Below, one piece after another: positions 1 to 64,000 of a stretch of DNA of 64,000 nucleotides (position 1 is the stretch's first letter; every line of letters starts with the position of its first letter). The DNA comes from Nocardiopsis sinuspersici. GTDB lineage: Bacteria; Actinomycetota; Actinomycetes; Streptosporangiales; Streptosporangiaceae. The stretch lies in NCBI GenBank assembly GCA_008638415.1, contig VWVT01000009.1:124001-188000 (forward strand), written 5' to 3'. The notes under the pieces are model-generated. The model was given only the letters and a program-made list of their open reading frames with translations, did no database searches and was not told the DNA's origin. The translations under genes and the position numbers were made by a program.

Positions 1-1119
1 GTTCGCGCCCGGCTCCTCCAGGGTCCACAGCAGGTCGCCGGTCTCGGGATCGTGCGCGGAGAGCATGGAGGGCGTCTCGGACTGGGCCCAGCGCAGCAGC
101 AGGACCTCCCCGTCCTCTCCGGCCGCGGTCTCCCCGTCGCCTCCGGTGTCCTCCCCGCCCTCGCCGGGGTCCTCCTCCGGCGCCGACCCGCCCTCGGAAC
201 CGGGCAGCGGATAGAAGCCGATCACCTGCGGCGCGGGAACGGGCGCGGAGGTGGGCAGGCCCAGGTCCGCGTCCCCGCCGTCGACCGTCCAGAGCTCATC
301 GCCCGCGGCGGCGCCGTCGGTGTCGGTGTCGGAGTCCGCCCCGGCGTCGGGGTCGACGGAGTACGCGTGCAGGGTGGGGCCGCCGGAGGCGAGCAGCACC
401 AGGCCGTCCCGGGCGGCCACGGGTACGCCCAGGTCGGGCTCCTCCCCGACCCCTTCTCCGGACTCCTCCGAGGCGTCCCCGGCGGGCTCCGTGTCCTCCG
501 CCTCCTCGGAGCCCTCCTCGGCCTCGGGGCCGGGCGGGGCCTCGAACTCGTAGGACCACAGCTCGTCGCCCCCGGGGTCCAGCAGCGAGAAGGCGCCGTG
601 GGGCTCCTGCGAGCTCCATCCGCCGGGGCGGCGCACGGCGAGGCCGTCCAGGTAGGCGTCGCCCTTCTCGGCGGGCTCCCACAGCCGCTCGCCGCGGGCG
701 TCCAGGACGAACGGGGCCCCGTCGGCCTCCGCCATGAGCAGGACCCGTTCGCCGTCGCGGTCGGTGTCGAACCCGCCGAAGCGGGCCTCGCCCTCCCACA
801 GGGTCTCGCCGGTGGCGGCGTCGTGCAGGAGGTGGCGGTCCTCGCTGCCGGAGCTGATGAGGAGGGCGTCTCCGACGGGGCTGATCCGCACTCCGAGGGG
901 GTCGGCGAGGATCTCGTGGACGTCCGCGGTGTCACCGTGCAGGTACCGCAGCACCTCGCCCTCGATCCCGGGCGGGGCCTCCCCGTCGAAGACGGTGGGA
1001 ACCGGGCTCGGCTCCTCCTCCGGTCCGGGTTCGGGGAGTTCCGGATCGCCTGTGCACGCGGCGACCAGCAGCACCGCGAGGCCACAGGTCAGGGCCTGGG
1101 GCACCCGTGAGCTGCGCAT
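1..1119 (-). CDS. Beta-propeller-like lipoprotein, 3' end cut by window edge
   Basis: The minus strand is open from an ATG at 1119 to the left edge, giving at least 373 codons with no stop, so the C-terminus is missing. The N-terminus is a lipoprotein signal: a hydrophobic stretch ending in LLVAAC, with the Cys about residue 23 as lipidation site. The body has repeated blades of the type GETLWEGE, GERLWEPA, GDELWSYE and GDELWTVD, which are typical of PQQ-like (WD40-like) beta-propellers, separated by long acidic Glu/Asp/Gly linkers. A GGGGAG Shine-Dalgarno lies about 9 bases upstream. It is probably an extracellular lipid-anchored binding or scaffold protein; the ligand is unknown. A large plus-strand open frame covers the same DNA but has an implausible composition. 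Confidence 0.8.
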   Translation of the reverse strand, partial: MRSSRVPQALTCGLAVLLVAACTGDPELPEPGPEEEPSPVPTVFDGEAPPGIEGEVLRYLHGDTADVHEILADPLGVRISPVGDALLISSGSEDRHLLHDAATGETLWEGEARFGGFDTDRDGERVLLMAEADGAPFVLDARGERLWEPAEKGDAYLDGLAVRRPGGWSSQEPHGAFSLLDPGGDELWSYEFEAPPGPEAEEGSEEAEDTEPAGDASEESGEGVGEEPDLGVPVAARDGLVLLASGGPTLHAYSVDPDAGADSDTDTDGAAAGDELWTVDGGDADLGLPTSAPVPAPQVIGFYPLPGSEGGSAPEEDPGEGGEDTGGDGETAAGEDGEVLLLRWAQSETPSMLSAHDPETGDLLWTLEEPGAN

Positions 1120-1237
1120 GGAAGGTTTCTCCCCACGAAAGATGATGTTTACGGCAAAATCCTAAGCTGAGCCAGGATATGCCGACACCGCCGACCCTCA
1201 CTCGTTACGGGGGTGGAACGTCGCCGTACCGCGGGGA

Positions 1238-1858
1238 TCAGGGTTCCACCTCCACGACCGTGGTGCCCCTCACCTCGAACTCCGCCCTGCCGCCGGTCAG
1301 CTCGGCCAGGCGCAGCTCGAAGCGGGGAAGCCCGTCCTCGGGCAGGGCCACCTCGATGCGGACCCGGTCGGCGTAGGCGACGTCGCGCACGTCCAGGGAG
1401 GAGTCGCGCAGGTCGCTCTCCAGGCGTCCGCCGAGCACGTAGTCGGCGAACACGTCCACGACGAGGAGCCGGCGGCGTTCCAGGACCCCGAACTCGTCCA
1501 CGGCGGCGGACACCGCGCTGCCGTAGGCCCGGATCAGCCCGCCCGCGCCGAGCTTGACCCCGCCGAAGTAGCGGGTGACCACGGCGACGGTGTCGGTGAG
1601 CCGCCGGTGCCGCAGCACCTCGAGCATGGGCACCCCGGCGGTCCCGGCGGGCTCGCCGTCGTCGCTGGAGCGCTGCACGCCGCCCTCGTCGCCGAGCACG
1701 TAGGCGGTGCAGTTGTGGTTGGCGCTCCAGTGCTCCTTGCGGCGCTCGGCGATGAAGGCGCGTGCGGCTTCCTCACCGTCCACCCTGGCCAGCGCGCAGA
1801 TGAAGCGTGACTTCCTGATCTCCAGCTCGTGCTCGCCGCCGCGTCTGATCGTTCGCAT
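1238..1858 (-). CDS. YigZ/IMPACT family protein (UPF0029)
   Basis: 206 residues. The N-terminal two thirds carry the family signature RSSDDGEPAGTAG at residues 63-75, followed by VTRYFGGVKLGAGGLIRAY, which is diagnostic of the YigZ/IMPACT fold; the last 70 residues match the small C-terminal DUF1949-like domain. Family members are conserved cytoplasmic proteins tied to translation stress through the eukaryotic IMPACT regulator of GCN2; the bacterial role is not settled. The open frame extends upstream to 2398, but homology begins at the ATG at 1858, and the extension runs through the divergent regulator gene. The gene is divergent from the COG2345 regulator at 1969, with 110 bases between them. 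Confidence 0.88.
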   Translation of the reverse strand: MRTIRRGGEHELEIRKSRFICALARVDGEEAARAFIAERRKEHWSANHNCTAYVLGDEGGVQRSSDDGEPAGTAGVPMLEVLRHRRLTDTVAVVTRYFGGVKLGAGGLIRAYGSAVSAAVDEFGVLERRRLLVVDVFADYVLGGRLESDLRDSSLDVRDVAYADRVRIEVALPEDGLPRFELRLAELTGGRAEFEVRGTTVVEVEP

Positions 1859-1968
1859 GTCGCCTGTTCGGCAGGGGTCGTGGTCGTCCACCAGTGTCCC
1901 ATCCCGGTGACGGCACCGGATCACCCGGCGCAGACCACCCGGCGGGTCCGCGCGCGGACAATGGGGGC

Positions 1969-2631
1969 ATGGACGACTCCTCGATCGACGCGGCGCGGAC
2001 CCTGGCCGACCCCGTGCGCCGCAGGCTGTACGAGTACGTGGCGCAGAGCGGCGAGGTCGGCCGCGCCCAGGCCGCCGAAGCGCTCGGCATCCAGCGCACC
2101 CTGGCCGCGCACCACCTGGACCGGCTGGCGGACGCCGGGCTGCTGGAGGTGTCCCTGCGCAAGGTGAGCGGCCGTGAGGGGCCGGGCTCGGGACGTCCGG
2201 CCAAGCTGTACCGGCGCTCCGCCGGGGAGCTGTCCCTGCACCTGCCCCCGAGGGACTACGAGCTGGCCGCGCACGTGCTGGCGGAGGCGGTGGAGCGCCA
2301 CGGCGCCGAGGAGTCCCTGCACGCGGCCGCGCGCGAGGAGGGCCGCCGGATCGGGGCCGGGCACCGGGGCGAGCCGCTCGACGAACTGCTGCGCGCACGG
2401 GGCTACGAGCCCGGGGAGGGGGTGGAGGACGGCGCCGGAGACGGTGCCGTGCGGCTGCGCAACTGCCCCTTCCACACCCTGGCGCGCGCCTTCCCGCCGC
2501 TGGCCTGCGGCCTGAACCTGGAGCTGTTGCGCGGGATGCTGGAGGGGCGCGGCGAGGACGGCGAACGCGCCCGGATGGACGCCCGGCCGGACCGCTGCTG
2601 CGTGGTGATCTCCAAAAACAATGAACGTTGA
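1969..2631 (+). CDS. COG2345-type HTH regulator with C-terminal Cys cluster
   Basis: 220 residues. Residues 8-62 form a winged helix-turn-helix of the ArsR/DeoR type (LADPVRRRLYEYVAQSGEV, then the recognition region QRTLAAHHLDRLADAGLLE). The C-terminal half contains the NCPFHTLA motif and Cys166, Cys180, Cys210 and Cys211. This arrangement is shared with COG2345/SufR-like regulators, where cysteines bind an Fe-S cluster or metal; the bound cofactor here is inference. The start is the ATG at 1969. No normal Shine-Dalgarno spacing is visible, so the mRNA may be leaderless. The next gene begins 33 bases downstream and may be its target, since its promoter overlaps this gene's stop codon. Confidence 0.8.
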   Translation: MDDSSIDAARTLADPVRRRLYEYVAQSGEVGRAQAAEALGIQRTLAAHHLDRLADAGLLEVSLRKVSGREGPGSGRPAKLYRRSAGELSLHLPPRDYELAAHVLAEAVERHGAEESLHAAAREEGRRIGAGHRGEPLDELLRARGYEPGEGVEDGAGDGAVRLRNCPFHTLARAFPPLACGLNLELLRGMLEGRGEDGERARMDARPDRCCVVISKNNER

Positions 2632-2657
2632 CATAGAAGCCCGGGCCATGGTGTGCT
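2628..2657 (+). promoter_or_regulatory. Candidate sigma70-type promoter for a leaderless mRNA
   Basis: A perfect TTGACA (2628-2633) overlaps the TGA stop of the regulator gene. An 18-base spacer leads to TGTGCT (2652-2657), a weak -10. Transcription from this pair would begin at about 2664-2665, on the ATG of the DUF3291 gene, which has no Shine-Dalgarno. The -35 is seen directly; leaderless initiation is inferred. Confidence 0.45.
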
Positions 2658-2664
2658 GTGCCAC

Positions 2665-3147
2665 ATGAACGAGACCCCCTCCTCCGGCCACCACCTGGCC
2701 CAGATCAACGTCGGCGTCCTGAAGGCACCCCTCGACGACCCCTCCATGGCGGGGTTCGCCGAACGGATCGACCCCGTCAACGCCCTGGCCGACGAGGCGC
2801 CCGGATTCGTGTGGCGGCTGGTGGAGGAGGGTGCGGGGGACGCCACCGGCCTGCGCCCCTTCGGTGACGCGCTCCTGATCAACTACTCCGTCTGGGAGGA
2901 CGTGGAGTCGCTGTGGAACTTCACGTACCGGAGCGAGCACCTGGAACTGCTGCGCGGCCGCCGGGAGTGGTTCGAGCGCATCGAGGAGGCGTACCTGGCC
3001 CTGTGGTGGGTTCCCAGCGGTACGATCCCCACAGTCGAGGAGGCCGGAAGGCGCCTGGACCTGTTGCGCGAGCACGGTCCCACTCCGGAGGCCTTCACCC
3101 TCAGGACGTCCTTCCCGCCCCCGGCAGATCGCGCTCCGCACGTCTAG
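2665..3147 (+). CDS. DUF3291-family protein
   Basis: 160 residues, soluble. The sequence has the family pattern: HLAQINVGVLKAPLDDP at the N-terminus, FVWRL in the middle, then a YSVWEDVESLWNFTY segment and LWWVP near residue 115. DUF3291 proteins adopt a dimeric alpha/beta-barrel fold related to small monooxygenases such as YgiN, but no reaction is established. The ATG at 2665 is used because the alternative GTG at 2653 only adds four residues and lies inside the predicted promoter. It is probably controlled by, or expressed beside, the upstream COG2345 regulator. Confidence 0.8.
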   Translation: MNETPSSGHHLAQINVGVLKAPLDDPSMAGFAERIDPVNALADEAPGFVWRLVEEGAGDATGLRPFGDALLINYSVWEDVESLWNFTYRSEHLELLRGRREWFERIEEAYLALWWVPSGTIPTVEEAGRRLDLLREHGPTPEAFTLRTSFPPPADRAPHV

Positions 3148-3210
3148 TCACCCTCCGGATACTTTGAGTAGTCTTGCGGGCGACACCGAGAACACACCGG
3201 GAGTTCCGTC

Positions 3211-3831
3211 ATGCGCATGACACCACTCGCTGTCGGCCTGGCCCTGACAGCGATCCTCGCCTCCGGATGCGCGCGGCCCGAGCCCGCCGCCGACGACGGC
3301 TCCGCCACCCCCGAGGCCACCTCGGGGACCCGTCCCACCGCCTCCCCCATGGTGACCGCCTCCACCTTCCTGCCGCCCGGCGAGGGCACGGGCGCCATCA
3401 CCTACGACGAGACGGCCGTGCCCCCGGGCGCCACCTCCGACGTGCAGGTACGCGAGCAGGAGGGCGAGACCTACGTGCAGTTCACCGGCACCGGCCTGGC
3501 GCCCGACCGCGAGTTCGGCGCCCACGTGCACACCCGGCCCTGCGGCGAGAAGCCCGGGGACGCGGGCCCCCACTACCAGAACGAGGCCGATCCGGCCGCG
3601 ACCGGGGGCGAGCCGTCCTCCGATCCCGCCTACGCCAACCCCGAGAACGAGGTCTGGCTGGACTTCACCACCGACGAGAGCGGCAACGCCTACGCCACCG
3701 CCACGGTGGACTGGGAGTTCCGTGAGGGCGAGGCCCGGTCCCTGGTGCTGCACGAGCACCACACCAGCACCGGGCCCGGCGAGGCGGGCACCGCGGGGGA
3801 CCGCCTGGCCTGCGTCAGCGTCGACTTCTGA
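3211..3831 (+). CDS. Cu/Zn superoxide dismutase-family lipoprotein
   Basis: 206 residues. A signal peptide ends in the lipobox ILASGC with Cys20 as lipidation site, followed by a Ser/Thr/Pro-rich tether to about residue 50. The SodC-like domain keeps the copper-ligand pattern His105-x-His107 (GAHVHTRPC), His121 (GPHYQNE) and His181 (VLHEHH), and Cys111 with Cys201 (RLACVSVDF) are placed to form the conserved disulfide. The usual zinc-loop His/Asp ligands and the GDLGN-type loop are hard to recognise, so it may be a copper-only or degenerate dismutase acting outside the membrane. The start is well supported: GGGAG lies 7 bases before the ATG. It is followed by a strong terminator hairpin. Confidence 0.82.
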   Translation: MRMTPLAVGLALTAILASGCARPEPAADDGSATPEATSGTRPTASPMVTASTFLPPGEGTGAITYDETAVPPGATSDVQVREQEGETYVQFTGTGLAPDREFGAHVHTRPCGEKPGDAGPHYQNEADPAATGGEPSSDPAYANPENEVWLDFTTDESGNAYATATVDWEFREGEARSLVLHEHHTSTGPGEAGTAGDRLACVSVDF

Positions 3832-3838
3832 CGCCGGC

Positions 3839-3877
3839 CCCTCCCCGGGCGCGGGATCCGGACGCGCCCGGGGAGGG
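3839..3877. terminator. Bidirectional terminator hairpin
   Basis: A perfect 15-base-pair inverted repeat (CCCTCCCCGGGCGCG, loop of 9, complementary arm 3863-3877). It lies between the convergent SOD-like gene (stop 3831) and yidC-like gene (stop 3899). There is no T-tract, as is common for actinobacterial intrinsic terminators. Confidence 0.8.
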
Positions 3878-3898
3878 ACGGAGCCGCCGTGTCCCCGC

Positions 3899-4624
3899 TC
3901 AGTCGGGGATGACCCGGCGCAGGAGGAGCCGCTCGCCCAGCGCCCAGGCGCCGGAGGTCAGCAGGTACAGGCCAGCGGCCAGCGGCACGAGGGCGGCCAC
4001 CACCACGGTCGTGAACTGCATGTAGCTCAGGAAGCCCGGTTGCGGCTGGTTCGGGTTGGCGGCCGCGTTCGCCCGCATGACGGGCAGCATGAGGTAGCGG
4101 CGGCTCGCCCAGGCCACGAGGGCGATCAGGGCGATCAGGGCGATGACGACGGCGAACACCGGCGCCACGGACAGGCCGTCGGCGCCGGCCAGCATGGTCG
4201 CCCCCAGCTCGACACCGCCGAAGGTGTGGTCGAGCATCGGCTCGTCGACGCCCCCGGCCCCGATGAAGACACCGTAGAGCGCGACCACGACGGGCATCTG
4301 CGCCAGGGAGGGCAGGCATCCCGCCAGCGGTGAGGTCCCCGCCTCGGTGTAGACCCTGCGCTGCTCGGCGACGAGCTTCTCGGGGTTCTTGCCGTGCTCG
4401 GCGTTGATCTCGGCCAGTCGTGGGGCCAGGCGCGCGCGGGCCTTCTCCGCGCGGACCTGCATCACGCCGAGGGGGACGAGCAGCAGGCGCACGGCCACGG
4501 TCAGGGCCACGACGGCGAGTCCCGCCGCCAGGCCCGCGGTGAGGGGCGTGAGCAGCGAGGTGAGGGTGGCGAGGGTTGTCGAGAGCAGGGTCATGGCGGC
4601 CGCGATCGGCCCGAAGCTGTACAA
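3899..4624 (-). CDS. YidC/Oxa1-family membrane protein insertase (short form)
   Basis: 241 residues. Several membrane spans are visible (about 15-48, 95-115, 150-175 and 195-220). The region between spans has the YidC2 signature: AVRLLLVPLGVMQVRAEKAR with the conserved intramembrane Arg, and YTEAGTSPLAGCLPSLAQMPV. The protein inserts and folds membrane proteins at the cytoplasmic membrane. It lacks the large extra domain and the basic tail of the main YidC and is not next to rpmH/rnpA, so it is probably a second copy. The TTG start at 4624 is uncertain; an ATG at 4594 would remove 10 residues. The DUF6412 gene upstream is a frequent partner in actinobacteria. Confidence 0.85.
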   Translation of the reverse strand: MYSFGPIAAAMTLLSTTLATLTSLLTPLTAGLAAGLAVVALTVAVRLLLVPLGVMQVRAEKARARLAPRLAEINAEHGKNPEKLVAEQRRVYTEAGTSPLAGCLPSLAQMPVVVALYGVFIGAGGVDEPMLDHTFGGVELGATMLAGADGLSVAPVFAVVIALIALIALVAWASRRYLMLPVMRANAAANPNQPQPGFLSYMQFTTVVVAALVPLAAGLYLLTSGAWALGERLLLRRVIPD

Positions 4625-4692
4625 GGTCGGATGGCCCTTCGTCCGGTACGGGAGGAACAGACGTCAGGCCGCTCGGGAAGGCGCGGAAGCGG

Positions 4693-4983
4693 TCAGCGAG
4701 CGGCCGGAAGGGCCGCGCCGGGTGCTCTCGGACGGGGCCGTCCGGGCGCGTCGGGGTCGCGGAGGGCGAGCACGGGCATACGCGCCGACCTGCGGCGCAT
4801 CGCGTGCGCCGTGCGCGTGGCCGTGTCGCCCGCGGGCCGCGGAGCGGCGCCGCACAGGACGCACAGGGCGACGGCCGTGCCGACGGTGGCCAGCAGCAGG
4901 GCCAGGGTGGCGGGGGACGGGAGGAGCTCGGCCGGGACGACGCCCAGCATGAGGAACTCGAAGAACGTGAGCACGAGACTCAT
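4693..4983 (-). CDS. DUF6412-family small membrane protein
   Basis: 96 residues. A hydrophobic N-terminal half (about 1-22 and 26-48, including ALLLATVGTAVALCVLCGAA) suggests one or two membrane segments. A basic cytoplasmic tail ends in RDPDAPGRPRPRAPG, which I recognise as the hallmark of the DUF6412 family that neighbours short YidC genes in Streptomyces and relatives. The function is unknown; pairing with the insertase suggests a client or accessory role. AGGGAGG lies 5-11 bases upstream of the ATG at 4983. The stop is 69 bases from the yidC-like start, so the two are probably one transcript. Confidence 0.7.
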   Translation of the reverse strand: MSLVLTFFEFLMLGVVPAELLPSPATLALLLATVGTAVALCVLCGAAPRPAGDTATRTAHAMRRRSARMPVLALRDPDAPGRPRPRAPGAALPAAR

Positions 4984-5269
4984 GGCACCCTCCCTCCTCG
5001 CTCGCGGCAGGACCGCATCCTATCCGCCCCTTCCGTGGCCGACAACGCGCGTCCGGGCCCGGACCGGCGCGTTGTCCGGGGCCGGCGGCACGTCCTCCGG
5101 GGCCGGGCCGGCACCCCCCGGACCGGTACGGCCCCGAGAAATCCGACGACACTCCGCCCGGGCTCCGCTCGGTTCGCGTGATCCTGTAGCTAAATGACAC
5201 AGAGTAACCAACTCAGTACTCGCCAGGAGCCGTCGTGCCCGTGCGAGCCCGGCAGAGAAGGGGAATCAC

Positions 5270-5590
5270 GTGCCGATCCGCCCTGCGAACCTCGCCACCA
5301 TGTCCGCCACCATCGCCGGAGCGATCGCCGGACTGTCGAGCAGAGAAGAGGACCAGGCTCCCCCGGTCCGGGTCACGTTCGAGTCCGGCTACGAGCAGAC
5401 CCTGGAGAACGGGGGATGCCGCACCCTCAAGACCGGACAGGGCGGCGTCACCGGGATCGCCACGGAGAGCAAGGTCAAGTTCGCCCTCTTCGCCGGAACG
5501 AGCTGCCAGGGCAGCCGCGCCCTGGCCTCCGGGCACGGCTCGGTGAGCTTCGGCGACCCGGTCCTCGCGGGAGCCATCGTCATCGGCTGA
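5270..5590 (+). CDS. Small hypothetical protein
   Basis: 106 residues from a GTG at 5270, with AGAAGGGGA about 5-6 bases upstream. No convincing signal peptide. The C-terminal 70 residues are Gly/Ser/Thr-rich with two cysteines (GGCRTLKTG, TSCQGSRALASG) and end in AGAIVIG. The pattern loosely recalls beta/gamma-crystallin-like or inhibitor-like all-beta proteins, but I cannot assign a family. It stands alone, and the next gene is convergent. Length, start context and codon bias support a real gene; the function is unknown. Confidence 0.55.
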   Translation: MPIRPANLATMSATIAGAIAGLSSREEDQAPPVRVTFESGYEQTLENGGCRTLKTGQGGVTGIATESKVKFALFAGTSCQGSRALASGHGSVSFGDPVLAGAIVIG

Positions 5591-5609
5591 CCACCGCCGG
5601 ACCGGCGCG

Positions 5610-6572
5610 TCACCGCCCCGCGTTCCCGCGGATCCCGGCGACGCCCTCGGGCAGGGCCTCCAGGGTGTCCCCGGGTGAGCACAGCACCGCGCCGGCGACC
5701 GCGTGGCCGAGGGCCAGCCGCCGCTCCACGGGCAGGCCGTCGAGCAGCCCGGACAGGAACCCCGCGGCGAACGCGTCGCCCGCGCCGACCGCCTCGACCA
5801 CGTTCACCGGAGGGGACGGCACGAACACCGCGCCGTCCGCGTCGAAGCAGGTCGCGCCGTGCTCGGCGTCCTTGACCACCAGCACCGGGACCCCGGGCAG
5901 CACCGCCCGCACGTCCTCGGCGGTCGGGGTGCCCCACAGCCGCTCGGCCTCGTCCCGGCCCACGAACACCACGTCCGCGCGGCGTGCGAGGTCGAGCAGC
6001 ACCGGCGCGGCGGCCTCCGGCGGCCACAGGGCGGGCCGGTGGTTGACGTCGAAGGAGCGCAGCACGCCGTCCCCGGCCCCGTGGTCCAGCAGGTGCTCCA
6101 CGAGCGCGGCGGCCCTCGCGGACAGCGCCGGGGTGATGCCCGACAGGTGGACGGCGCGTGCGCCCAGCGACCGCACCCTGTCGGCGTCGGCGGCCGACAG
6201 CGCGGACGCGGCCGACCCGGCGCGGTAGTACAGCACCCCCGCGCCGCCCGGGGCGGTGTCCTTGACGTACAGGCCGGTGGGACGCCCGGGGTCCACCTCC
6301 ACACCGCGCACGTCCACGCCCCACTCGGCGACGGACTCGGTGACGATCCTGCCGAAGGGGTCGTCGCCGACCCGGCTGACCCAGGCGGCGGTGTGCCCCA
6401 GGCGGGCCAGGGCGACCGCCACGTTGGACTCGGCGCCGCCGGTGCCCACGACGAGCTTCGTTCCGGCGTTGAGCGCATCGGAGGAGGCGAGCACGGCCAT
6501 GGTCTCCCCGACGCAGACGACGTCGGTCCCGCCCGTCGGCCCGCCCCCGGTGTCGTTTCGGCGGTCGGTCAT
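5610..6572 (-). CDS. PfkB-family sugar kinase (KDG kinase-like)
   Basis: 320 residues. The ribokinase/PfkB fold is shown by VVCVGETMAVL near the N-terminus, GGAESNVAVALARLG (PfkB signature 1) and NVVEAVGAGDAFAAGFLSGL near residue 255, which holds the catalytic Asp and anion-hole GAGD. The overall layout resembles 2-keto-3-deoxygluconate kinases, but the substrate cannot be read from the sequence. The start codon overlaps the stop of the D-aminoacylase gene in a TGATG arrangement, so the two are translationally coupled. The context suggests it phosphorylates a sugar acid or amino-sugar product released by the neighbouring deacylase. Confidence 0.88.
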   Translation of the reverse strand: MTDRRNDTGGGPTGGTDVVCVGETMAVLASSDALNAGTKLVVGTGGAESNVAVALARLGHTAAWVSRVGDDPFGRIVTESVAEWGVDVRGVEVDPGRPTGLYVKDTAPGGAGVLYYRAGSAASALSAADADRVRSLGARAVHLSGITPALSARAAALVEHLLDHGAGDGVLRSFDVNHRPALWPPEAAAPVLLDLARRADVVFVGRDEAERLWGTPTAEDVRAVLPGVPVLVVKDAEHGATCFDADGAVFVPSPPVNVVEAVGAGDAFAAGFLSGLLDGLPVERRLALGHAVAGAVLCSPGDTLEALPEGVAGIRGNAGR

Positions 6573-8167
6573 CAGCGGTTCCTCCGAACGGATCGGCCGG
6601 GGAGGCGGTCGGTGCGGTGCCCGTCCCGGACGGTGAACTCCCCGGACACGAGGACGTGGTGGATGCCCTGGGGCGCGAGGCGGGGCTCCTCGTAGGTGGC
6701 GCGCGCGGCCACGGTGTCGGGATCGAAGACCACCAGGTCGGCGACCGCCCCCGTCTGGACGACGCCCCGGTCGGTGAGGCCGAGTCTGCGGGCGGGCCGC
6801 GAGGTGAGGTGGCGGACGCACTCCTCCAGGGTGAGCACACCGAGTTCGCGCACGTAGTGGCCGAGATAGCGGGGGAAGGTGCCCCAGCCGCGCGGATGCG
6901 GCTTGGCGCCGGCGAGGATGCCGTCGCTGCCGGCGGTGTGGGAGCTGTGCCGCATGATGGTGCGGATGTTCTCCTCGTTGCCGACCTGGAGCAGGCAGCC
7001 GCCGCGCAGCTCGTCGGCCACGAGCAGGTCCGCGTAGAGGCCGGCGGGCTCCTCGCCGCGCTTCTCGGCGAGGTCGGCGACGGATGAGCCGACGGCCCAG
7101 GACAGGGCGGGGTCTCCGACGCCGGTGACGACGATGGCCGACCAGTCCATGGGGACGCCGTGGTTGCCGTCGGTGCCCTCGACCTCGATCTCGTGCAGGA
7201 TGCGTGCCCTGGTGGGCGCGTCGCGCAGGCGCTCCAGGGTGGCGGCGGTGCCGCCGGCCTGTGCCCAGCCGGGCAGCGGTGCGCCGAGGTGGGTGGCGCT
7301 GGCCCGGTAGGGATAGCTGTCCAGGGTGACGTCGAGCCCGTAGCGGACGGTGGCCTCGTCGATGGCGTCGAGGACCTCGGGTGCGCGGCCGCGGTTCCGG
7401 GGGAAGTTGACGTGGCAGTGCGCGAGGTGCAGGGCCACGTGGGCGCGGCGGGCGACCTCCAGGCACTCCTGGTAGGACTCCACGACCCGGGAGCCGTAGT
7501 TGCGGTGGTGGGGGCAGTAGTAGCCGCCCGCGGCGTGGACGGGTGCGAGCAGGGCGGTGATCTCGTCGTCGGTGGCGTACATGCCGGGGGTGTAGGTCAG
7601 GCCGGTGGAGAGGCCGTGCGCCCCGTCGTCCATGCCCTGGGCGACGATCCGGCGCATGCGGTCGAGTTCGCCGGGGGTGGGCGGGCGGTCCTCGCCGCCG
7701 ACGACCATCATGCGGACGTTTCCCTGGGGGACGAGGCAGGCGGCGTTGACCGGGGAGCCCGCGTCGATCCGGTCCAGGTACTCGCCGACGGTGCGCCAGG
7801 AGTGGTCCAGGCGGGGCCTGCCGTTCCATCCGGCGAGCTGGGCGCGGAGTTCCTCGACGGTGTCGTCGGTGACGGGGGCGTAGCCGAGTCCGTCCTGGCC
7901 GAGGACCTCCAGGGTGACGCCCTGGAGGGTCTTGGCCTCGTGCGCGGGGTCGGCGAGGACGGCCAGGTCCGAGTGGGAGTGCATGTCGATGAAGCCGGGG
8001 GCGACCACGAGCCCGTCCACGTCGACGACGGCGCCGGCGGTGCGCGCGTTGCCGGGCGGGAGGACGCCGCTGATGCGGCCCTGGCGGAGGACGAGGTCGG
8101 CGCGGCGGGAGGGCCCGCCGGTGCCGTCGACCACCCGTCCCCCGGTGAGTACGGTCTCGGACTGCAC
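6572..8167 (-). CDS. N-acyl-D-amino-acid deacylase (D-aminoacylase)
   Basis: 531 residues of the amidohydrolase superfamily. The metal site begins with HSHSD (His63, His65), and the late motif SDGILAGAKPHPRGWGTFPRYLG region (starting near residue 430) holds the catalytic Asp of the family. Internal blocks GLSTGLTY and CHVN also fit D-aminoacylases. The enzyme hydrolyses N-acyl-D-amino acids or related D-amidohydrolase substrates. The GTG at 8167 is chosen because GGAGG lies 4 bases upstream; longer starts lack a ribosome site. It is the first gene of a two-gene operon with the PfkB kinase and is divergent from RidA, which removes reactive enamines, so amino-acid catabolism is the likely theme. 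Confidence 0.9.
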   Translation of the reverse strand: MQSETVLTGGRVVDGTGGPSRRADLVLRQGRISGVLPPGNARTAGAVVDVDGLVVAPGFIDMHSHSDLAVLADPAHEAKTLQGVTLEVLGQDGLGYAPVTDDTVEELRAQLAGWNGRPRLDHSWRTVGEYLDRIDAGSPVNAACLVPQGNVRMMVVGGEDRPPTPGELDRMRRIVAQGMDDGAHGLSTGLTYTPGMYATDDEITALLAPVHAAGGYYCPHHRNYGSRVVESYQECLEVARRAHVALHLAHCHVNFPRNRGRAPEVLDAIDEATVRYGLDVTLDSYPYRASATHLGAPLPGWAQAGGTAATLERLRDAPTRARILHEIEVEGTDGNHGVPMDWSAIVVTGVGDPALSWAVGSSVADLAEKRGEEPAGLYADLLVADELRGGCLLQVGNEENIRTIMRHSSHTAGSDGILAGAKPHPRGWGTFPRYLGHYVRELGVLTLEECVRHLTSRPARRLGLTDRGVVQTGAVADLVVFDPDTVAARATYEEPRLAPQGIHHVLVSGEFTVRDGHRTDRLPGRSVRRNR

Positions 8168-8246
8168 TGTTCCTCCGATCGAAGTGCCGATCGCCGATGG
8201 CGGCGCGCCGTCACCAGTGTGTCGGTGCGGCCCAAGATACGCTGTC

Positions 8247-8273
8247 GGAAAGACAATTGATAACTTTGTTTCC
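8247..8273. promoter_or_regulatory. Candidate operator (GGAAA-N17-TTTCC dyad)
   Basis: A 27-base imperfect palindrome with 9 of 13 positions matched (GGAAA at 8247-8251, TTTCC at 8269-8273), inside an AT-rich patch between the divergent D-aminoacylase and RidA genes. RpiR-type regulators of amino-sugar and D-aminoacylase loci often bind GGAAA/TTTCC-like dyads; no such regulator is adjacent here. The dyad is seen; the binding protein is inference. Confidence 0.45.
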
Positions 8274-8373
8274 ACTAAATGGGCCCGTAACCGCCAGAGG
8301 TCGGCGCGGGCGCCGGCGCGTGAACACGCACGCGACACCCGGTGAGCCACACCCCCATCGAAGGAGTCCACGG

Positions 8374-8754
8374 ATGTCCAAGAAGGCGATCCGCACCGAC
8401 AGCGCCCCCGCCCCGGCCGGCGCGTACAGCCAGGGAGTCGTCGCGGGCGGGTTCCTGTACACCGCGGGCTTCGGACCGCAGGAGCCCGGGACCGGCCGGG
8501 TGGCGCCGACCGTGGGCGAGCAGACCGCCCAGGTGCTGGCCAACGTCTCCGCCGTCCTCGCCGAGCACGGCCTGACCCTCGACGACGTCGTGAAGGCGAC
8601 CGTCCACCTGGAGAACCTCAAGTCGGACTTCGCCGAGTTCAACGCCGTGTACGAGAAGCACTTCACGGCTCCCTACCCCGTGCGCACCACCGTGGGATCT
8701 GATCTGGCGAACATCCTGGTGGAGATCGACGTGGTGGCCCTGCTCCGCGACTGA
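8374..8754 (+). CDS. ridA: RidA-family reactive intermediate deaminase
   Basis: 126 residues, full length for the YjgF/YER057c/UK114 family. It carries the catalytic Arg at 104 (YPVRTTVG) with the downstream VEID segment, plus the family motifs GAYSQGV and TAGFGPQ. RidA hydrolyses enamine/imine intermediates, such as 2-aminoacrylate, made by PLP enzymes. AAGGAG lies about 8 bases before the ATG at 8374. It is divergent from the D-aminoacylase operon and shares its control region, consistent with a role in D-amino-acid breakdown. A strong terminator follows. Confidence 0.9.
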   Translation: MSKKAIRTDSAPAPAGAYSQGVVAGGFLYTAGFGPQEPGTGRVAPTVGEQTAQVLANVSAVLAEHGLTLDDVVKATVHLENLKSDFAEFNAVYEKHFTAPYPVRTTVGSDLANILVEIDVVALLRD

Positions 8755-8760
8755 CGGATC

Positions 8761-8802
8761 CGTCCGCGGGGACGGCCCGGGGGCCGGCCGTCCCCGCGGA
8801 CG
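8761..8802. terminator. Bidirectional terminator hairpin
   Basis: A 17-base-pair inverted repeat (arms 8761-8777 and 8786-8802, 8-base loop) between the convergent RidA gene and the methyltransferase gene. The stem is almost entirely G-C with no T-tract. Confidence 0.8.
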
Positions 8803-8805
8803 CGG

Positions 8806-9462
8806 TCAGGCGTGTCGGCGGGCGCGGACGACCAGGTCGTGCACGGTGTGGGCCACCCCGTCCATGGTGGACGTCCCCGGGCGCGCCTCGTCGACCAGCA
8901 CGGTCCACTCCCCCTCCGGCAGGGCCGCCACCACCTCGTCGCCCGTGTAGAACATCTCGGGGATCGGCGGACGCGGCACACCCTCCTCCAGGTCCCGGGG
9001 ATGGTGTGCGACGACCAGGAGCTCTCCCCCGGGCGCGACCGCCGAGGCCAGCGCCGGGAAGAGCCGCGCGCGGTCTCCCGGCCCCAGGTGCATGAACTGC
9101 GACGTCACCAGGTCGAACGCGTCCTCGGGCGGAGTCCACGCGGTCACGTCCGCACGCGTCCACGTGATCCGCCCGGCCACGTCCCCGCCGCGTTCGCGGG
9201 CGTGGGCACCGCCCTTCTCCAGCGCCACGGCCGAGATGTCGACCGCGGTCACCCTCCAGCCGCGCTCGGCCAGCCAGAGCGCGTCGGCGCCCTCTCCGCT
9301 GCCCACGTCCAGTGCCCGGCCCGGCGCCAGGTCCGCGGCCTCGGCCACCAGGTGGCGGTTGGGGTTCGCGCTCCAGATCCGCTTCTCCGAGCGGTAGCGC
9401 TCGTTCCAGAAGTCCTCGCCCATGTCCTCGAGCGAGGGGTTCTCCGGGTGTTCCCGGGTCAT
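8806..9462 (-). CDS. SAM-dependent methyltransferase (class I)
   Basis: 218 residues. FWNERYRSEKRIWSANPN at the N-terminus and motif I ALDVGSGEGAD, followed by VTAVDIS (acidic strand 2) and ELLVVAHHP, show a class I Rossmann methyltransferase similar to thiopurine/tellurite-resistance (TehB-like) types. The substrate is unknown. The start at 9462 has GGAGG 8 bases upstream, and the ORF extension beyond it is not conserved in character. It is separated by 145 bases from the TetR gene upstream on the same strand, so the TetR protein may control it. Confidence 0.85.
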   Translation of the reverse strand: MTREHPENPSLEDMGEDFWNERYRSEKRIWSANPNRHLVAEAADLAPGRALDVGSGEGADALWLAERGWRVTAVDISAVALEKGGAHARERGGDVAGRITWTRADVTAWTPPEDAFDLVTSQFMHLGPGDRARLFPALASAVAPGGELLVVAHHPRDLEEGVPRPPIPEMFYTGDEVVAALPEGEWTVLVDEARPGTSTMDGVAHTVHDLVVRARRHA

Positions 9463-9607
9463 GTCCACCACCTCCGAGCCCCACTCTCCACGCGGGTCCG
9501 GCGATGCGCGAGGTCCTTTGCCGAAGCGGCAAGAACGTGTCGCCGAGGCCCCAGCCCCGCCCTGCGGACACCGTGTTCGCGTGCTCCCCGGAAAAACCCG
9601 CCGACCC

Positions 9608-10255
9608 TCAGCCCTCCCCGACCCCTTCCGTACCCCGCGGCCCCTCCGGCTCCTCCGGAGCCCCCGGTTCGCCGAAGTCCTCCAGGCACAGGTCCAGCAG
9701 GACCCGGAGCCGGTCCGTGAGCAGCTCGCGGTCCAGGGCGCGCAGCGCCGTCGCCCCCTCGACCAGCCGCACACGGGTCAGTCCCAGCATCACCGCGGCC
9801 ATCAGGGACGCGTGCGCCCGTGCGCCGTCCGTGCCCAGGTAGGCCTCCAGGGGATCGATCATCGCGCTGGTGATCCGTCCCTGGTAGACCGCCTGCAGGT
9901 CGGGATCGCCCGCGGAGTCGTCCAGGGCGCGCTGGAGCGCGGTGCCCTCGCCGTGCAGGCGGCTCACCGCGTGCTCGGCCAGGCGCCGCGTGAGGGTGGC
10001 GGGGTCGCCCTCGATCAGCCCGGGGAAGACGCCGTCCTCGCGGAGGATCTCGGTGAGCAGTCCGCGTTTGGCCCCGAAGTAGCGGTTGATCAGCGCGACG
10101 TTGACCCCCGCGTGCGAGGCGATCATCCTCGACGACACCGAGCCGTACCCCTCGTTGGTGAACAGCTCCTTGGCGCTGGCGAGGATGCGGGCCCTCGTGG
10201 CCTCCCGGCCTCGCGTCGGCCCGGAACCACCTCCGGTTTCCTCCGGACGGTCCAT
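9608..10255 (-). CDS. TetR-family transcriptional regulator
   Basis: 215 residues. The DNA-binding domain at about 18-65 has the standard pattern: RARILASAKELFTNEGY, then SRMIASHAGVNVALINRYFG and KRGLLTEIL. The ligand domain is alpha-helical and the C-terminus is a Glu/Gly/Pro-rich tail. The promoter region contains a 21-base palindrome (10357-10377) that could be its own operator. The methyltransferase downstream on the same strand is the only plausible co-regulated gene. Confidence 0.85.
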   Translation of the reverse strand: MDRPEETGGGSGPTRGREATRARILASAKELFTNEGYGSVSSRMIASHAGVNVALINRYFGAKRGLLTEILREDGVFPGLIEGDPATLTRRLAEHAVSRLHGEGTALQRALDDSAGDPDLQAVYQGRITSAMIDPLEAYLGTDGARAHASLMAAVMLGLTRVRLVEGATALRALDRELLTDRLRVLLDLCLEDFGEPGAPEEPEGPRGTEGVGEG

Positions 10256-10356
10256 CTACACACCCCTTGACGGCTGTGATCTGGCTTGCGGTCCTCCAGG
10301 TTGGCACCTTCGAAGACTCCGCGCATACCGAAACGTGGGGAGAGATATCGTTTTGA

Positions 10357-10377
10357 CAGGTAAGCAGTGTTTACATG
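10357..10377. promoter_or_regulatory. Candidate TetR operator
   Basis: A 21-base imperfect palindrome, CAGGTAAGCA-G-TGTTTACATG, with 8 of 10 arm positions matched. It lies 102 bases upstream of the TetR start, in an AT-richer stretch that also includes TTGACA at 10353-10358. It is a candidate autoregulatory site. Confidence 0.45.
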
Positions 10378-10443
10378 AGTCCGGAGCGGGCGCGGCCGCG
10401 TTCAGCGCGGTGGTGGCGGGGACCGCAGGGACCGGGGATCCGG

Positions 10444-10905
10444 TCAGAGGTAGCGGCGGAAGCCCTCGGCGGAGTGGTCGAAGCCCAGCGAGGCGTAGAA
10501 ACGGTGGGCGCCGTGCCTGCTCTCGTGGGACAGCAGCTCGACCTTGTAGCACCCGGCCTGCGTCGCGCGGTCCAGCGCGTCCTCCATCAGGGCCCGGCCG
10601 ATGCCCCTGCCGCGGGTGAGGGGGTCGACCACGAGGTTGTCCACCACCGCCCAGGGCTGGGCGTCATGGGTCAGGTTGGCCACCACCAGAAGGCCCAGGG
10701 TGCCGATGATCTGCCCGCGCTGCTCGGCGACGAGGACCGTGCGGCCGGGGTCGTTCTCCATCCTCGTCCAGGCGCGCACGGCCGCGGAGGACATGCGAAC
10801 ATGAGCGCTCTGCGCGTGGGTGGCGTCGCCGAGTTCCCTGAGCAGACGCAGAATCGCACCGAGGTCGGACCTGATGGCCGCGCGGATAATCATGGCTGAC
10901 GGCAT
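10444..10905 (-). CDS. GNAT-family N-acetyltransferase
   Basis: 153 residues. A typical GNAT fold: IIRAAIRSDLGAILRLLREL at the start, VLVAEQRGQIIGTLGL as strands 2-4, and the acetyl-CoA pyrophosphate loop in motif A (VVDPLTRGRGIGRALM), ending with a HRFYASLGF segment. The acceptor substrate is unknown. The ATG at 10905 is used; an ATG four codons later (10893) is equally possible, and neither has a clear Shine-Dalgarno. It sits downstream of the DivIVA-like gene but after a terminator hairpin, so it probably has its own promoter. Confidence 0.85.
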   Translation of the reverse strand: MPSAMIIRAAIRSDLGAILRLLRELGDATHAQSAHVRMSSAAVRAWTRMENDPGRTVLVAEQRGQIIGTLGLLVVANLTHDAQPWAVVDNLVVDPLTRGRGIGRALMEDALDRATQAGCYKVELLSHESRHGAHRFYASLGFDHSAEGFRRYL

Positions 10906-10963
10906 CGTAACCGACAGCCTGCGACAAGGCGGACGTCACCCTACAACCGGCCACAAAACACCA

Positions 10964-10990
10964 GGGGGCGGGGACGACGTCCCCACCCCC
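10964..10990 (-). terminator. Terminator hairpin after the DivIVA-like gene
   Basis: A 12-position stem with one mismatch (GGGGGCGGGGAC at 10964-10975, GTCCCCACCCCC at 10979-10990) and a 3-base loop, downstream of the minus-strand gene ending at 11081. Confidence 0.6.
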
Positions 10991-11080
10991 GGAGAACCGT
11001 TCCGTGCGGGGGCCGGAGTACCGGTTCCCCGCCGTCGCGGCGCACGGCACACGGGCGGCGCGGGTCGGGTCGGGGCGTCT

Positions 11081-12412
11081 CTACGGCTTGCGGATGATCC
11101 GCACGCCCTCGTCGCCCTTGGGAGGCTGGTTCGGTCCGGACTGCTGGTCCGGTCCGGGCTGCCGGCCCTGGCCCGAGGCGGGCTGCTGGCCCTGGCCGGA
11201 CTCCGGATGCCGGTAGACACCGGTGATGCCCGGGTCGCCCGCGGGGGCCTGCGGGCCCGAGTCGCCCTGCTGCGGACCGGACCGCGCCTGCTGCCGGCCC
11301 TGGGCGCTCCCCGGCGCGGGGGCGTTGAAGCGGGCGCCCTGCGGAGGACGGGGCGCGGCCTGGTCACCCTGCCGCTCCTCCCCGGACGGGGCCTGTCCGG
11401 CCTTCGGGGAGTCCTGTCCGCCCTGCTCCGGCTTGGCCACCGGCTTGATGCGCACGGTCGCCTCGTCGGACTCCTGCTGGAGCGGAGGCAGCTTGGTGGT
11501 CGCCTCGGTCGACTCCTCCTCGCGCTCCGGCTCGGGCCCGGCAGCCTGGGCGGGCTCGGGACGTGAGCCCTCGGCACCGCGCTCCTGGGCCTTCGCCCCG
11601 GCCTCCTCCGGCTTGCCGGAGGCGGGCTGGGCCGCCTGCGCGGGCTTCTGGTCGGGCCGGGCCGCCTGTGCGGGCTTGTTCTGAGCCGCCTGGCCGGGCT
11701 TGGCCTGACCGCCCTGGCCACCCTTCTGAGCCGGCGCGGAGGCCTCCTCCCGCTCCCGGGAGAGGCCCGCCTCCAGCGCGCCCGCCCGGTCCTCGGCCGC
11801 GACCAGGTCGGCCAGGGTCGAGTGCATGTCCTTGAGGCGGCGCAGCGCCTCGGAGTGCGTGGCGGTGAGCGTGGCGAGCCTGCGGTCCGCCGTGTCGTGG
11901 ATCTTCTTCGCGCGCGCCTCGGCCTCGCTCAGACGGCGCTCGCCCTCCTGCTTGGCCTGGTCGCGGAGCTGGTCGGCCTCCTTCTTGGCGCTGTCGACCA
12001 TCTCGTTGGCCTCCGAGCGCGCGGAGGAGACGACCCGCTCCGCGTGCTGCTCGGCGTCCCTTCGGTGCTTGGCGATCTCCTCCTGGGCCTTCTTCTCGAT
12101 CTCCCTCACCTCGGACTCGACCCTGGAGCGACGCTCCTTGGCCTCCTCCTCGGCGATCCGCAGGATCTCGGCCATGCGTTCGCTGATCTGTTCGTGCTCA
12201 GGCTTGACCTGGGCCTTCTCGCGGGCGATGGCGAGGTCGCGCTTGTACTGCTCCAGCTCGTCGTCCAACCGCTGCAGGCGCTCGCGGAGGCTCTTGACCT
12301 GGTTGTCCATCCGTACGTAGTAGTCGTCGACGTGCGCCTTGTCGTAGCCGCCCTTGCGCACTGTCGGGAACCTGTCTTGCTGCAGTCCGCCGCCCGGCAA
12401 CATATCGCTCAT
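11081..12412 (-). CDS. DivIVA-domain coiled-coil protein
   Basis: 443 residues. Residues 13-33 match the DivIVA membrane-targeting start (FPTVRKGGYDKAHVDDYYVR). Residues about 36-225 are an almost continuous charged coiled coil rich in Glu/Lys/Arg/Ala. The last 210 residues are a disordered Gln/Pro/Gly/Ala tail with repeats such as QGRQPGPDQ and PAQAA. Members of this group in Streptomyces and relatives are polar-growth or cytoskeleton-associated proteins, sometimes mis-annotated as cellulose-binding. It is not the main wag31/DivIVA, which lies in the dcw cluster. It is divergent from the carbonic anhydrase gene. A localisation or scaffold role is inferred. Confidence 0.8.
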   Translation of the reverse strand: MSDMLPGGGLQQDRFPTVRKGGYDKAHVDDYYVRMDNQVKSLRERLQRLDDELEQYKRDLAIAREKAQVKPEHEQISERMAEILRIAEEEAKERRSRVESEVREIEKKAQEEIAKHRRDAEQHAERVVSSARSEANEMVDSAKKEADQLRDQAKQEGERRLSEAEARAKKIHDTADRRLATLTATHSEALRRLKDMHSTLADLVAAEDRAGALEAGLSREREEASAPAQKGGQGGQAKPGQAAQNKPAQAARPDQKPAQAAQPASGKPEEAGAKAQERGAEGSRPEPAQAAGPEPEREEESTEATTKLPPLQQESDEATVRIKPVAKPEQGGQDSPKAGQAPSGEERQGDQAAPRPPQGARFNAPAPGSAQGRQQARSGPQQGDSGPQAPAGDPGITGVYRHPESGQGQQPASGQGRQPGPDQQSGPNQPPKGDEGVRIIRKP

Positions 12413-12798
12413 GTGCCTTTCATGTCCTTAACACCGTTTCGACTGCACGTCGCAGAAGGTGAGAGTTGACCCGTACCCATTGTCACAAGGACACCCATCG
12501 GGTCCTGTTAGCGACATCCGCCCGATAGTGTCCTTTTCCGCGCCGGCTCGGCCGTATGGGGCTTCGGTCGAGGGCGGAGCGTAACGTCGTGGACACCGTC
12601 CAAACGACCAAGGTAGACACGCGCGACGCGACCGCGTCAAGATTCCCGACCGGATACATCGCCGTGCGGCCCCTGGTCACGTTCTTACTAAGGTATGCGC
12701 GATCATCCCCGTACGGGGGCAGAGCGGTCAACTTCCCGCTGATCCGGCTCCCGACGGGGGAGCGGACACGGCGGCAGAGACTCAGGGAGGACCACGCG
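12413..12798. other. Divergent intergenic region
   Basis: 386 bases between the DivIVA-like gene (minus) and the carbonic anhydrase (plus). I see no credible gene. A TAAGGT sequence (12689-12694), which could be a -10 element, sits about 105 bases before the carbonic anhydrase, without a clear -35. The carbonic anhydrase frame stays open through this region from 12556, but the coding character begins at 12799. Confidence 0.4.
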
Positions 12799-13359
12799 AT
12801 GGGCACGACGGAGAGGGAGACGGGGCACGGGACCGCGGGGCCGCGTGTGGGCGGCGCCGGGTTCGGACGGCCAGAGGTCCACCCCACCGCGTGGATCGCG
12901 CCCGGCGCGGTCGTGGTGGGCCGCGTGCGCCTGGGCGCCGGGAGCAGCGTCTGGTACGGGTCGGTACTGCGCGCCGACACCGAGGACGTCGTCGTCGGGG
13001 AGAGGGTCAACATCCAGGACCAGTGCGGCATGCACTCCGATCCGGGGGAGCCCGCCGTCCTGCACGACGACGTGAGCCTGGGCCACAAGGCGATGGTGCA
13101 CGGCGCGGTCGTGGAGGAGGGCGCGCTCATCGGCATCGGCGCGATCGTCCTGGGCGGTGCACGCGTGGGCCGGGGCGCGCTGGTCGCGGCGGGCTCCCTC
13201 GTCCCGCCCGGCAAGACCGTCCCGCCGGACACCCTGTGGGCGGGCGTGCCCGGCAAGGTGATCCGCGAACTGAACGACGACGACCGGCTCGTGCTACAGC
13301 ACACGCCGTCCCACTACGCGGCGCTCGCCGCCCAGCACCAGGACGTCACCTGGGAATAG
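12799..13359 (+). CDS. Gamma-class carbonic anhydrase-like protein
   Basis: 186 residues. Left-handed beta-helix hexapeptide repeats run from about 25 to 150 (for example AWIAPGAVVVGRVRLGAGSS). The three zinc/iron ligands of gamma carbonic anhydrases are present as His79 (NIQDQCGMHS), His96 and His101 (SLGHKAMVHG). The protein reversibly hydrates CO2 or acts as a related trimeric hexapeptide-repeat protein; the proton-shuttle loop of Cam is absent, as in the YrdA/CaiE-like subgroup. The ATG at 12799 has AGGGAGG 8 bases upstream, which decides the start against in-frame upstream codons. Confidence 0.88.
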   Translation: MGTTERETGHGTAGPRVGGAGFGRPEVHPTAWIAPGAVVVGRVRLGAGSSVWYGSVLRADTEDVVVGERVNIQDQCGMHSDPGEPAVLHDDVSLGHKAMVHGAVVEEGALIGIGAIVLGGARVGRGALVAAGSLVPPGKTVPPDTLWAGVPGKVIRELNDDDRLVLQHTPSHYAALAAQHQDVTWE

Positions 13360-13592
13360 GACGTCGCCGGGGAGTGGGAGCGGGCGGTCCGGAAGCACCC
13401 GCGCCGGCCGCTTCTGGCTAACACGGGTGACTCCTTCTCTGGTCCTCACGGGTCATGCGCGGGCCCGCGTGCCCGCGTAGCCTGAGAACCCATGCCGCGT
13501 GGACCCGGTTTCGTCGCGCCCGGGACCACGTCAGCCCCGTCGGGGGCCGGCACCCCTTCCGCGACACCGTTGTCGCCGGGAGGTGAGCGCAC

Positions 13593-14096
13593 GTGGAACA
13601 CGACACGGAACCGCGTCCGCGCGACCACGCCATCCTCCACGACCACGTCGCGCTGGACGAGATCGAGCTGTACGCCGAGGTGCTCATCGCCGTGGCCGAC
13701 GCCGACCACCGGCTCACCCCCGACGAGATCGACCGCGTACTCGGGGTCTCGTCCTCGGAGGACGCGGCCGGAGCCGCCGACGAGGCGCCGGTTCCCCGGG
13801 CGGACACTGCGGACGGACGGTACGCGCCACCGGTCCGGACCGAGCGGCCGGCCCGCCAGGCGAGGCCGACCGGGCCCCCTCCGCGCACCCCGGACCGGAG
13901 CCCGGCAACACGGCCGCCCGCGCCGTGCGGGGAGGCACCCCAGGCCCGCGTGCTCCCCGCCACCGGGCCGCTGTTCCCGGCGACGCGCGTCCTGCCCGAG
14001 GCACCGCCGTTCGCCGACGTGCTCCCGGTACCGTTCGACGGTCCCCTCACCGCGTGGTCCCCGCCCGACCTCCCCCTCACCCCCTGGCCGCCCTGA
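13593..14096 (+). CDS. Hypothetical actinobacterial protein
   Basis: 167 residues from a GTG at 13593 with GGGAGG about 9 bases upstream. Only the N-terminal 55 residues look ordered (ALDEIELYAEVLIAVADADH, then RLTPDEIDRVLGV); I recognise this as a short acidic helical module found in uncharacterised Streptomyces and relatives. The remaining 110 residues are Pro/Arg/Ala-rich and probably disordered. No function can be assigned. It converges on the histidine kinase gene with only 9 bases between the stops. Confidence 0.6.
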   Translation: MEHDTEPRPRDHAILHDHVALDEIELYAEVLIAVADADHRLTPDEIDRVLGVSSSEDAAGAADEAPVPRADTADGRYAPPVRTERPARQARPTGPPPRTPDRSPATRPPAPCGEAPQARVLPATGPLFPATRVLPEAPPFADVLPVPFDGPLTAWSPPDLPLTPWPP

Positions 14097-14105
14097 CCGG
14101 AGGCC

Positions 14106-15296
14106 TCAGAGGGGGATCACGGCCCGCAGCAGGAAACCGCCGTTCCCGGTGTGCGCCGCGGACAGGGTTCCGCCGCTCATCGAGACGCGCTCGGACAGCC
14201 CCGCCAGCCCGTTGCCGGAGGACCCCTCCATGGCTCCGTCCCCGCGTGCCCGGTCGTTGGACACCTCCACCACCAGGACCCGGCCCACCGCGGTGTCCCT
14301 GGTCGGGGTGAAGACGATCTGGCACTCGGTGGCGTCGCTGTGCCGCAGCACGTTGGTCACGCCCTCCCGGACCACCCACGCCGCCAGCGACGCACGCTCC
14401 GGGGACAGCGCCAGGCCGTCCAGCCCGGTGACGGACACCCGGGTGCCGTTGGCGGCCAGGACGGAGCCCACCGCGTCCACCTCGCCCGCGAGGTCGACCT
14501 CGCGGTAGCCGCTCACCGCCGTGCGCACCTGCTGGAGCGCCTTGCGGGCGAGCTCGTGCACCTCGGTCATCTCCGCGGCGGCCCGCTCCGGCGCGCGTTC
14601 GGCCAGCCTGCCCGCCAGCTCGGCCTTGACCGCCAGGGCCGACAGGCTGTGGCCGAGCAGGTCGTGCATGTCCCGGGCGAAGCGCAGGCGCTCCTCGGTG
14701 ACCGCGAGCTGGGCGCGTGCGGCCTGGCCCCGGACCGCGTCGTTGGTGACGTCCCACAGCCAGAGCGAGGCGAGGGACCCCGCGGCCAGGACCAGCGCCC
14801 AGGCGATCGCGAAGAGCCACACCGCCAGGTAGGCGAGGAAGTGGATGTCCAGGGGACTGAGCGGGATGAGCAGCCAGGGCACCGCCAGCAGCCCCAGGGT
14901 GACCACGGCTCCCCGCCTGCGGGGCGCCACGAACACTCCGACCCCCCACCAGGCGGCCAGGAAGGACATGGAGAGGAAGGGGTGCTGGAGGGCCGCCGCG
15001 CCGACGACGGTCAGCGCGACCGAACCCCAGTAGAGCCGGGGGTCGGGGTCACGCCTTCCGTCGAGCCTGCTCCGCAGCAGCAGCACGAGCGTGACGCCGA
15101 GCGGGACCGAGATGCCGGCGGCGGCGAGGGAGCGCCACGGGGAGAAGCCCTCCCCGGCCATGGTCACCTCCATCAGCGGGAAGACGAGCAGCGCGACGAG
15201 CAGGAACGATATCGACGCCAGGATGATGAGCCTGGCGACGCGGAGCTTGCGGCCGTTCCGGACGTCCCCGGCCGGCGGTGTCCCGTGCTCTGTCAA
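14106..15296 (-). CDS. Two-component sensor histidine kinase (HisKA_3 type)
   Basis: 396 residues. Five or six membrane spans in the first 190 residues form the sensor. The dimerisation/phosphoacceptor helix reads RFARDMHDLLGHSLSALAVK, with the phosphorylated His, and the ATPase domain has GNGLAGLSERV (G box). This is the NarL-type partner family. A TTG start at 15296 is chosen because AGGAGG lies 7 bases upstream; the frame is open to 15389. No response regulator gene is next to it, which is unusual. It follows a TetR-ABC-ABC series on the same strand, with 171 bases between its start and the ABC permease stop. Confidence 0.82.
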   Translation of the reverse strand: MTEHGTPPAGDVRNGRKLRVARLIILASISFLLVALLVFPLMEVTMAGEGFSPWRSLAAAGISVPLGVTLVLLLRSRLDGRRDPDPRLYWGSVALTVVGAAALQHPFLSMSFLAAWWGVGVFVAPRRRGAVVTLGLLAVPWLLIPLSPLDIHFLAYLAVWLFAIAWALVLAAGSLASLWLWDVTNDAVRGQAARAQLAVTEERLRFARDMHDLLGHSLSALAVKAELAGRLAERAPERAAAEMTEVHELARKALQQVRTAVSGYREVDLAGEVDAVGSVLAANGTRVSVTGLDGLALSPERASLAAWVVREGVTNVLRHSDATECQIVFTPTRDTAVGRVLVVEVSNDRARGDGAMEGSSGNGLAGLSERVSMSGGTLSAAHTGNGGFLLRAVIPL

Positions 15297-15467
15297 CGCG
15301 GTGCCTCCTCCTGGGCTGGGCGGTTCCCGACCGGACCGGTGCGGCGACCGGTCCGAGGGCCGGATCCCCTCCCCGGCCTCCGTGTCCACACCTGTGGACG
15401 GCTCCAGTGTGCCGCGCCGGGGAGACCGCCGTCCCCGGCCTCCCCGGCACTCCCGTACCGCCGCCCC

Positions 15468-16307
15468 TCAGGGCTGGCGGGGGTCCCACCTGAAGTACCG
15501 GCGCACCAGCAGCCCCAGCACCGCGATCCAGGCGAACATGACGCCGACGGAGGGCAGCGCCGCCGCCCACAGGCCGAGGTAGCCGGGCTCCTCGGCGTCG
15601 GCGTAGCCGCCGAACACGTCGTATCCGCTGTAGGCGGCCTGCGCCATGTCGCTGCTCGGTGTGGCCGGGAACAGCTGCACCACCTGGCGCGCGGTGTCCG
15701 GCAGGAGGTCCATCGGCAGGAACACCCCGCTCGCGAACAGCAGGATCATCATCGGCACCATCGCCGCCATCTGCGCGGCCTCGGCGTTGCGCACGGTCGG
15801 CGTGATCAGCAGCCCGACCAGCGTCATCGACAGCGCGCTCAGCACCACGGCCACCAGCAGCATCAGCGGGTCCCGGGGCAGCACGCCGGAGGTCGCGAAG
15901 ATCAGGGCGGCCATCAGCACGGCGACCAGTACCGAGAACAGCACCACGACTCCGGTGAGGGCGCCGAAGATCGCCAGTTGGGGCACACCGCTCACCCTCA
16001 ACCGCTTGAGCACCAGCGACTCCCGCCGCGCGGTGAACACGTTCGAGGCGTGCCCGACGCCCACGATCACACCGATGCTGCCCAGCGTCGCGGCCATCGA
16101 CAGCGTGCTGCTGCTGACCCCGGGGAAGACGTCCTCGGAGGGCAGGCCCATCGCGACGAACAGCAGGAAGAGCGGCAGGGCCAGGAACATCCAGGCGGTC
16201 TTGTACCGCACGAACAGGGTGAACTCGGTCCTGGTCAGGCGCAGGGTCTGCCTCGCCCAGCCGATGGAGGGGCGGGAACGCGGCGGGGCGGCGGTGGTCG
16301 TACTCAT
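15468..16307 (-). CDS. ABC-2 type exporter permease
   Basis: 279 residues, six predicted membrane spans (first at about 38-55). The sequence has the ABC-2/DrrB character, with TARRESLVLKRLRVSGVP between spans 2 and 3. Together with the ATPase encoded just upstream in the transcript it would export a drug or small metabolite. CAGGAG lies 6 bases before the ATG at 16307. Confidence 0.87.
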   Translation of the reverse strand: MSTTTAAPPRSRPSIGWARQTLRLTRTEFTLFVRYKTAWMFLALPLFLLFVAMGLPSEDVFPGVSSSTLSMAATLGSIGVIVGVGHASNVFTARRESLVLKRLRVSGVPQLAIFGALTGVVVLFSVLVAVLMAALIFATSGVLPRDPLMLLVAVVLSALSMTLVGLLITPTVRNAEAAQMAAMVPMMILLFASGVFLPMDLLPDTARQVVQLFPATPSSDMAQAAYSGYDVFGGYADAEEPGYLGLWAAALPSVGVMFAWIAVLGLLVRRYFRWDPRQP

Positions 16308-16371
16308 CTGTGCTCCTGGAGTCTGTGGGGGACGGCGGGGGACGGAGCCCCGGTGCGGGCGGGGAGGCCGC

Positions 16372-17370
16372 TCAGCCCGAGACGAGGTCCGAGGCGCCGT
16401 CCGCGACCTGGAGGAAGACGTCCTCCAGGGAGGCGCCACGCACCTGGAGGTGCTTGAGCGTGGTGCCGTGTTCGGCGGCCCAGGCCACGAGTGCCGCGAC
16501 CGTGTGGTGCGCCCGGTCGGCCACGTCCTCGTCCATGGCCGTGTAGGTGGCCCACAGGGCGTGGTCGCGGGTCTCCACGGCCAGGTCGGCGCCGGGCAGG
16601 TCGGGCAGGTCGCTGGTGCGTACGTTCTCGGGGAGCCGGAAGCCCACCCGGTCCCCCCAGCCCGCCAGCACGCCGGCCAGGGTGCCCTCGACCCTCACCT
16701 CGCCGCGGTGCATGATCGCCAGCCGGTCGGCGAGCCGCTCGGCCTCCTCCAGGTAGTGGGTGGTGAGCAGGATCGCCACCCCGTCCCTCTTCAGCTCGGA
16801 GACGACCCGCCACGTCTCCAGCCGCGCCTCGGGGTCCATGCCGGTCGTCGGCTCGTCCAGGTACAGCACCTCGGGCCTGGTCACCAGGGCCAGGGCCAGG
16901 TCCAGGCGGCGCTTTTGCCCCCCGGAGAGCTGGCGGACCGCGACCCCGCCCTTGTCGGTCAGGTTCACCATGTCCAGGACCTCCGCGGTGTCGCGGGGGC
17001 CGGCGGCGAGGTCGTGGGCGAGGCCCATGGTCTCGTCGACGCTCAGGTCCTCCAGCAGGCCGCTGCCCTGGAGGACGGCGTTGGTGCGCTCACGGACTCC
17101 GCGGGGGTGGCCGTGGGGGTCGAGGCCGAAGACCCGGACGCTGCCGGAGCTGGGGCGGCGGAAGCCCTCCAGCGTCTCGATGGTGGTGGTCTTGCCCGCG
17201 CCGTTGGTGCCGAGGAGGGCGAAGAGCTCGCCGGGGTGGATCTCGAAGGAGACCCCCTTGACCGCCTCGAAGTCGCCGTAGTGCTGGCGAAGGTCGCGGA
17301 CGACCACCGCCGGGCCGGTGGTGTCCCGGTGGCCGGGGCCGGCCGTCGCGGTGTTCGCTGTCGTCGTCAT
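16372..17370 (-). CDS. ABC transporter ATP-binding protein (DrrA-like)
   Basis: 332 residues. Walker A GTNGAGKTT, signature LSGGQKRRLDLALAL, Walker B VLYLDEPTTGMDP and switch His in LTTHYLEEAE are all present. The C-terminal 90 residues are the DrrA-type regulatory extension. It energises the ABC-2 permease whose gene starts 64 bases downstream. It is preceded by a TetR gene on the same strand and by a 12-base palindrome (17455-17466) that could be an operator for the pair. Confidence 0.9.
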   Translation of the reverse strand: MTTTANTATAGPGHRDTTGPAVVVRDLRQHYGDFEAVKGVSFEIHPGELFALLGTNGAGKTTTIETLEGFRRPSSGSVRVFGLDPHGHPRGVRERTNAVLQGSGLLEDLSVDETMGLAHDLAAGPRDTAEVLDMVNLTDKGGVAVRQLSGGQKRRLDLALALVTRPEVLYLDEPTTGMDPEARLETWRVVSELKRDGVAILLTTHYLEEAERLADRLAIMHRGEVRVEGTLAGVLAGWGDRVGFRLPENVRTSDLPDLPGADLAVETRDHALWATYTAMDEDVADRAHHTVAALVAWAAEHGTTLKHLQVRGASLEDVFLQVADGASDLVSG

Positions 17371-17454
17371 GCGTCCAGGCTCCCGTGGACCGGGGTCCGC
17401 CGGACAGACGCCGTTGTCACAGGCTGCCGGTGCGGAACCTCCCGGCGGACGCAC

Positions 17455-17466
17455 TGACAAATGTCA
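17455..17466. promoter_or_regulatory. Candidate operator TGACA-N2-TGTCA
   Basis: A perfect 5-2-5 palindrome at the stop codon of the TetR gene, about 85 bases upstream of the ABC ATPase start. It is a possible binding site for the adjacent TetR protein on the exporter genes. A chance palindrome of this length is not excluded. Confidence 0.3.
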
Positions 17467-18090
17467 TCCGCGGCGCGCCTCCCGTCCTCCCTCGACGGTG
17501 ACGGCGGCGACGGCCGCCGCCACGGCCGCGCGCTGGGCGTCCAGCGAGGCGCCCGGCGGCTGGCGGACGGCGCTGAGCCAGATCCCGTCCACGAGGACCA
17601 GCAGCAGTTCCACCAGGGCGTCCGGGTCCTGCCCCGGTGCCAGCTCCCCCTGTTCGCCGGCCCAGCCGACGGCGGAGCGCAGGGCCGCGCGTGCCCGGGC
17701 GTCGAGTTCGGCGAGGGTGTCGGCGAAGCCGGCGTCCACGGCGGCCCTCGCGTAGAACGCGGACCAGACGCGGGCCTCGGCCAGGCGCTCGTCGTCGGTG
17801 GGCAGCAGGTCGGTGAGGACACGGCGCAGCCCCTCCGCGAAGGACAGCCCCCCCGGGCCGACGCGGATCTCGGAGAACCGCCGCTCCACGTTGGCGAGCA
17901 TCTCGCGCAGGGCGAAGCGGAGCAGTTCGTCCTTGGTGCCGAAGTCGCGCTGGACGGCTCCGACGGAGAGTCCCGCCTCGGCCGCGACGGTACGGATGCT
18001 GACGCTCTCCAGGCCCTCCCTCGCGGCGATCCGGTGGAGCGCGGCGGCCACGTGGCGGCGGCGCTCTTCCTTGTCTACGTACCTGGGCAC
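17464..18090 (-). CDS. TetR-family regulator of the exporter/esterase locus
   Basis: 208 residues. The N-terminal DNA-binding domain contains VAALHRIAAREGLESVSI, then TVAAEAGLSVGAVQRDFGTK, which resembles BetI-type TetR proteins. The GTG at 18090 gives the usual MPRYVDKEERRR start; a GTG at 18108 would add six residues. Neither has a Shine-Dalgarno, so a leaderless mRNA is likely. Twenty-nine bases upstream of this start are two abutting 14-base palindromes that almost certainly are its operators and would control both this gene and the divergent esterase. Confidence 0.87.
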   Translation of the reverse strand: MPRYVDKEERRRHVAAALHRIAAREGLESVSIRTVAAEAGLSVGAVQRDFGTKDELLRFALREMLANVERRFSEIRVGPGGLSFAEGLRRVLTDLLPTDDERLAEARVWSAFYARAAVDAGFADTLAELDARARAALRSAVGWAGEQGELAPGQDPDALVELLLVLVDGIWLSAVRQPPGASLDAQRAAVAAAVAAVTVEGGREARRG

Positions 18091-18118
18091 GGCCGTAGTC
18101 TGACACACTCCCCGCTTT

Positions 18119-18146
18119 GATACGCTCGTATCGATACACTCGTATC
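18119..18146. promoter_or_regulatory. Tandem TetR operator (two abutting 14-bp palindromes)
   Basis: Site 1, 18119-18132, is GATACG-CT-CGTATC, a perfect 6-2-6 palindrome. Site 2, 18133-18146, is GATACA-CT-CGTATC, with a single mismatch. The sites abut with 14-base centre spacing, fitting two dimers on one face of the helix. They lie between the divergent TetR and esterase genes, ending 13 bases before the esterase ATG and overlapping where the promoters must be. Confidence 0.75.
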
Positions 18147-18159
18147 AAAAGGAGGAAGC

Positions 18160-19458
18160 ATGACACCCCGAAGCATCGGGCGAGGCCGCGCGGCCACCGC
18201 CGGACGCTGGACGGCGACCGTCCTGGCGGCCACGGCGGCCCTTCCCGGCACGGGCGCCGCTGCGCTCGTCCTGCTGCCGCCGCCTTCCTGGACGGCGTGG
18301 CAGCTCGGTCTGCTGGCACTGGAGTTCAGCCTGGTGTTCGCCGCCCTGGCCGCCCTCGGCCTGCTGTCGTCCCTCGTCGCGTCGGGACGCGTCCGGCGAC
18401 GCGCGAAGGCGCGCGCCGGAGGGCGTCCGTCCACCGGTGGCGCCGGAGCGGTGTGGAGGCGGCGCCTCGCGGCGGCGGCCGCGGCGGCCAACGGTGCCGT
18501 ACTGGTCGCGGCGCTCGTCCCGCCCGCGGCGATCTGGTCCACCGCCCGCGCCGAGGGCGTCCCGCTCGGCCCCGGCGCGTACACCGCCGGGCTCGCCACC
18601 GGCACCGACCGCGAGCCCGAGACCCGCGTCTACCTGCGGACCGGCGGGTCCGGCGTCGGCGCCTCCGCCCCCGAGGAGCTGGAGGTGGACGTGTGGGAGC
18701 CGAGGGACCGGGACGGCGGCGCCCCGCCGCCGATCGTGGTGAACGTCCACGGGGGCGCGGACGACCTGCCGCAGAGCCTTCTCCCCCGGTGGGACACGTG
18801 GCTCGCCGACAGCGGGCACGTGGTGTTCGACGTCGACTACCGCTACTTCCCCGACGGCGGCTGGTCGGTACCGGTCTCCGACGTCAAGTGCGCGATCGGC
18901 TGGGCCCGCGAGCACGCCGAGGAGTACGGGGCGGCCCCCGAACGGGTCGCCGTCACCGGCCAGTCGGCGGGCGGCCTGATCGCCCTCCTGGCCGGGTACA
19001 CGTCGGCGGAGGAGATCCCGCCGAGCTGCGACGTGCGCGGCATCGGCGTCGACGCGGTCGTGGCCTGGTACTCGGTGGCCGACGGGACCGCCGACGCCCC
19101 CGGGGTGCCGTGGCGCCTGCGGCACTCCCCGATCCGGGAGGAGCTGGACGAGGACACCGTGCGGATGATGGGCGGCACCCCGGACGAGGTGCCCGGGGAG
19201 TACGCGATGATCTCGCCGATCACCCACGTCTCCTCCGACACCCCTCCCACCCTGCTGGTCATGTCCGGCCACGACCTGTTCCTGGACGTGGAGGACAACC
19301 GCCGCCTCGCCGCCCGGCTCGGCGCCGCCGGGGTGGAGCACCGGCTCCTGGAGATCCCCTGGGCCGAGCACATGTTCGACCTGAACTGGGGAGGGCTCGC
19401 CAGCCAGGTCACCCGGCCCGTGCTGGAGGACTTCCTCACCGAGCACCTCTCCGCGTGA
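18160..19458 (+). CDS. Membrane-anchored alpha/beta-hydrolase (esterase)
   Basis: 432 residues. Three hydrophobic segments in the first 125 residues (about 15-40, 48-75, 103-125) anchor the protein. The catalytic domain from about 170 belongs to the hormone-sensitive-lipase-like group: HGG oxyanion motif at 197-199, nucleophile Ser269 in GQSAGG, Asp in MSGHDLFLD and His in AEHMFD complete the triad. The substrate is unknown but likely a short acyl ester handled at the membrane. GGAGG 4 bases before the ATG fixes the start. Tandem TetR operators upstream suggest induction by a small molecule. Confidence 0.87.
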   Translation: MTPRSIGRGRAATAGRWTATVLAATAALPGTGAAALVLLPPPSWTAWQLGLLALEFSLVFAALAALGLLSSLVASGRVRRRAKARAGGRPSTGGAGAVWRRRLAAAAAAANGAVLVAALVPPAAIWSTARAEGVPLGPGAYTAGLATGTDREPETRVYLRTGGSGVGASAPEELEVDVWEPRDRDGGAPPPIVVNVHGGADDLPQSLLPRWDTWLADSGHVVFDVDYRYFPDGGWSVPVSDVKCAIGWAREHAEEYGAAPERVAVTGQSAGGLIALLAGYTSAEEIPPSCDVRGIGVDAVVAWYSVADGTADAPGVPWRLRHSPIREELDEDTVRMMGGTPDEVPGEYAMISPITHVSSDTPPTLLVMSGHDLFLDVEDNRRLAARLGAAGVEHRLLEIPWAEHMFDLNWGGLASQVTRPVLEDFLTEHLSA

Positions 19459-19486
19459 GGGCCGCCCGCGCCGGCCCGAGGCGCGC

Positions 19487-19527
19487 GAGGGGGCCGGCAC
19501 CGACCCGTGGTCGGCGCCGGCCCCCTC
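19487..19527. terminator. Bidirectional terminator hairpin
   Basis: Outer 12-base-pair stem GAGGGGGCCGGC/GCCGGCCCCCTC with an inner CCGAC/GTCGG stem, between the convergent esterase and Fe-S oxidoreductase genes. Confidence 0.75.
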
Positions 19528-19550
19528 GGAAGGCTCCGGGCCCTCAGGCG

Positions 19551-21758
<2,208 letters not shown>

Positions 21759-22291
21759 CGTCCGTGGCCTCCCATCCTGACTTCGTCGTCCGGTGCGCCA
21801 CACACCGGCGGTCCAAGTCTATGTTACTTACGAGTAATAGCGCGGCCACCACCGGAGGGGTCCGACCGCCCCCGAGAAGCCCCTCCGGGAGCGCCGCCGT
21901 CGCCGCGTGCCACCGGGCCGCGAGGGCCCGGCCGGCGCGCGTGCGCCCGCGTCGGCCGACGCCCGCGGCGGACCGCGCGGGTGCGGCCGAACGGAGTTCT
22001 GGCACACCGCACGTCCTATGTGTAGCGGACGGCCGGCACCGGACGACGCGGCGGGGGTATCGGTGACTTCACCGTTCCTCCCGACCGCTCCTCCCGTTAC
22101 CAGACTGCGGCACGCGCGGGAGTGGAACGGCCACCACCCCGGGCACTCCCCCCGGACACCCCTGAGGATCCCTGGTTTCCAGGTCAAGGATCTCCCCGAG
22201 TTGTCCCGGGGTTCCCCCACATCTCCGTCGAAGAGTGCCCAGGCCGGGAACATCCGGGCCGGGCCAGCCGTTGTCAGGGCGTAGGACCCAA
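21759..22291. other. Intergenic region upstream of the dnaK operon
   Basis: About 530 bases between the divergent Fe-S oxidoreductase and the HspR boxes of dnaK. I find no credible gene. It contains the TTACT-N4-AGTAA palindrome near its left end and otherwise GC-rich sequence with no clear structure. Confidence 0.4.
21824..21837. promoter_or_regulatory. Candidate operator TTACT-N4-AGTAA
   Basis: A perfect 5-4-5 palindrome in the only AT-rich patch upstream of the Fe-S oxidoreductase, 66 bases from its start. The form is typical of TetR/FadR-class regulators of lipid metabolism; no regulator gene is adjacent. Confidence 0.45.
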
Positions 22292-22312
22292 CTTGAGTCG
22301 GGGCGACTCAAC
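22292..22312. promoter_or_regulatory. HAIR element 1 (HspR operator)
   Basis: CTTGAGT (22292-22298), a 7-base spacer and ACTCAAC (22306-22312). This matches the HspR-associated inverted repeat CTTGAGT-N7-ACTCAAG at all but the last base. It lies just upstream of a TTGACA -35 (22317-22322) for dnaK. Confidence 0.92.
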
Positions 22313-22343
22313 TGATTTGACAGCCGCCACTCGACGAAGCAAA

Positions 22344-22364
22344 CTTACGTCTGAACGACTCAAC
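22344..22364. promoter_or_regulatory. HAIR element 2 (imperfect HspR operator)
   Basis: CTTACGT (22344-22350), a 7-base spacer and ACTCAAC (22358-22364): a second HAIR with two changes in the left arm, ending 20 bases before the dnaK start. Together with element 1 it brackets the promoter, as in other actinobacterial dnaK operons. Confidence 0.8.
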
Positions 22365-22383
22365 TTTGACGGAGGAAGCAACC

Positions 22384-24246
<1,863 letters not shown>

Positions 24247-24281
24247 TCCGAGGTCGAGCCGAGGAAGGAGACACGTCGCAG

Positions 24282-25052
24282 ATGACTCCGTCGGAGAACA
24301 CGAACGGCGCCGGTGAGGGCGAGGAGCGCCAGGGACCGGTGATCCGCGACAACCGCCGGATCGACCCCGAGACGGGTGAGGTCAGGAATCCCGAGGCCGA
24401 GGGCGACGACACCGAGGAGATCCCCGAGGTCGCCGAGGAGGAGGTCGTCGAGGCCGACCTGGAGGACGACGCCCCCGAGGTCCCGGACACGCCGGAGTCG
24501 GTGGTGAGCGAGGCGATCAACGCCGACGAGCGGGTCGTCGAGCTCACCAACGACCTCAAGCGGGTGCAGGCGGAGTACGCCAACTACCGCAAGCGCGTCG
24601 ACCGCGACCGCGTGACCGTCCGCGAGATGGCCACCGCACAGGTCGTCGGCGAACTCCTGCCGATCCTGGACGACGTCGGGCGCGCCCGCGAGCACGACGA
24701 GCTCAACGGCGGGTTCAAGGCGGTGGGCGAGGCCCTGGAGGCCACGGTCGCCAAGCTGGGCCTGGAGCGGTACGCGGAGAAGGGCGACGAGTTCGACCCC
24801 AACCTCCACGAGGCGCTCACCCTGGTCCCGGTTCCGGGTATCTCCACCCAGACCGTGATCGAGGTGTTCCAGCCCGGGTACCGCATGGGTGAGAGGATCC
24901 TCCGTCCGGCCCGCGTGGTCGTCGGGGAGCCCGCGGAGGAGGACGCCGAGGCCTCGGCCGAGTCGTCCGGGTCCACCGCCGGAAGCGGCGGGGACACCTC
25001 CGAGCCGTCCGGCGCGGCCGGCACCGACGCCGACGGCGAAGACGACAAGTAA
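24282..25052 (+). CDS. grpE: Nucleotide exchange factor GrpE
   Basis: 256 residues, longer than the usual 190-200 because of acidic low-complexity extensions at both ends. The coiled coil (about 80-115) runs into the conserved core ANYRKRVDRDRV, ELLPILDDVGRA and the beta-wing region VIEVFQPGYRMGERILRPARV. It releases ADP from DnaK. The start is 35 bases after the dnaK stop, with AAGGAG upstream. Two strong hairpins follow, before dnaJ. Confidence 0.96.
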   Translation: MTPSENTNGAGEGEERQGPVIRDNRRIDPETGEVRNPEAEGDDTEEIPEVAEEEVVEADLEDDAPEVPDTPESVVSEAINADERVVELTNDLKRVQAEYANYRKRVDRDRVTVREMATAQVVGELLPILDDVGRAREHDELNGGFKAVGEALEATVAKLGLERYAEKGDEFDPNLHEALTLVPVPGISTQTVIEVFQPGYRMGERILRPARVVVGEPAEEDAEASAESSGSTAGSGGDTSEPSGAAGTDADGEDDK

Positions 25053-25069
25053 CGGGTCCGCCCGTGACC

Positions 25070-25110
25070 CTCCGGCCGCGGCCGCCGCTCACGCGGGGCC
25101 GCGGCCGGAG
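25070..25110 (+). other. Intercistronic hairpin 1 (grpE-dnaJ)
   Basis: A 14-base-pair perfect inverted repeat (arms 25070-25083 and 25097-25110, 13-base loop) 17 bases after the grpE stop. Placed inside an operon, it may attenuate transcription or set an mRNA processing end. Confidence 0.65.
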
Positions 25111-25119
25111 ACGGAGACG

Positions 25120-25146
25120 GGCCCCGGACCGACGCGGTCCGGGGCC
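25120..25146 (+). other. Intercistronic hairpin 2 (grpE-dnaJ)
   Basis: An 11-base-pair perfect inverted repeat (GGCCCCGGACC/GGTCCGGGGCC, 5-base loop), directly after hairpin 1 and 50 bases before dnaJ. Confidence 0.65.
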
Positions 25147-25196
25147 ACGTGGAAGCATCGGACGCAACCGGCACCAGCGGGAGAAGGCACCAGTCG

Positions 25197-26363
25197 ATGA
25201 GCACCAAGGACTACCTGGAGAAGGACTACTACAAGGTCCTCGGAGTCTCAAAGACCGCCTCGAAGGACGAGATCAAGCAGTCCTACCGCAAGCTGGCCCG
25301 GGAGAACCACCCCGACGCGAACACCGAGGATCCGAAGGCGGCGGACCGCTTCAAGGAGATCTCCGAAGCCTACAACGTCCTGTCGGACGACAAGCGCCGC
25401 AAGGAGTACGACGAGGCGCGTTCGCTGTTCGGCGGCTCCTACCGGCCCGGCGGAGGCGGTACCGGCCCCGGCGGGTTCGACATGGGCGACCTGTTCGGCC
25501 AGGGTCCCGGCACGGGCGGGGCCCCCGGCGGTGAGCGCCTGAGCGACCTCTTCGGCGGACTGTTCGGCGGCCGCGGGCGCGGCGGCGGCGGAGCCCGCAG
25601 CAGGCGCGGCGCCGACGTCGAGACCGAGACGACACTGACCTTCCGCGAGGCGGTCGAGGGGGCCACGCGCTCCTTCAAGCTGGCCAGCGAGTCGGCGTGC
25701 CCCACCTGTAAGGGCACCGGGGCCAGGACGGGCACCGCCCCGCGGATGTGCCCCAAGTGCTCCGGCACCGGGCACGAGAACACCAACCTGGGCGGCTTCT
25801 CGCTGTCCGAGCCGTGCAGCGAGTGCAGGGGCCGCGGCCTGGTCGTGGACGACCCCTGCCCCACCTGCAACGGCAGCGGGCGCGGCAAGAGCACCCGCAC
25901 CATCCAGACCCGCATCCCCGGCGGCGTGTCCGACGGGCAGCGGATCCGCATCAAGGGCAAGGGCGCGCCCGGGGAGAACGGCGGACCGGCGGGCGACCTC
26001 TACGTCGTCGTCCACGTGAAGGAGCACCCCGTGTTCGGCAGGAGCGGCGACAACGTGACGATCACCGTTCCCGTGAGCTTCCCCGAGGCCGCGCTGGGCG
26101 CCGAGGTGCGCATCCCGACCCTCCAGGGCTTCCCGGTGACGGTGAAGATCCCGCCGGGCACGCAGAACGGGCACAAGCTCCGGGTACGCGGCAAGGGCGC
26201 GACCCGCAGGGACGGCACCGCCGGCGACATGCTCGTCACGGTCGAGGTTGCGGTGCCGAGGACACTCAACGGTGACGCGCGCGAGGCTCTGGAGAAGTTT
26301 CGCGCCGCGACCTCCGACTACGACCCGCGCGACGGCCTTGAGGCGCGGGCGAAGGGTGTGTGA
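25197..26363 (+). CDS. dnaJ: Chaperone protein DnaJ (type I)
   Basis: 388 residues. J domain with the HPD tripeptide at 38-40 (ENHPDAN), then a Gly-rich linker (about 80-140), four zinc-binding CxxCxGxG repeats (CPTCKGTG, CPKCSGTG, CSECRGRG, CPTCNGSG) and the substrate-binding C-terminal barrels. The N-terminus MSTKDYLEKDYYKVLGV is the DnaJ1 form linked to dnaK in actinobacteria. It stimulates the DnaK ATPase and hands over clients. The ATG at 25197 has GAGAAGG upstream. Its stop overlaps the hspR start. Confidence 0.97.
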   Translation: MSTKDYLEKDYYKVLGVSKTASKDEIKQSYRKLARENHPDANTEDPKAADRFKEISEAYNVLSDDKRRKEYDEARSLFGGSYRPGGGGTGPGGFDMGDLFGQGPGTGGAPGGERLSDLFGGLFGGRGRGGGGARSRRGADVETETTLTFREAVEGATRSFKLASESACPTCKGTGARTGTAPRMCPKCSGTGHENTNLGGFSLSEPCSECRGRGLVVDDPCPTCNGSGRGKSTRTIQTRIPGGVSDGQRIRIKGKGAPGENGGPAGDLYVVVHVKEHPVFGRSGDNVTITVPVSFPEAALGAEVRIPTLQGFPVTVKIPPGTQNGHKLRVRGKGATRRDGTAGDMLVTVEVAVPRTLNGDAREALEKFRAATSDYDPRDGLEARAKGV

Positions 26364-26932
26364 ACGACGTGAACGACTCCTTCGGCGCTGACGCTCCGGT
26401 CTACGTGATCTCGGTGGCCGCCGAGCTGGCGGGGATGCACCCCCAGACCCTGCGGCAGTACGACCGACTGGGGATCGTCTCGCCCGGCCGCGCGTCCGGC
26501 CGCGGGCGCCGCTACTCCATGCGCGACGTGCAGACGCTGCGCCAGGTGCAGCGTCTGTCCCAGGACGAGGGCGTCAACCTCGCCGGGATCAAGCGGATCC
26601 TGGAACTGGAGCACGAGGTGGAGCAGTTGCGCGAGCAGGTGTTCCACCTGGCCAACGAACTCGAGGCGGCGCGGCGGGCCGTGACCCGGCGGGGCCGTCC
26701 GGCGGGGCCCGAGGGCGGTGCCGGGGTGCGGGGCGAGCTGGTGCGCCGAACCCGGCTGACCATCTTCAACACCGCCGAGCCGGGGAACCCCGACGAGCCC
26801 CGCGACGGGCGGCCCAGGGCGGAGGGCTCCGGGCGGGGCGGCTACGGGCCGGACGTGCCCGGGCAGGGCGGTCCCGGAGACGGCGGCTTCGGCCAGGGCG
26901 GGCCCGGCCGTACCGAGGACGAGCAGGACTGA
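26360..26932 (+). CDS. hspR: Heat-shock repressor HspR (MerR family)
   Basis: 190 residues. The MerR-type winged helix at about 14-82 (VYVISVAAELAGMHPQTLRQ, then YDRLGIVSPGR and RYSMRDVQTLRQVQRLS) is followed by a leucine-rich coiled coil and a Gly-rich tail longer than in most HspR proteins. HspR binds HAIR boxes with DnaK as co-repressor. The GTG start at 26360 overlaps the dnaJ stop by four bases, so translation is coupled. The HAIR boxes at 22292 and 22344 make the operon autoregulated. Confidence 0.95.
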   Translation: MNDVNDSFGADAPVYVISVAAELAGMHPQTLRQYDRLGIVSPGRASGRGRRYSMRDVQTLRQVQRLSQDEGVNLAGIKRILELEHEVEQLREQVFHLANELEAARRAVTRRGRPAGPEGGAGVRGELVRRTRLTIFNTAEPGNPDEPRDGRPRAEGSGRGGYGPDVPGQGGPGDGGFGQGGPGRTEDEQD

Positions 26933-27016
26933 CGGAGTTCCGCCGCGGCGGCACGGGGCGTGGTCGGCCATGGTCCATCACTCCACGTGACAACACTTGC
27001 GAAAGGGGTCACGGGC

Positions 27017-29629
<2,613 letters not shown>

Positions 29630-29659
29630 CCGCACGCCCGGGCCCGAGGCGAGCAGGAG

Positions 29660-29683
29660 GGGCCGTCCCCGAGGGGGCGGCCC
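29660..29683. terminator. Bidirectional terminator hairpin
   Basis: An 11-pair stem with one G-T pair (arms 29660-29670 and 29673-29683). It closes the clpB transcript and the convergent phosphoribosyltransferase gene. Confidence 0.65.
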
Positions 29684-29684
29684 G

Positions 29685-30482
29685 CTACCCGTCGCCTTCC
29701 GGGGAGGCTCCCACGCGTCCGTGGCCGTGGAAAGCACAGATGTCCATGTCATACGGCACAGAGGAGATACGTTCGACCAGAGGTCGCGCAGGTCCGTATC
29801 CGGGCTGTATCTGCCGGGCCAGAACCATGATCACCACGCGTCGAGCCCCAGACCGCTTCAACTGATACGCGACGGACTGCGCTCGTGAACCGGTGACCCA
29901 TGTGTCGTCGATAAGCAGAACATCCGTCTGAGGCTGAGGGTCGGGGATGCTCTGGACTACGAACCAGTCACTGTTGAACGACCGTGAATCCGGCTGAACA
30001 TCAGGGTTCACGCCTACCGAGATCCGCCGAAGCGATCGAACCTTCGAGGCGAGTGCCTCCTCCAGAGGATGTCTGGCCTGAGACCTGTTCTTCGTACTCG
30101 GCACAAAGCACACGTGGGTGAAGTGTTCCACGTCGGCGGCGGCCTTCACACAAGTGATGTGGTTCTGGCAGAAATGGGCGAAGAGTGCGGTCAGGTTCGT
30201 CGCCGCCGCCTTGTTGGCGGGAACCTGCTTGTACATCCGCAGGTTCTGGCTGTGCTGTCCTTCCGACCCCTTGCGGTAGGTGATGGGCACCACCAGATCC
30301 GCGCGGTGCACTCCAGCCGCGTACTCGATGTCACGGCAAGGGATACAGTTCGCGTACTTGAGTTCACAGGCTCCGAAGCAGGTCCGACACACACCGGGAG
30401 CCTGGACCGGCGTGGCGTGCAGGTAGGCGAGTTGGACTTCGACGTGCGCACGAACCGAGTATCGCCGGTACTCACCAGACAA
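29685..30482 (-). CDS. ComF-like phosphoribosyltransferase with zinc finger
   Basis: 265 residues from a TTG at 30482 with GAGG about 10 bases upstream; the frame is open to 30530. The N-terminal part has four cysteines in a zinc-ribbon-like order (CRTC, then CELKYANCIPC), as in ComF proteins. The C-terminal part has the PRPP-binding loop VLLIDDTWVTGS and the downstream GARRVVIMVLARQ strand of type I phosphoribosyltransferases. ComF family members support DNA uptake or processing, but the substrate is unknown. The gene overlaps the DprA-like gene by 11 bases and is co-transcribed with it. Base composition is clearly lower in GC than the neighbours, suggesting transfer. Confidence 0.75.
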   Translation of the reverse strand: MSGEYRRYSVRAHVEVQLAYLHATPVQAPGVCRTCFGACELKYANCIPCRDIEYAAGVHRADLVVPITYRKGSEGQHSQNLRMYKQVPANKAAATNLTALFAHFCQNHITCVKAAADVEHFTHVCFVPSTKNRSQARHPLEEALASKVRSLRRISVGVNPDVQPDSRSFNSDWFVVQSIPDPQPQTDVLLIDDTWVTGSRAQSVAYQLKRSGARRVVIMVLARQIQPGYGPARPLVERISSVPYDMDICAFHGHGRVGASPEGDG

Positions 30483-31434
30483 GTTCGGTGTCCTCGACGA
30501 GATCTTCCGGAGCCACCTCCGCGTTAGCAAGGACCGAGTGCACCGTGTCCATCAACTCGCTGATCCCTCCCACCACGTGGACGCCCGGTCTGCGAGCGTA
30601 TTCGCGGGCCCAGGTATTCGTCAGCAGCTCTCGCGGAAGAATCACCGGCCTGCCGTGTTGAAGGGCCATGCGCGCCTGGATCCGTGCACCGCTGTGTTCC
30701 CCGGCCTCGACGACGACCGTGGCGGCGGCGTAACCACTCATCACCGCGTTTCTCATGGGAAAGCTCTGCCTGGTCGGCGGTGCGTCAGGCAGGAACTGAC
30801 TGAGCAGAAGCCCTCTGACCGCGATCTCGTCCTGGAGGGCCCTGTTCTCGGGAGGGTAGTAGCGATCGATACCGGTACCGATCACGGCGACCGTACGGCC
30901 TCCGTAGCTCAGGGCGGTCCTGTGAGCCATGGTGTCGATCCCGGAAGCCAGGCCGCTCACCACGGTGATGCCCTCCCGGGCCAGTTCCCTGGCGATGCTC
31001 CCCGTGACCTCCAGTCCCCGGTCGGACGCCTTGCGCGATCCGACCACGGCTATCGCCCGACGCTCGTCCGGGACAACCGTGCCCCGGGTGAAGACCACTG
31101 GTGGCATTTCGTGTACATCCCTGAGCTGAAGCGGATAGCCGTCCTCCCAGAAGGCGTGGATCCCGACATCGTGGGAGACACACCAGCCGACCAGCTCCCG
31201 GGCCTTTGTGAGAGCCGACCGAACGGGGTCCTTCTCCAGCTCGAACAGTGTCTCCCCCTGCCCCAGAGCGTTCATCAGGGCTTGGTGGGCGCTGGTCGTC
31301 TCAAGGACGTCCGTGACAGCTCTGCGCCAACTGACTCGACCGCTCAGGAGGAGGGCGAGCAGGGAAACCCGTTCCTCACTCTGCTTCATGTCTCCAAGGC
31401 TAGAACGCCTGTCCTGTTCATCGGCCCCAGACAC
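30472..31434 (-). CDS. DprA/Smf-like DNA-processing protein (SLOG fold)
   Basis: 320 residues. The Rossmann-like DprA domain is clear: AIAVVGSRKASDRG, VSGLASGIDTMAHRTAL, GGRTVAVIGTGIDRYYPPEN, FPMRNAVMSG and VVEAGEHSGARIQARMAL. DprA binds single-stranded DNA and loads RecA; SLOG-fold paralogues also serve as nucleotide sensors in defence systems. The C-terminal winged helix of housekeeping DprA is not evident. The GTG at 31434 is preferred because GGAGGGGAGG ends about 6 bases upstream. Lower GC, pairing with a PRTase and an upstream LexA-type box suggest an acquired, DNA-damage-induced pair rather than the housekeeping dprA. Confidence 0.82.
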   Translation of the reverse strand: MSGADEQDRRSSLGDMKQSEERVSLLALLLSGRVSWRRAVTDVLETTSAHQALMNALGQGETLFELEKDPVRSALTKARELVGWCVSHDVGIHAFWEDGYPLQLRDVHEMPPVVFTRGTVVPDERRAIAVVGSRKASDRGLEVTGSIARELAREGITVVSGLASGIDTMAHRTALSYGGRTVAVIGTGIDRYYPPENRALQDEIAVRGLLLSQFLPDAPPTRQSFPMRNAVMSGYAAATVVVEAGEHSGARIQARMALQHGRPVILPRELLTNTWAREYARRPGVHVVGGISELMDTVHSVLANAEVAPEDLVEDTELVW

Positions 31435-31475
31435 TGTCTTCCTCCCCTCCTTCGGAACACAAAGCAAACTACATA

Positions 31476-31487
31476 GAACACATGTTC
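31476..31487. promoter_or_regulatory. LexA/SOS box upstream of the DprA-PRTase pair
   Basis: GAACACATGTTC on the plus strand (GAACATGTGTTC in the direction of the operon) fits the Gram-positive SOS box core GAAC-N4-GTTC, including the R/Y positions. It sits 42 bases before the GTG of the DprA-like gene, in an AT-rich promoter-like stretch. Confidence 0.7.
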
Positions 31488-31552
31488 CAATATTACGACG
31501 ACAAAATCGATACCTGAAGGTCATGACGGTGGGCGTGGACGGTCTGCACCGC

Positions 31553-31816
31553 TCAGCCACGTTCGTCGTCCCCGATCCGGTCCTCGCCGCCGAAGAACTC
31601 GTCGGCGTCCTCCCGTATCCGCACGTAGTCCACCCGGGGAAGCCTGCGGTGACGCTCCATGAGCTCTTCCGCGCTGGGGAGCCGACGGCGTGTGACAGGG
31701 CTTACCTGGGCCACCTCGACCCTGTTGCGGGTCACATGGAAGCTCTCGCCCGCTTCCACCTGGTCCATGATGGAGGCCGCGTTGTTGCGGAACTCGCGCT
31801 GGATGATGGTCTTCAT
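31553..31816 (-). CDS. Phd/YefM-type antitoxin, toxin partner not found
   Basis: 87 residues. The N-terminal fold MKTIIQREFRNNAASIMDQV followed by AGESFHVTRNRVEVAQVSPV is the Phd/YefM DNA-binding domain, and the tail is charged and probably disordered, as expected for toxin neutralisation. A toxin gene would be expected directly downstream, but after its stop (31553) the DNA runs into the promoter and start of the DprA-like gene. A GTG at 31560 opens a frame that simply continues into that gene and has no PIN, Doc or RelE features. It may be orphaned, or may act on a distant toxin. Confidence 0.72.
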   Translation of the reverse strand: MKTIIQREFRNNAASIMDQVEAGESFHVTRNRVEVAQVSPVTRRRLPSAEELMERHRRLPRVDYVRIREDADEFFGGEDRIGDDERG

Positions 31817-31937
31817 AGTCTGATTGCGGCTCTCCGTGTCCCGGTGTGCTACACATCTTCTCCCGGCACTGTCGGAGCACATCCTGGGCGCGTTCCTCCC
31901 TGCACACCGCGCGGTCCCCGCGGTCCGGATCCGCGCG

Positions 31938-32921
31938 TCAGGCGCCGAGCAGGCGGGCCTCCTTCTCTGGGGCCAGGCCGACCCGGGGGCGGTCGGGGCG
32001 TTGCGGGACCGGACCGTCCAGAGAGCGCATCCAGGCCCAGGTGTCGGCGACGGTCTCGGCCACGGGGCGGCAGCGCAGCCCGGTGGCGAGCGCCTTGGAC
32101 ACGTCGCCCCGGTGCAAAGCCCCGTGCGTCTCGCCGGGCGGCAGCCAGATCGGCAGCTCGGTCCACGGCTGGATCCCCGCGTCGAGGATGGCCCCGGGGT
32201 CGGTCCAGCGCAGTTCGGCGTCGGAGCCGGTGACCGCCGCGCAGGCCTCCAGCAGCTCCCCGGTGGTGGTGTGTCCGGGCGGGCTCACCAGGTTGAAGGG
32301 GCCGCCCAGACCCTTCTCGACCGCGTCGAGGGTCCAGGCGGCCAGGTCGCGCGCGTCCACGTACTGCAACGGCAGGTCGCGCGGTCCGGGCGCCAGGACC
32401 GGACCGCCCCGGGCGATGCGCCCCAGCCACCAGGGAAGGCGGCCGATGTTCTCGTGCGGACCGAGGATGAGCCCGGCCCGTACGGACAGCGCGCGGTCGC
32501 CGAAGGCGGACTCGGCTGCCAGCTCACCGCCCCGTTTGGCCCGTGCGTAGTCGGTGCCGTCGTCCTCGGGGGAGGCGTCCACGACCGGCCCGTCCTCGTC
32601 CAGCCCCGCCCGGGCGGGAGAGGTGTAGACGGACCGGCTGGAGACGTAGGCGTAGTGCCCGGCCCGGCCGGCGAGCAGCCGCGCGGCGTCGGCCACCGCC
32701 GACGGGGCGCCCGCCCAGGTGTCGACGACGGCGTCCCACCGGCCCGGCGCCAGGGCGTCGAGCCCGCCCTCCTCGGTGCGGTCCCCGTGGAGGACGGTGG
32801 TGCCCGAGGGCGCGGCGTGCCCGCCGCGGTGGAAGACGGTGACGTCCCAGTCCCTGGCGAGCGCGTCCTCCACGACGGCTCGTCCCACGAACTCGGTGCC
32901 ACCCAGAACCAGGAGTCTCAT
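31938..32921 (-). CDS. NAD(P)-dependent epimerase/reductase-like protein
   Basis: 327 residues, extended short-chain dehydrogenase type. The Rossmann motif LVLGGTEFVGRAVV (GxxxxxG form) begins the protein; YVSSRSVYTS supplies the conserved Ser region, and the YxxxK pair is DYARAKRGGE. This group is often annotated as mRNA-binding-like or UDP-glucose 4-epimerase-like reductases; the substrate is unknown. It appears monocistronic, separated from the ABC permease stop (33057) by a terminator hairpin. Confidence 0.85.
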   Translation of the reverse strand: MRLLVLGGTEFVGRAVVEDALARDWDVTVFHRGGHAAPSGTTVLHGDRTEEGGLDALAPGRWDAVVDTWAGAPSAVADAARLLAGRAGHYAYVSSRSVYTSPARAGLDEDGPVVDASPEDDGTDYARAKRGGELAAESAFGDRALSVRAGLILGPHENIGRLPWWLGRIARGGPVLAPGPRDLPLQYVDARDLAAWTLDAVEKGLGGPFNLVSPPGHTTTGELLEACAAVTGSDAELRWTDPGAILDAGIQPWTELPIWLPPGETHGALHRGDVSKALATGLRCRPVAETVADTWAWMRSLDGPVPQRPDRPRVGLAPEKEARLLGA

Positions 32922-32999
32922 GGCGGGCAGTCTGTCGGCTCGCGGTCCGCCGCGCCAGGGTTTCCTGCCCAGGGCAGAACCGCGCGGGGGGCACGGCCG

Positions 33000-33040
33000 G
33001 CGGGGCGCGCCCTCCGATCCGCTCGGAGGAGGCGCCCCGC
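33000..33040 (-). terminator. Terminator hairpin after the ABC-2 exporter operon
   Basis: Outer 9-pair stem (33000-33008 with 33032-33040) and inner 6-pair stem CCTCCG/CGGAGG (33011-33016 with 33024-33029), separated by a small internal loop. It lies just downstream of the permease stop. Confidence 0.6.
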
Positions 33041-33056
33041 GGGGCCGCGCGTGCCC

Positions 33057-33824
33057 TCAGACCACGTCGCGGCGGAGCGTGGTGACCGAGGCCAGCGCGA
33101 TGGCCACGGCGGCGTAGCCCACCAGGACCAGGGCGGCGCCCCACACCGGGAGCAGGTCCGCGGCGCCGAAGCCGTAGTCGACCCCCGTGTCGTAGAGCGC
33201 GGAGACCGCGCCGCCGGGCATCCACTTGCCGACGTCCTGGAGCTGGGGGACGACGACGAGGATCGGCTCCAGCATGAACACCCACAGGACGCTGACCACC
33301 AGCGCGGCGACCTGGTTGCGGATCAGCGCGCCGATACCCACGCCGATCATGGCGTAGACGGCGTAGGCGGCCACGGAGCCGACGAGGATGCGCGGCACCT
33401 GGTTGTCGACCAGGTTCAGCTCTCCTCCCCCGCTCAGGATGGAGGCGCCCGCGGCGAGCGCGGAGATCCCGACGACGACCACGCCGAACAGGAGGCTGAC
33501 CAGGACCGCGGCCACGACCTTGGACAGGACCACGGGCAGGCGCCGGGGACTGGTCAGGAAGGTGACGTTGATGGTGCGGTGCTGGTACTCCGACGTCACC
33601 ATCATGATGCCGACGACCATGGTGAACAGGGTCCCGGAGGCCCCCACCGGCCAGACGGACCCGGCGTACTCGGTGCTGTCGCGGCTGAGGCCGTCCTCCA
33701 TCCCCGAGGCGAGGATCGAGATGCCCAGTGACAGGGCCACCCAGGCCAGTGAGGCCAGGAGCAGGATCCACCAGATCCGGGTGGTGAAGACCTTGCGGAG
33801 TTCGGACTTGACGAGCGCGGTCAC
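33057..33824 (-). CDS. ABC-2 type permease
   Basis: 255 residues, six hydrophobic spans (first at about 18-40). It begins MTALVKSELRKVFTTRIWW, the usual ABC-2 amphipathic start, and contains SEYQHRTINVTFLTSPRR between spans 2 and 3, typical of NatB/YhgE-like exporters. The start overlaps the ATPase stop by four bases (ATGA), so the two subunits are translated together. Confidence 0.87.
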   Translation of the reverse strand: MTALVKSELRKVFTTRIWWILLLASLAWVALSLGISILASGMEDGLSRDSTEYAGSVWPVGASGTLFTMVVGIMMVTSEYQHRTINVTFLTSPRRLPVVLSKVVAAVLVSLLFGVVVVGISALAAGASILSGGGELNLVDNQVPRILVGSVAAYAVYAMIGVGIGALIRNQVAALVVSVLWVFMLEPILVVVPQLQDVGKWMPGGAVSALYDTGVDYGFGAADLLPVWGAALVLVGYAAVAIALASVTTLRRDVV

Positions 33825-34558
33825 TTGGAGTCTCCAACCGGGTGGGCGGCCGTCCCCGCGGAGGTGAGGCGGAGGAAGGCGTCGTGCAGGCTCTCACCGT
33901 CGCCGGTGACCTCGCCGAGGGTTCCCTGGTGGACCAGCCGGCCCCTGGCGATGATGACGACGTCGTCGACGGTCTGTTCGACCTCGGCCAGGACGTGGCT
34001 GGACACGAGGACCGCCACCCCCTTCTCGTGCGCCTGGTGGCGCAGGAACCTGCGCAGCCACTCGATGCCCTCCGGGTCCAGCCCGTTGGCGGGCTCGTCC
34101 AGGATCAGCACCCCGGGATCGCCCAGGAGCGCCCCGGCCAGGGACAGGCGCTGGCGCATGCCCATCGAGTAGCCGCCGACCCGCTTGTCCCCGGCCTCGG
34201 CGATCCCGACCTCGGCGAGCACCTCGTCGGCCCGTGAGCCCGGCAGGCCCGCGGCGTCGCACATGACGCGCAGGTGGTTGCGGCCGGAGCGGCCCGGGTG
34301 CAGGTTGGTGGCCTCCAGCACCGCGCCGACCTCGGTCAGCGGGTTGGGCAGGCTCGCGTAGGAACGACCGTTGACCAGCCCCTCGCCGCCGTCCGGCCGG
34401 ACCAGGCCCAGCAGGCACCGCAGGGTGGTGGTCTTGCCCGCGCCGTTGGGTCCCAGGAAACCGGTGACCGTGCCCGCCTCCACCGTGAAGGAGACCCGGT
34501 CGACCGCCTGGTGGCCGCGGAAGGCCTTGGATACTTCCCTTATCTCGATCGCTGACAT
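33821..34558 (-). CDS. ABC transporter ATP-binding protein
   Basis: 245 residues. Walker A GPNGAGKTT, signature YSMGMRQRLSLAGAL, Walker B GVLILDEPANGLDP and switch His in VSSHVLAEVE are present. It is the short NatA/BcrA-type subunit for the permease at 33057. The substrate is unknown; such pairs often give peptide-antibiotic resistance. AGGAAA lies just upstream of the ATG. Confidence 0.9.
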   Translation of the reverse strand: MSAIEIREVSKAFRGHQAVDRVSFTVEAGTVTGFLGPNGAGKTTTLRCLLGLVRPDGGEGLVNGRSYASLPNPLTEVGAVLEATNLHPGRSGRNHLRVMCDAAGLPGSRADEVLAEVGIAEAGDKRVGGYSMGMRQRLSLAGALLGDPGVLILDEPANGLDPEGIEWLRRFLRHQAHEKGVAVLVSSHVLAEVEQTVDDVVIIARGRLVHQGTLGEVTGDGESLHDAFLRLTSAGTAAHPVGDSK

Positions 34559-34960
34559 TTCCTACGCTTTCCTAGGGGAATGGCAGGGCGAACCGTCGGA
34601 CGGTGATATCCGTGTCCCCGTCCCGTTCCCTCGTTCTCCGGCGCCCGCAAGGAGGCTAACAAGAATGCGCGGGCGTTCTCCGGCGGCCGGAGGGCCCGGA
34701 CCCGACCGCCGCCGCACATGACTTTCGTGGGTGGTGAACCGCCGGGTCCAGCGGATACGTCCCAGGAGCCGGGGACACGGCGGCGCGCCGGGCGGTGGCG
34801 CCGCCGGGCCGGGAAAGGCCCGTACCGTGAACGGCATATCCTTCGGCACACCGGCACACGTCTTTCGATGTGCCGCCCCGGAGGAAAAGCGGCGAAGGCC
34901 CCCGATGAGCGTCCCGGAGAAAGCCGACGGCCCCTCGGAAAATGGCCGCATGCGGCCAGG
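34559..34960. other. Intergenic region between ABC exporter and sigma factor
   Basis: About 400 bases, both flanking genes on the minus strand. No credible gene. It must hold the exporter promoter (an AT-richer stretch at about 34560-34680, including the imperfect palindrome GAATGC-N4-GCGTTC near 34664) and the end of the sigma-factor transcript. Confidence 0.4.
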
Positions 34961-36229
<1,269 letters not shown>

Positions 36230-36800
36230 GGGGTCATCTCAGCACCACCGGCCGCCTCACCGCAAGCCTGGTCGGGGCCGGCTCCCCGCCCTCACGTACA
36301 CACCTCCCTCCTTTTTGGAACACCACGGAAAACGCGTCGAGTCACGACCGGAACCCGGATCCACAATCCGTTCACGGATCCGCGTTCCCCGTGCGCGGAA
36401 TCCACCGGGGAGGGGTTTAGGGGAGAACGGACAATGGCGTCCTACGGGCACGCCCGCATTCATTAACCCTGGAATACGCTTCCCCGGGATAAACATCCGA
36501 TCCCGGGATGTCGTGAACAGGTGGGACGCCGCCGAAGCCGGCCGGAAAGGGAGGGGTTCGGTGACCGATCGGGGCGTGGAGTGGCAGGTGGGACGGGTGG
36601 TGATTCTCCGCGCGTGATGCCGAGCCTCGCCCCCCTCGGCCGCGTCGGCGCGGTGATATCGTCCGGAACATCCGGTCGCGCACTGAGTCGATGAATTCCG
36701 TAGATCCCAGATCCGAACGCCCCGAATCCGCGTCCCGAATATGAGCGGCCCGTACCGGGCAGCCGAGCAGAGTTCCCCCACTCACAGAAGGAAGCAGGCC
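36230..36800. other. Intergenic region upstream of the FHA-flavoprotein gene
   Basis: About 570 bases with lower GC than the genes on either side. No credible gene; the open frames here have random composition. It contains two CGGATCC copies 19 bases apart (36356 and 36375) and two CCCGGGAT copies 19 bases apart (36483 and 36502), the second inside the palindrome ATCCCGGGAT (36500-36509). The plus-strand promoter for the flavoprotein gene must be here. Confidence 0.4.
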
Positions 36801-38669
36801 GTGTCGTTCTTCATCGTCGGGTGTGAAGGCCCCTTCTCCCAGCAGCGGTTCCCCGTCGGCGACGTACCGGTCACCTTCGGCCGCCACGCCGGCAACAGCG
36901 TGGTGGTCGTCAGCAAGGTGGCCTCGCGCTTCCACGCGGAGATCGTCCGCGAGGGGGACGAACACGTCCTGTACGACCGGGAGAGCAGCAACGGGACGAC
37001 GGTCAACGGGGAGGAGACGACGTCGCACGTCCTCCGGCCCGGCGACCTCGTCACGATCGGCGACGAGACGTTCCGCTGGGAGTTCTCCGAGACGCCGGCG
37101 GAGGCCGACGGCCCCCCGGTGACCCAGATGTTCGTACGGTCCGCCGTGGTCTCGGGCCCGGTCCTGCACGTCGCGGTCTCGGGCGGCGGCCCCGTCGGAC
37201 TGGCCCTCGCCCTGTTGCTCGAACACCTCATCGGCCCCCAGGTGGTCGTCACCGTCTACGACGGGCGCTGGACCCGGGACGGGTCACGCGTCGTGTGGAA
37301 GGACGAGAGGCAGGGCAACGTCCGGCGCCAGCAGGTCGTGACGGTCCAGAGCCGCCAGTACCTCAACCTCTCCGAGGAGATGCGGGACCGGCTGTTCGAC
37401 GCCGGCTCCTACACCGAGATGTGGCCCGCGGGCCCCGACTCGATCCGCGGGTACGGCCCGCGCAACATCCGCATCTCCCGCGTCGAGGACGTCCTGCTGG
37501 AGATGGCCAACGAGAGGCCCCGCCGTATCCGGCTCGTGCCCGAGGAGTTCGACGCGGCCGGGCACCACCAGGTCGTGGCCGACAGCCACGTGCTCGCCGT
37601 GTGCGAGGGGGCGGGCTCACGCACACGCGCGTACTTCACCGACAAGTTCGGCCAGGCCGACAGGACGATCTACTCCCTGGGCGGCGAGCACGTCCAGGAC
37701 GTCGTGCTGGGCCTGCGCGTCAGGTCCGACCTGACGGACCCCACCACCGTCCTGCTGACCGTGGCCCAGAACCGCTTCCTGCTGAACTCGCTGCGCGGCG
37801 AGGGCTTCCTCAACATGCGCCTGACCGACGCCGAGGCCGGGGAGGTCGTCGGGATCGACCCCGTCCGGCAGGTGTTCCAGGAGTGCGTCGCCTCGCGCCC
37901 GTGCGTGATGGGGCGCGACGGCCACGGCGACTTCGCCTGCCCGACCCACAGCACGCTGTTCCTCCCCGCCATGGTCGGGGGCTCGGCCCTGTGGAAGCGC
38001 GTGCGGCAGGGGCTGGCGCTCTTCGGCGTGGCCGAGGACAACCTCAGCGCCGTGACCGCCTTCCGGCTGAACATGGTCCAGCGGCCCCGGTTCACCGCCC
38101 AACTCCGTTCCACGACGCCGACCAGTCCGGGCACCTACGGGTTCCTGCTCGGTGACGCCGCCAACGCGATCCACTTCTGGCCCGGCCGCGGGCTCAACAG
38201 CGGACTGGCCTCGGCCATCTCGCTGGCGCGCTCGCTCAGCAGCGCGTGGAGCGGCAGGCCCTTCCGCGACGCCGACTTCATCCGCCACGAGGCGGCGATG
38301 TCGATGTTGCAGTACCGGCACAAGAGCCGTGCGTGGAAGGCGATGGTGACCACCGACGAGGACGGGGCGGTGTGCACGTTCAAGGACAGGATCGCCCGCA
38401 GCATGGACGAGGAGGGCCCCGGCCGCGAGGCCGACCTGGAGACGATGATGGAGCGGCTGGGCGCGATCCGCGAGCGGCTGTCCCCGCGCGTTCCGGGCAT
38501 GCCCGACGACGTGTCCCTGAGGAACCACCTGTGCCTCCTGGACGACGAGACCCTGCGCTCCCTGGTGGCCGGCGGCCCGTGGGACACGCTGGCCGTGGGC
38601 GGCGAGGAGGTCGACATCGACATCTTCTACCGGGACGAGGCACAGGCCGTGCCCGCCGCGGAGGCCTGA
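36801..38669 (+). CDS. FHA domain fused to FAD-dependent monooxygenase-like protein
   Basis: 622 residues. The N-terminal FHA domain (about 5-98) has all phosphothreonine-binding hallmarks: GRHAGN (27-32), SRFH (42-45) and SSNGTTVNG (62-70). After a short linker, a flavoprotein begins with the dinucleotide-binding motif VSGGGPVGLALALLLE (126-141); the late FAD motif LLGDAANAIHFWPGRGLNSG lies near 447-466, as in aromatic hydroxylases and squalene-epoxidase-like enzymes. The fusion suggests a flavoenzyme recruited to Thr-phosphorylated partners of Ser/Thr kinases. The GTG at 36801 has AAGGA about 9-10 bases upstream, preferred over an ATG at 36741. It stands between the sigma factor and its DGPF partner, in opposite orientation. 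Confidence 0.85.
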   Translation: MSFFIVGCEGPFSQQRFPVGDVPVTFGRHAGNSVVVVSKVASRFHAEIVREGDEHVLYDRESSNGTTVNGEETTSHVLRPGDLVTIGDETFRWEFSETPAEADGPPVTQMFVRSAVVSGPVLHVAVSGGGPVGLALALLLEHLIGPQVVVTVYDGRWTRDGSRVVWKDERQGNVRRQQVVTVQSRQYLNLSEEMRDRLFDAGSYTEMWPAGPDSIRGYGPRNIRISRVEDVLLEMANERPRRIRLVPEEFDAAGHHQVVADSHVLAVCEGAGSRTRAYFTDKFGQADRTIYSLGGEHVQDVVLGLRVRSDLTDPTTVLLTVAQNRFLLNSLRGEGFLNMRLTDAEAGEVVGIDPVRQVFQECVASRPCVMGRDGHGDFACPTHSTLFLPAMVGGSALWKRVRQGLALFGVAEDNLSAVTAFRLNMVQRPRFTAQLRSTTPTSPGTYGFLLGDAANAIHFWPGRGLNSGLASAISLARSLSSAWSGRPFRDADFIRHEAAMSMLQYRHKSRAWKAMVTTDEDGAVCTFKDRIARSMDEEGPGREADLETMMERLGAIRERLSPRVPGMPDDVSLRNHLCLLDDETLRSLVAGGPWDTLAVGGEEVDIDIFYRDEAQAVPAAEA

Positions 38670-38738
38670 GCCCGAGGAGGCGCGGAAAGGGACGGCGGGC
38701 GGCGGGCTCGACGCGCCGGCCGCCTCACCCCGTGTGCG

Positions 38739-38789
38739 GCGCCGGCGCGGCCCACGGGCTCGTCGGAGCACCGCGGGCCGCGCCGGCGC
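38739..38789. terminator. Bidirectional terminator hairpin
   Basis: A perfect 15-base-pair stem (arms 38739-38753 and 38775-38789, 21-base loop) between the convergent FHA-flavoprotein and DGPF genes. Confidence 0.75.
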
Positions 38790-38797
38790 GGGCGCGG

Positions 38798-39235
38798 TCA
38801 GCTCCCGTGCGCGTATCCCTCGGCGCGCAGCTCGCGCTCGCGCTCCTTCAGGTGCTCGGGCATGTCCTCGTGGTCGTCCATGTCGGCGATCCGGCGCAGC
38901 TGGAGCCGCATGGCGGTGTCGTCACCGGCGGGCGGGTGCGGGCAGCGCTTGGCCCATTCCAGGGCCTCCTCACGGGAGGAGACCTGGATGATCCAGTACC
39001 CGGCGATGAACTCCTTGGCCTCGACGAAGGGCCCGTCGGTGACGGCGGCCTCGCCGTTCCGGAAGGTGACGTAGGCGCCCTCGGAGGTGGGGGCGAGCCC
39101 CTCCCCGGCCAGCAGGATGCCCGCCTTGACCATCTCCTCGTTGTAGGCGGCCATGGCCTCGTAGACCTCGGATGCGGGCTCGTAGTCGGCCGCCTCGGTC
39201 TCCGGGCTGGACATGATCGACATCAGGTAGCGCAT
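38798..39235 (-). CDS. DGPF-domain (YCII-related) protein, ECF42 partner
   Basis: 145 residues. It begins MRYLMSIM and carries the name-giving motif DGPFVEAKEFIAGYWIIQV at about 70-88, followed by EALEWAKRCPHP. YCII-like proteins have a ferredoxin-like dimeric fold; their biochemical role with ECF42 is unknown, but they are the most conserved targets of ECF42 sigma factors. AGGAG lies 6-7 bases before the ATG at 39235. Fifty-odd bases upstream is a sequence with the promoter form recalled for ECF42 (TGTCGA, 17-base spacer, CGAC). Confidence 0.88.
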   Translation of the reverse strand: MRYLMSIMSSPETEAADYEPASEVYEAMAAYNEEMVKAGILLAGEGLAPTSEGAYVTFRNGEAAVTDGPFVEAKEFIAGYWIIQVSSREEALEWAKRCPHPPAGDDTAMRLQLRRIADMDDHEDMPEHLKERERELRAEGYAHGS

Positions 39236-39549
39236 GGCGTGCTCCTCTCGTGCGGTGGGGGGCTTCTCTGCCCCGCTCTCATCCACACGTCGAACGGCCC
39301 CGTGCCGGATCGACACCTCCCCCGAACTTTTTTCCGGACTCCTCCTCCCGGCCGCCGACCCGTCCCGCGAAGGTGTGCCGACCGGCGGGCACCGCCCGCA
39401 GGGACGCGGAGGGGGCGGGGTCCGGGGGCCCGGTGGCCACATGCGGCCACCGAGCCCCCGTCCGCGTCCCGCGCGCCGGGGTTCGGTAAAGTTCCAGCAC
39501 AGTCGGCACGGCCGACACTGCCGACGTGTTCGAGGGCGAGGGGTGACGG
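39236..39549. other. Divergent region DGPF / YqiJ-like, with a long hairpin
   Basis: 314 bases without a gene. The DGPF promoter lies at its left end. At 39424-39459 is a compound hairpin: outer GGGGGC/GCCCCC and inner GGTGGCC/GGCCACC separated by 2-base internal loops, with a 6-base apex ACATGC. Its position upstream of the plus-strand operon suggests a regulatory or read-through-blocking role. Confidence 0.5.
39289..39315 (-). promoter_or_regulatory. ECF42-type promoter of the DGPF gene
   Basis: On the minus strand TGTCGA (39315-39310), 17 bases, then CGAC (39292-39289), about 53 bases before the DGPF start. From memory, ECF42 promoters in Streptomyces have -35 TGTCGA and -10 CGA(T/C), so this is a direct match to the sigma factor encoded at 34961. 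Confidence 0.65.
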
Positions 39550-40275
39550 GTGGGGCTTTTCCTGGATACCGCCTTCGGGTTCCCGACGGTGCTGTTCACC
39601 CCGCTGCTGATCGTCGTCGCCCTCTACTGGCTGTTCGTCGTGTTCGGCGCCACCGACTCCGAGGTGCTCGACAGCGTGGACGACTCCGGCGACGCCGTGG
39701 GGCTGAGCGCTCTGATGGGGCGAGTAGGGCTGACCGGGCCGAAGGCCTCCGTTGAGGGTGGTGGCCCGTCCCACGCGCAGCGCCCCGCGGGCGATGGCGG
39801 GCGACGGGTGGGACTCGGCAGGGTCCCGGTCACGGTGGCGCTGAGCATGCTGGTCTGCGTCGCCTGGTTCGTGAGCATGATGGGGAGCATCGTGACCAGC
39901 TTTCTGGGTACCGTCTCCACTCCCCTGCTGATCGCCCTGGGCGCGGTGGTCCTGCTGATCGCGGTCGTGGCCGCGTGGGCGGTCACCAGCGGCGTGGTCA
40001 TGTCGGTGCAGCGGTTCCTGCCCGAGCGGCGCGGCGACTCCAAGCACGAACTGGTCGGGCGCACCTGCACAATCCGCATCGGCGAGGCCAGCGAGGGCTT
40101 CGGCCAGGCCGAGATCACCACCGCGGGCGGCGCGGCGATCTCCATCCCGGTGCGCACCACCGGCGGCGAGGTCCTGCCCGTCGGCAGCACCGCCCTGATC
40201 TTCGAGCACAGCACCGAGGACGACCTCTTCCTCGTCACCCACTTCGACGCGGCGCTGGACCCCGGCCAGGGCTGA
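39550..40275 (+). CDS. YqiJ/NfeD-like membrane protein with OB-fold
   Basis: 241 residues. Hydrophobic segments at about 10-32, 93-118 and 122-150 (LIALGAVVLLIAVVAAWAVT), with a short disordered loop between the first two. The C-terminal 75 residues from VGRTCTIRIGEASEGFGQAE form a small beta-rich OB-fold of the YqiJ/NfeD class. Such proteins accompany flotillins in bacterial membrane microdomains. The flotillin gene follows 255 bases downstream on the same strand, supporting this role. The GTG start at 39550 has GAGGGGTGACGG upstream. Confidence 0.8.
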   Translation: MGLFLDTAFGFPTVLFTPLLIVVALYWLFVVFGATDSEVLDSVDDSGDAVGLSALMGRVGLTGPKASVEGGGPSHAQRPAGDGGRRVGLGRVPVTVALSMLVCVAWFVSMMGSIVTSFLGTVSTPLLIALGAVVLLIAVVAAWAVTSGVVMSVQRFLPERRGDSKHELVGRTCTIRIGEASEGFGQAEITTAGGAAISIPVRTTGGEVLPVGSTALIFEHSTEDDLFLVTHFDAALDPGQG

Positions 40276-40530
40276 GCCGCGCCCCTCGGCGATCCCGGCC
40301 TTCCGGGAACCCGCCCGCCGCACGAGGCCCCGCCGCGTGACGTGCGCGGCGCCCGCACCGGACGTACGGACCGCCGCCCGGCGCCCCCGGAACGCGTCCC
40401 GCCCTGGTCCCCCGCACGGCGCCGGCGGCGCGGAACCGTTTCCCCGCGCGTCGCGTCACACCCTCCGAGCGCCCCTCCGGCGACGCTCTCCCCCTCTTAC
40501 GCACGTCACTCGCAGAAAGTAGACCCCCAC

Positions 40531-42576
40531 GTGTTGCTGAGCGCTACCACGAACGGCCAGGAGGCGGCGAACGCGGCCTTCCTGACCGTGGGCGTCGCCA
40601 TCGCCGTCGGCGTCGTCGTCCTCATCGCCCTCCTCCTGATGATCACCCGGCTCTTCCGCAAGGTCGAACAGGGCAAGGCGCTGATCATCTCCAAGGTCCG
40701 CGACGTCCACGTCACCTTCACCGGCTCGATCGTCCTCCCGGTCCTGCACAAGGCCGAGATCATGGACATCTCGCTCAAGAGCCTGACGCTCGAACGCGGC
40801 GGCCGTGACGGTCTGACCTGCAAGGACAACATCCGCGCGGACATCAAGGTGTACTTCTACGTCCGGGTCAACGAGACCGCCGAGGACGTCAAGAAGGTCG
40901 CCAAGGCGATCGGCACGGAGCGGGCCAGCGACCAGGACACCCTCCAGGAGCTGTTCAACTCCAAGTTCTCCGAGGCGCTCAAGACCGTCGGCAAGCAGTT
41001 CGACTTCGAGGAGCTGTTCACCCAGCGCGAGGAGTTCCGCCAGGCGATCATCTCCCTGATCGGCACCGACCTCAACGGCTACATCCTGGAGGACGTGGCC
41101 ATCGACGAGCTGGAGCAGACCCCGCTGCACCAGCACGACGCCAACAACATCCTCGACGCGCAGGGCATCTCGAAGATCACGGAGCGCACCGCCAAGGAGC
41201 ACAAGCGCACCAACGAGTTCGAGAACGACCGCAAGAAGGAACTCGACCGGCAGAACACCGAGACCGCCGAGACCCTCGCCGAGCTGGAGAAGCGCCGCGA
41301 GGAGGCCGCCGCCAAGGCCAAGCGCGAGATCGAGATCATCCGTGCCCGCGAGGAGGCCGAGACCGCCCGCGTGCAGGCGGAGGAGCGCCTCAAGGCCGAG
41401 ACCGCCAACATCCGCACCTCCGAGGCGCTGGGCGTCCAGCACCAGAACCAGCAGCGCGAGGTCGCGGTCGCCGAGAAGAACCGCGAGCGCGTCATCGCCA
41501 TCGAGAGCGAGCGCATCGAGAAGGACCGCCTCCTGGAGGTCATCGGGCGCGAGCGCGAGACCGAGCTGAGCCGCATCGCCAAGGACAAGGAGGTCGAGGC
41601 CGAGAAGCGCGAGGTCGCCGACGTCGTCCGCGAGCGGATCGCCGTCGACCGCACGGTGGCCGAGCAGGAGGAGGCCATCAAGAGGCTGCGCGCGGTCGAG
41701 GAGGCCGAGCGCCAGCGCCAGGCCGTCATCATCCACGCCGAGGCCGAGGCCCAGGAGAACCTGGTCAAGGACATCAAGGCGGCCGAGGCCGCGGAGGCCT
41801 CCGCCAAGCACCGGGCCGCCGAGGAGCTCACCCTGGCCGAGGCCCGCCAGCAGGCCGCCGAGCTGGACACCCGCGCCAAGATCCGCCTGGCCGAGGGCGC
41901 CCAGGCCGAGGCCGCGGCCGCCGGCCTGGCCGAGGTCCAGGTCCGCGAGCAGGACGCCGACGCCATCGAGAAGGTCGGCCGCGCCGAGGCCGCCGTGGCT
42001 AGTGAGAAGGCCCGGGTCGAGGCCGAGGCCATCGAGCAGAAGCTGCGCGCCGAGGCCGCCGGCCTCACCGACAAGGCCGAGGCCATGTCCGCCCTGGACC
42101 AGGTCAGCCGCGAGCACGAGGAGTACCGCCTGCGGCTGGAGGCCGACAAGGAGGTCCGCCTGGCCGGGATCGACGTGCACCGCCAGGTCGCCGAGGCCCA
42201 GGCCACCGTGCTGGCCACGGGGCTGGAGAGCGCCGACATCAGCATCGTCGGCGGCGACGGCGCCTTCTTCGACCGCATGGTCAACTCCATCGGCCTGGGC
42301 AAGGCCGTGGACGGCTTCGTCGGCAACTCCCAGACCGTGCAGGCGCTGGGCGGCGACTGGCTCAACGGTGGGGGCGGCTTCGCCGAGGACATGCGCCGGG
42401 TACTGGCGTCGGTGGACACCGACGACGTCAAGAACCTCACCGTCTCCGCGCTGCTGCTCAAGCTCATCGGCGCGGGCGGCCCGCAGGCCGACAAGCTGGA
42501 CGGCCTGCTCGGCACCGCCCGTTCCCTGGGCGTGGACCAGCTGCCCGCGACCGCTCTCGCCCACGCGAAGCAGTGA
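40531..42576 (+). CDS. Flotillin-family membrane scaffold protein
   Basis: 681 residues. One N-terminal membrane helix (about 14-38, VGVAIAVGVVVLIALLLMI) is followed by a SPFH/band-7 domain (about 40-210, with VLPVLHKAEIMDISLKSLTL) and a very long Glu/Ala-rich coiled coil (about 220-560) typical of YqiK/FloT flotillins. The C-terminal 100 residues are a flotillin oligomerisation tail (ADISIVGGDGAFFDRMVNSI). It organises membrane domains. The GTG at 40531 is used since it starts directly before the helix; no strong ribosome site is seen. Eleven bases separate it from the giant ATPase. Confidence 0.92.
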   Translation: MLLSATTNGQEAANAAFLTVGVAIAVGVVVLIALLLMITRLFRKVEQGKALIISKVRDVHVTFTGSIVLPVLHKAEIMDISLKSLTLERGGRDGLTCKDNIRADIKVYFYVRVNETAEDVKKVAKAIGTERASDQDTLQELFNSKFSEALKTVGKQFDFEELFTQREEFRQAIISLIGTDLNGYILEDVAIDELEQTPLHQHDANNILDAQGISKITERTAKEHKRTNEFENDRKKELDRQNTETAETLAELEKRREEAAAKAKREIEIIRAREEAETARVQAEERLKAETANIRTSEALGVQHQNQQREVAVAEKNRERVIAIESERIEKDRLLEVIGRERETELSRIAKDKEVEAEKREVADVVRERIAVDRTVAEQEEAIKRLRAVEEAERQRQAVIIHAEAEAQENLVKDIKAAEAAEASAKHRAAEELTLAEARQQAAELDTRAKIRLAEGAQAEAAAAGLAEVQVREQDADAIEKVGRAEAAVASEKARVEAEAIEQKLRAEAAGLTDKAEAMSALDQVSREHEEYRLRLEADKEVRLAGIDVHRQVAEAQATVLATGLESADISIVGGDGAFFDRMVNSIGLGKAVDGFVGNSQTVQALGGDWLNGGGGFAEDMRRVLASVDTDDVKNLTVSALLLKLIGAGGPQADKLDGLLGTARSLGVDQLPATALAHAKQ

Positions 42577-42587
42577 GGTAGTCCTTC

Positions 42588-45500
42588 GTGACCGAGGCCC
42601 AGTCCCAGGAGACCCAAGGCACCGGGCCGGGCGCCGACGACGCGCGGTCGCTGGACGCGGGCACCTACGAGGTGCTCCGCGCCCGGCTGCGCGAGCAGAC
42701 CGGCGAACTGGCCCGGCGGACCGAGGAACTGAACACGCGCCGTCTGGAGGTGTTCGGCGGCACCGAGCTGTCCCTGCTCGGCACCGAGCGCATCCGCACG
42801 GAGCACAACTGTGTGCCCCGGGACATCGTGAGCGTGGGACGTTCCGTCGGATCCGGCGCCGACGGCGCGATGATCCTGTTCGGCTACAACGTCTTCATCG
42901 GAATGCAGCGCGAGACCCACGTCCCCGACGTGTTCTCGCTGCACCGGTACGAACGCGACGGTGAGGGGTTCTCCTTCACCGACGCCCCCGAGGGGACCGT
43001 CCCCGGACTGCTCTCCGACGAGCGGTTCCAGCAGGACTTCGGCCAGCTCTACCGCTACTACCGCGACGCGCACCTGCTCCAGTTGCGCCGGGTCGAGGAC
43101 CGGCTGCTGGCCGTGTTCCAGACCGGGCCGAACACCGAGGACGTGCGGGTGCTGCGGTGGTCGGTCTCGCCCTCCGGCGAGATCGCCTACCTCGACGCCC
43201 GCGGCGAACGCGACCACGTGTTCCCGCCGTCGCACGACTTCACGTGGGTGGAGACCACCCGCGAGGACCACGTGGCGGGCCGCCACCCGCACATCTCGAT
43301 CCTCGACGAACTGTTCGTGGAGACGCTGGGCGGCGACCTCACCATCAAGGTCGAGAACAACACCGAGGTCGGCGAGGGCGTCTACAGCGAGCCCGTGGAC
43401 GAGCCGCTACAGAGCCTGGCCGACGCGTCGGTGCACTACGCGCGGGTGGGCGCGCTCATCCTGCTGCGCGTACGGCCCTACAACGAGACCGCGTGGCGGC
43501 ACCTGGTCTTCAACACGCGCACCAAGGAGGTCGAGCGCCTCGACGGCGTCGGCCAGTCCTGCCAGCGCCTGCCCGACGACCAGGGGCTGATCTTCCCCGG
43601 CGGCTACTACCTGGCCACCGGGTCGGCGCGGACGTTCGACACCGACGTCACCGACCTGGAGTTCGAGCGCGTGGTGCGCTCGCCCAACGGCGAGGACGTG
43701 CTGTACGTCTTCCACTCCCGCGCGGACGGCCGCAGCCTGCTGCTGCCGTACAACACCATCCGCAAGGAGGTCGCCGCCCCGATCGTCTGCCACGGGTACT
43801 CGCTGTTCGACGACGGCACCATGACGGTGTTCCGGGACAACGCGGGCGAGCCGACCCGGGTGCACCCGATGCAAGTGTGGCGGACCCCGTACGTGTCGGA
43901 CGTGTACGCGGCGGCGCAGCCGGTGGGGACCGGCCCCCTGGAGCGGATCGGCAACGCCGAGCTGGTGCGGGGCGTCTCCGAGTGCCTGTCGGTGGCGCGG
44001 ATGGCCGAGGACATGCGGCCGTCCACCGAGGTGTTCGAGGCGATCATCTCCGCCTGCCGCCGGGTCTGCGACCGGTTCCACTGGCTGGGCGAGGAGGAGA
44101 TGGGCGACCTGGCGGCGCCCCTGTCGGAGGCGCGGGCCACCGCCACCCGGGTCCTGGAGGAGTTCGAGACCGTCCAGACCCTGACCCGGCAGGCCGCCGA
44201 CACCCTCGCGGAGACCGAGAAGAGGGTGGTCGCGCTCATCCGGACGGCCCGCGGGGAGACGCCGCGGTCGGCGGAGGGCTGGGTGCGGCGGCTGACCGAG
44301 CTGCGCCGCGCCCAGGGGCAGGCGGCCACGCTGCGCGAGACGCGCTACGTGGACACCGAGCGCCTGGACGACCTGGACGGCAGGCTCTCGGAGGAGATCG
44401 CCGCGACCGGCCGCCGCACTGTGGCCTTCCTGGAACGAGGCGAGGCCTTCAGCGGGTACCACGACGAGGTGGACCGGCTCGTCGCGGACGCCGAGGGCAT
44501 CGAGGCGGTCAGCGCCGCGACGGCCGTCGGCGAGCGCGTCGCCGAGCAGACCGAGGGCCTGCAGGTGGTCACCGAGGTCGTCGGGTCCCTGGACATCGGC
44601 GACGCCCAGGTCCGCACGCGCATCCTGGAGCGGGTCAGCGAGGTGCTGGCCGGGATCAACCGGGCGCGCGCCACGCTGGAGGCGCGGCGCGGGGAGCTGC
44701 TGGCCCTGGAGGGCCGGGCGGAGTTCGCGGCCGAGTTCGCGCTGCTGGGACAGGCGGTCACGGGCGCCCTGGCCGCCGCCGACACCCCGGACCGGTGCGA
44801 CGAGCAGCTCGGACGCGTCATGCTCCAACTGGAGAACCTGGAGTCGCGGTTCGCCGAGTTCGACGACTTCCTCGGGGAGTTGGCGGACAAGCGCGAGGAC
44901 GTGTACGAGGCGTTCTCCACGCGCAAGCAGTCGCTGGTGGACGAGCGGGCGCGGCGGACCGACCGCCTGGCATCGTCGGCCGCCCGCGTTCTGGAGGGCG
45001 TGCACCGGCGGGTCGCGAAACTGGACACGCTGGAGGACGTCAACACCTACTTCGCGTCGGACGCGATGGTGGCGCGGCTGCGCCGCACCGCGGAGGAGAT
45101 GCGCGAACTCGGCGACACCGTGCGCGCGGAGGAGCTGGACGGCCAGGTCATGGCCGCCCGGCAGGAGGCGGGGCGGGCCCTGCGGGACCGCGCCGACCTG
45201 TTCGAGGGCGGCGCGGGCGGCGAGACGATCCGCCTGGGCAGGTACCGGTTCGCGGTGAACACCCAGCCGATCGACCTGACGCTCACCCCGCACGGCGGAG
45301 AGATGTCGGTGGCGATCACCGGCACCGACTTCCGGGCTCCGGTCACCGACGAGGGGTTCGGGCGGACCCGGCACCTGTGGGACCGGATGCTGGTGTCGGA
45401 GAGCCCGGAGGTGTACCGCGCCGAGTACCTGGCCGCGTCGATCCTGGCCGCGGCCGAGGAGGGCGCGGACGGGCTGTCGCTGGAGCGGCTTCGCGAGGCC

Positions 45501-47612
45501 GAGGTGCACGCCGAGAACGGCTCGTCGCTGACGGCGCTCGTGCGCGACGTCGCCGCGGCCCGGTACGACGAGGGGTACGAGCGGGGCGTGCACGACCACG
45601 ACGCCGCGCGGATCCTGTCGGCGCTGCTGCGGCTGCGCACCGGCGCCGGACTGCTGCGGTACCCGGGCGCGGCGCGTGCGGCGGCGCAGTTGTTCTGGGC
45701 GTTCGGCGCCACCGGGGAGCAGCGGTCGGCGTGGCGGACCCGGGCGGCCTCGCTGGCCCGGGCCCGCGAGGTGTTCGGGGTGCGCCGGTCCGCGGCGGTC
45801 GACGGGCTGCGCGCGGAGCTGGCGGCCGGTGTGGACGGCTTCCTGACCGGGACGGGGCTGCACCAGGACGCCGACCTGGACCTGGTGGGCGAGTACCTGT
45901 TCGAGGAGATCGCCTCGGAGACTCCCGGTGAGCGGGGTTTCGTGTCCGGCGCGGGCGCCCGTCTGCTGCTGGACCGCTTCCACCGGGCCCTGGGCAGCGC
46001 GCGGGAGACCACGCGCAAGGCCTTCGAGGAGGACCTGCGCGAGCTCGACGGCGACCTGGCGGCGCGGCACCAGTTGGTGACGGCGTGGCTGGAGGCGTTC
46101 GCCGCCACCCAGGAGGATGTGGACCCAGGCGACCTGCCCGAGGCCGCCGCGATCGAGCTGGCCGCCGTGGACCGGTACGAGTCGTCGGCGGCCGTGCACG
46201 AGAGCGTGGGCGGGCTGCTGGGCTCGCACCCGCGCGTGCGCGAGCGCTCCCTGGAGGTGCGCCTGGACGAGTTCCTGCCGCGCACCCGCCGGTTCCGGCT
46301 GGAGGAGGTGCCCGCCTACCGGGACTTCCAGCGGCGCCGCAACGAGCTGGTGGCGGCCGAGCGCGAGCGCCTGCGGCTGGAGGAGTACCGGCCGAAGGTG
46401 ATGAGCGGGTTCGTCCGCAACAAGCTGCTGGACGAGTCCTACCTGCCCCTGATCGGCGACAACCTGGCCAAGCAGTTGGGGGCGGCCGGGGACGACAAGC
46501 GCACCGACCAGAGCGGCCTGCTGCTGCTCATCTCCCCGCCCGGGTACGGCAAGACCACGCTCATGGAGTACGTGGCCAGCCGCCTGGGACTGGTGTTCGT
46601 GAAGGTCAACGGGCCCGCGCTGGGGCACGCGGTGACCTCGCTGGACCCGGACGAGGCTCCGGACGCCACCTCCCGCCAGGAGGTCGAGAAGATCTCCTTC
46701 GCGCTGGAGGCGGGCAGCAACACGATGCTGTACCTGGACGACATCCAGCACACGAACCCCGAGCTACTGCAGAAGTTCATCTCGCTGTGCGACGGCCAGC
46801 GCCGCATGGAGGGCGTGTGGAACGGGCGGACCCGGACCTACGACCTGCGGGGCAAGCGGTTCGCGGTGTGCATGGCCGGCAACCCCTACACCGAACAGGG
46901 CAAGCGGTTCCGGATCCCGGACATGCTGGCCAACCGCGCCGACGTGTACAACCTGGGCGACGTGCTGTCGGGCAGGGAGGAGCTGTTCGCGCTGAGCTAC
47001 GTCGAGAACGCGCTCACCTCGAACCCGGTCCTGGCGCCGCTGTCCACCCGGGACCGGGAGGACGTGTACCGGTTCGTGCGGATGGCGCGGGGCGACGACT
47101 CGGTGGGCGCGGACCAGCTCGGCCACCCGTACTCGGCGGCCGAGGTGGACCGGATCGTGTCGGTGATGCGCAAGCTGCTGCGGGTGCAGGAGGTGGTGCT
47201 GGCCAACAACCAGGCCTACATCGCCTCGGCCGCGCAGTCGGAGGACGCGCGCACCGAGCCGCCGTTCCGGCTCCAGGGCTCGTACCGGAACATGAACCGG
47301 CTGGCGGAGAGGATCGTGCCGGTCATGAACGGCGCCGAGGTGGAGGCCGCGATCGACGACCACTACATGGGCGAGGCGCAGACCCTGACGTCGGGCGCGG
47401 AGGCGAACCTGCTCAAGCTCGCTGAGCTGCGCGGGGTGATGACGCCCGAGCAGGAGGCCCGCTGGACGGAGGTCAAGGAGGCCTTCCGCCGGGGCCGGGC
47501 CCTGGGCGGTGCCGACGACGACCCGATGACCAGGGCCATCGGCGCGGTGGGCCTGCTCGCCGACCGGGTGGGCGAGATCGGCGCCGCGATCGGCCGGGGC
47601 TCCGAGCGGTAG
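42588..47612 (+). CDS. Giant DUF3686/AAA ATPase (DNA-repair-ATPase-like)
   Basis: 1674 residues. The N-terminal 450 residues (after a short coiled coil, from about 65: LSLLGTERIRTEHNCVPRDI) match DUF3686, a propeller-like region of the family annotated as DNA repair ATPase. A long coiled coil occupies about 500-920. A C-terminal AAA domain has Walker A SPPGYGKTT near 1318 and Walker B MLYLDDIQ near 1381, with AGNPYTEQGKRFRIPDMLANR resembling MoxR-type sensor regions. No membrane span. It forms a conserved operon with YqiJ and flotillin, so a membrane-microdomain AAA machine is plausible; a role in DNA repair is not shown. GAGGT precedes the GTG at 42588. Confidence 0.85.
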   Translation: MTEAQSQETQGTGPGADDARSLDAGTYEVLRARLREQTGELARRTEELNTRRLEVFGGTELSLLGTERIRTEHNCVPRDIVSVGRSVGSGADGAMILFGYNVFIGMQRETHVPDVFSLHRYERDGEGFSFTDAPEGTVPGLLSDERFQQDFGQLYRYYRDAHLLQLRRVEDRLLAVFQTGPNTEDVRVLRWSVSPSGEIAYLDARGERDHVFPPSHDFTWVETTREDHVAGRHPHISILDELFVETLGGDLTIKVENNTEVGEGVYSEPVDEPLQSLADASVHYARVGALILLRVRPYNETAWRHLVFNTRTKEVERLDGVGQSCQRLPDDQGLIFPGGYYLATGSARTFDTDVTDLEFERVVRSPNGEDVLYVFHSRADGRSLLLPYNTIRKEVAAPIVCHGYSLFDDGTMTVFRDNAGEPTRVHPMQVWRTPYVSDVYAAAQPVGTGPLERIGNAELVRGVSECLSVARMAEDMRPSTEVFEAIISACRRVCDRFHWLGEEEMGDLAAPLSEARATATRVLEEFETVQTLTRQAADTLAETEKRVVALIRTARGETPRSAEGWVRRLTELRRAQGQAATLRETRYVDTERLDDLDGRLSEEIAATGRRTVAFLERGEAFSGYHDEVDRLVADAEGIEAVSAATAVGERVAEQTEGLQVVTEVVGSLDIGDAQVRTRILERVSEVLAGINRARATLEARRGELLALEGRAEFAAEFALLGQAVTGALAAADTPDRCDEQLGRVMLQLENLESRFAEFDDFLGELADKREDVYEAFSTRKQSLVDERARRTDRLASSAARVLEGVHRRVAKLDTLEDVNTYFASDAMVARLRRTAEEMRELGDTVRAEELDGQVMAARQEAGRALRDRADLFEGGAGGETIRLGRYRFAVNTQPIDLTLTPHGGEMSVAITGTDFRAPVTDEGFGRTRHLWDRMLVSESPEVYRAEYLAASILAAAEEGADGLSLERLREAEVHAENGSSLTALVRDVAAARYDEGYERGVHDHDAARILSALLRLRTGAGLLRYPGAARAAAQLFWAFGATGEQRSAWRTRAASLARAREVFGVRRSAAVDGLRAELAAGVDGFLTGTGLHQDADLDLVGEYLFEEIASETPGERGFVSGAGARLLLDRFHRALGSARETTRKAFEEDLRELDGDLAARHQLVTAWLEAFAATQEDVDPGDLPEAAAIELAAVDRYESSAAVHESVGGLLGSHPRVRERSLEVRLDEFLPRTRRFRLEEVPAYRDFQRRRNELVAAERERLRLEEYRPKVMSGFVRNKLLDESYLPLIGDNLAKQLGAAGDDKRTDQSGLLLLISPPGYGKTTLMEYVASRLGLVFVKVNGPALGHAVTSLDPDEAPDATSRQEVEKISFALEAGSNTMLYLDDIQHTNPELLQKFISLCDGQRRMEGVWNGRTRTYDLRGKRFAVCMAGNPYTEQGKRFRIPDMLANRADVYNLGDVLSGREELFALSYVENALTSNPVLAPLSTRDREDVYRFVRMARGDDSVGADQLGHPYSAAEVDRIVSVMRKLLRVQEVVLANNQAYIASAAQSEDARTEPPFRLQGSYRNMNRLAERIVPVMNGAEVEAAIDDHYMGEAQTLTSGAEANLLKLAELRGVMTPEQEARWTEVKEAFRRGRALGGADDDPMTRAIGAVGLLADRVGEIGAAIGRGSER

Positions 47613-47638
47613 CCGGGCGGACCGGCCGAGGGACGCAC

Positions 47639-47676
47639 GGGCCGCCGCCCCGGGAACCACCCGGAGGCGGCGGCCC
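47639..47676. terminator. Bidirectional terminator hairpin
   Basis: An 11-base-pair outer stem (GGGCCGCCGCC at 47639-47649 with its complement at 47666-47676) plus an inner CCGGG/CCCGG stem, between the convergent ATPase and response-regulator genes. Confidence 0.8.
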
Positions 47677-47763
47677 GCCCGTGTGTCCGGTGGGCGGAGG
47701 GTCTTCCGGCGGCGCGCGCTCCCGGCCATGGCCCCGGCGCTCCGCCGCCGCCCGAACGGCGCG

Positions 47764-48423
47764 TCAGGTCACCAGGCCGTGGCGGTAGGCGTAGACGACC
47801 GCCTGGACGCGGTCGCGGAGCGCGAGTTTGCCGAGGATGCGCGACACGAAGGTCTTGACGGTCTCCGGGCTGATCACGAGGGCCGCGGCGATCTCGCTGT
47901 TGGAGAGGCCGTCCGCGATGAGGCGGAGGACCTCCAGTTCGCGGGGGGTCAGCGGGATGTCCTTCGGGCCGCCCTCCGCGGGCCGGATCCGGGCGGCGTA
48001 CCTCCCCACGAGCTGGCGGGTCACCTCGGGGTCCAGCAGTGCCGCGCCCGTGGCCACGGTACGGATCCCGTGCAGCAGCCGGGGAGCCGGAGCGTCCTTG
48101 AGCAGGAACCCGCTCGCCCCGGCGCGCAGGGCCTCGTAGACGTACTCGTCCAGGTTGAACGTCGTCACCACGAGCACCTTGACGGGACGCGGCACCCCGG
48201 CACCGGCCAGCAGGCGGGTGGCCTCGATGCCGTCGAGCACCGGCATGCGCACGTCCATCACCACGACGTCCGGGCGCAGACGGCCGGCGAGGTCGACGGC
48301 GGCCCGCCCGTCCCCGCACTCGCCCACCACCTCCAGGTCGGGCTGGGCGTCGATGATCGTCGTCAGCCCCGTGCGGATCAGCACCTGGTCGTCGCAGACC
48401 AGGACCCGGACCGGCGCGGTCAC
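47764..48423 (-). CDS. NarL/LuxR-family response regulator
   Basis: 219 residues. The receiver domain has the acidic pair in VLVCDDQVLIR, the phosphorylated Asp in VVVMDVRMP and the Lys in FLLKDAP. The LuxR helix-turn-helix is LTPRELEVLRLIADGLSNSE and the following residues. The GTG start at 48423 overlaps the stop of the histidine kinase (GTGA), so the two are translated together. Partner of the kinase at 48420. Confidence 0.93.
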   Translation of the reverse strand: MTAPVRVLVCDDQVLIRTGLTTIIDAQPDLEVVGECGDGRAAVDLAGRLRPDVVVMDVRMPVLDGIEATRLLAGAGVPRPVKVLVVTTFNLDEYVYEALRAGASGFLLKDAPAPRLLHGIRTVATGAALLDPEVTRQLVGRYAARIRPAEGGPKDIPLTPRELEVLRLIADGLSNSEIAAALVISPETVKTFVSRILGKLALRDRVQAVVYAYRHGLVT

Positions 48424-49574
48424 GACGGGCTCCCCGCGGGTATGCGCGCCCGCACGACGAAGCCGCCGTCCGTCCGCCGACCAGCGCTGAAGTCGCCGCC
48501 CAGGACGTCGACCCGTTCGCGGAGGCCGGCGAGGCCCCACCCGCCTCCGTCGGGGGACCCGGCCCGCGAGCCGGAGCCGTCCGTGCCGACCTCCACCGTG
48601 ATCTCCCTTTCGCCGTGGTGCACCCGGACCGAGGTGCGACTGCCGTGGGCGTGCTTGAGGGCGTTCGTCAGCGCCTCCTGCACGACCCGGTGGGCCACGA
48701 GGTCGGCGCTGCCGGCCTCCTCCGCGGGTGTGCCCTCCTCGGTGAACTCCACAGGCTGCCCGGCACGGCGCGTCTGCTCCACGAGCGTGAGGAGTCCGCC
48801 GGCGGGCACCGTTCCCGGCCCGGTGCCGTGGTCGGGGTTGAGCAGGTCGAGCAGGTGCCGCAGGTCGGTGATGGCCCTTCGCCCGGTGTCGGTGACGGCG
48901 GTCAGGGCCTGGTCGAGGCGGTCGGGTGCGGCTGTCAGGTAGCGCGCCGCCTCGGCCTGCACGACCATCGCCGTCACATGGTGGGTCACCACGTCGTGGA
49001 GGTCGCGGGCGATGCGGGTGCGTTCGGCGGCGCGGGTGTCCTCCGCGACACGGAGGCGGTGCTCGGCCTCCGCGGCCCGGGTGGAGCGCAGCCACGCCCC
49101 GATGCCCCACACGAGGACCAGCACCAGGTAGAACGTCACGAACCCGCTCGGTGTCTCGCCCGAACCGAACCGGGAGAGCGTGACCGCCAGCGGCACGTAC
49201 GCCGCGGAGAACACGAGCGCGGTGGCGTGCCGGTGCCGTTCCAGATGGGCGCCCGCGCTCAACAGCGCGATGGGCAGCGCGATGCCCGCGAGCGAGTGGT
49301 AGCCGTGGAGCTGGTCGACGGCGAAGCCGAGCGCCACCAGGGTGAGGCAGACGACCGGCCACCGTCGGCGCGCGGCGAGCGGGAGGCACTGGAGGGCGAT
49401 CGCCGGGACGGCCAGTGCGTCGAAGGGGCGGGGCGCCACGCCGCCGAGGTCCGTCCCCTGGCTGTGCAGCGCCGGCACGAAGGAGAGCGCCAGGAGCAGC
49501 AGCCCGAGTGGAAGGTCCCGGACCGTGACGTCGAGCCGGTGCCACAGCTCCAGGAACCGCCGACGATCGATCAT
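48420..49574 (-). CDS. Two-component sensor histidine kinase (HisKA_3 type)
   Basis: 384 residues. Five membrane segments in the first 165 residues form an intramembrane sensor, with no large outer loop. The phosphoacceptor region is RIARDLHDVVTHHVTAMVVQ and the ATP-binding G box is GWGLAGLRERVDVLGG. It phosphorylates the adjacent response regulator. The start at 49574 overlaps the stop of the CPBP protease gene by four bases, giving a three-gene operon protease-kinase-regulator. Confidence 0.93.
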   Translation of the reverse strand: MIDRRRFLELWHRLDVTVRDLPLGLLLLALSFVPALHSQGTDLGGVAPRPFDALAVPAIALQCLPLAARRRWPVVCLTLVALGFAVDQLHGYHSLAGIALPIALLSAGAHLERHRHATALVFSAAYVPLAVTLSRFGSGETPSGFVTFYLVLVLVWGIGAWLRSTRAAEAEHRLRVAEDTRAAERTRIARDLHDVVTHHVTAMVVQAEAARYLTAAPDRLDQALTAVTDTGRRAITDLRHLLDLLNPDHGTGPGTVPAGGLLTLVEQTRRAGQPVEFTEEGTPAEEAGSADLVAHRVVQEALTNALKHAHGSRTSVRVHHGEREITVEVGTDGSGSRAGSPDGGGWGLAGLRERVDVLGGDFSAGRRTDGGFVVRARIPAGSPS

Positions 49575-50407
49575 CCGGGAAGCTTAGCGGTGGCGCCGGT
49601 CCCCTCCGCACGCCGGCGTAGGGGCACCAGACGGCCGCGCCGGTGGGCCATCCACAGGAGCACGATCGTCGCCAGCGTGCAGAACAGGATCGAGTACAGG
49701 CTTCCCTCCGGCCCGAAGTCGCCGCCGGTGATCAGCATCGGGCCCGACAACGCGGTGTCCAGCAGTCCCTGGGGAGTGTCGCTGCCCGAGACCTCGGTGC
49801 TGAAGATGGCGGACCCTGCGAGGTTCCAGCCGAAGTGCAGGCCGATCGGCAGCCACAGTTTGCGGGTGGCGACGTAGGCGGCGGTGAGCATGCCGCCGGC
49901 CTCGATCGCGATGGCGATGGCGCCCCACAGGCTGGCGTGCGGGTTGACCAGGTGCACCAGGCCGAACAGCACACCGGTCAGCACCAGCGCGATCCACGTC
50001 CCGGTCCACCCCTCGACGATCCGGAACAGGACGCCGCGCCACATGACTTCCTCACCCACCGCGACCGCGGCCATGAAGCCGAGCAGCCCCACCGCGCCCG
50101 CCACCGAGCCCAGGCCGTTGACCTCGTAGAACCCGAGGGCGGCGATGTTCGCGATGACGAGCCCGAACAGCGCGACGCCGATCAGCGTCCCCAGGCCGAT
50201 CGCGGACACGGCGCCTTCCCGGGCGATCTCCGTGACCTCGCGGCGCTCGGTCCGGCGTACCACCCACCCGTAGACGAGCACCGAGAGCACGGCCGTCAGA
50301 ACACCGACGGCGAGTGTGAGCCACAGGTTTCCCTGCACCGCGACGAGGCTCTGGCCTCCTATGAGAGCGACCACCGCAACGGCCAAGAACTGCCACACCA
50401 GTCTCAC
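49571..50407 (-). CDS. CPBP-family intramembrane metalloprotease (CAAX-type)
   Basis: 278 residues, about eight membrane segments. The conserved motifs of the ABI/CPBP family are present: GEEVMWRGVLF (EExxxR), FGLVHLVNP (FxxxH) and LHFGWN (HxxxN). These proteins cleave within membranes, and some provide bacteriocin self-immunity. The gene is first in an operon with a two-component system, so it could process a signal protein for the kinase. The location 1.2 kb from a RiPP cluster makes an immunity role possible but unproven. Confidence 0.88.
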   Translation of the reverse strand: MRLVWQFLAVAVVALIGGQSLVAVQGNLWLTLAVGVLTAVLSVLVYGWVVRRTERREVTEIAREGAVSAIGLGTLIGVALFGLVIANIAALGFYEVNGLGSVAGAVGLLGFMAAVAVGEEVMWRGVLFRIVEGWTGTWIALVLTGVLFGLVHLVNPHASLWGAIAIAIEAGGMLTAAYVATRKLWLPIGLHFGWNLAGSAIFSTEVSGSDTPQGLLDTALSGPMLITGGDFGPEGSLYSILFCTLATIVLLWMAHRRGRLVPLRRRAEGTGATAKLPG

Positions 50408-50580
50408 GAGAACTCCTTTGCCGGATCCGCGGCCGAAGCGCCGCGACTGCGTCGAACACTACGGATCCGGCGGTTCGGAGTCGTCACCCCGCGGTGGACA
50501 CCTGCGCGTAGCTCGCACGGGGGACAGGGGGCCGGGCCGGAGCGAAGCGACGTGCGCGCCCGGGCACCGGCGGGGAGGCA

Positions 50581-50608
50581 CGCGTCCCGGGACCGAACGC
50601 GGGACGCG
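50581..50608 (-). terminator. Terminator hairpin after the SUFU gene
   Basis: A 9-base-pair stem CGCGTCCCG/CGGGACGCG (50581-50589, 50600-50608) downstream of the minus-strand stop at 50634. Confidence 0.5.
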
Positions 50609-50633
50609 GGTCCACGGGGCTCGGGATCCGCTG

Positions 50634-51416
50634 CTACTGGTCCAGGCGGACGGGCTCCCTGCCCGGGTCGGTGAGCAGCTTCGGGTCACGGTCCCTCAGG
50701 AGCGCGACGAGCGGGGCGGCGGTCTGCGCCTCCTGGACGTCGGCGCCCTCCCCGGACGTCAGGCCGACGATCTGGTGGAAGAGGACGATCCCGTTGGGGG
50801 TGTCCATGACGCGGATCTCGACGTCGGGAACGATGACCAGGGAGGTCATGTCGCCGTTGGCGGGCTCGCCGCCGAGCGGGGACGGGGTGGTGATCCAGTG
50901 GCCGACGTCCAGTTCGCTGCCGGAGAGGAAGTGGTCGGCCAGGGCGTGGAGGACGCGCAGGATCCAGCCGGGGACGGTCTCGTCCCCGTCCTCGCGCGGG
51001 ATCCGGCAGGTGAACTCGAAGCCCGCGCCGGAGACCCGGGGTTCCTCGCTGGTCTTCTCGCCGAGCTCGGTCAGCCCGAAGGTCACCAGCAGCCAGTGGC
51101 CGTCGAGGGGATAGGCGAGCACCCCGTCGAGGCCCCCGTCCCGCTTCCCGTCCGCCGCGAACTGGACCGTCAGCGGCTGCACGTCGGGATACCGCTCCGC
51201 CCACTCCTCGTAGATCCGGACGAGTCCGGGCAGCATCTCCAGCATCGCGTCGTCGCTCTCCAGGCCGATGGCCTTCGTCGGTGGTCGTTCGCCTTCCGAG
51301 GATATGAGCGCGCCGGGGGCGTCCGGCCCGGTGGCGGCCCGGCCGGGGACCGAGGGTCCCGGGGAAAGGGCCGGGTATCCGGCGAGTGAGGGCACGGAGG
51401 GTATTCGAATAACCAC
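50634..51416 (-). CDS. Suppressor-of-fused (SUFU) domain protein
   Basis: 260 residues from a GTG at 51416 with GGAG 7 bases upstream; the frame is open to 51527, and an ATG at 51245 is the latest possible start. The first 55 residues are Pro/Ser/Gly-rich. The SUFU domain follows: LLVTFGLTELGEK, VSGAGFEFTCRIP, ILRVLHALADHFL, GHWITTPSPLGGE and IVLFHQIVGLTSGE are strongly characteristic. In bacteria SUFU proteins are mostly predicted immunity proteins of polymorphic toxin systems or stand-alone proteins of unknown function. No toxin gene is adjacent. It is divergent from the thiopeptide precursor genes and shares an AT-rich promoter region with them. Confidence 0.82.
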   Translation of the reverse strand: MVIRIPSVPSLAGYPALSPGPSVPGRAATGPDAPGALISSEGERPPTKAIGLESDDAMLEMLPGLVRIYEEWAERYPDVQPLTVQFAADGKRDGGLDGVLAYPLDGHWLLVTFGLTELGEKTSEEPRVSGAGFEFTCRIPREDGDETVPGWILRVLHALADHFLSGSELDVGHWITTPSPLGGEPANGDMTSLVIVPDVEIRVMDTPNGIVLFHQIVGLTSGEGADVQEAQTAAPLVALLRDRDPKLLTDPGREPVRLDQ

Positions 51417-51631
51417 TCGAATTCTCCACTTCACCCGGGGATAAACCCGGGTTCTCATTCCGGCCGGTACGGGGGCCCGAAAACCGGCGAAGGCTTCCCT
51501 GTTACGGGGGGTGTAACTGACGACCACACTTCAGGAAATGATCAATACATCCTCTATCTACCTCGTTCGCCGCATGCTATTTTCTTTTGGCCCGGGGGGT
51601 CAGGCAGAAACGAACTAGCGAAGAGGCACCT

Positions 51632-51814
51632 ATGCCCCATTCGACAGCACCCGACATCGACCTGCCGGAGCTGGACTTCGACAGCATGGAGGTCATGAGC
51701 GTCCGCGAGGCCGTCGCGGTCCCTGAAACGGGTGCCACGAGCGGCTCCAGCAGCTGCACCTCCACCTCGTGCTGCGGCTCCAGCAGCTGCTGCTCGGGCG
51801 GCTCCTGCGGCTGA
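51632..51814 (+). CDS. Thiopeptide-type precursor peptide 1
   Basis: 60 residues. The leader (about 1-40) is acidic (DIDLPELDFDSMEVMSVREA) and ends in VAVPETGATSGSS, the form seen in thiazolylpeptide bacteriocin precursors. The core from about Ser41 is made of Ser, Thr, Cys and Gly only: SCTSTSCC, GSSSCC, SGGSCG, with six Cys. Cysteines would become thiazoles, Ser/Thr dehydrated residues, and two Ser would form the pyridine ring. GAGG lies 5 bases before the ATG. A near-identical copy starts 334 bases downstream, followed by exporter and modification genes on the same strand. Confidence 0.92.
   Translation: MPHSTAPDIDLPELDFDSMEVMSVREAVAVPETGATSGSSSCTSTSCCGSSSCCSGGSCG
51674..51798 (+). repeat. 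Direct repeat copy A (precursor gene body)
   Basis: About 125 bases nearly identical to 52008-52132, offset exactly 334 bases. Only a few synonymous changes separate the copies, so the duplication is recent or under gene conversion. Confidence 0.85.
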
Positions 51815-51965
51815 GCCGATTCGGCTACATTCCCGATACCAACGTCCCCCAAACCCCCGATTCGATAATTCACGCCATATCAGCAGATCAAAGCGTGAAC
51901 CAATTCGACGTGCCTGCTCGAAGGCACGCACATCCCCTGAACCCAGCCTCAGAAGAAGGTGCTTG
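51815..51965 (+). other. Spacer between precursor genes, with a small hairpin
   Basis: 151 bases of lower GC. At 51909-51928 a 7-base-pair stem CGTGCCT/AGGCACG with a 6-base loop could act as an attenuator or mRNA-stabilising structure between the two precursor genes. No gene is seen. Confidence 0.45.
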
Positions 51966-52148
51966 ATGGCAATGCAGGACTCCCCCGTGATCGACCTGCC
52001 CGACCTCGACTTCGACAGCATGGAGGTCATGAGCGTCCGCGAGGCCGTCGCGGTCCCCGAAACGGGCGCCACCAGCGGCTCCAGCAGCTGCACCTCCACC
52101 TCGTGCTGCGGCTCCAGCAGCTGCTGCTCCTCGGGGTCGTGCGGCTAG
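51966..52148 (+). CDS. Thiopeptide-type precursor peptide 2
   Basis: 60 residues. Residues 14-60 are identical to precursor 1 except Gly56 changed to Ser (SSGSCG instead of SGGSCG); the first 13 residues differ at seven positions. The core is SCTSTSCC, GSSSCC, SSGSCG. The single core difference lies in the C-terminal tail outside the predicted macrocycle, so the two genes would give two closely related products. GAAGG lies 6 bases before the ATG. It is followed after 115 bases by the ABC ATPase gene. Confidence 0.92.
   Translation: MAMQDSPVIDLPDLDFDSMEVMSVREAVAVPETGATSGSSSCTSTSCCGSSSCCSSGSCG
52008..52132 (+). repeat. Direct repeat copy B (precursor gene body)
   Basis: Partner of the repeat at 51674-51798; see that entry for the comparison. 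Confidence 0.85.
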
Positions 52149-52263
52149 CGGTGCTCCCTCGGGGCTCCCGCCCCGGATCCAGCGGCACCGCCCAGGGCGG
52201 CCCCCTCTCCGGTCCGGGGGCCGCCCCCTCACGCCCCACCCCGACGAACCACGAGGGCCGCAC

Positions 52264-53166
52264 GTGTACGCCATCCAAGCCACCGACATCACCAAGGACT
52301 ACGGGAAGGGGGAGGTCCTCCACGGCGTCTCCTACCAGGTGCCCACCGGGCAGATCGCCGCGCTGCTCGGCCCCAACGGGGCGGGCAAGACGACGCTGAT
52401 CGAGATCCTGGAGGGACACCGGGGACGCACCTCGGGCCGGCTGTCCGTGCTGGGGCTCGACCCGGGCAGCCGCCGCGACTTCGCCCGGCTCCGCAGGCGC
52501 ATGAGCGTCGTCCTCCAGCAGACCATGCTGGAACCCGGCCTGTCGGTGCGCGACATCCTGCGCCGCCACGCCTCCTACTACCCCGATCCGCTCGACACCG
52601 ACGAGGTCCTCGACCAGGTCGACCTCGTGGAGAAGCGCTCCGCCCTGGTCAAGTCCCTCTCCGACGGCATGCGCCGCCGCCTGGACCTGGCCCTGGCCCT
52701 CACCGGGCGCCCCGAGCTGCTCTTCCTGGACGAGCCCACCACCGGCCTGGACCCGGTGTCGCGCCGCCGCATCCGCGGCCTCGTCTCCGGGCTGCGCGAC
52801 AGCGGCACCACCGTGGTCCTGACCTCGCACGACCTCACCGAGGTCCAGGAGCTCGCCGACCGGGTGGACGTCATCCGCGACGGCGAGTTCATCGCGTCGG
52901 GCAGCCCCGACGACCTGGTCCGCGGTTCCTCGGCCTTCACGGTGGTGGAGTTCGCCGACCCCGGCGTCGCCGCCGAACGCCTGCCGGAGGGCGCCGCGCT
53001 CGTCAACGGGCGGGTGCGCATCCGGACCGACGACCAGGACACCGTCGTGCGCGAGGTCCAGGAGTGGGCCACGCGGGAGGAGACCGAGATCAGCGGGTTG
53101 ACGATCGTTCCGCCCAGCCTCGACGACGCCTACATCGCGATGCTGGAGACGGGAAGGACCGAATGA
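52264..53166 (+). CDS. ABC exporter ATP-binding protein of the RiPP cluster
   Basis: 300 residues. Walker A GPNGAGKTT, signature LSDGMRRRLDLALAL, Walker B LLFLDEPTTGLDP and the switch His (LTSHDLTEVQ) are all intact. The C-terminal 80 residues are a DrrA-like extension. It energises the permease whose ATG overlaps its stop by three bases. Placed directly after the precursors, the pair most likely exports the mature thiopeptide and may confer self-protection. GTG start at 52264. Confidence 0.93.
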   Translation: MYAIQATDITKDYGKGEVLHGVSYQVPTGQIAALLGPNGAGKTTLIEILEGHRGRTSGRLSVLGLDPGSRRDFARLRRRMSVVLQQTMLEPGLSVRDILRRHASYYPDPLDTDEVLDQVDLVEKRSALVKSLSDGMRRRLDLALALTGRPELLFLDEPTTGLDPVSRRRIRGLVSGLRDSGTTVVLTSHDLTEVQELADRVDVIRDGEFIASGSPDDLVRGSSAFTVVEFADPGVAAERLPEGAALVNGRVRIRTDDQDTVVREVQEWATREETEISGLTIVPPSLDDAYIAMLETGRTE

Positions 53167-54014
53167 GCACCACCGAGACCGCGCGCACCAGGCGCCGACC
53201 CAGCAGCTTCCTCCTGCACGTGGACGGGGAGCTGAAGGAGTTCTGGCGCTCCCCCATCACCCTGGCGTTCATCGTCCTGATGCCGGTGATGTTCTACGTC
53301 GGCTTCGGGCTCGCGTTCCGCTCCGAGGCCGACGTGGTCCGTGTGGTCGGGGACCACGAGATCACCCAGGCCAACCTGAGCTACGGCGGCATCCTCGGCT
53401 TCGCGCTGATGTCGGTGGCCTTCGCCAACGTGGCCATCGGCCTGGCCATCCGCCGCCACCACGGCCTGTTCAAGCGCTTCCGCACCACCCCGGTCAGCCC
53501 GGCGACGGTGATGGGCGCCTACCTGGTGAACACCCTGCTCACGGCGGTGATCGTACTGGTGGTCGTCACCGCGATCGGCCTGCTCGGCATGGGCGTGACC
53601 GTCGACCCGGCGCGTGTACCGCAACTGCTCGTCGCGCTGCTGCTCGGCTTCGTGTGCATGGCCCCGCTGGGCGCGGCCGCGTCGCTGCTGCCGCCCAACG
53701 CCGACGCCGCCGTGCCGATGGTCAACGGCATCTTCTTCCCCGCGGCCTTCCTGGCGGGCGGGTTCGTCATCCTGCCGCTGGGCGACACCGTCGGAGCGGT
53801 CGTGGACCTGCTGCCCGGCCGCCCTCTGACCGTCCTCATCCAGGGTTCCCTGGCCGAGTCCGGCCCCGCCTGGGACTGGTCGGCGGTGGGGCTGCTGCTC
53901 GCCTGGTCCCTGCTGGGCACGGTGGCGGCGCTGCGCTGGTTCCGGTGGGCCTCCGAGCGCGAACCGCGCGGGTTCGGATCGGCCAAGCGCAAGGGGTCGG
54001 GGGTCGAGGGTTGA
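53163..54014 (+). CDS. ABC-2 permease of the RiPP cluster
   Basis: 283 residues, six membrane spans. The N-terminal amphipathic part reads HVDGELKEFWRSPITLAFIV, and the loop between spans 2 and 3 reads IRRHHGLFKRFRTTPVSPAT, typical of ABC-2 antibiotic exporters. It starts within the ATPase stop (ATGA at 53163) and its own stop overlaps the TTG start of the LanB gene, so the transcript is tightly coupled. Confidence 0.9.
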   Translation: MSTTETARTRRRPSSFLLHVDGELKEFWRSPITLAFIVLMPVMFYVGFGLAFRSEADVVRVVGDHEITQANLSYGGILGFALMSVAFANVAIGLAIRRHHGLFKRFRTTPVSPATVMGAYLVNTLLTAVIVLVVVTAIGLLGMGVTVDPARVPQLLVALLLGFVCMAPLGAAASLLPPNADAAVPMVNGIFFPAAFLAGGFVILPLGDTVGAVVDLLPGRPLTVLIQGSLAESGPAWDWSAVGLLLAWSLLGTVAALRWFRWASEREPRGFGSAKRKGSGVEG

Positions 54015-56752
54015 TCCTTTCTCCGTTCGACTGCGTGGAGGGCCCCTACCTGGTCTCCCGCGTGAACATGTACCCCTACCTGCCCCTGCGCGGCGCGGCC
54101 GTGGAAACGGACCGCGAGCTGGTGCGCACCCTCGCCGACGAGGAGGAGTACCGGGAGCGGATCCGCGAGCGGCTGCTCGACACCCTGCACTCGTCCGCCC
54201 CCGGCATCGAGGACGAGGAGCACCGGAGGACGGCGCTGGCCGCCAAGCGCGACGTGTACAACCGGCGCCCGCCCCGGACGTCGCTGGCCGGCCATCCGGT
54301 CACGCGGCGGATCGACGCGCTCGGCGCGTGGGTGCGGAGCTGGGAGCGCACACGCGCCGCCGCCGGGGAACTCGACGCCGCGCACGGAGCCGCCCTGGCC
54401 GCCGAGCGCGCCGTGCTCGCGGCGTGGGCGCGCGACCCGCTCACCGACCGCAGCACGGCGATGTCCAGCCCGGACCTGCACCGGGCGGTGGCAGCGCGCG
54501 GGGCCACCGACGGACCGCCCGACAAGCGGATGCGCAAGGCCGAGCCGTCCCTGGTGCGCTACCACTCGCGCTCCACGGTGAAGGTCAGCCCGTACTCGCT
54601 CTACACGGGCGTGTACTTCGACGACATGGAACAGCCGTCGTCGGTCACGCGCGACGGCGAGCCGCTGAGGTTCACCACCGACGCCGACCTGCGCCGCCTG
54701 CTGGTCCGGCAGGCGGGACGCGTGCTGGCCGCCGACCCGGAGGCCCGCCTGGGGATGGAGTGGGTGCTCACCGGCGGGGCCCGCCGCGAGGGCGACCGCC
54801 TGCTGGTGCGCCGCCGCCGGTGGGTGCCGCCCGCACCCGGGCTGCGCGCGGAGGCGTTCGGCGAGGAGGAGGTGCGCATCCCGCTCTCGGGGGCGTGGGG
54901 CCCCCTGGTGGCCGCGCTCGAACGGCGCGCGGCGCGGCCGGTGCGGTTGTCCGAGCTGCGCGACGGCCTCGCGGCGGATCTGGGGCACGGGTCCGACGCG
55001 GTGATGCGCGTGCTGGACAAGCTGGTCGGAACGGGTGTGCTGGTGCCGTGGGCGCCGGCCGCCGAGCAGTCCCCCGACTTCGTCCGGCGCTGGTACGGGC
55101 TGGCCCGGCGGCTTCCGGGGGCGACCGCCGCACGGGTGGCGGCGGCCTTCGAGGCCACCCGGGACGTGCTCGATGACTTCGGGGAGGCCACGGGCACGGA
55201 ACGGGCGCGTTCCGTGCTGCACCTGCAACGCCTGTGGTCGGCGGCGGTGAGCCCGGCGGCCTCCGCGGACCGGGACGACCGCGGGAGCGGAAGGGCCTCC
55301 GGGGACCGGGAGTCCCAGGAGCCCGGGGAGATCCAGGAGTCCGGGTCCCGGACGGCACGGCGGCCTTCCGATGACACGGCCTCCTCACCCCTGGTGGAGG
55401 ACTGCCACGTCTCACGCGGCGCACCGGTCCCACGCGAGTGGACCCGCGCGTGGTCCGCCGACCTGCGCGGACTCATGCCGCTGCTGTTCGCCCTGGACGA
55501 CCAGCGGGTGCTGGCGGGCGCGCTGGAGAGCGTGTTCGTGGACCGCTACGGCCGGGGCGGCCGGTGCACCGACCTGGACGAGTTCGCCGGGCACGCACGC
55601 GCGGCCTTCCCCATGACCCAGCGCCTGATGGCGGGTGAGACCGGCGAAGCGGACGAGGACCTGTCCCGGCTGCTGGCCGCCCGGCGGCGTGCGGTCGAGC
55701 ACCTCAATGACCTGTCGGGGCAGGACGCCGAGGCGGTCGAGGTGGACCCGGCCGTGGTGGAGGAGGTCGCCTCGCTCCTGCCCGAGCGGGAGTTCACCGC
55801 ACGGCGCTCCTTCGCCGTGTTCGGGCACCCCGACCACCGGGGCGGGCTCGTCCTCAACCACCTGTACGGCGGACGGGCGCGCTACTTCAGCCGGTTCCTG
55901 GCCGCGCTGCCGGACGGCGTGCGCGACCGGGTCGCGGCACACGTGCGCCGCCTGGGTCCGCCGGACGCGGACACCGTTCACATGCGGTCCGCGCTGGGGT
56001 TCAACGCCAACCTGTCGCCGCTGCTCGCCCCCGAGGAGTTGGCGCTGCGCGACGAGCCGGTCCTGGCGGACGGGCCCTCCACCGCCGACCTCCACCTCGT
56101 GCACACCCCGCGCGGGCTGAGGCTGGTGCGCGGCTCCCGTGAGGTCGACCCGGTCTACACCGGCTTCCTGGTGCCGCACGCGCTGCCCTACGACGAGATG
56201 CTCGTGGCGATGCTCGCCGACTCGCCGTTCTTCTCGTTCAGCGACACCGTCATCGACCTGCACGAACGCTGGGAGAGGAGCCGCTCCGACCGCCGGGCGC
56301 CGGGCGGCACCCCGCGGATCTCCTTCGGCGACGTGCTGCTGTTCCGCCGACGCTGGGCCCTGGACGCCGACCTGCTGGCCGCCCGTCCCGGGGAGGACCC
56401 GGAGTCGCTGCACCGGCGGATCAACGTCGAGCGGACCCTGCGGGGCATGCCCGACCAGGTGTTCGTCCGACCGCTCCAGGGCTCGCGGATGGGTCCGATG
56501 GAGCGGGCGATGGCGCCCAAACCCCAGCACGTGGACTTCCTGAGCAGACTGCACACGGCGACCGCCGCGAAACGGCTGGCCCACCTGGGTCCGACCCTGT
56601 TCGCGGAGGAACTCCTGCCGTGCCCGTCGGAGGGCGGCCTGAGCGGGCCGCGCGGGCGGCACGCCACGGAGGTGTTCCTCGAACTGTCCACCGTGCCCTC
56701 CCCCGTCCCTCCGATGCCCGTTCCCCCAGGCGAAGTGAGGCTGGTCCCTTGA
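54011..56752 (+). CDS. LanB-type dehydratase, glutamylation domain (TbtB-like)
   Basis: 913 residues from a TTG at 54011 that overlaps the permease stop (TTGA); a GGGGG run ends 7 bases upstream. YLVSRVNMYPYLPLRG opens the Lant_dehydr_N fold, with RYHSRSTVKVSPYSLYTGVY and RYFSRFLAALPDGVRDRV as further class markers. In thiopeptide pathways such proteins use glutamyl-tRNA to glutamylate Ser/Thr of the precursor; elimination is done by a separate LanB-C protein. The separate domains found here fit that split arrangement. Residues about 418-462 are a Gly/Ser/Glu low-complexity insert. Start codon is the main uncertainty. Confidence 0.88.
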   Translation: MILSPFDCVEGPYLVSRVNMYPYLPLRGAAVETDRELVRTLADEEEYRERIRERLLDTLHSSAPGIEDEEHRRTALAAKRDVYNRRPPRTSLAGHPVTRRIDALGAWVRSWERTRAAAGELDAAHGAALAAERAVLAAWARDPLTDRSTAMSSPDLHRAVAARGATDGPPDKRMRKAEPSLVRYHSRSTVKVSPYSLYTGVYFDDMEQPSSVTRDGEPLRFTTDADLRRLLVRQAGRVLAADPEARLGMEWVLTGGARREGDRLLVRRRRWVPPAPGLRAEAFGEEEVRIPLSGAWGPLVAALERRAARPVRLSELRDGLAADLGHGSDAVMRVLDKLVGTGVLVPWAPAAEQSPDFVRRWYGLARRLPGATAARVAAAFEATRDVLDDFGEATGTERARSVLHLQRLWSAAVSPAASADRDDRGSGRASGDRESQEPGEIQESGSRTARRPSDDTASSPLVEDCHVSRGAPVPREWTRAWSADLRGLMPLLFALDDQRVLAGALESVFVDRYGRGGRCTDLDEFAGHARAAFPMTQRLMAGETGEADEDLSRLLAARRRAVEHLNDLSGQDAEAVEVDPAVVEEVASLLPEREFTARRSFAVFGHPDHRGGLVLNHLYGGRARYFSRFLAALPDGVRDRVAAHVRRLGPPDADTVHMRSALGFNANLSPLLAPEELALRDEPVLADGPSTADLHLVHTPRGLRLVRGSREVDPVYTGFLVPHALPYDEMLVAMLADSPFFSFSDTVIDLHERWERSRSDRRAPGGTPRISFGDVLLFRRRWALDADLLAARPGEDPESLHRRINVERTLRGMPDQVFVRPLQGSRMGPMERAMAPKPQHVDFLSRLHTATAAKRLAHLGPTLFAEELLPCPSEGGLSGPRGRHATEVFLELSTVPSPVPPMPVPPGEVRLVP

Positions 56753-57897
56753 CCGTCGGACTCCGAGTGACCTACTACGACAGCGACAAGGGCGCGCTGC
56801 TGGGCGAGTGCCTGGTACCGGCCGCCCTGGAGACCTCCCGAAGGGAGGGGATCACCGCCGCCTGGCTCCACCTGCACTGGCGGCTGGGTCCGCACTGCGT
56901 GCTCTACGCGGACGGCGACGCCGAAGCCGTGGACGCCGCGCTGCGCGACGCGGACGTCCGCGTACGGGGGTTCCTGGAACGCGAGCCTTCCACGTACGCG
57001 ATCGACCCCGGCCAGTACGCGGACTTCTCCGCGAGGATGGGCCGCATGGAGCTGGTGGAGCCGCCCTACGCACCGCTGGAACCGGACAACTCGGTCCGGC
57101 GGCTGGAGGGGGACCCGGTGGACACGTTCCTGCGCGGGCGCGAGGCGGCCGAGCTCAAGGGCCGGGTGCTGACCGACGGGCTCTCCCGGGTGGCCGGCCT
57201 GGTCGGCGGCCGGGCCGACGGAGGGGCGGCGGCCTCCCACGTGTTCGCGGGGATGGGCGCGATCGCCTCCCAGTACCCCGAGTGGGGACTGCGCTCCGGC
57301 TACCAGGCGTTCCTGTCGCACTGGAAGGAGTACTTCCACTGGTCGGACCCCGACGGGAGGGCGCAGGCGCGGCTCGCCGAGTCCTACCTGGCACAGCGGG
57401 AGGATCTGGTGGAAACGCTGCGCGCGGTCCACGAGGGCACCACGGACGACCCGTCCGCGCTGTCCTGGCTGGAGTGGACGCGGCGGTGGCTGCCCGAGGC
57501 GGTGGCCCTGGCGCGCGGGGAGCACATCCTGCCGTTCCCGCACCCGGACCGTCTGGACACGGCGACCCGCTTCGGCGAGGACACGCGGATCCGGTGGAGC
57601 GGCTCGGACGAGCGCTCCTACAGCGACTTCCACCGGGAGTTCCGCAAGCTGGACTTCACCCGGCTGGGCGACGGGTACGGGTTCGCGGCGTTCCGGTTCG
57701 TCATCAACTGCTTCTTCGACCTGCTGCCCCTGATGGGGGTGTCGCCGATCCAGCGGTACTCGATCGCGTACCTGTTCACCGAGGCCGCCCAGGAGGTGGT
57801 GGGCGAGACCTGGGAGGAGACCGTGCGCCGGGTGGTCGACCACCAGAGCAGCGACCCGGAGCTGAAGCCGACCCTGCCGTGGGTGGGCGATGCCTGA
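56749..57897 (+). CDS. LanB-C-like protein, candidate pyridine synthase (TbtD/TclM-like)
   Basis: 382 residues from a TTG at 56749 (TTGA overlap with the LanB gene; GAGG 8 bases upstream). It opens VGLRVTYYDSDKGALLGECL and has WLHLHWRLGPHCVLYADGDA, the pattern of SpaB-C-related proteins in which a substrate-handling beta strand is followed by GPH. Later segments include YAPLEPDNSVRRLEGD and FVINCFFDLLPLMGV. Since a canonical elimination-type LanB-C protein is encoded at 63171, this divergent copy is best explained as the enzyme that joins two dehydroalanines in the formal [4+2] cycloaddition and expels the leader. That assignment is by elimination. Confidence 0.68.
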   Translation: MTVGLRVTYYDSDKGALLGECLVPAALETSRREGITAAWLHLHWRLGPHCVLYADGDAEAVDAALRDADVRVRGFLEREPSTYAIDPGQYADFSARMGRMELVEPPYAPLEPDNSVRRLEGDPVDTFLRGREAAELKGRVLTDGLSRVAGLVGGRADGGAAASHVFAGMGAIASQYPEWGLRSGYQAFLSHWKEYFHWSDPDGRAQARLAESYLAQREDLVETLRAVHEGTTDDPSALSWLEWTRRWLPEAVALARGEHILPFPHPDRLDTATRFGEDTRIRWSGSDERSYSDFHREFRKLDFTRLGDGYGFAAFRFVINCFFDLLPLMGVSPIQRYSIAYLFTEAAQEVVGETWEETVRRVVDHQSSDPELKPTLPWVGDA

Positions 57898-59644
57898 ACA
57901 CACCGCCACGCCTGAGCACACCGTCACGCGCCGGCTGAAGAGCGCCGTGCGCGCCCGCTCCCTCGCCGAGGAGGGGGTCGCCCTGAGCATGGGGGCGACC
58001 GCCGTCGTGGTGCGGGGCGCCCGGGCCGACACCGTGTGGCGCGCCCTGGAGCCCGCGCTGCGCGCCGGGTTCACCCGGCGGGCCCTGACCGAGCGGTTCC
58101 CGGCCGGGGGCAGGCCGTTCCTGGAGGGCGTCCTGGACCAACTGGAGGAGCACGGGTTCCTGCGGGAGGCGGAGGAGGAGCACGGGCTGTCGGAGTCCGA
58201 GCTGGCCGCCTACCCGCACGTGGAGTCGCTGACCGCGCGGCCGTACGCGGCGCTGCGCGCGCTCGCGGAGAGCACCGTCCGGATCCGGTCGTCCTGTCCG
58301 CTGCTCGAAGCGGAGGTGCGCCGTGCCCTGGGGCGCGCCGGTTTCCGCGAGGTACACGCCGACACCGGGCCCGGCACCGGCGCGCTGCTGACCACCAGGC
58401 TCTCCGTGCCCGGGCGGGAGGAGGCGCTGCACCTGGTCGACACCGAACGCGGGGTGTGGGTCTCGGGCCCGCGCAACACGTCCGGCGGCCCCGAGCTGGT
58501 GGACCGTGTGCGGGCCTGGTTCGGGGGGCACGGCGCTCTCGGGGCCCCCGAGGCGAGTGGTGCCGCCGAGACCTCCGAGGGCTCTGGGGGCTCTGGGGTT
58601 TCCGGGGTCCCTGGGGCGTCCGGGAACGAGGAGAGCCCCGGGCTGGCGATCACACGTTCCCTGGTGGCCGCCCAACTGGCGCTGGCCCTGGTCGCGCAGG
58701 TGGCCCGGAGCGTGGACGCGGCGGAGCCCCCGGGCGATCCGGAGTTCATGGTGACCACGGACGAGCTGGTCAGCGAGCCGCATCCGTTCGTCGCCCTGCC
58801 CGCCCTGGACCCGCGCGTCGAGGCACCCCTTCCCACGGGAGCCGTGCCCGCGGAGGAGGTGCCCGAACGACTGGACGCGGTGGCGCACCTGTGGGACCGG
58901 GTGTTCGGCCCGGTCGGCGAACCCCGGCCGGACGACCTGGAGCAGTTGCCCGTGGGACTGGCCCGGGTGGAGCGCTCTTCCCTCCTCGGCGCGGGTACCA
59001 CCACCGCGTCGGCCCGACTGGACGCGCTGACCACCGCGCTGCACGCCGTCGCCCGGCCGGAGGGATCCGGCCGCGGAACGGGAGACGGTGGTCGTGCCCG
59101 GGCCGGTGATCCCGGGTTCGGGCTGGGGCTGACCCCGTCGGCGGCGGTGGGCGAGGCCGTCGGAGACCTGGTGGTGCGCGTCCGCGACCGCTGGAAGGAC
59201 GTGGACCGGCCGGAACCGATGTCGGCGTCCGCCCGCAGGCTGTGGGCCGCGCTGACACTGCGTTTCGGGGTCGGGGCGCGGCTGCTCTGCCAGGAGCTGG
59301 ACGGCACCGCCCTGTGCCGGGTCACCGTTCTCGGCCCCGGCGAGGAGCCCATGGGCGTCAGCGCCGCTCCCGACGTCGACGCCGCGACACGGGAGGCCCT
59401 GCTCCGCGCCGTCGCCCGCGTCCAGGCCGCGCGGGACGGGGCGGCCGGCGGTGCTTCCGGGGACACCGCGTCCGCCGGATCCGCGGAGGAGACCGTGGCC
59501 GTGACGGCGACGAGGACCGAGGCGGTGACCGCGTCCCTGGCGCGGTGGGCGCGCGAGACCGGCCTGGTTCGGGTGTACGCGCCCGGCGGGGCCGATGCCT
59601 GGGCGGAGCGCGGTGTGTACACGGCGGTGGCCTCATGGACCTGA
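57890..59644 (+). CDS. Ocin-ThiF-like cyclodehydratase partner (F protein, TbtF-like)
   Basis: 584 residues. The first 120 residues form a winged-helix RiPP-recognition-like module (VTRRLKSAVRARSLAEEGVA, VLDQLEEHGFLREAEEEHGL); the middle has the ThiF/E1-like parts (STVRIRSSCPLLEAEVRRAL and AITRSLVAAQLALALVAQVA). No catalytic ThiF motif is expected. F proteins bind the leader and present the core to the YcaO enzyme. Two Ser/Gly/Ala-rich inserts (about 220-245 and 390-410) look disordered. It begins inside the stop of the previous gene and ends inside the start of the YcaO gene. Confidence 0.85.
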   Translation: MPEHTATPEHTVTRRLKSAVRARSLAEEGVALSMGATAVVVRGARADTVWRALEPALRAGFTRRALTERFPAGGRPFLEGVLDQLEEHGFLREAEEEHGLSESELAAYPHVESLTARPYAALRALAESTVRIRSSCPLLEAEVRRALGRAGFREVHADTGPGTGALLTTRLSVPGREEALHLVDTERGVWVSGPRNTSGGPELVDRVRAWFGGHGALGAPEASGAAETSEGSGGSGVSGVPGASGNEESPGLAITRSLVAAQLALALVAQVARSVDAAEPPGDPEFMVTTDELVSEPHPFVALPALDPRVEAPLPTGAVPAEEVPERLDAVAHLWDRVFGPVGEPRPDDLEQLPVGLARVERSSLLGAGTTTASARLDALTTALHAVARPEGSGRGTGDGGRARAGDPGFGLGLTPSAAVGEAVGDLVVRVRDRWKDVDRPEPMSASARRLWAALTLRFGVGARLLCQELDGTALCRVTVLGPGEEPMGVSAAPDVDAATREALLRAVARVQAARDGAAGGASGDTASAGSAEETVAVTATRTEAVTASLARWARETGLVRVYAPGGADAWAERGVYTAVASWT

Positions 59645-61593
59645 CCACACGGAACCAGGGGAACCAACGGGTCTCACCTGAGGGGCGAGACCAGCGAGAC
59701 CCGCAGGACCGGCAGGGTCAGCAGGACCACCGGGACCAGCGGACCGCGCATGAGGAGCGGGACCAACGGGACCAGAGGTCCGCACGTGAAAAGCGAGGCC
59801 AGCGGGACGGGCGCGTCCGTGCCCGGGTCCCGTCCCCCGTGGGGGCGACGCTGGCCGAGCCCCGCACCCTCCGTACGGGCGGGGGCCTGCTGCACGTGGC
59901 GATGAGCGGCGCGCTCGCGGTCGTCGGACCGTGGACCCCCGACGCGTCCACGGGCTGTGCGCGGTGCGCCGGGCTCTGGCGCCGGGACGTGGAGGGCGAC
60001 ACCGCCCCCGACCGGCCCGTCCCCGAGCTCTTCCCCCTGTGGGCGGACGCCTTCGCCGGCCTGGCCGAAACCGCCGCACACGGCCCCGAGGACCTGCGGC
60101 TGGCGCTGGTCGCCCTGGACTGCCGCACCGGCGAGGTCACCCGGCACCGTCTCGTCCCGCACCCGGGCTGTTCGCACTGCTTTCCCGGGGGCGCCGGACT
60201 CGCCGTCCCCGGCGGCCTGGACCTGCGGACCCCGAGGCCGGTCGCCGGCGACGCCCTGCGCACACGCTCCATGGACCGCGCCGGCCTGCGGGCGCGGCTC
60301 CTGGACTTTCGCTTCGGACCCGCCGCCCACGTCTACCGGGACGAGGAGTCACCGCTGTCCCTCATGACCTGCGAGACCGTCGCCCCCGGCCACACCAGGC
60401 GCGAGGGCGGCTACGGGCGCTCCACCCGGTTCTCCGACAGCGAGGTCCCCGCCTTCCTCGAAGGCGTCGAACGCGTCACCGGCGGCCACCGGCACACCGG
60501 CGCGGCCACGGTCTTCGGCAGCTACGCCGAACTCGCCGACGACGCCCTCGACCCCGAACGGCTCGGCCTGCACGAACCCGAGTGGTACGGGCACCCGGTC
60601 TTCGACCTGGTCCCCTACTCCCCCGACGTCCCCACCTCCTGGGTCTGGGGCTGGTCCACCCTGGAGCGCCGCCGGATCCTGGTGCCCGAGCATGTCGCGT
60701 ACTGGCACGCGGGTACCGAGGGCACCCGCTTCCTGTACGAGTCCTCCAACGGCTGCGCGGTCGGCGGGACCCTGGAGGAGGCCGTCCTCTACGGACTGTT
60801 CGAGGTGGTGGAGCGCGACGCGTTCCTGCTCGCCTGGTACTCGCGCACACGGCTGCGCGAGATCGAGGCGGACCCCGGCCTCGCCCACCTGACCGACCTG
60901 CTGGACGAGCGCGGCCTGCACCTGCGGCTGCTCGACCTCACCTCCGACCTGGGGATCCCCACGGCGCTGGCGGTGGTCACCGCCCCGGAGGAGGCGGTGC
61001 GCTCGGGGCTGGCACCGGCGCTGAGCCTGGCCACCGGCACCCACCTCGACCCCCGGCGCGCGGTCATGGCGGCGGTGGAGGAGACCGCCACCAACGCGCT
61101 CATGTACCCCAAGTGGGTGCGGATGCGCGCGTCGGTCGACGTGGAGCGCTGCCGCCCCATGCTGGAGGACTTCACCCTGGTCAGGACACTGGAGGACCAC
61201 ACCGGAATGCACGGGCTGTGGGAGTCGCGCCGGCACTGGGAGTTCCTGGGGGCCCCGACCGCCACCGTCCCGATGGAGGGGTTCGCCGCGGGCCGCCCCT
61301 CCTCCTTCGCCGGGGCCGACCTCACCGCCCTGCTCCGCGAACGCCTCGACGCCGTGCACGCGCTCGGGCTGGACGTGGTCGTGGTGGACCAGAGCAGCGC
61401 CCCGTACACGGACGCCGCCGGGGTCCGCTCGGTGAAGGTGATCGTCCCCGGAGCCCTGCCGATGACCTTCGGCCACACCCACCGCCGTACCCGCTCCCTG
61501 GAGCGGCTGACCCGCGCTTCCACGCTGTTCGAGGGAGGAGTCCCATGGGAACGACACGGCCAGGTCCACCCGGTACCGCACCCCTTCCCGTGA
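59635..61593 (+). CDS. YcaO cyclodehydratase (D protein, TbtG-like)
   Basis: 652 residues. Residues 5-62 are an Arg/Gln/Asp repeat (RDQRDPQDRQ-like). Two CxxC pairs, Cys108-Cys111 (TGCARC) and Cys179-Cys182 (HPGCSHC), match the tetrathiolate zinc motif of the E1-like cyclodehydratase domain, here joined to YcaO. The YcaO domain (about 230-652) has the ATP site SSNGCAVGGTLEEAVLYGLF plus EVVERDAF, and the protein ends HPVPHPFP, the proline-rich tail that marks azoline-forming YcaO enzymes. It converts Cys (and perhaps Ser/Thr) to azolines with ATP. The ATG at 59635 overlaps the F-protein stop. Confidence 0.93.
   Translation: MDLTTRNQGNQRVSPEGRDQRDPQDRQGQQDHRDQRTAHEERDQRDQRSAREKRGQRDGRVRARVPSPVGATLAEPRTLRTGGGLLHVAMSGALAVVGPWTPDASTGCARCAGLWRRDVEGDTAPDRPVPELFPLWADAFAGLAETAAHGPEDLRLALVALDCRTGEVTRHRLVPHPGCSHCFPGGAGLAVPGGLDLRTPRPVAGDALRTRSMDRAGLRARLLDFRFGPAAHVYRDEESPLSLMTCETVAPGHTRREGGYGRSTRFSDSEVPAFLEGVERVTGGHRHTGAATVFGSYAELADDALDPERLGLHEPEWYGHPVFDLVPYSPDVPTSWVWGWSTLERRRILVPEHVAYWHAGTEGTRFLYESSNGCAVGGTLEEAVLYGLFEVVERDAFLLAWYSRTRLREIEADPGLAHLTDLLDERGLHLRLLDLTSDLGIPTALAVVTAPEEAVRSGLAPALSLATGTHLDPRRAVMAAVEETATNALMYPKWVRMRASVDVERCRPMLEDFTLVRTLEDHTGMHGLWESRRHWEFLGAPTATVPMEGFAAGRPSSFAGADLTALLRERLDAVHALGLDVVVVDQSSAPYTDAAGVRSVKVIVPGALPMTFGHTHRRTRSLERLTRASTLFEGGVPWERHGQVHPVPHPFP
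59680..59815 (+). repeat. Degenerate short tandem repeat in the YcaO 5' end
   Basis: Imperfect repeats of the form GACCAGCGGGACC encode the RDQRD-type N-terminal segment of the YcaO protein. Likely expanded by slippage and not conserved. Confidence 0.6.
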
Positions 61594-63107
61594 CCGGTCC
61601 CCGCCCTCCCGCGACCGACTCCCGGGCCCGGGTCCTGGCCGGGTTCCACGGCCAGTCGCACGACAAGGACGTCTCCCCGGTGGAGACCCTGTTCTTCGGG
61701 CCGGACCTGTCCAACGGCCTGGCCCGGCCCGTACCCGGGCAGGCCCGCCCGAGTCTGCCCGCCCTGGGCCCGCTGCGGGACACGAACGCCTCCGGGCCCC
61801 CGCTCGGCGGCCCCTGGTCCCGCGCGCAGCGGCTGCTCGCCGCGTGCGTGGAGGCGGTGCGGGTGCGCCGGATCTCGGCGGCCGACCGCTACCCGGTGCA
61901 CCGCGCCTACCCGTCCCCGCGCGGGCTCTTCGGCGCCGACCTGTTCGTGGTCTCCGGCGGTCCCGTACCCCGGTGCCTGCGCGTGGACCCGCAGTCGCAC
62001 GCGCTCCAGCCCCTGGACGGCCTGCCCGCGCCGAGGGAGCCGGAGGACCTCGCCGACGCACGCCTGGTCGTGGCGGTGGACCACCGCCGCTACCCGCCCG
62101 AGTACGGGCGGCTGCGCCCCTCGCTCGCCCTGCTGGAGGGCGGACACCTGCTGGCGACGCTCGGTCTGGCCCTGGAACGCGCCGGTCTGCGTCCCCGCAC
62201 GCACTTCGGTCCCACCGACACCCCGGTGCCCAGCGGTTTCTCGCCCTGCGGCGCCATCACCCTGGAGCCGGACGGGACCTCCGACGCGGACGGGGCAGGC
62301 GAGGCTCCCGAGGCGGGCAGCGCTCCGGAAACAGAAGGGACCACAGAAGCAGGCGGCACTCCGGAAACGGAAGGGACCACTAAGGCAGGCGGCACTCCCA
62401 AGGTGAGCGGCGCTCCGGAAACGGAAGGGGCCACGGAGCCGGACGGGTTCCCCGAGGCTGACGGGACCCCTACGGACACCGCGCCGACGGTGTCGGCCGA
62501 GGCGCTGTCCCGGGTGGCAGCCGCCTCCGCGCCGACGGGCACCGCGCTGCGCCGCTGGCTCGACGACCGCACCAGCGGGGTGTCCACCGCCAACCTGGTC
62601 ACCAGCTCCCACGTCGGCCCCGGCGGGGGCGAGGGCGTCAGCACCGCCCTCGCGGCCGCCCTCGGCGCCGCCGGGGAGGCCCTCCCCGTACCCGGCGCGC
62701 TCCGCCTGTACCGGAAGGTCCTCGTGGCGGACCGGGTGGACGACCGCGCCGCTTGCGAACTCGTGCCCGACGGCACCGAACTCCCCTCCCGGCCCGTGGC
62801 GCGCACCGGGGAGACCAACTTCTCCTCCTCCCTCGGCTACACGCTCGCCGTGGACTTCCGCCCGTGGGCGCGTGCCCACGGCGACCACGCCCAGACCGTC
62901 CTGCACACCCTCCTCGGCTGGACCGCGCAGTGGGGCTGCCTCGGCGCCGCCGCCACCGGGCTGTGCGCCCGGCCCATGCGCAACTACCAGGAGGCCGACT
63001 GGGCGGCCGTGCTCGGGCTCGGCCCCGACCAGACCCCCGCCTACCAGTTGTGGGTGCGCGCCGAACGCGGCTCCTACATGGACCTTCCAGTCGACGCCTC
63101 CCCCTGA
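61545..63107 (+). CDS. FMN-dependent azoline dehydrogenase (TbtE/SagB-like)
   Basis: 520 residues. Two nitroreductase-like halves: the first contains VRVRRISAADRYPVHRAYPS and GLFGADLFVVSGG, the second GETNFSSSLGYTLAVDF and LGWTAQWGCLGAAATGL. They are joined by a repetitive linker (about 240-312). This is the SagB/McbC oxidoreductase type that oxidises thiazolines to thiazoles with FMN. GGAGG lies 6 bases before the ATG at 61545, so the gene overlaps the YcaO gene by 49 bases in another frame. Confidence 0.9.
   Translation: MGTTRPGPPGTAPLPVTGPRPPATDSRARVLAGFHGQSHDKDVSPVETLFFGPDLSNGLARPVPGQARPSLPALGPLRDTNASGPPLGGPWSRAQRLLAACVEAVRVRRISAADRYPVHRAYPSPRGLFGADLFVVSGGPVPRCLRVDPQSHALQPLDGLPAPREPEDLADARLVVAVDHRRYPPEYGRLRPSLALLEGGHLLATLGLALERAGLRPRTHFGPTDTPVPSGFSPCGAITLEPDGTSDADGAGEAPEAGSAPETEGTTEAGGTPETEGTTKAGGTPKVSGAPETEGATEPDGFPEADGTPTDTAPTVSAEALSRVAAASAPTGTALRRWLDDRTSGVSTANLVTSSHVGPGGGEGVSTALAAALGAAGEALPVPGALRLYRKVLVADRVDDRAACELVPDGTELPSRPVARTGETNFSSSLGYTLAVDFRPWARAHGDHAQTVLHTLLGWTAQWGCLGAAATGLCARPMRNYQEADWAAVLGLGPDQTPAYQLWVRAERGSYMDLPVDASP
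62270..62480 (+). repeat. Tandem repeat encoding the dehydrogenase linker
   Basis: Roughly eight imperfect 24-30-base units encode blocks such as APETEGTTEAGGTPETEGTT. Units read GCxCCGGAAACxGAAGGGxCC with A-rich character unlike the flanking gene, so it is probably a slippage-prone linker. Confidence 0.65.
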
Positions 63108-63170
63108 CCCCGTCCGCCCGGCCCCCGTGTCCGGGCGGGAGACCCCCGAAGCCAAGGAAGAGCAGCCACC

Positions 63171-64000
63171 GTGACCCGTACCTGGTCGGCCGTGTACGTC
63201 CACCTCCACCGCGAGCGCGAGCACCTCGACGCCTTCCTGCTGGACCACCTGGCCCCGCGCGCGGAGGAACTGGTGGCGCGGGGCCGCGCCAAGGCGTGGT
63301 TCTTCCTGCGGTACTGGGACGGCGGCCCCCACCTGCGGGTGCGCTTCCTCGACGCGGACGCCGACGCCGTCGACGCGTTCTCCGAGCACATGCGCGCCGC
63401 CGCGGCGGAGACCGCCGACGACGCGGTCGCCCTGGACAGCGCGGCCTACTACGCGAACCTGCCGCAGGCCGACCCCGGCCGCTGGCACGGTGACGGCGAC
63501 GTGGTCGGGGCCGTCTACGAGCCCGAGACCGGGCGCTACGGCGGCCCGGAGGCGCTGGAGGTGTGCGAGGACTTCTTCTGCGTCAGCTCCGCCATCGCAC
63601 TCGCCGTCCTGCGCTCCGCGCCACAGCCGCACCAGCGCCAGGCGGTGGCCGCCGACCTGGCGTCGCTGGCCTTCTCCGTGCTCGGGTTCTCGGACGTGGA
63701 GGCGGTCCGCCAGGCCCGCGGCTACCACGCCGCCTGGGACTACTCCGCCGAGGTCGCCCGGGGAGACGGCCGTGCCCGCGAGGAGGCCGAGCACCTGTTC
63801 CACTCCTCGCCCTCACGCTGGCTCCAGCGCCGCACGCAACTGGAGCGCCTGGTCTCCGCCGACGGCTCCTCCACCCACCACCTGTGGCACCGTGCGCTCG
63901 GCGAGACCGTGGCGAAGCTGCGCCGTCTGCACGCGGAGCAGCCGCTCACCAACGCCCTCACCCGCATCGTGTGGTCCCTGCTGCACATGCACCACAACCG
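63171..64000 (+). CDS. LanB-C thiopeptide-type bacteriocin protein (TbtC-like), 3' end cut by window
   Basis: Open from a GTG at 63171 to the right edge, 276 codons without a stop. Motifs of the SpaB-C/thiopeptide-type biosynthesis domain are clear: WSAVYVHLHRE, AKAWFFLRYWDGGPHLRVRF, YEPETGRYGG and, just before the edge, WSLLHMHHNR, so only a short tail is missing. In thiopeptide pathways this protein eliminates glutamate from glutamylated Ser/Thr to give dehydro residues. GGAAGAG lies about 9 bases upstream. It is 63 bases after the dehydrogenase stop. The cluster very likely continues beyond the window. Confidence 0.9.
   Translation, partial: MTRTWSAVYVHLHREREHLDAFLLDHLAPRAEELVARGRAKAWFFLRYWDGGPHLRVRFLDADADAVDAFSEHMRAAAAETADDAVALDSAAYYANLPQADPGRWHGDGDVVGAVYEPETGRYGGPEALEVCEDFFCVSSAIALAVLRSAPQPHQRQAVAADLASLAFSVLGFSDVEAVRQARGYHAAWDYSAEVARGDGRAREEAEHLFHSSPSRWLQRRTQLERLVSADGSSTHHLWHRALGETVAKLRRLHAEQPLTNALTRIVWSLLHMHHN

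Follow-up and report, generated by a model that had tools for sequence, protein, structure and literature searches.

The 64,000-nucleotide stretch of Nocardiopsis sinuspersici DNA analysed here (the window) ends in a complete thiopeptide-type gene cluster that is lactazole-like in build rather than thiomuracin-like (Tbt). Gene content and order, homologies, conservation of the core peptide and co-occurrence of the genes together make it very likely that this is a Nocardiopsis lactazole-type thiopeptide cluster, with a pyridine macrocycle that would be closed by protein C and exported by an ABC transporter pair. Its features are the following:

51632..51814, + strand: A1, precursor peptide of 60 aa with core TSGSSSCTSTSCCGSSSCCSGGSCG after ...VPETGA (NF033400, 62.1 bits, cut-off 30)
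51966..52148, + strand: A2, precursor peptide of 60 aa with core TSGSSSCTSTSCCGSSSCCSSGSCG (NF033400, 61.1 bits, cut-off 30)
52264..53166, + strand: DrrA-like ABC transporter ATPase (PF00005, 98.7 bits)
53064..54014, + strand: ABC-2 permease (PF01061, 65.1 bits); frame counted from the first start, the real start probably lying closer to 53166
54011..56752, + strand: B, LazB-like protein of the LanB N-terminal (glutamylation) type (PF04738, 65.3 bits, cut-off 28); probable TTG start, judged from the overlap
56755..57897, + strand: C, TbtD/LazC-like pyridine synthase homologue (profile match to PDB 5wa3, E 5.1e-36; NF045556, 145.9 bits); putative GTG start
57890..59644, + strand: D, putative leader-binding-type partner of YcaO, LazD-like by position (operon place and conservation)
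59635..61593, + strand: E, YcaO cyclodehydratase whose N-terminal domain is of the leader-binding type and whose tail reads HPVPHPFP (PF02624, 265.7 bits); putative ATG start
61590..63107, + strand: DH2, extra diverged SagB-like protein (hhalign match with the F dehydrogenase domain); its GTG start and the stop codon of E overlap
63171..64000, + strand, cut by the window end: F, LanB elimination domain fused to a SagB-type azoline dehydrogenase (PF14028, 162.7 bits; PF00881, 51.2 bits); the whole gene spans 63171-64889 (L008:1172-2890), its stop lying 889 bases beyond the window

Family matches and the sequence itself confirm the genes that an earlier, sequence-only reading had listed at this locus, among them the ABC exporter pair (PF00005 and PF01061) and the YcaO protein with a PxPxP-like tail, here the proline-rich HPVPHPFP, and the nearly universal head-to-tail overlap is evident as GTGA at 61590 and TTGA at 54011. 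The assignment to the thiopeptide type is likewise supported. Both precursors exceed the NF033400 cut-off, in keeping with the acidic leader and Cys/Ser/Thr-rich core of thiopeptide precursors, although the core, described as Cys/Ser/Thr-only, also contains Gly. E has the YcaO signature expected of thiopeptide clusters, passing the cut-off of TIGR03604 (259.9 bits) in addition to matching PF02624, and F passes those of TIGR03891 (138.5 bits) and TIGR03605 (99.1 bits).

Several of the proposed gene assignments needed revision. The split LanB dehydratase is present, with PF04738 in B and PF14028 in F; its N protein (to 56752) had been recognised correctly, but the supposed LanB-C-like protein at 56755-57897 is the pyridine synthase homologue, and the real elimination domain begins at 63171. 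The 'Ocin-ThiF' partner at 57890-59644 does belong to the operon, where its place is conserved among relatives, but D has no counterpart among the Pfam and NCBIfam models or, when used as a profile, among PDB entries, so that its role is assigned by position; E itself bears the leader-binding-type TIGR03882 (54.2 bits, over the cut-off). Finally, the supposed dehydrogenase at 61590-63107 is indeed a diverged SagB-like protein, but a second one, the other SagB-type domain being fused in F. DH2 has no Pfam or NCBIfam match; its N half aligns with the F dehydrogenase domain (hhalign probability 92-94%, E 1e-7 to 6e-7), and its second half received no assignment.

Relatives keep the gene set in identical order, and this recurrence shows that the set is more than a chance assembly. 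Within the genus of the window, the cassette is present in 20 of 40 genomes: the genomes with C (at least 71% identity) are the very ones that carry the permease and DH2, and 19 of these 20 also have the precursor. Five genomes only were searched from the order of G067, and these gave no match. In the 20 kb stretch L008, F is followed by a GNAT acetyltransferase on the opposite strand, by a regulator of the XRE type and by a graspetide-type cluster; among the selected ORFs of L008 no conserved tailoring candidate follows F, which leaves the suggestion of tailoring genes beyond 64 kb unsupported.

The core comprises 25 residues, all Ser, Thr, Cys or Gly, with six Cys. The lactazole motif SSSC occupies core positions 15-18. 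Its third serine, Ser17, is the same in all five divergent core types compared, whereas Ser15 and Ser20 vary; position 17 is Ser in all 40 precursors compared. SSSC is found in four of the five core types, and the remaining one, L102, reads Gly-Cys-Ser-Cys, its Cys at position 16 creating a Cys-Ser-Cys arrangement around Ser17. Given the invariance of Ser17 and the location of SSSC, we predict a macrocycle running from Ser2 (or Thr1) to Ser17, which would have 44 atoms if counted from Ser2 and 47 if counted from Thr1. The first ring atom is uncertain because the residue directly past the leader GA is Thr, followed by Ser at position 2, whereas lactazole-like precursors have Ser first; Ser does stand at core position 1 in the relatives L102 and L104. 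Closure at Ser20, which forms the sole Cys-Ser pair of the core, is disfavoured since L104 carries Gly there. Another serine pair could close the ring after removal of a longer leader, for example Ser6-Ser17, which would yield 32 atoms and has exactly the 11-residue spacing of LazA Ser1-Ser12. We consider this unlikely: by homology the leader/core border sits after GA, and the block S2-G3-S4-S5-S6, kept in the five core types, is hard to square with a discarded leader.

For the lactazole-type cluster with closure at Ser17 we propose, from homology, the following route. D and E would recognise the A1/A2 leader and convert the six Cys, and probably Ser16, to azolines, which the dehydrogenase half of F, perhaps helped by DH2, would oxidise to azoles. 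B would use Glu-tRNA to glutamylate Ser/Thr residues, and the elimination half of F would dehydrate them. C, the candidate [4+2] pyridine synthase by virtue of its homology to TbtD, would then carry out a formal [4+2] reaction between the dehydroalanines of Ser2 and Ser17, expelling the leader and closing the pyridine macrocycle; the dehydrobutyrine of Thr1 is a less likely partner of Ser17. The resulting ring, 44 (or 47) atoms in size and bearing the tail C18-G25, would be exported by the ABC pair.

Several observations would also suit a linear, goadsporin-like azole and dehydroamino-acid product, with C as a non-catalytic relative of pyridine synthases. The NF045556 score of C is less than half of the equivalog cut-off of 325, the ring distance is very large, Thr occupies core position 1, and the GNAT acetyltransferase lies directly past F on the opposite strand, goadsporin being described in PMC5303826 as carrying an N-terminal acetyl group. 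However, C is kept, at 27% to 93% identity, in those relatives with other modifying genes that were read far enough, and has blocks in common with TbtD; Ser17 and its neighbouring residues are conserved; and GNAT adjoins F in none of 10 other genus loci (L105-L114), L112 having a single weak match (30%) at a different place. A linear product is, on balance, improbable. In Tbt systems the elimination protein (TbtC) and the dehydrogenase (TbtE) are separate and the ring-closing site is Cys-Ser-Cys. The sequence-only reading had matched the genes to the TbtA-G set, and identical enzyme functions are indeed present, but we reject a standard thiomuracin-type cluster as barely credible because the elimination and dehydrogenase domains are fused in F as in LazF, and the B-C-D-E-F order, the PE.GA leader end and the SSSC at the predicted closure site are all lactazole (laz)-like.

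The core of this lactazole-type cluster is conserved far beyond its enzymes. In 36 of 40 precursors, 20 core residues are identical; between Curtobacterium and Nocardiopsis these 20 are the same while the modifying enzymes are 30-50% identical and the ABC pair 52-61%. Two Arthrobacter precursors differ at one and three of the 20 residues, and the core freezing is not universal, since L056, L101 and L119 retain 85%, 80% and 70% of them. Recent horizontal copying was rejected as the source of the identical cores, given the 30-50% enzyme identity between Nocardiopsis and Curtobacterium and codon switching, with both TCN and AGY codons in five of the 10 conserved Ser columns. As a control, four lactazole-like loci, represented by one precursor per locus and leaving out the second precursors of L115, L117 and L118 (that of L118 clearly divergent), showed core identity of 88-100% at YcaO identity of 74-84%. 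Core constancy is thus partly common to the lactazole type, but a frozen core is only partly ordinary, as Nocardiopsis-Curtobacterium pairs hold 100% core identity at 47-51% YcaO identity. A sequence so nearly frozen points to a single, unchanging target or role and presumably not to a diversifying weapon. More tentatively, and with considerable doubt about the combination, the product may be a natural 44/47-atom ring of azoles, dehydroamino acids, Ser/Thr and Gly, its sequence held near-fixed over three actinobacterial families by a conserved role (a signal or an invariant target), with DH2 as a partner dehydrogenase that so dense an azole pattern would require.

Novelty of the product relative to known thiopeptides is plausible. 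Four core/leader fragments were absent from the 5.39 million open papers searched, and none of the papers searched joined thiopeptide, Nocardiopsis and Curtobacterium; the precursor family is already in NCBIfam (thiazolyl_B, NF033400). The Nocardiopsis thiopeptide TP-1161 shares the host genus but, by its description in PMC4603692, is of the type with separate cyclodehydratase parts. With the thiomuracin/GE2270 type (TbtA-G) the cluster shares a homologous pyridine synthase (TbtD, PDB 5wa3) and the same kinds of reaction, whereas the ring of that type has 29 atoms according to PMC7136475, compared with 44 or 47 predicted here.

The closest known system is the laz cluster of Streptomyces lactacystinaeus (BGC0000606). 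As described in PMC7210931, LazF is an elimination-dehydrogenase fusion, LazA requires Ser1, Ser10, Ser11, Ser12 and Cys13, and the Laz enzymes can form 14- to 62-membered rings. The cluster resembles laz in the LazB-F roles, the LazF fusion and the SSSC ring-closing motif (LazA Ser10-Ser11-Ser12-Cys13), and lactazole-like loci in gene order, the PE.GA leader end and SSSC in the precursors. Against the lactazole-like loci L115-L118, identity is 27-43% for B, C, E and F, and D is without a match. It differs from laz in having two precursors, an ABC exporter, a 25-residue core of Ser/Thr/Cys/Gly only with Thr after GA, extra residues between the ring ends (four if the ring begins at Ser2, five if at Thr1), and DH2 between E and F, a sixth candidate modifying enzyme against five. 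According to PMC7210931, which cites a survey for the count, 251 of 508 predicted thiopeptide clusters, about half, are lactazole-like, laz is the sole characterised member, with no biological function known as of 2020, and known thiopeptide rings have 26-35 atoms, a range that a ring of at least 44 atoms would exceed. The extra SagB-like gene and the nearly invariant core are what distinguish this cluster from laz, and the strict purifying selection on the core offers a direct route to asking what lactazole-like molecules do.

Most of an orphan thiopeptide cluster of the lactazole-like kind lies within the 64-kb window. The cluster is complete and stands out by an extra dehydrogenase-like gene and by a core that is longer and almost frozen. 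The window itself (G000:C8:124001-188000) is part of a 6.1 Mb draft genome, and the closest relatives judged by the cluster are Nocardiopsis. The cassette comprises ten genes, all on the plus strand, and ends 889 bases beyond the window end; the starts given for B, E and DH2 are inferred from gene overlaps. In window numbering, with the downstream stretch L008 included, the features are as follows.

51632-64889, plus strand: precursors A1 and A2, ABC ATPase, ABC2 permease, B (LanB-N), C (TbtD-like), D, E (YcaO), DH2 and F (elimination and dehydrogenase fusion), in this order, from family matches
65019-65660 (L008:3020-3661), minus strand: GNAT acetyltransferase, convergent with F
67890-71178 (L008:5891-9179), outside the window: separate graspetide-type RiPP cluster, from matches to TIGR04186, TIGR04187 and TIGR04188

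As a profile built from 11 relatives, the pyridine synthase homologue C matches TbtD (5wa3) with an E-value of 5.1e-36; the single sequence gives 6e-19. Its NCBIfam score of 145.9 bits lies under the equivalog cut-off of 325.

Scanning contigs with A1 as the query yielded 24 loci, 23 of which carry a precursor with a window-type core; in the remaining one (L060) the match is limited to part of the leader. The window together with these 23 loci yielded 40 precursors, picked by a pattern that already requires the general form; in 36 of them the 20 residues TSGSSSCTSTSCCGSSSCCS are identical. Deviations are G3A in one copy of L051, T10P in L052 and, in the two Arthrobacter loci, T8S (L054) and C7S, T8N and T10S (L056), so strict identity of the core connects Nocardiopsis and Curtobacterium, with Arthrobacter close. 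Five of the ten Ser columns (S4, S5, S6, S15 and S17) contain both TCN and AGY codons, two types that lie two or more bases apart. In Nocardiopsis-Curtobacterium pairs the 20 core residues are 100% identical, at 47-51% identity for YcaO and 47-49% for the pyridine synthase. LanB-N of the window is 40-42% identical to that of Curtobacterium L057 and L058; for Curtobacterium against the window the values are 37% for F, about 30-37% for D (over aligned stretches) and 52-61% for the ABC pair. In a control of four lactazole-like loci, using one precursor per locus and excluding the divergent second precursor of L118, core identity was 88-100%, with 74-84% for YcaO and 60-80% for the pyridine synthase; such conservation is therefore partly general. 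Curtobacterium also has second precursors 3' of the cluster (L059:10001-10156 and G584:C1:611878-612033, the latter match with an internal stop).

Recognisable versions were found in remoter relatives of the same taxonomic family (G449, G555, G354 and G536), in a search in which 8 of 200 genomes of that family matched at all, four of the eight being from the window's genus. Core identity to the window falls to 80% in L101 and 70% in L119, and across the five core types positions 2-6, 11, 13, 17, 18 and 19 are invariant, save for Ala at position 3 in L051. In G536 (L102/L119) there are three precursors, with Cys-Ser-Cys at the ring-closing site and Asp or Glu within the ring region, and about 7 kb separates the F gene from them. 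Other NF033400 matches (L069-L071, L075, L078, L079, L081 and L085) represent a different Ser/Thr/Cys-rich precursor type, with LESETFE in the leader and adjoining YcaO genes.

DH2 (61590-63107), the additional gene, matches nothing in Pfam or NCBIfam and, as a profile, nothing in PDB. In hhalign comparisons its first half aligns with the dehydrogenase domain of F (probability 92-94%, E-value 1e-7 to 6e-7); its second half does not (probability 1.4%). DH2 lies between E and F in all ten genus loci read through F (L105-L114), nine of which are, judged by length, on the same contigs as loci of the A1 scan. It was also found, in pieces and at 38-42% identity, in Curtobacterium L057, L059 and L058, where L057 and L059 overlap on one contig and F was read in L059 only. 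There is also a weak match in Arthrobacter terricola (L056; E-value 3e-6) and a further match in G536 (27% identity, E-value 5e-4). Trees were built for C (23 rows) and E (18 rows). In each, a single branch, with support of 99/98 and 100/99 respectively, sets apart the rows that we ourselves labelled as the DH2 group, including L054 although its piece ends before DH2; L119 and L056 form long branches and were flagged as unsure. Outside the group fall L101, L103 and L104, with TSG-like or SSG-like cores. These three loci, L103 being a short contig, each carry a back-to-back pair of divergent lactazole-like clusters, and precursors occur on both strands; in L101 and L104 one cluster has adjoining E and F without DH2, and the second runs off the piece read.

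Within the genus, C (at least 71% identity), the permease and DH2 are each present in the same 20 of 40 genomes, or 21 for C if the distant relative (31%) in G010 is included. The precursor accompanies them in 19, the exception being G019, a 970-contig draft. The window's upstream SUFU-like or AAA gene recurs in the 5' flank of 13 of 17 scan loci that belong, or appear to belong, to the genus (L037-L053; two have fewer than 200 bases upstream), which places the cluster mostly at one chromosomal site. This is consistent with old vertical inheritance accompanied by losses. At 40342-47612 the window encodes a Band_7/SPFH protein and, after it, an AAA protein of 1674 aa (DUF3686, DUF7902); 8 of the 17 loci also have this AAA protein upstream of the cluster. 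Past F come the GNAT acetyltransferase and an XRE regulator on the opposite strand, then the ATP-grasp RiPP cluster. The GNAT gene stands beside F in none of L105-L114 and so is not conserved next to the cluster. The graspetide-type cluster (precursor TIGR04186, 39.4 bits; ATP-grasp maturase TIGR04187, 436.6; methyltransferase TIGR04188, 415.1) also adjoins the thiopeptide cluster in L106, and is absent from the read flanks of the other nine loci of L105-L114. In Curtobacterium aurantiacum (L055, 9998-11972) an intact-looking precursor and ABC exporter stand without any modifying genes, with LigD and Ku among the genes farther along, and a search of the genome for a pyridine synthase at an E-value of 1e-6 gave none; this may be either a decaying cluster or an exporter retained for immunity.

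PMC7210931 gives Ser1, Ser10, Ser11, Ser12 and Cys13 as required in LazA. Aligned from the SSSC motif, LazA Ser12 corresponds to window Ser17, a position that is Ser in all 40 precursors and all five core types. Ser20, a member of the core's only Cys-Ser pair, is replaced by Gly in L104. The ring is predicted to start at Ser2 or, less likely, at Thr1; extrapolated from lactazole at three atoms per residue, its size would be 44 or 47 atoms, respectively. Known thiopeptide rings had 26-35 atoms as of 2020, and Laz enzymes have been shown to make rings of up to 62, according to the same paper (PMC7210931).

The fused elimination/dehydrogenase protein, the hallmark of lactazole, is common to F and LazF, 'an unusual bifunctional protein' in PMC7210931, where LazB, LazC, LazD and LazE are described in roles that match the enzymes of the window cluster. 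Biosynthesis would, by analogy, proceed as for lactazole. The lactazole-like precursors of L065-L068 share with the window precursors both the leader pattern (approximately L..LDL..L.V.S....ALPE.GA) and the SSSC motif. In these same four genomes (L115-L118), F directly follows E with 83-178 bases between aligned stretches, leaving no room for a further enzyme. The strict lactazole type has Ser after GA and five enzymes only; the window cluster departs from it in both features, and we therefore class it as a variant of the lactazole type.
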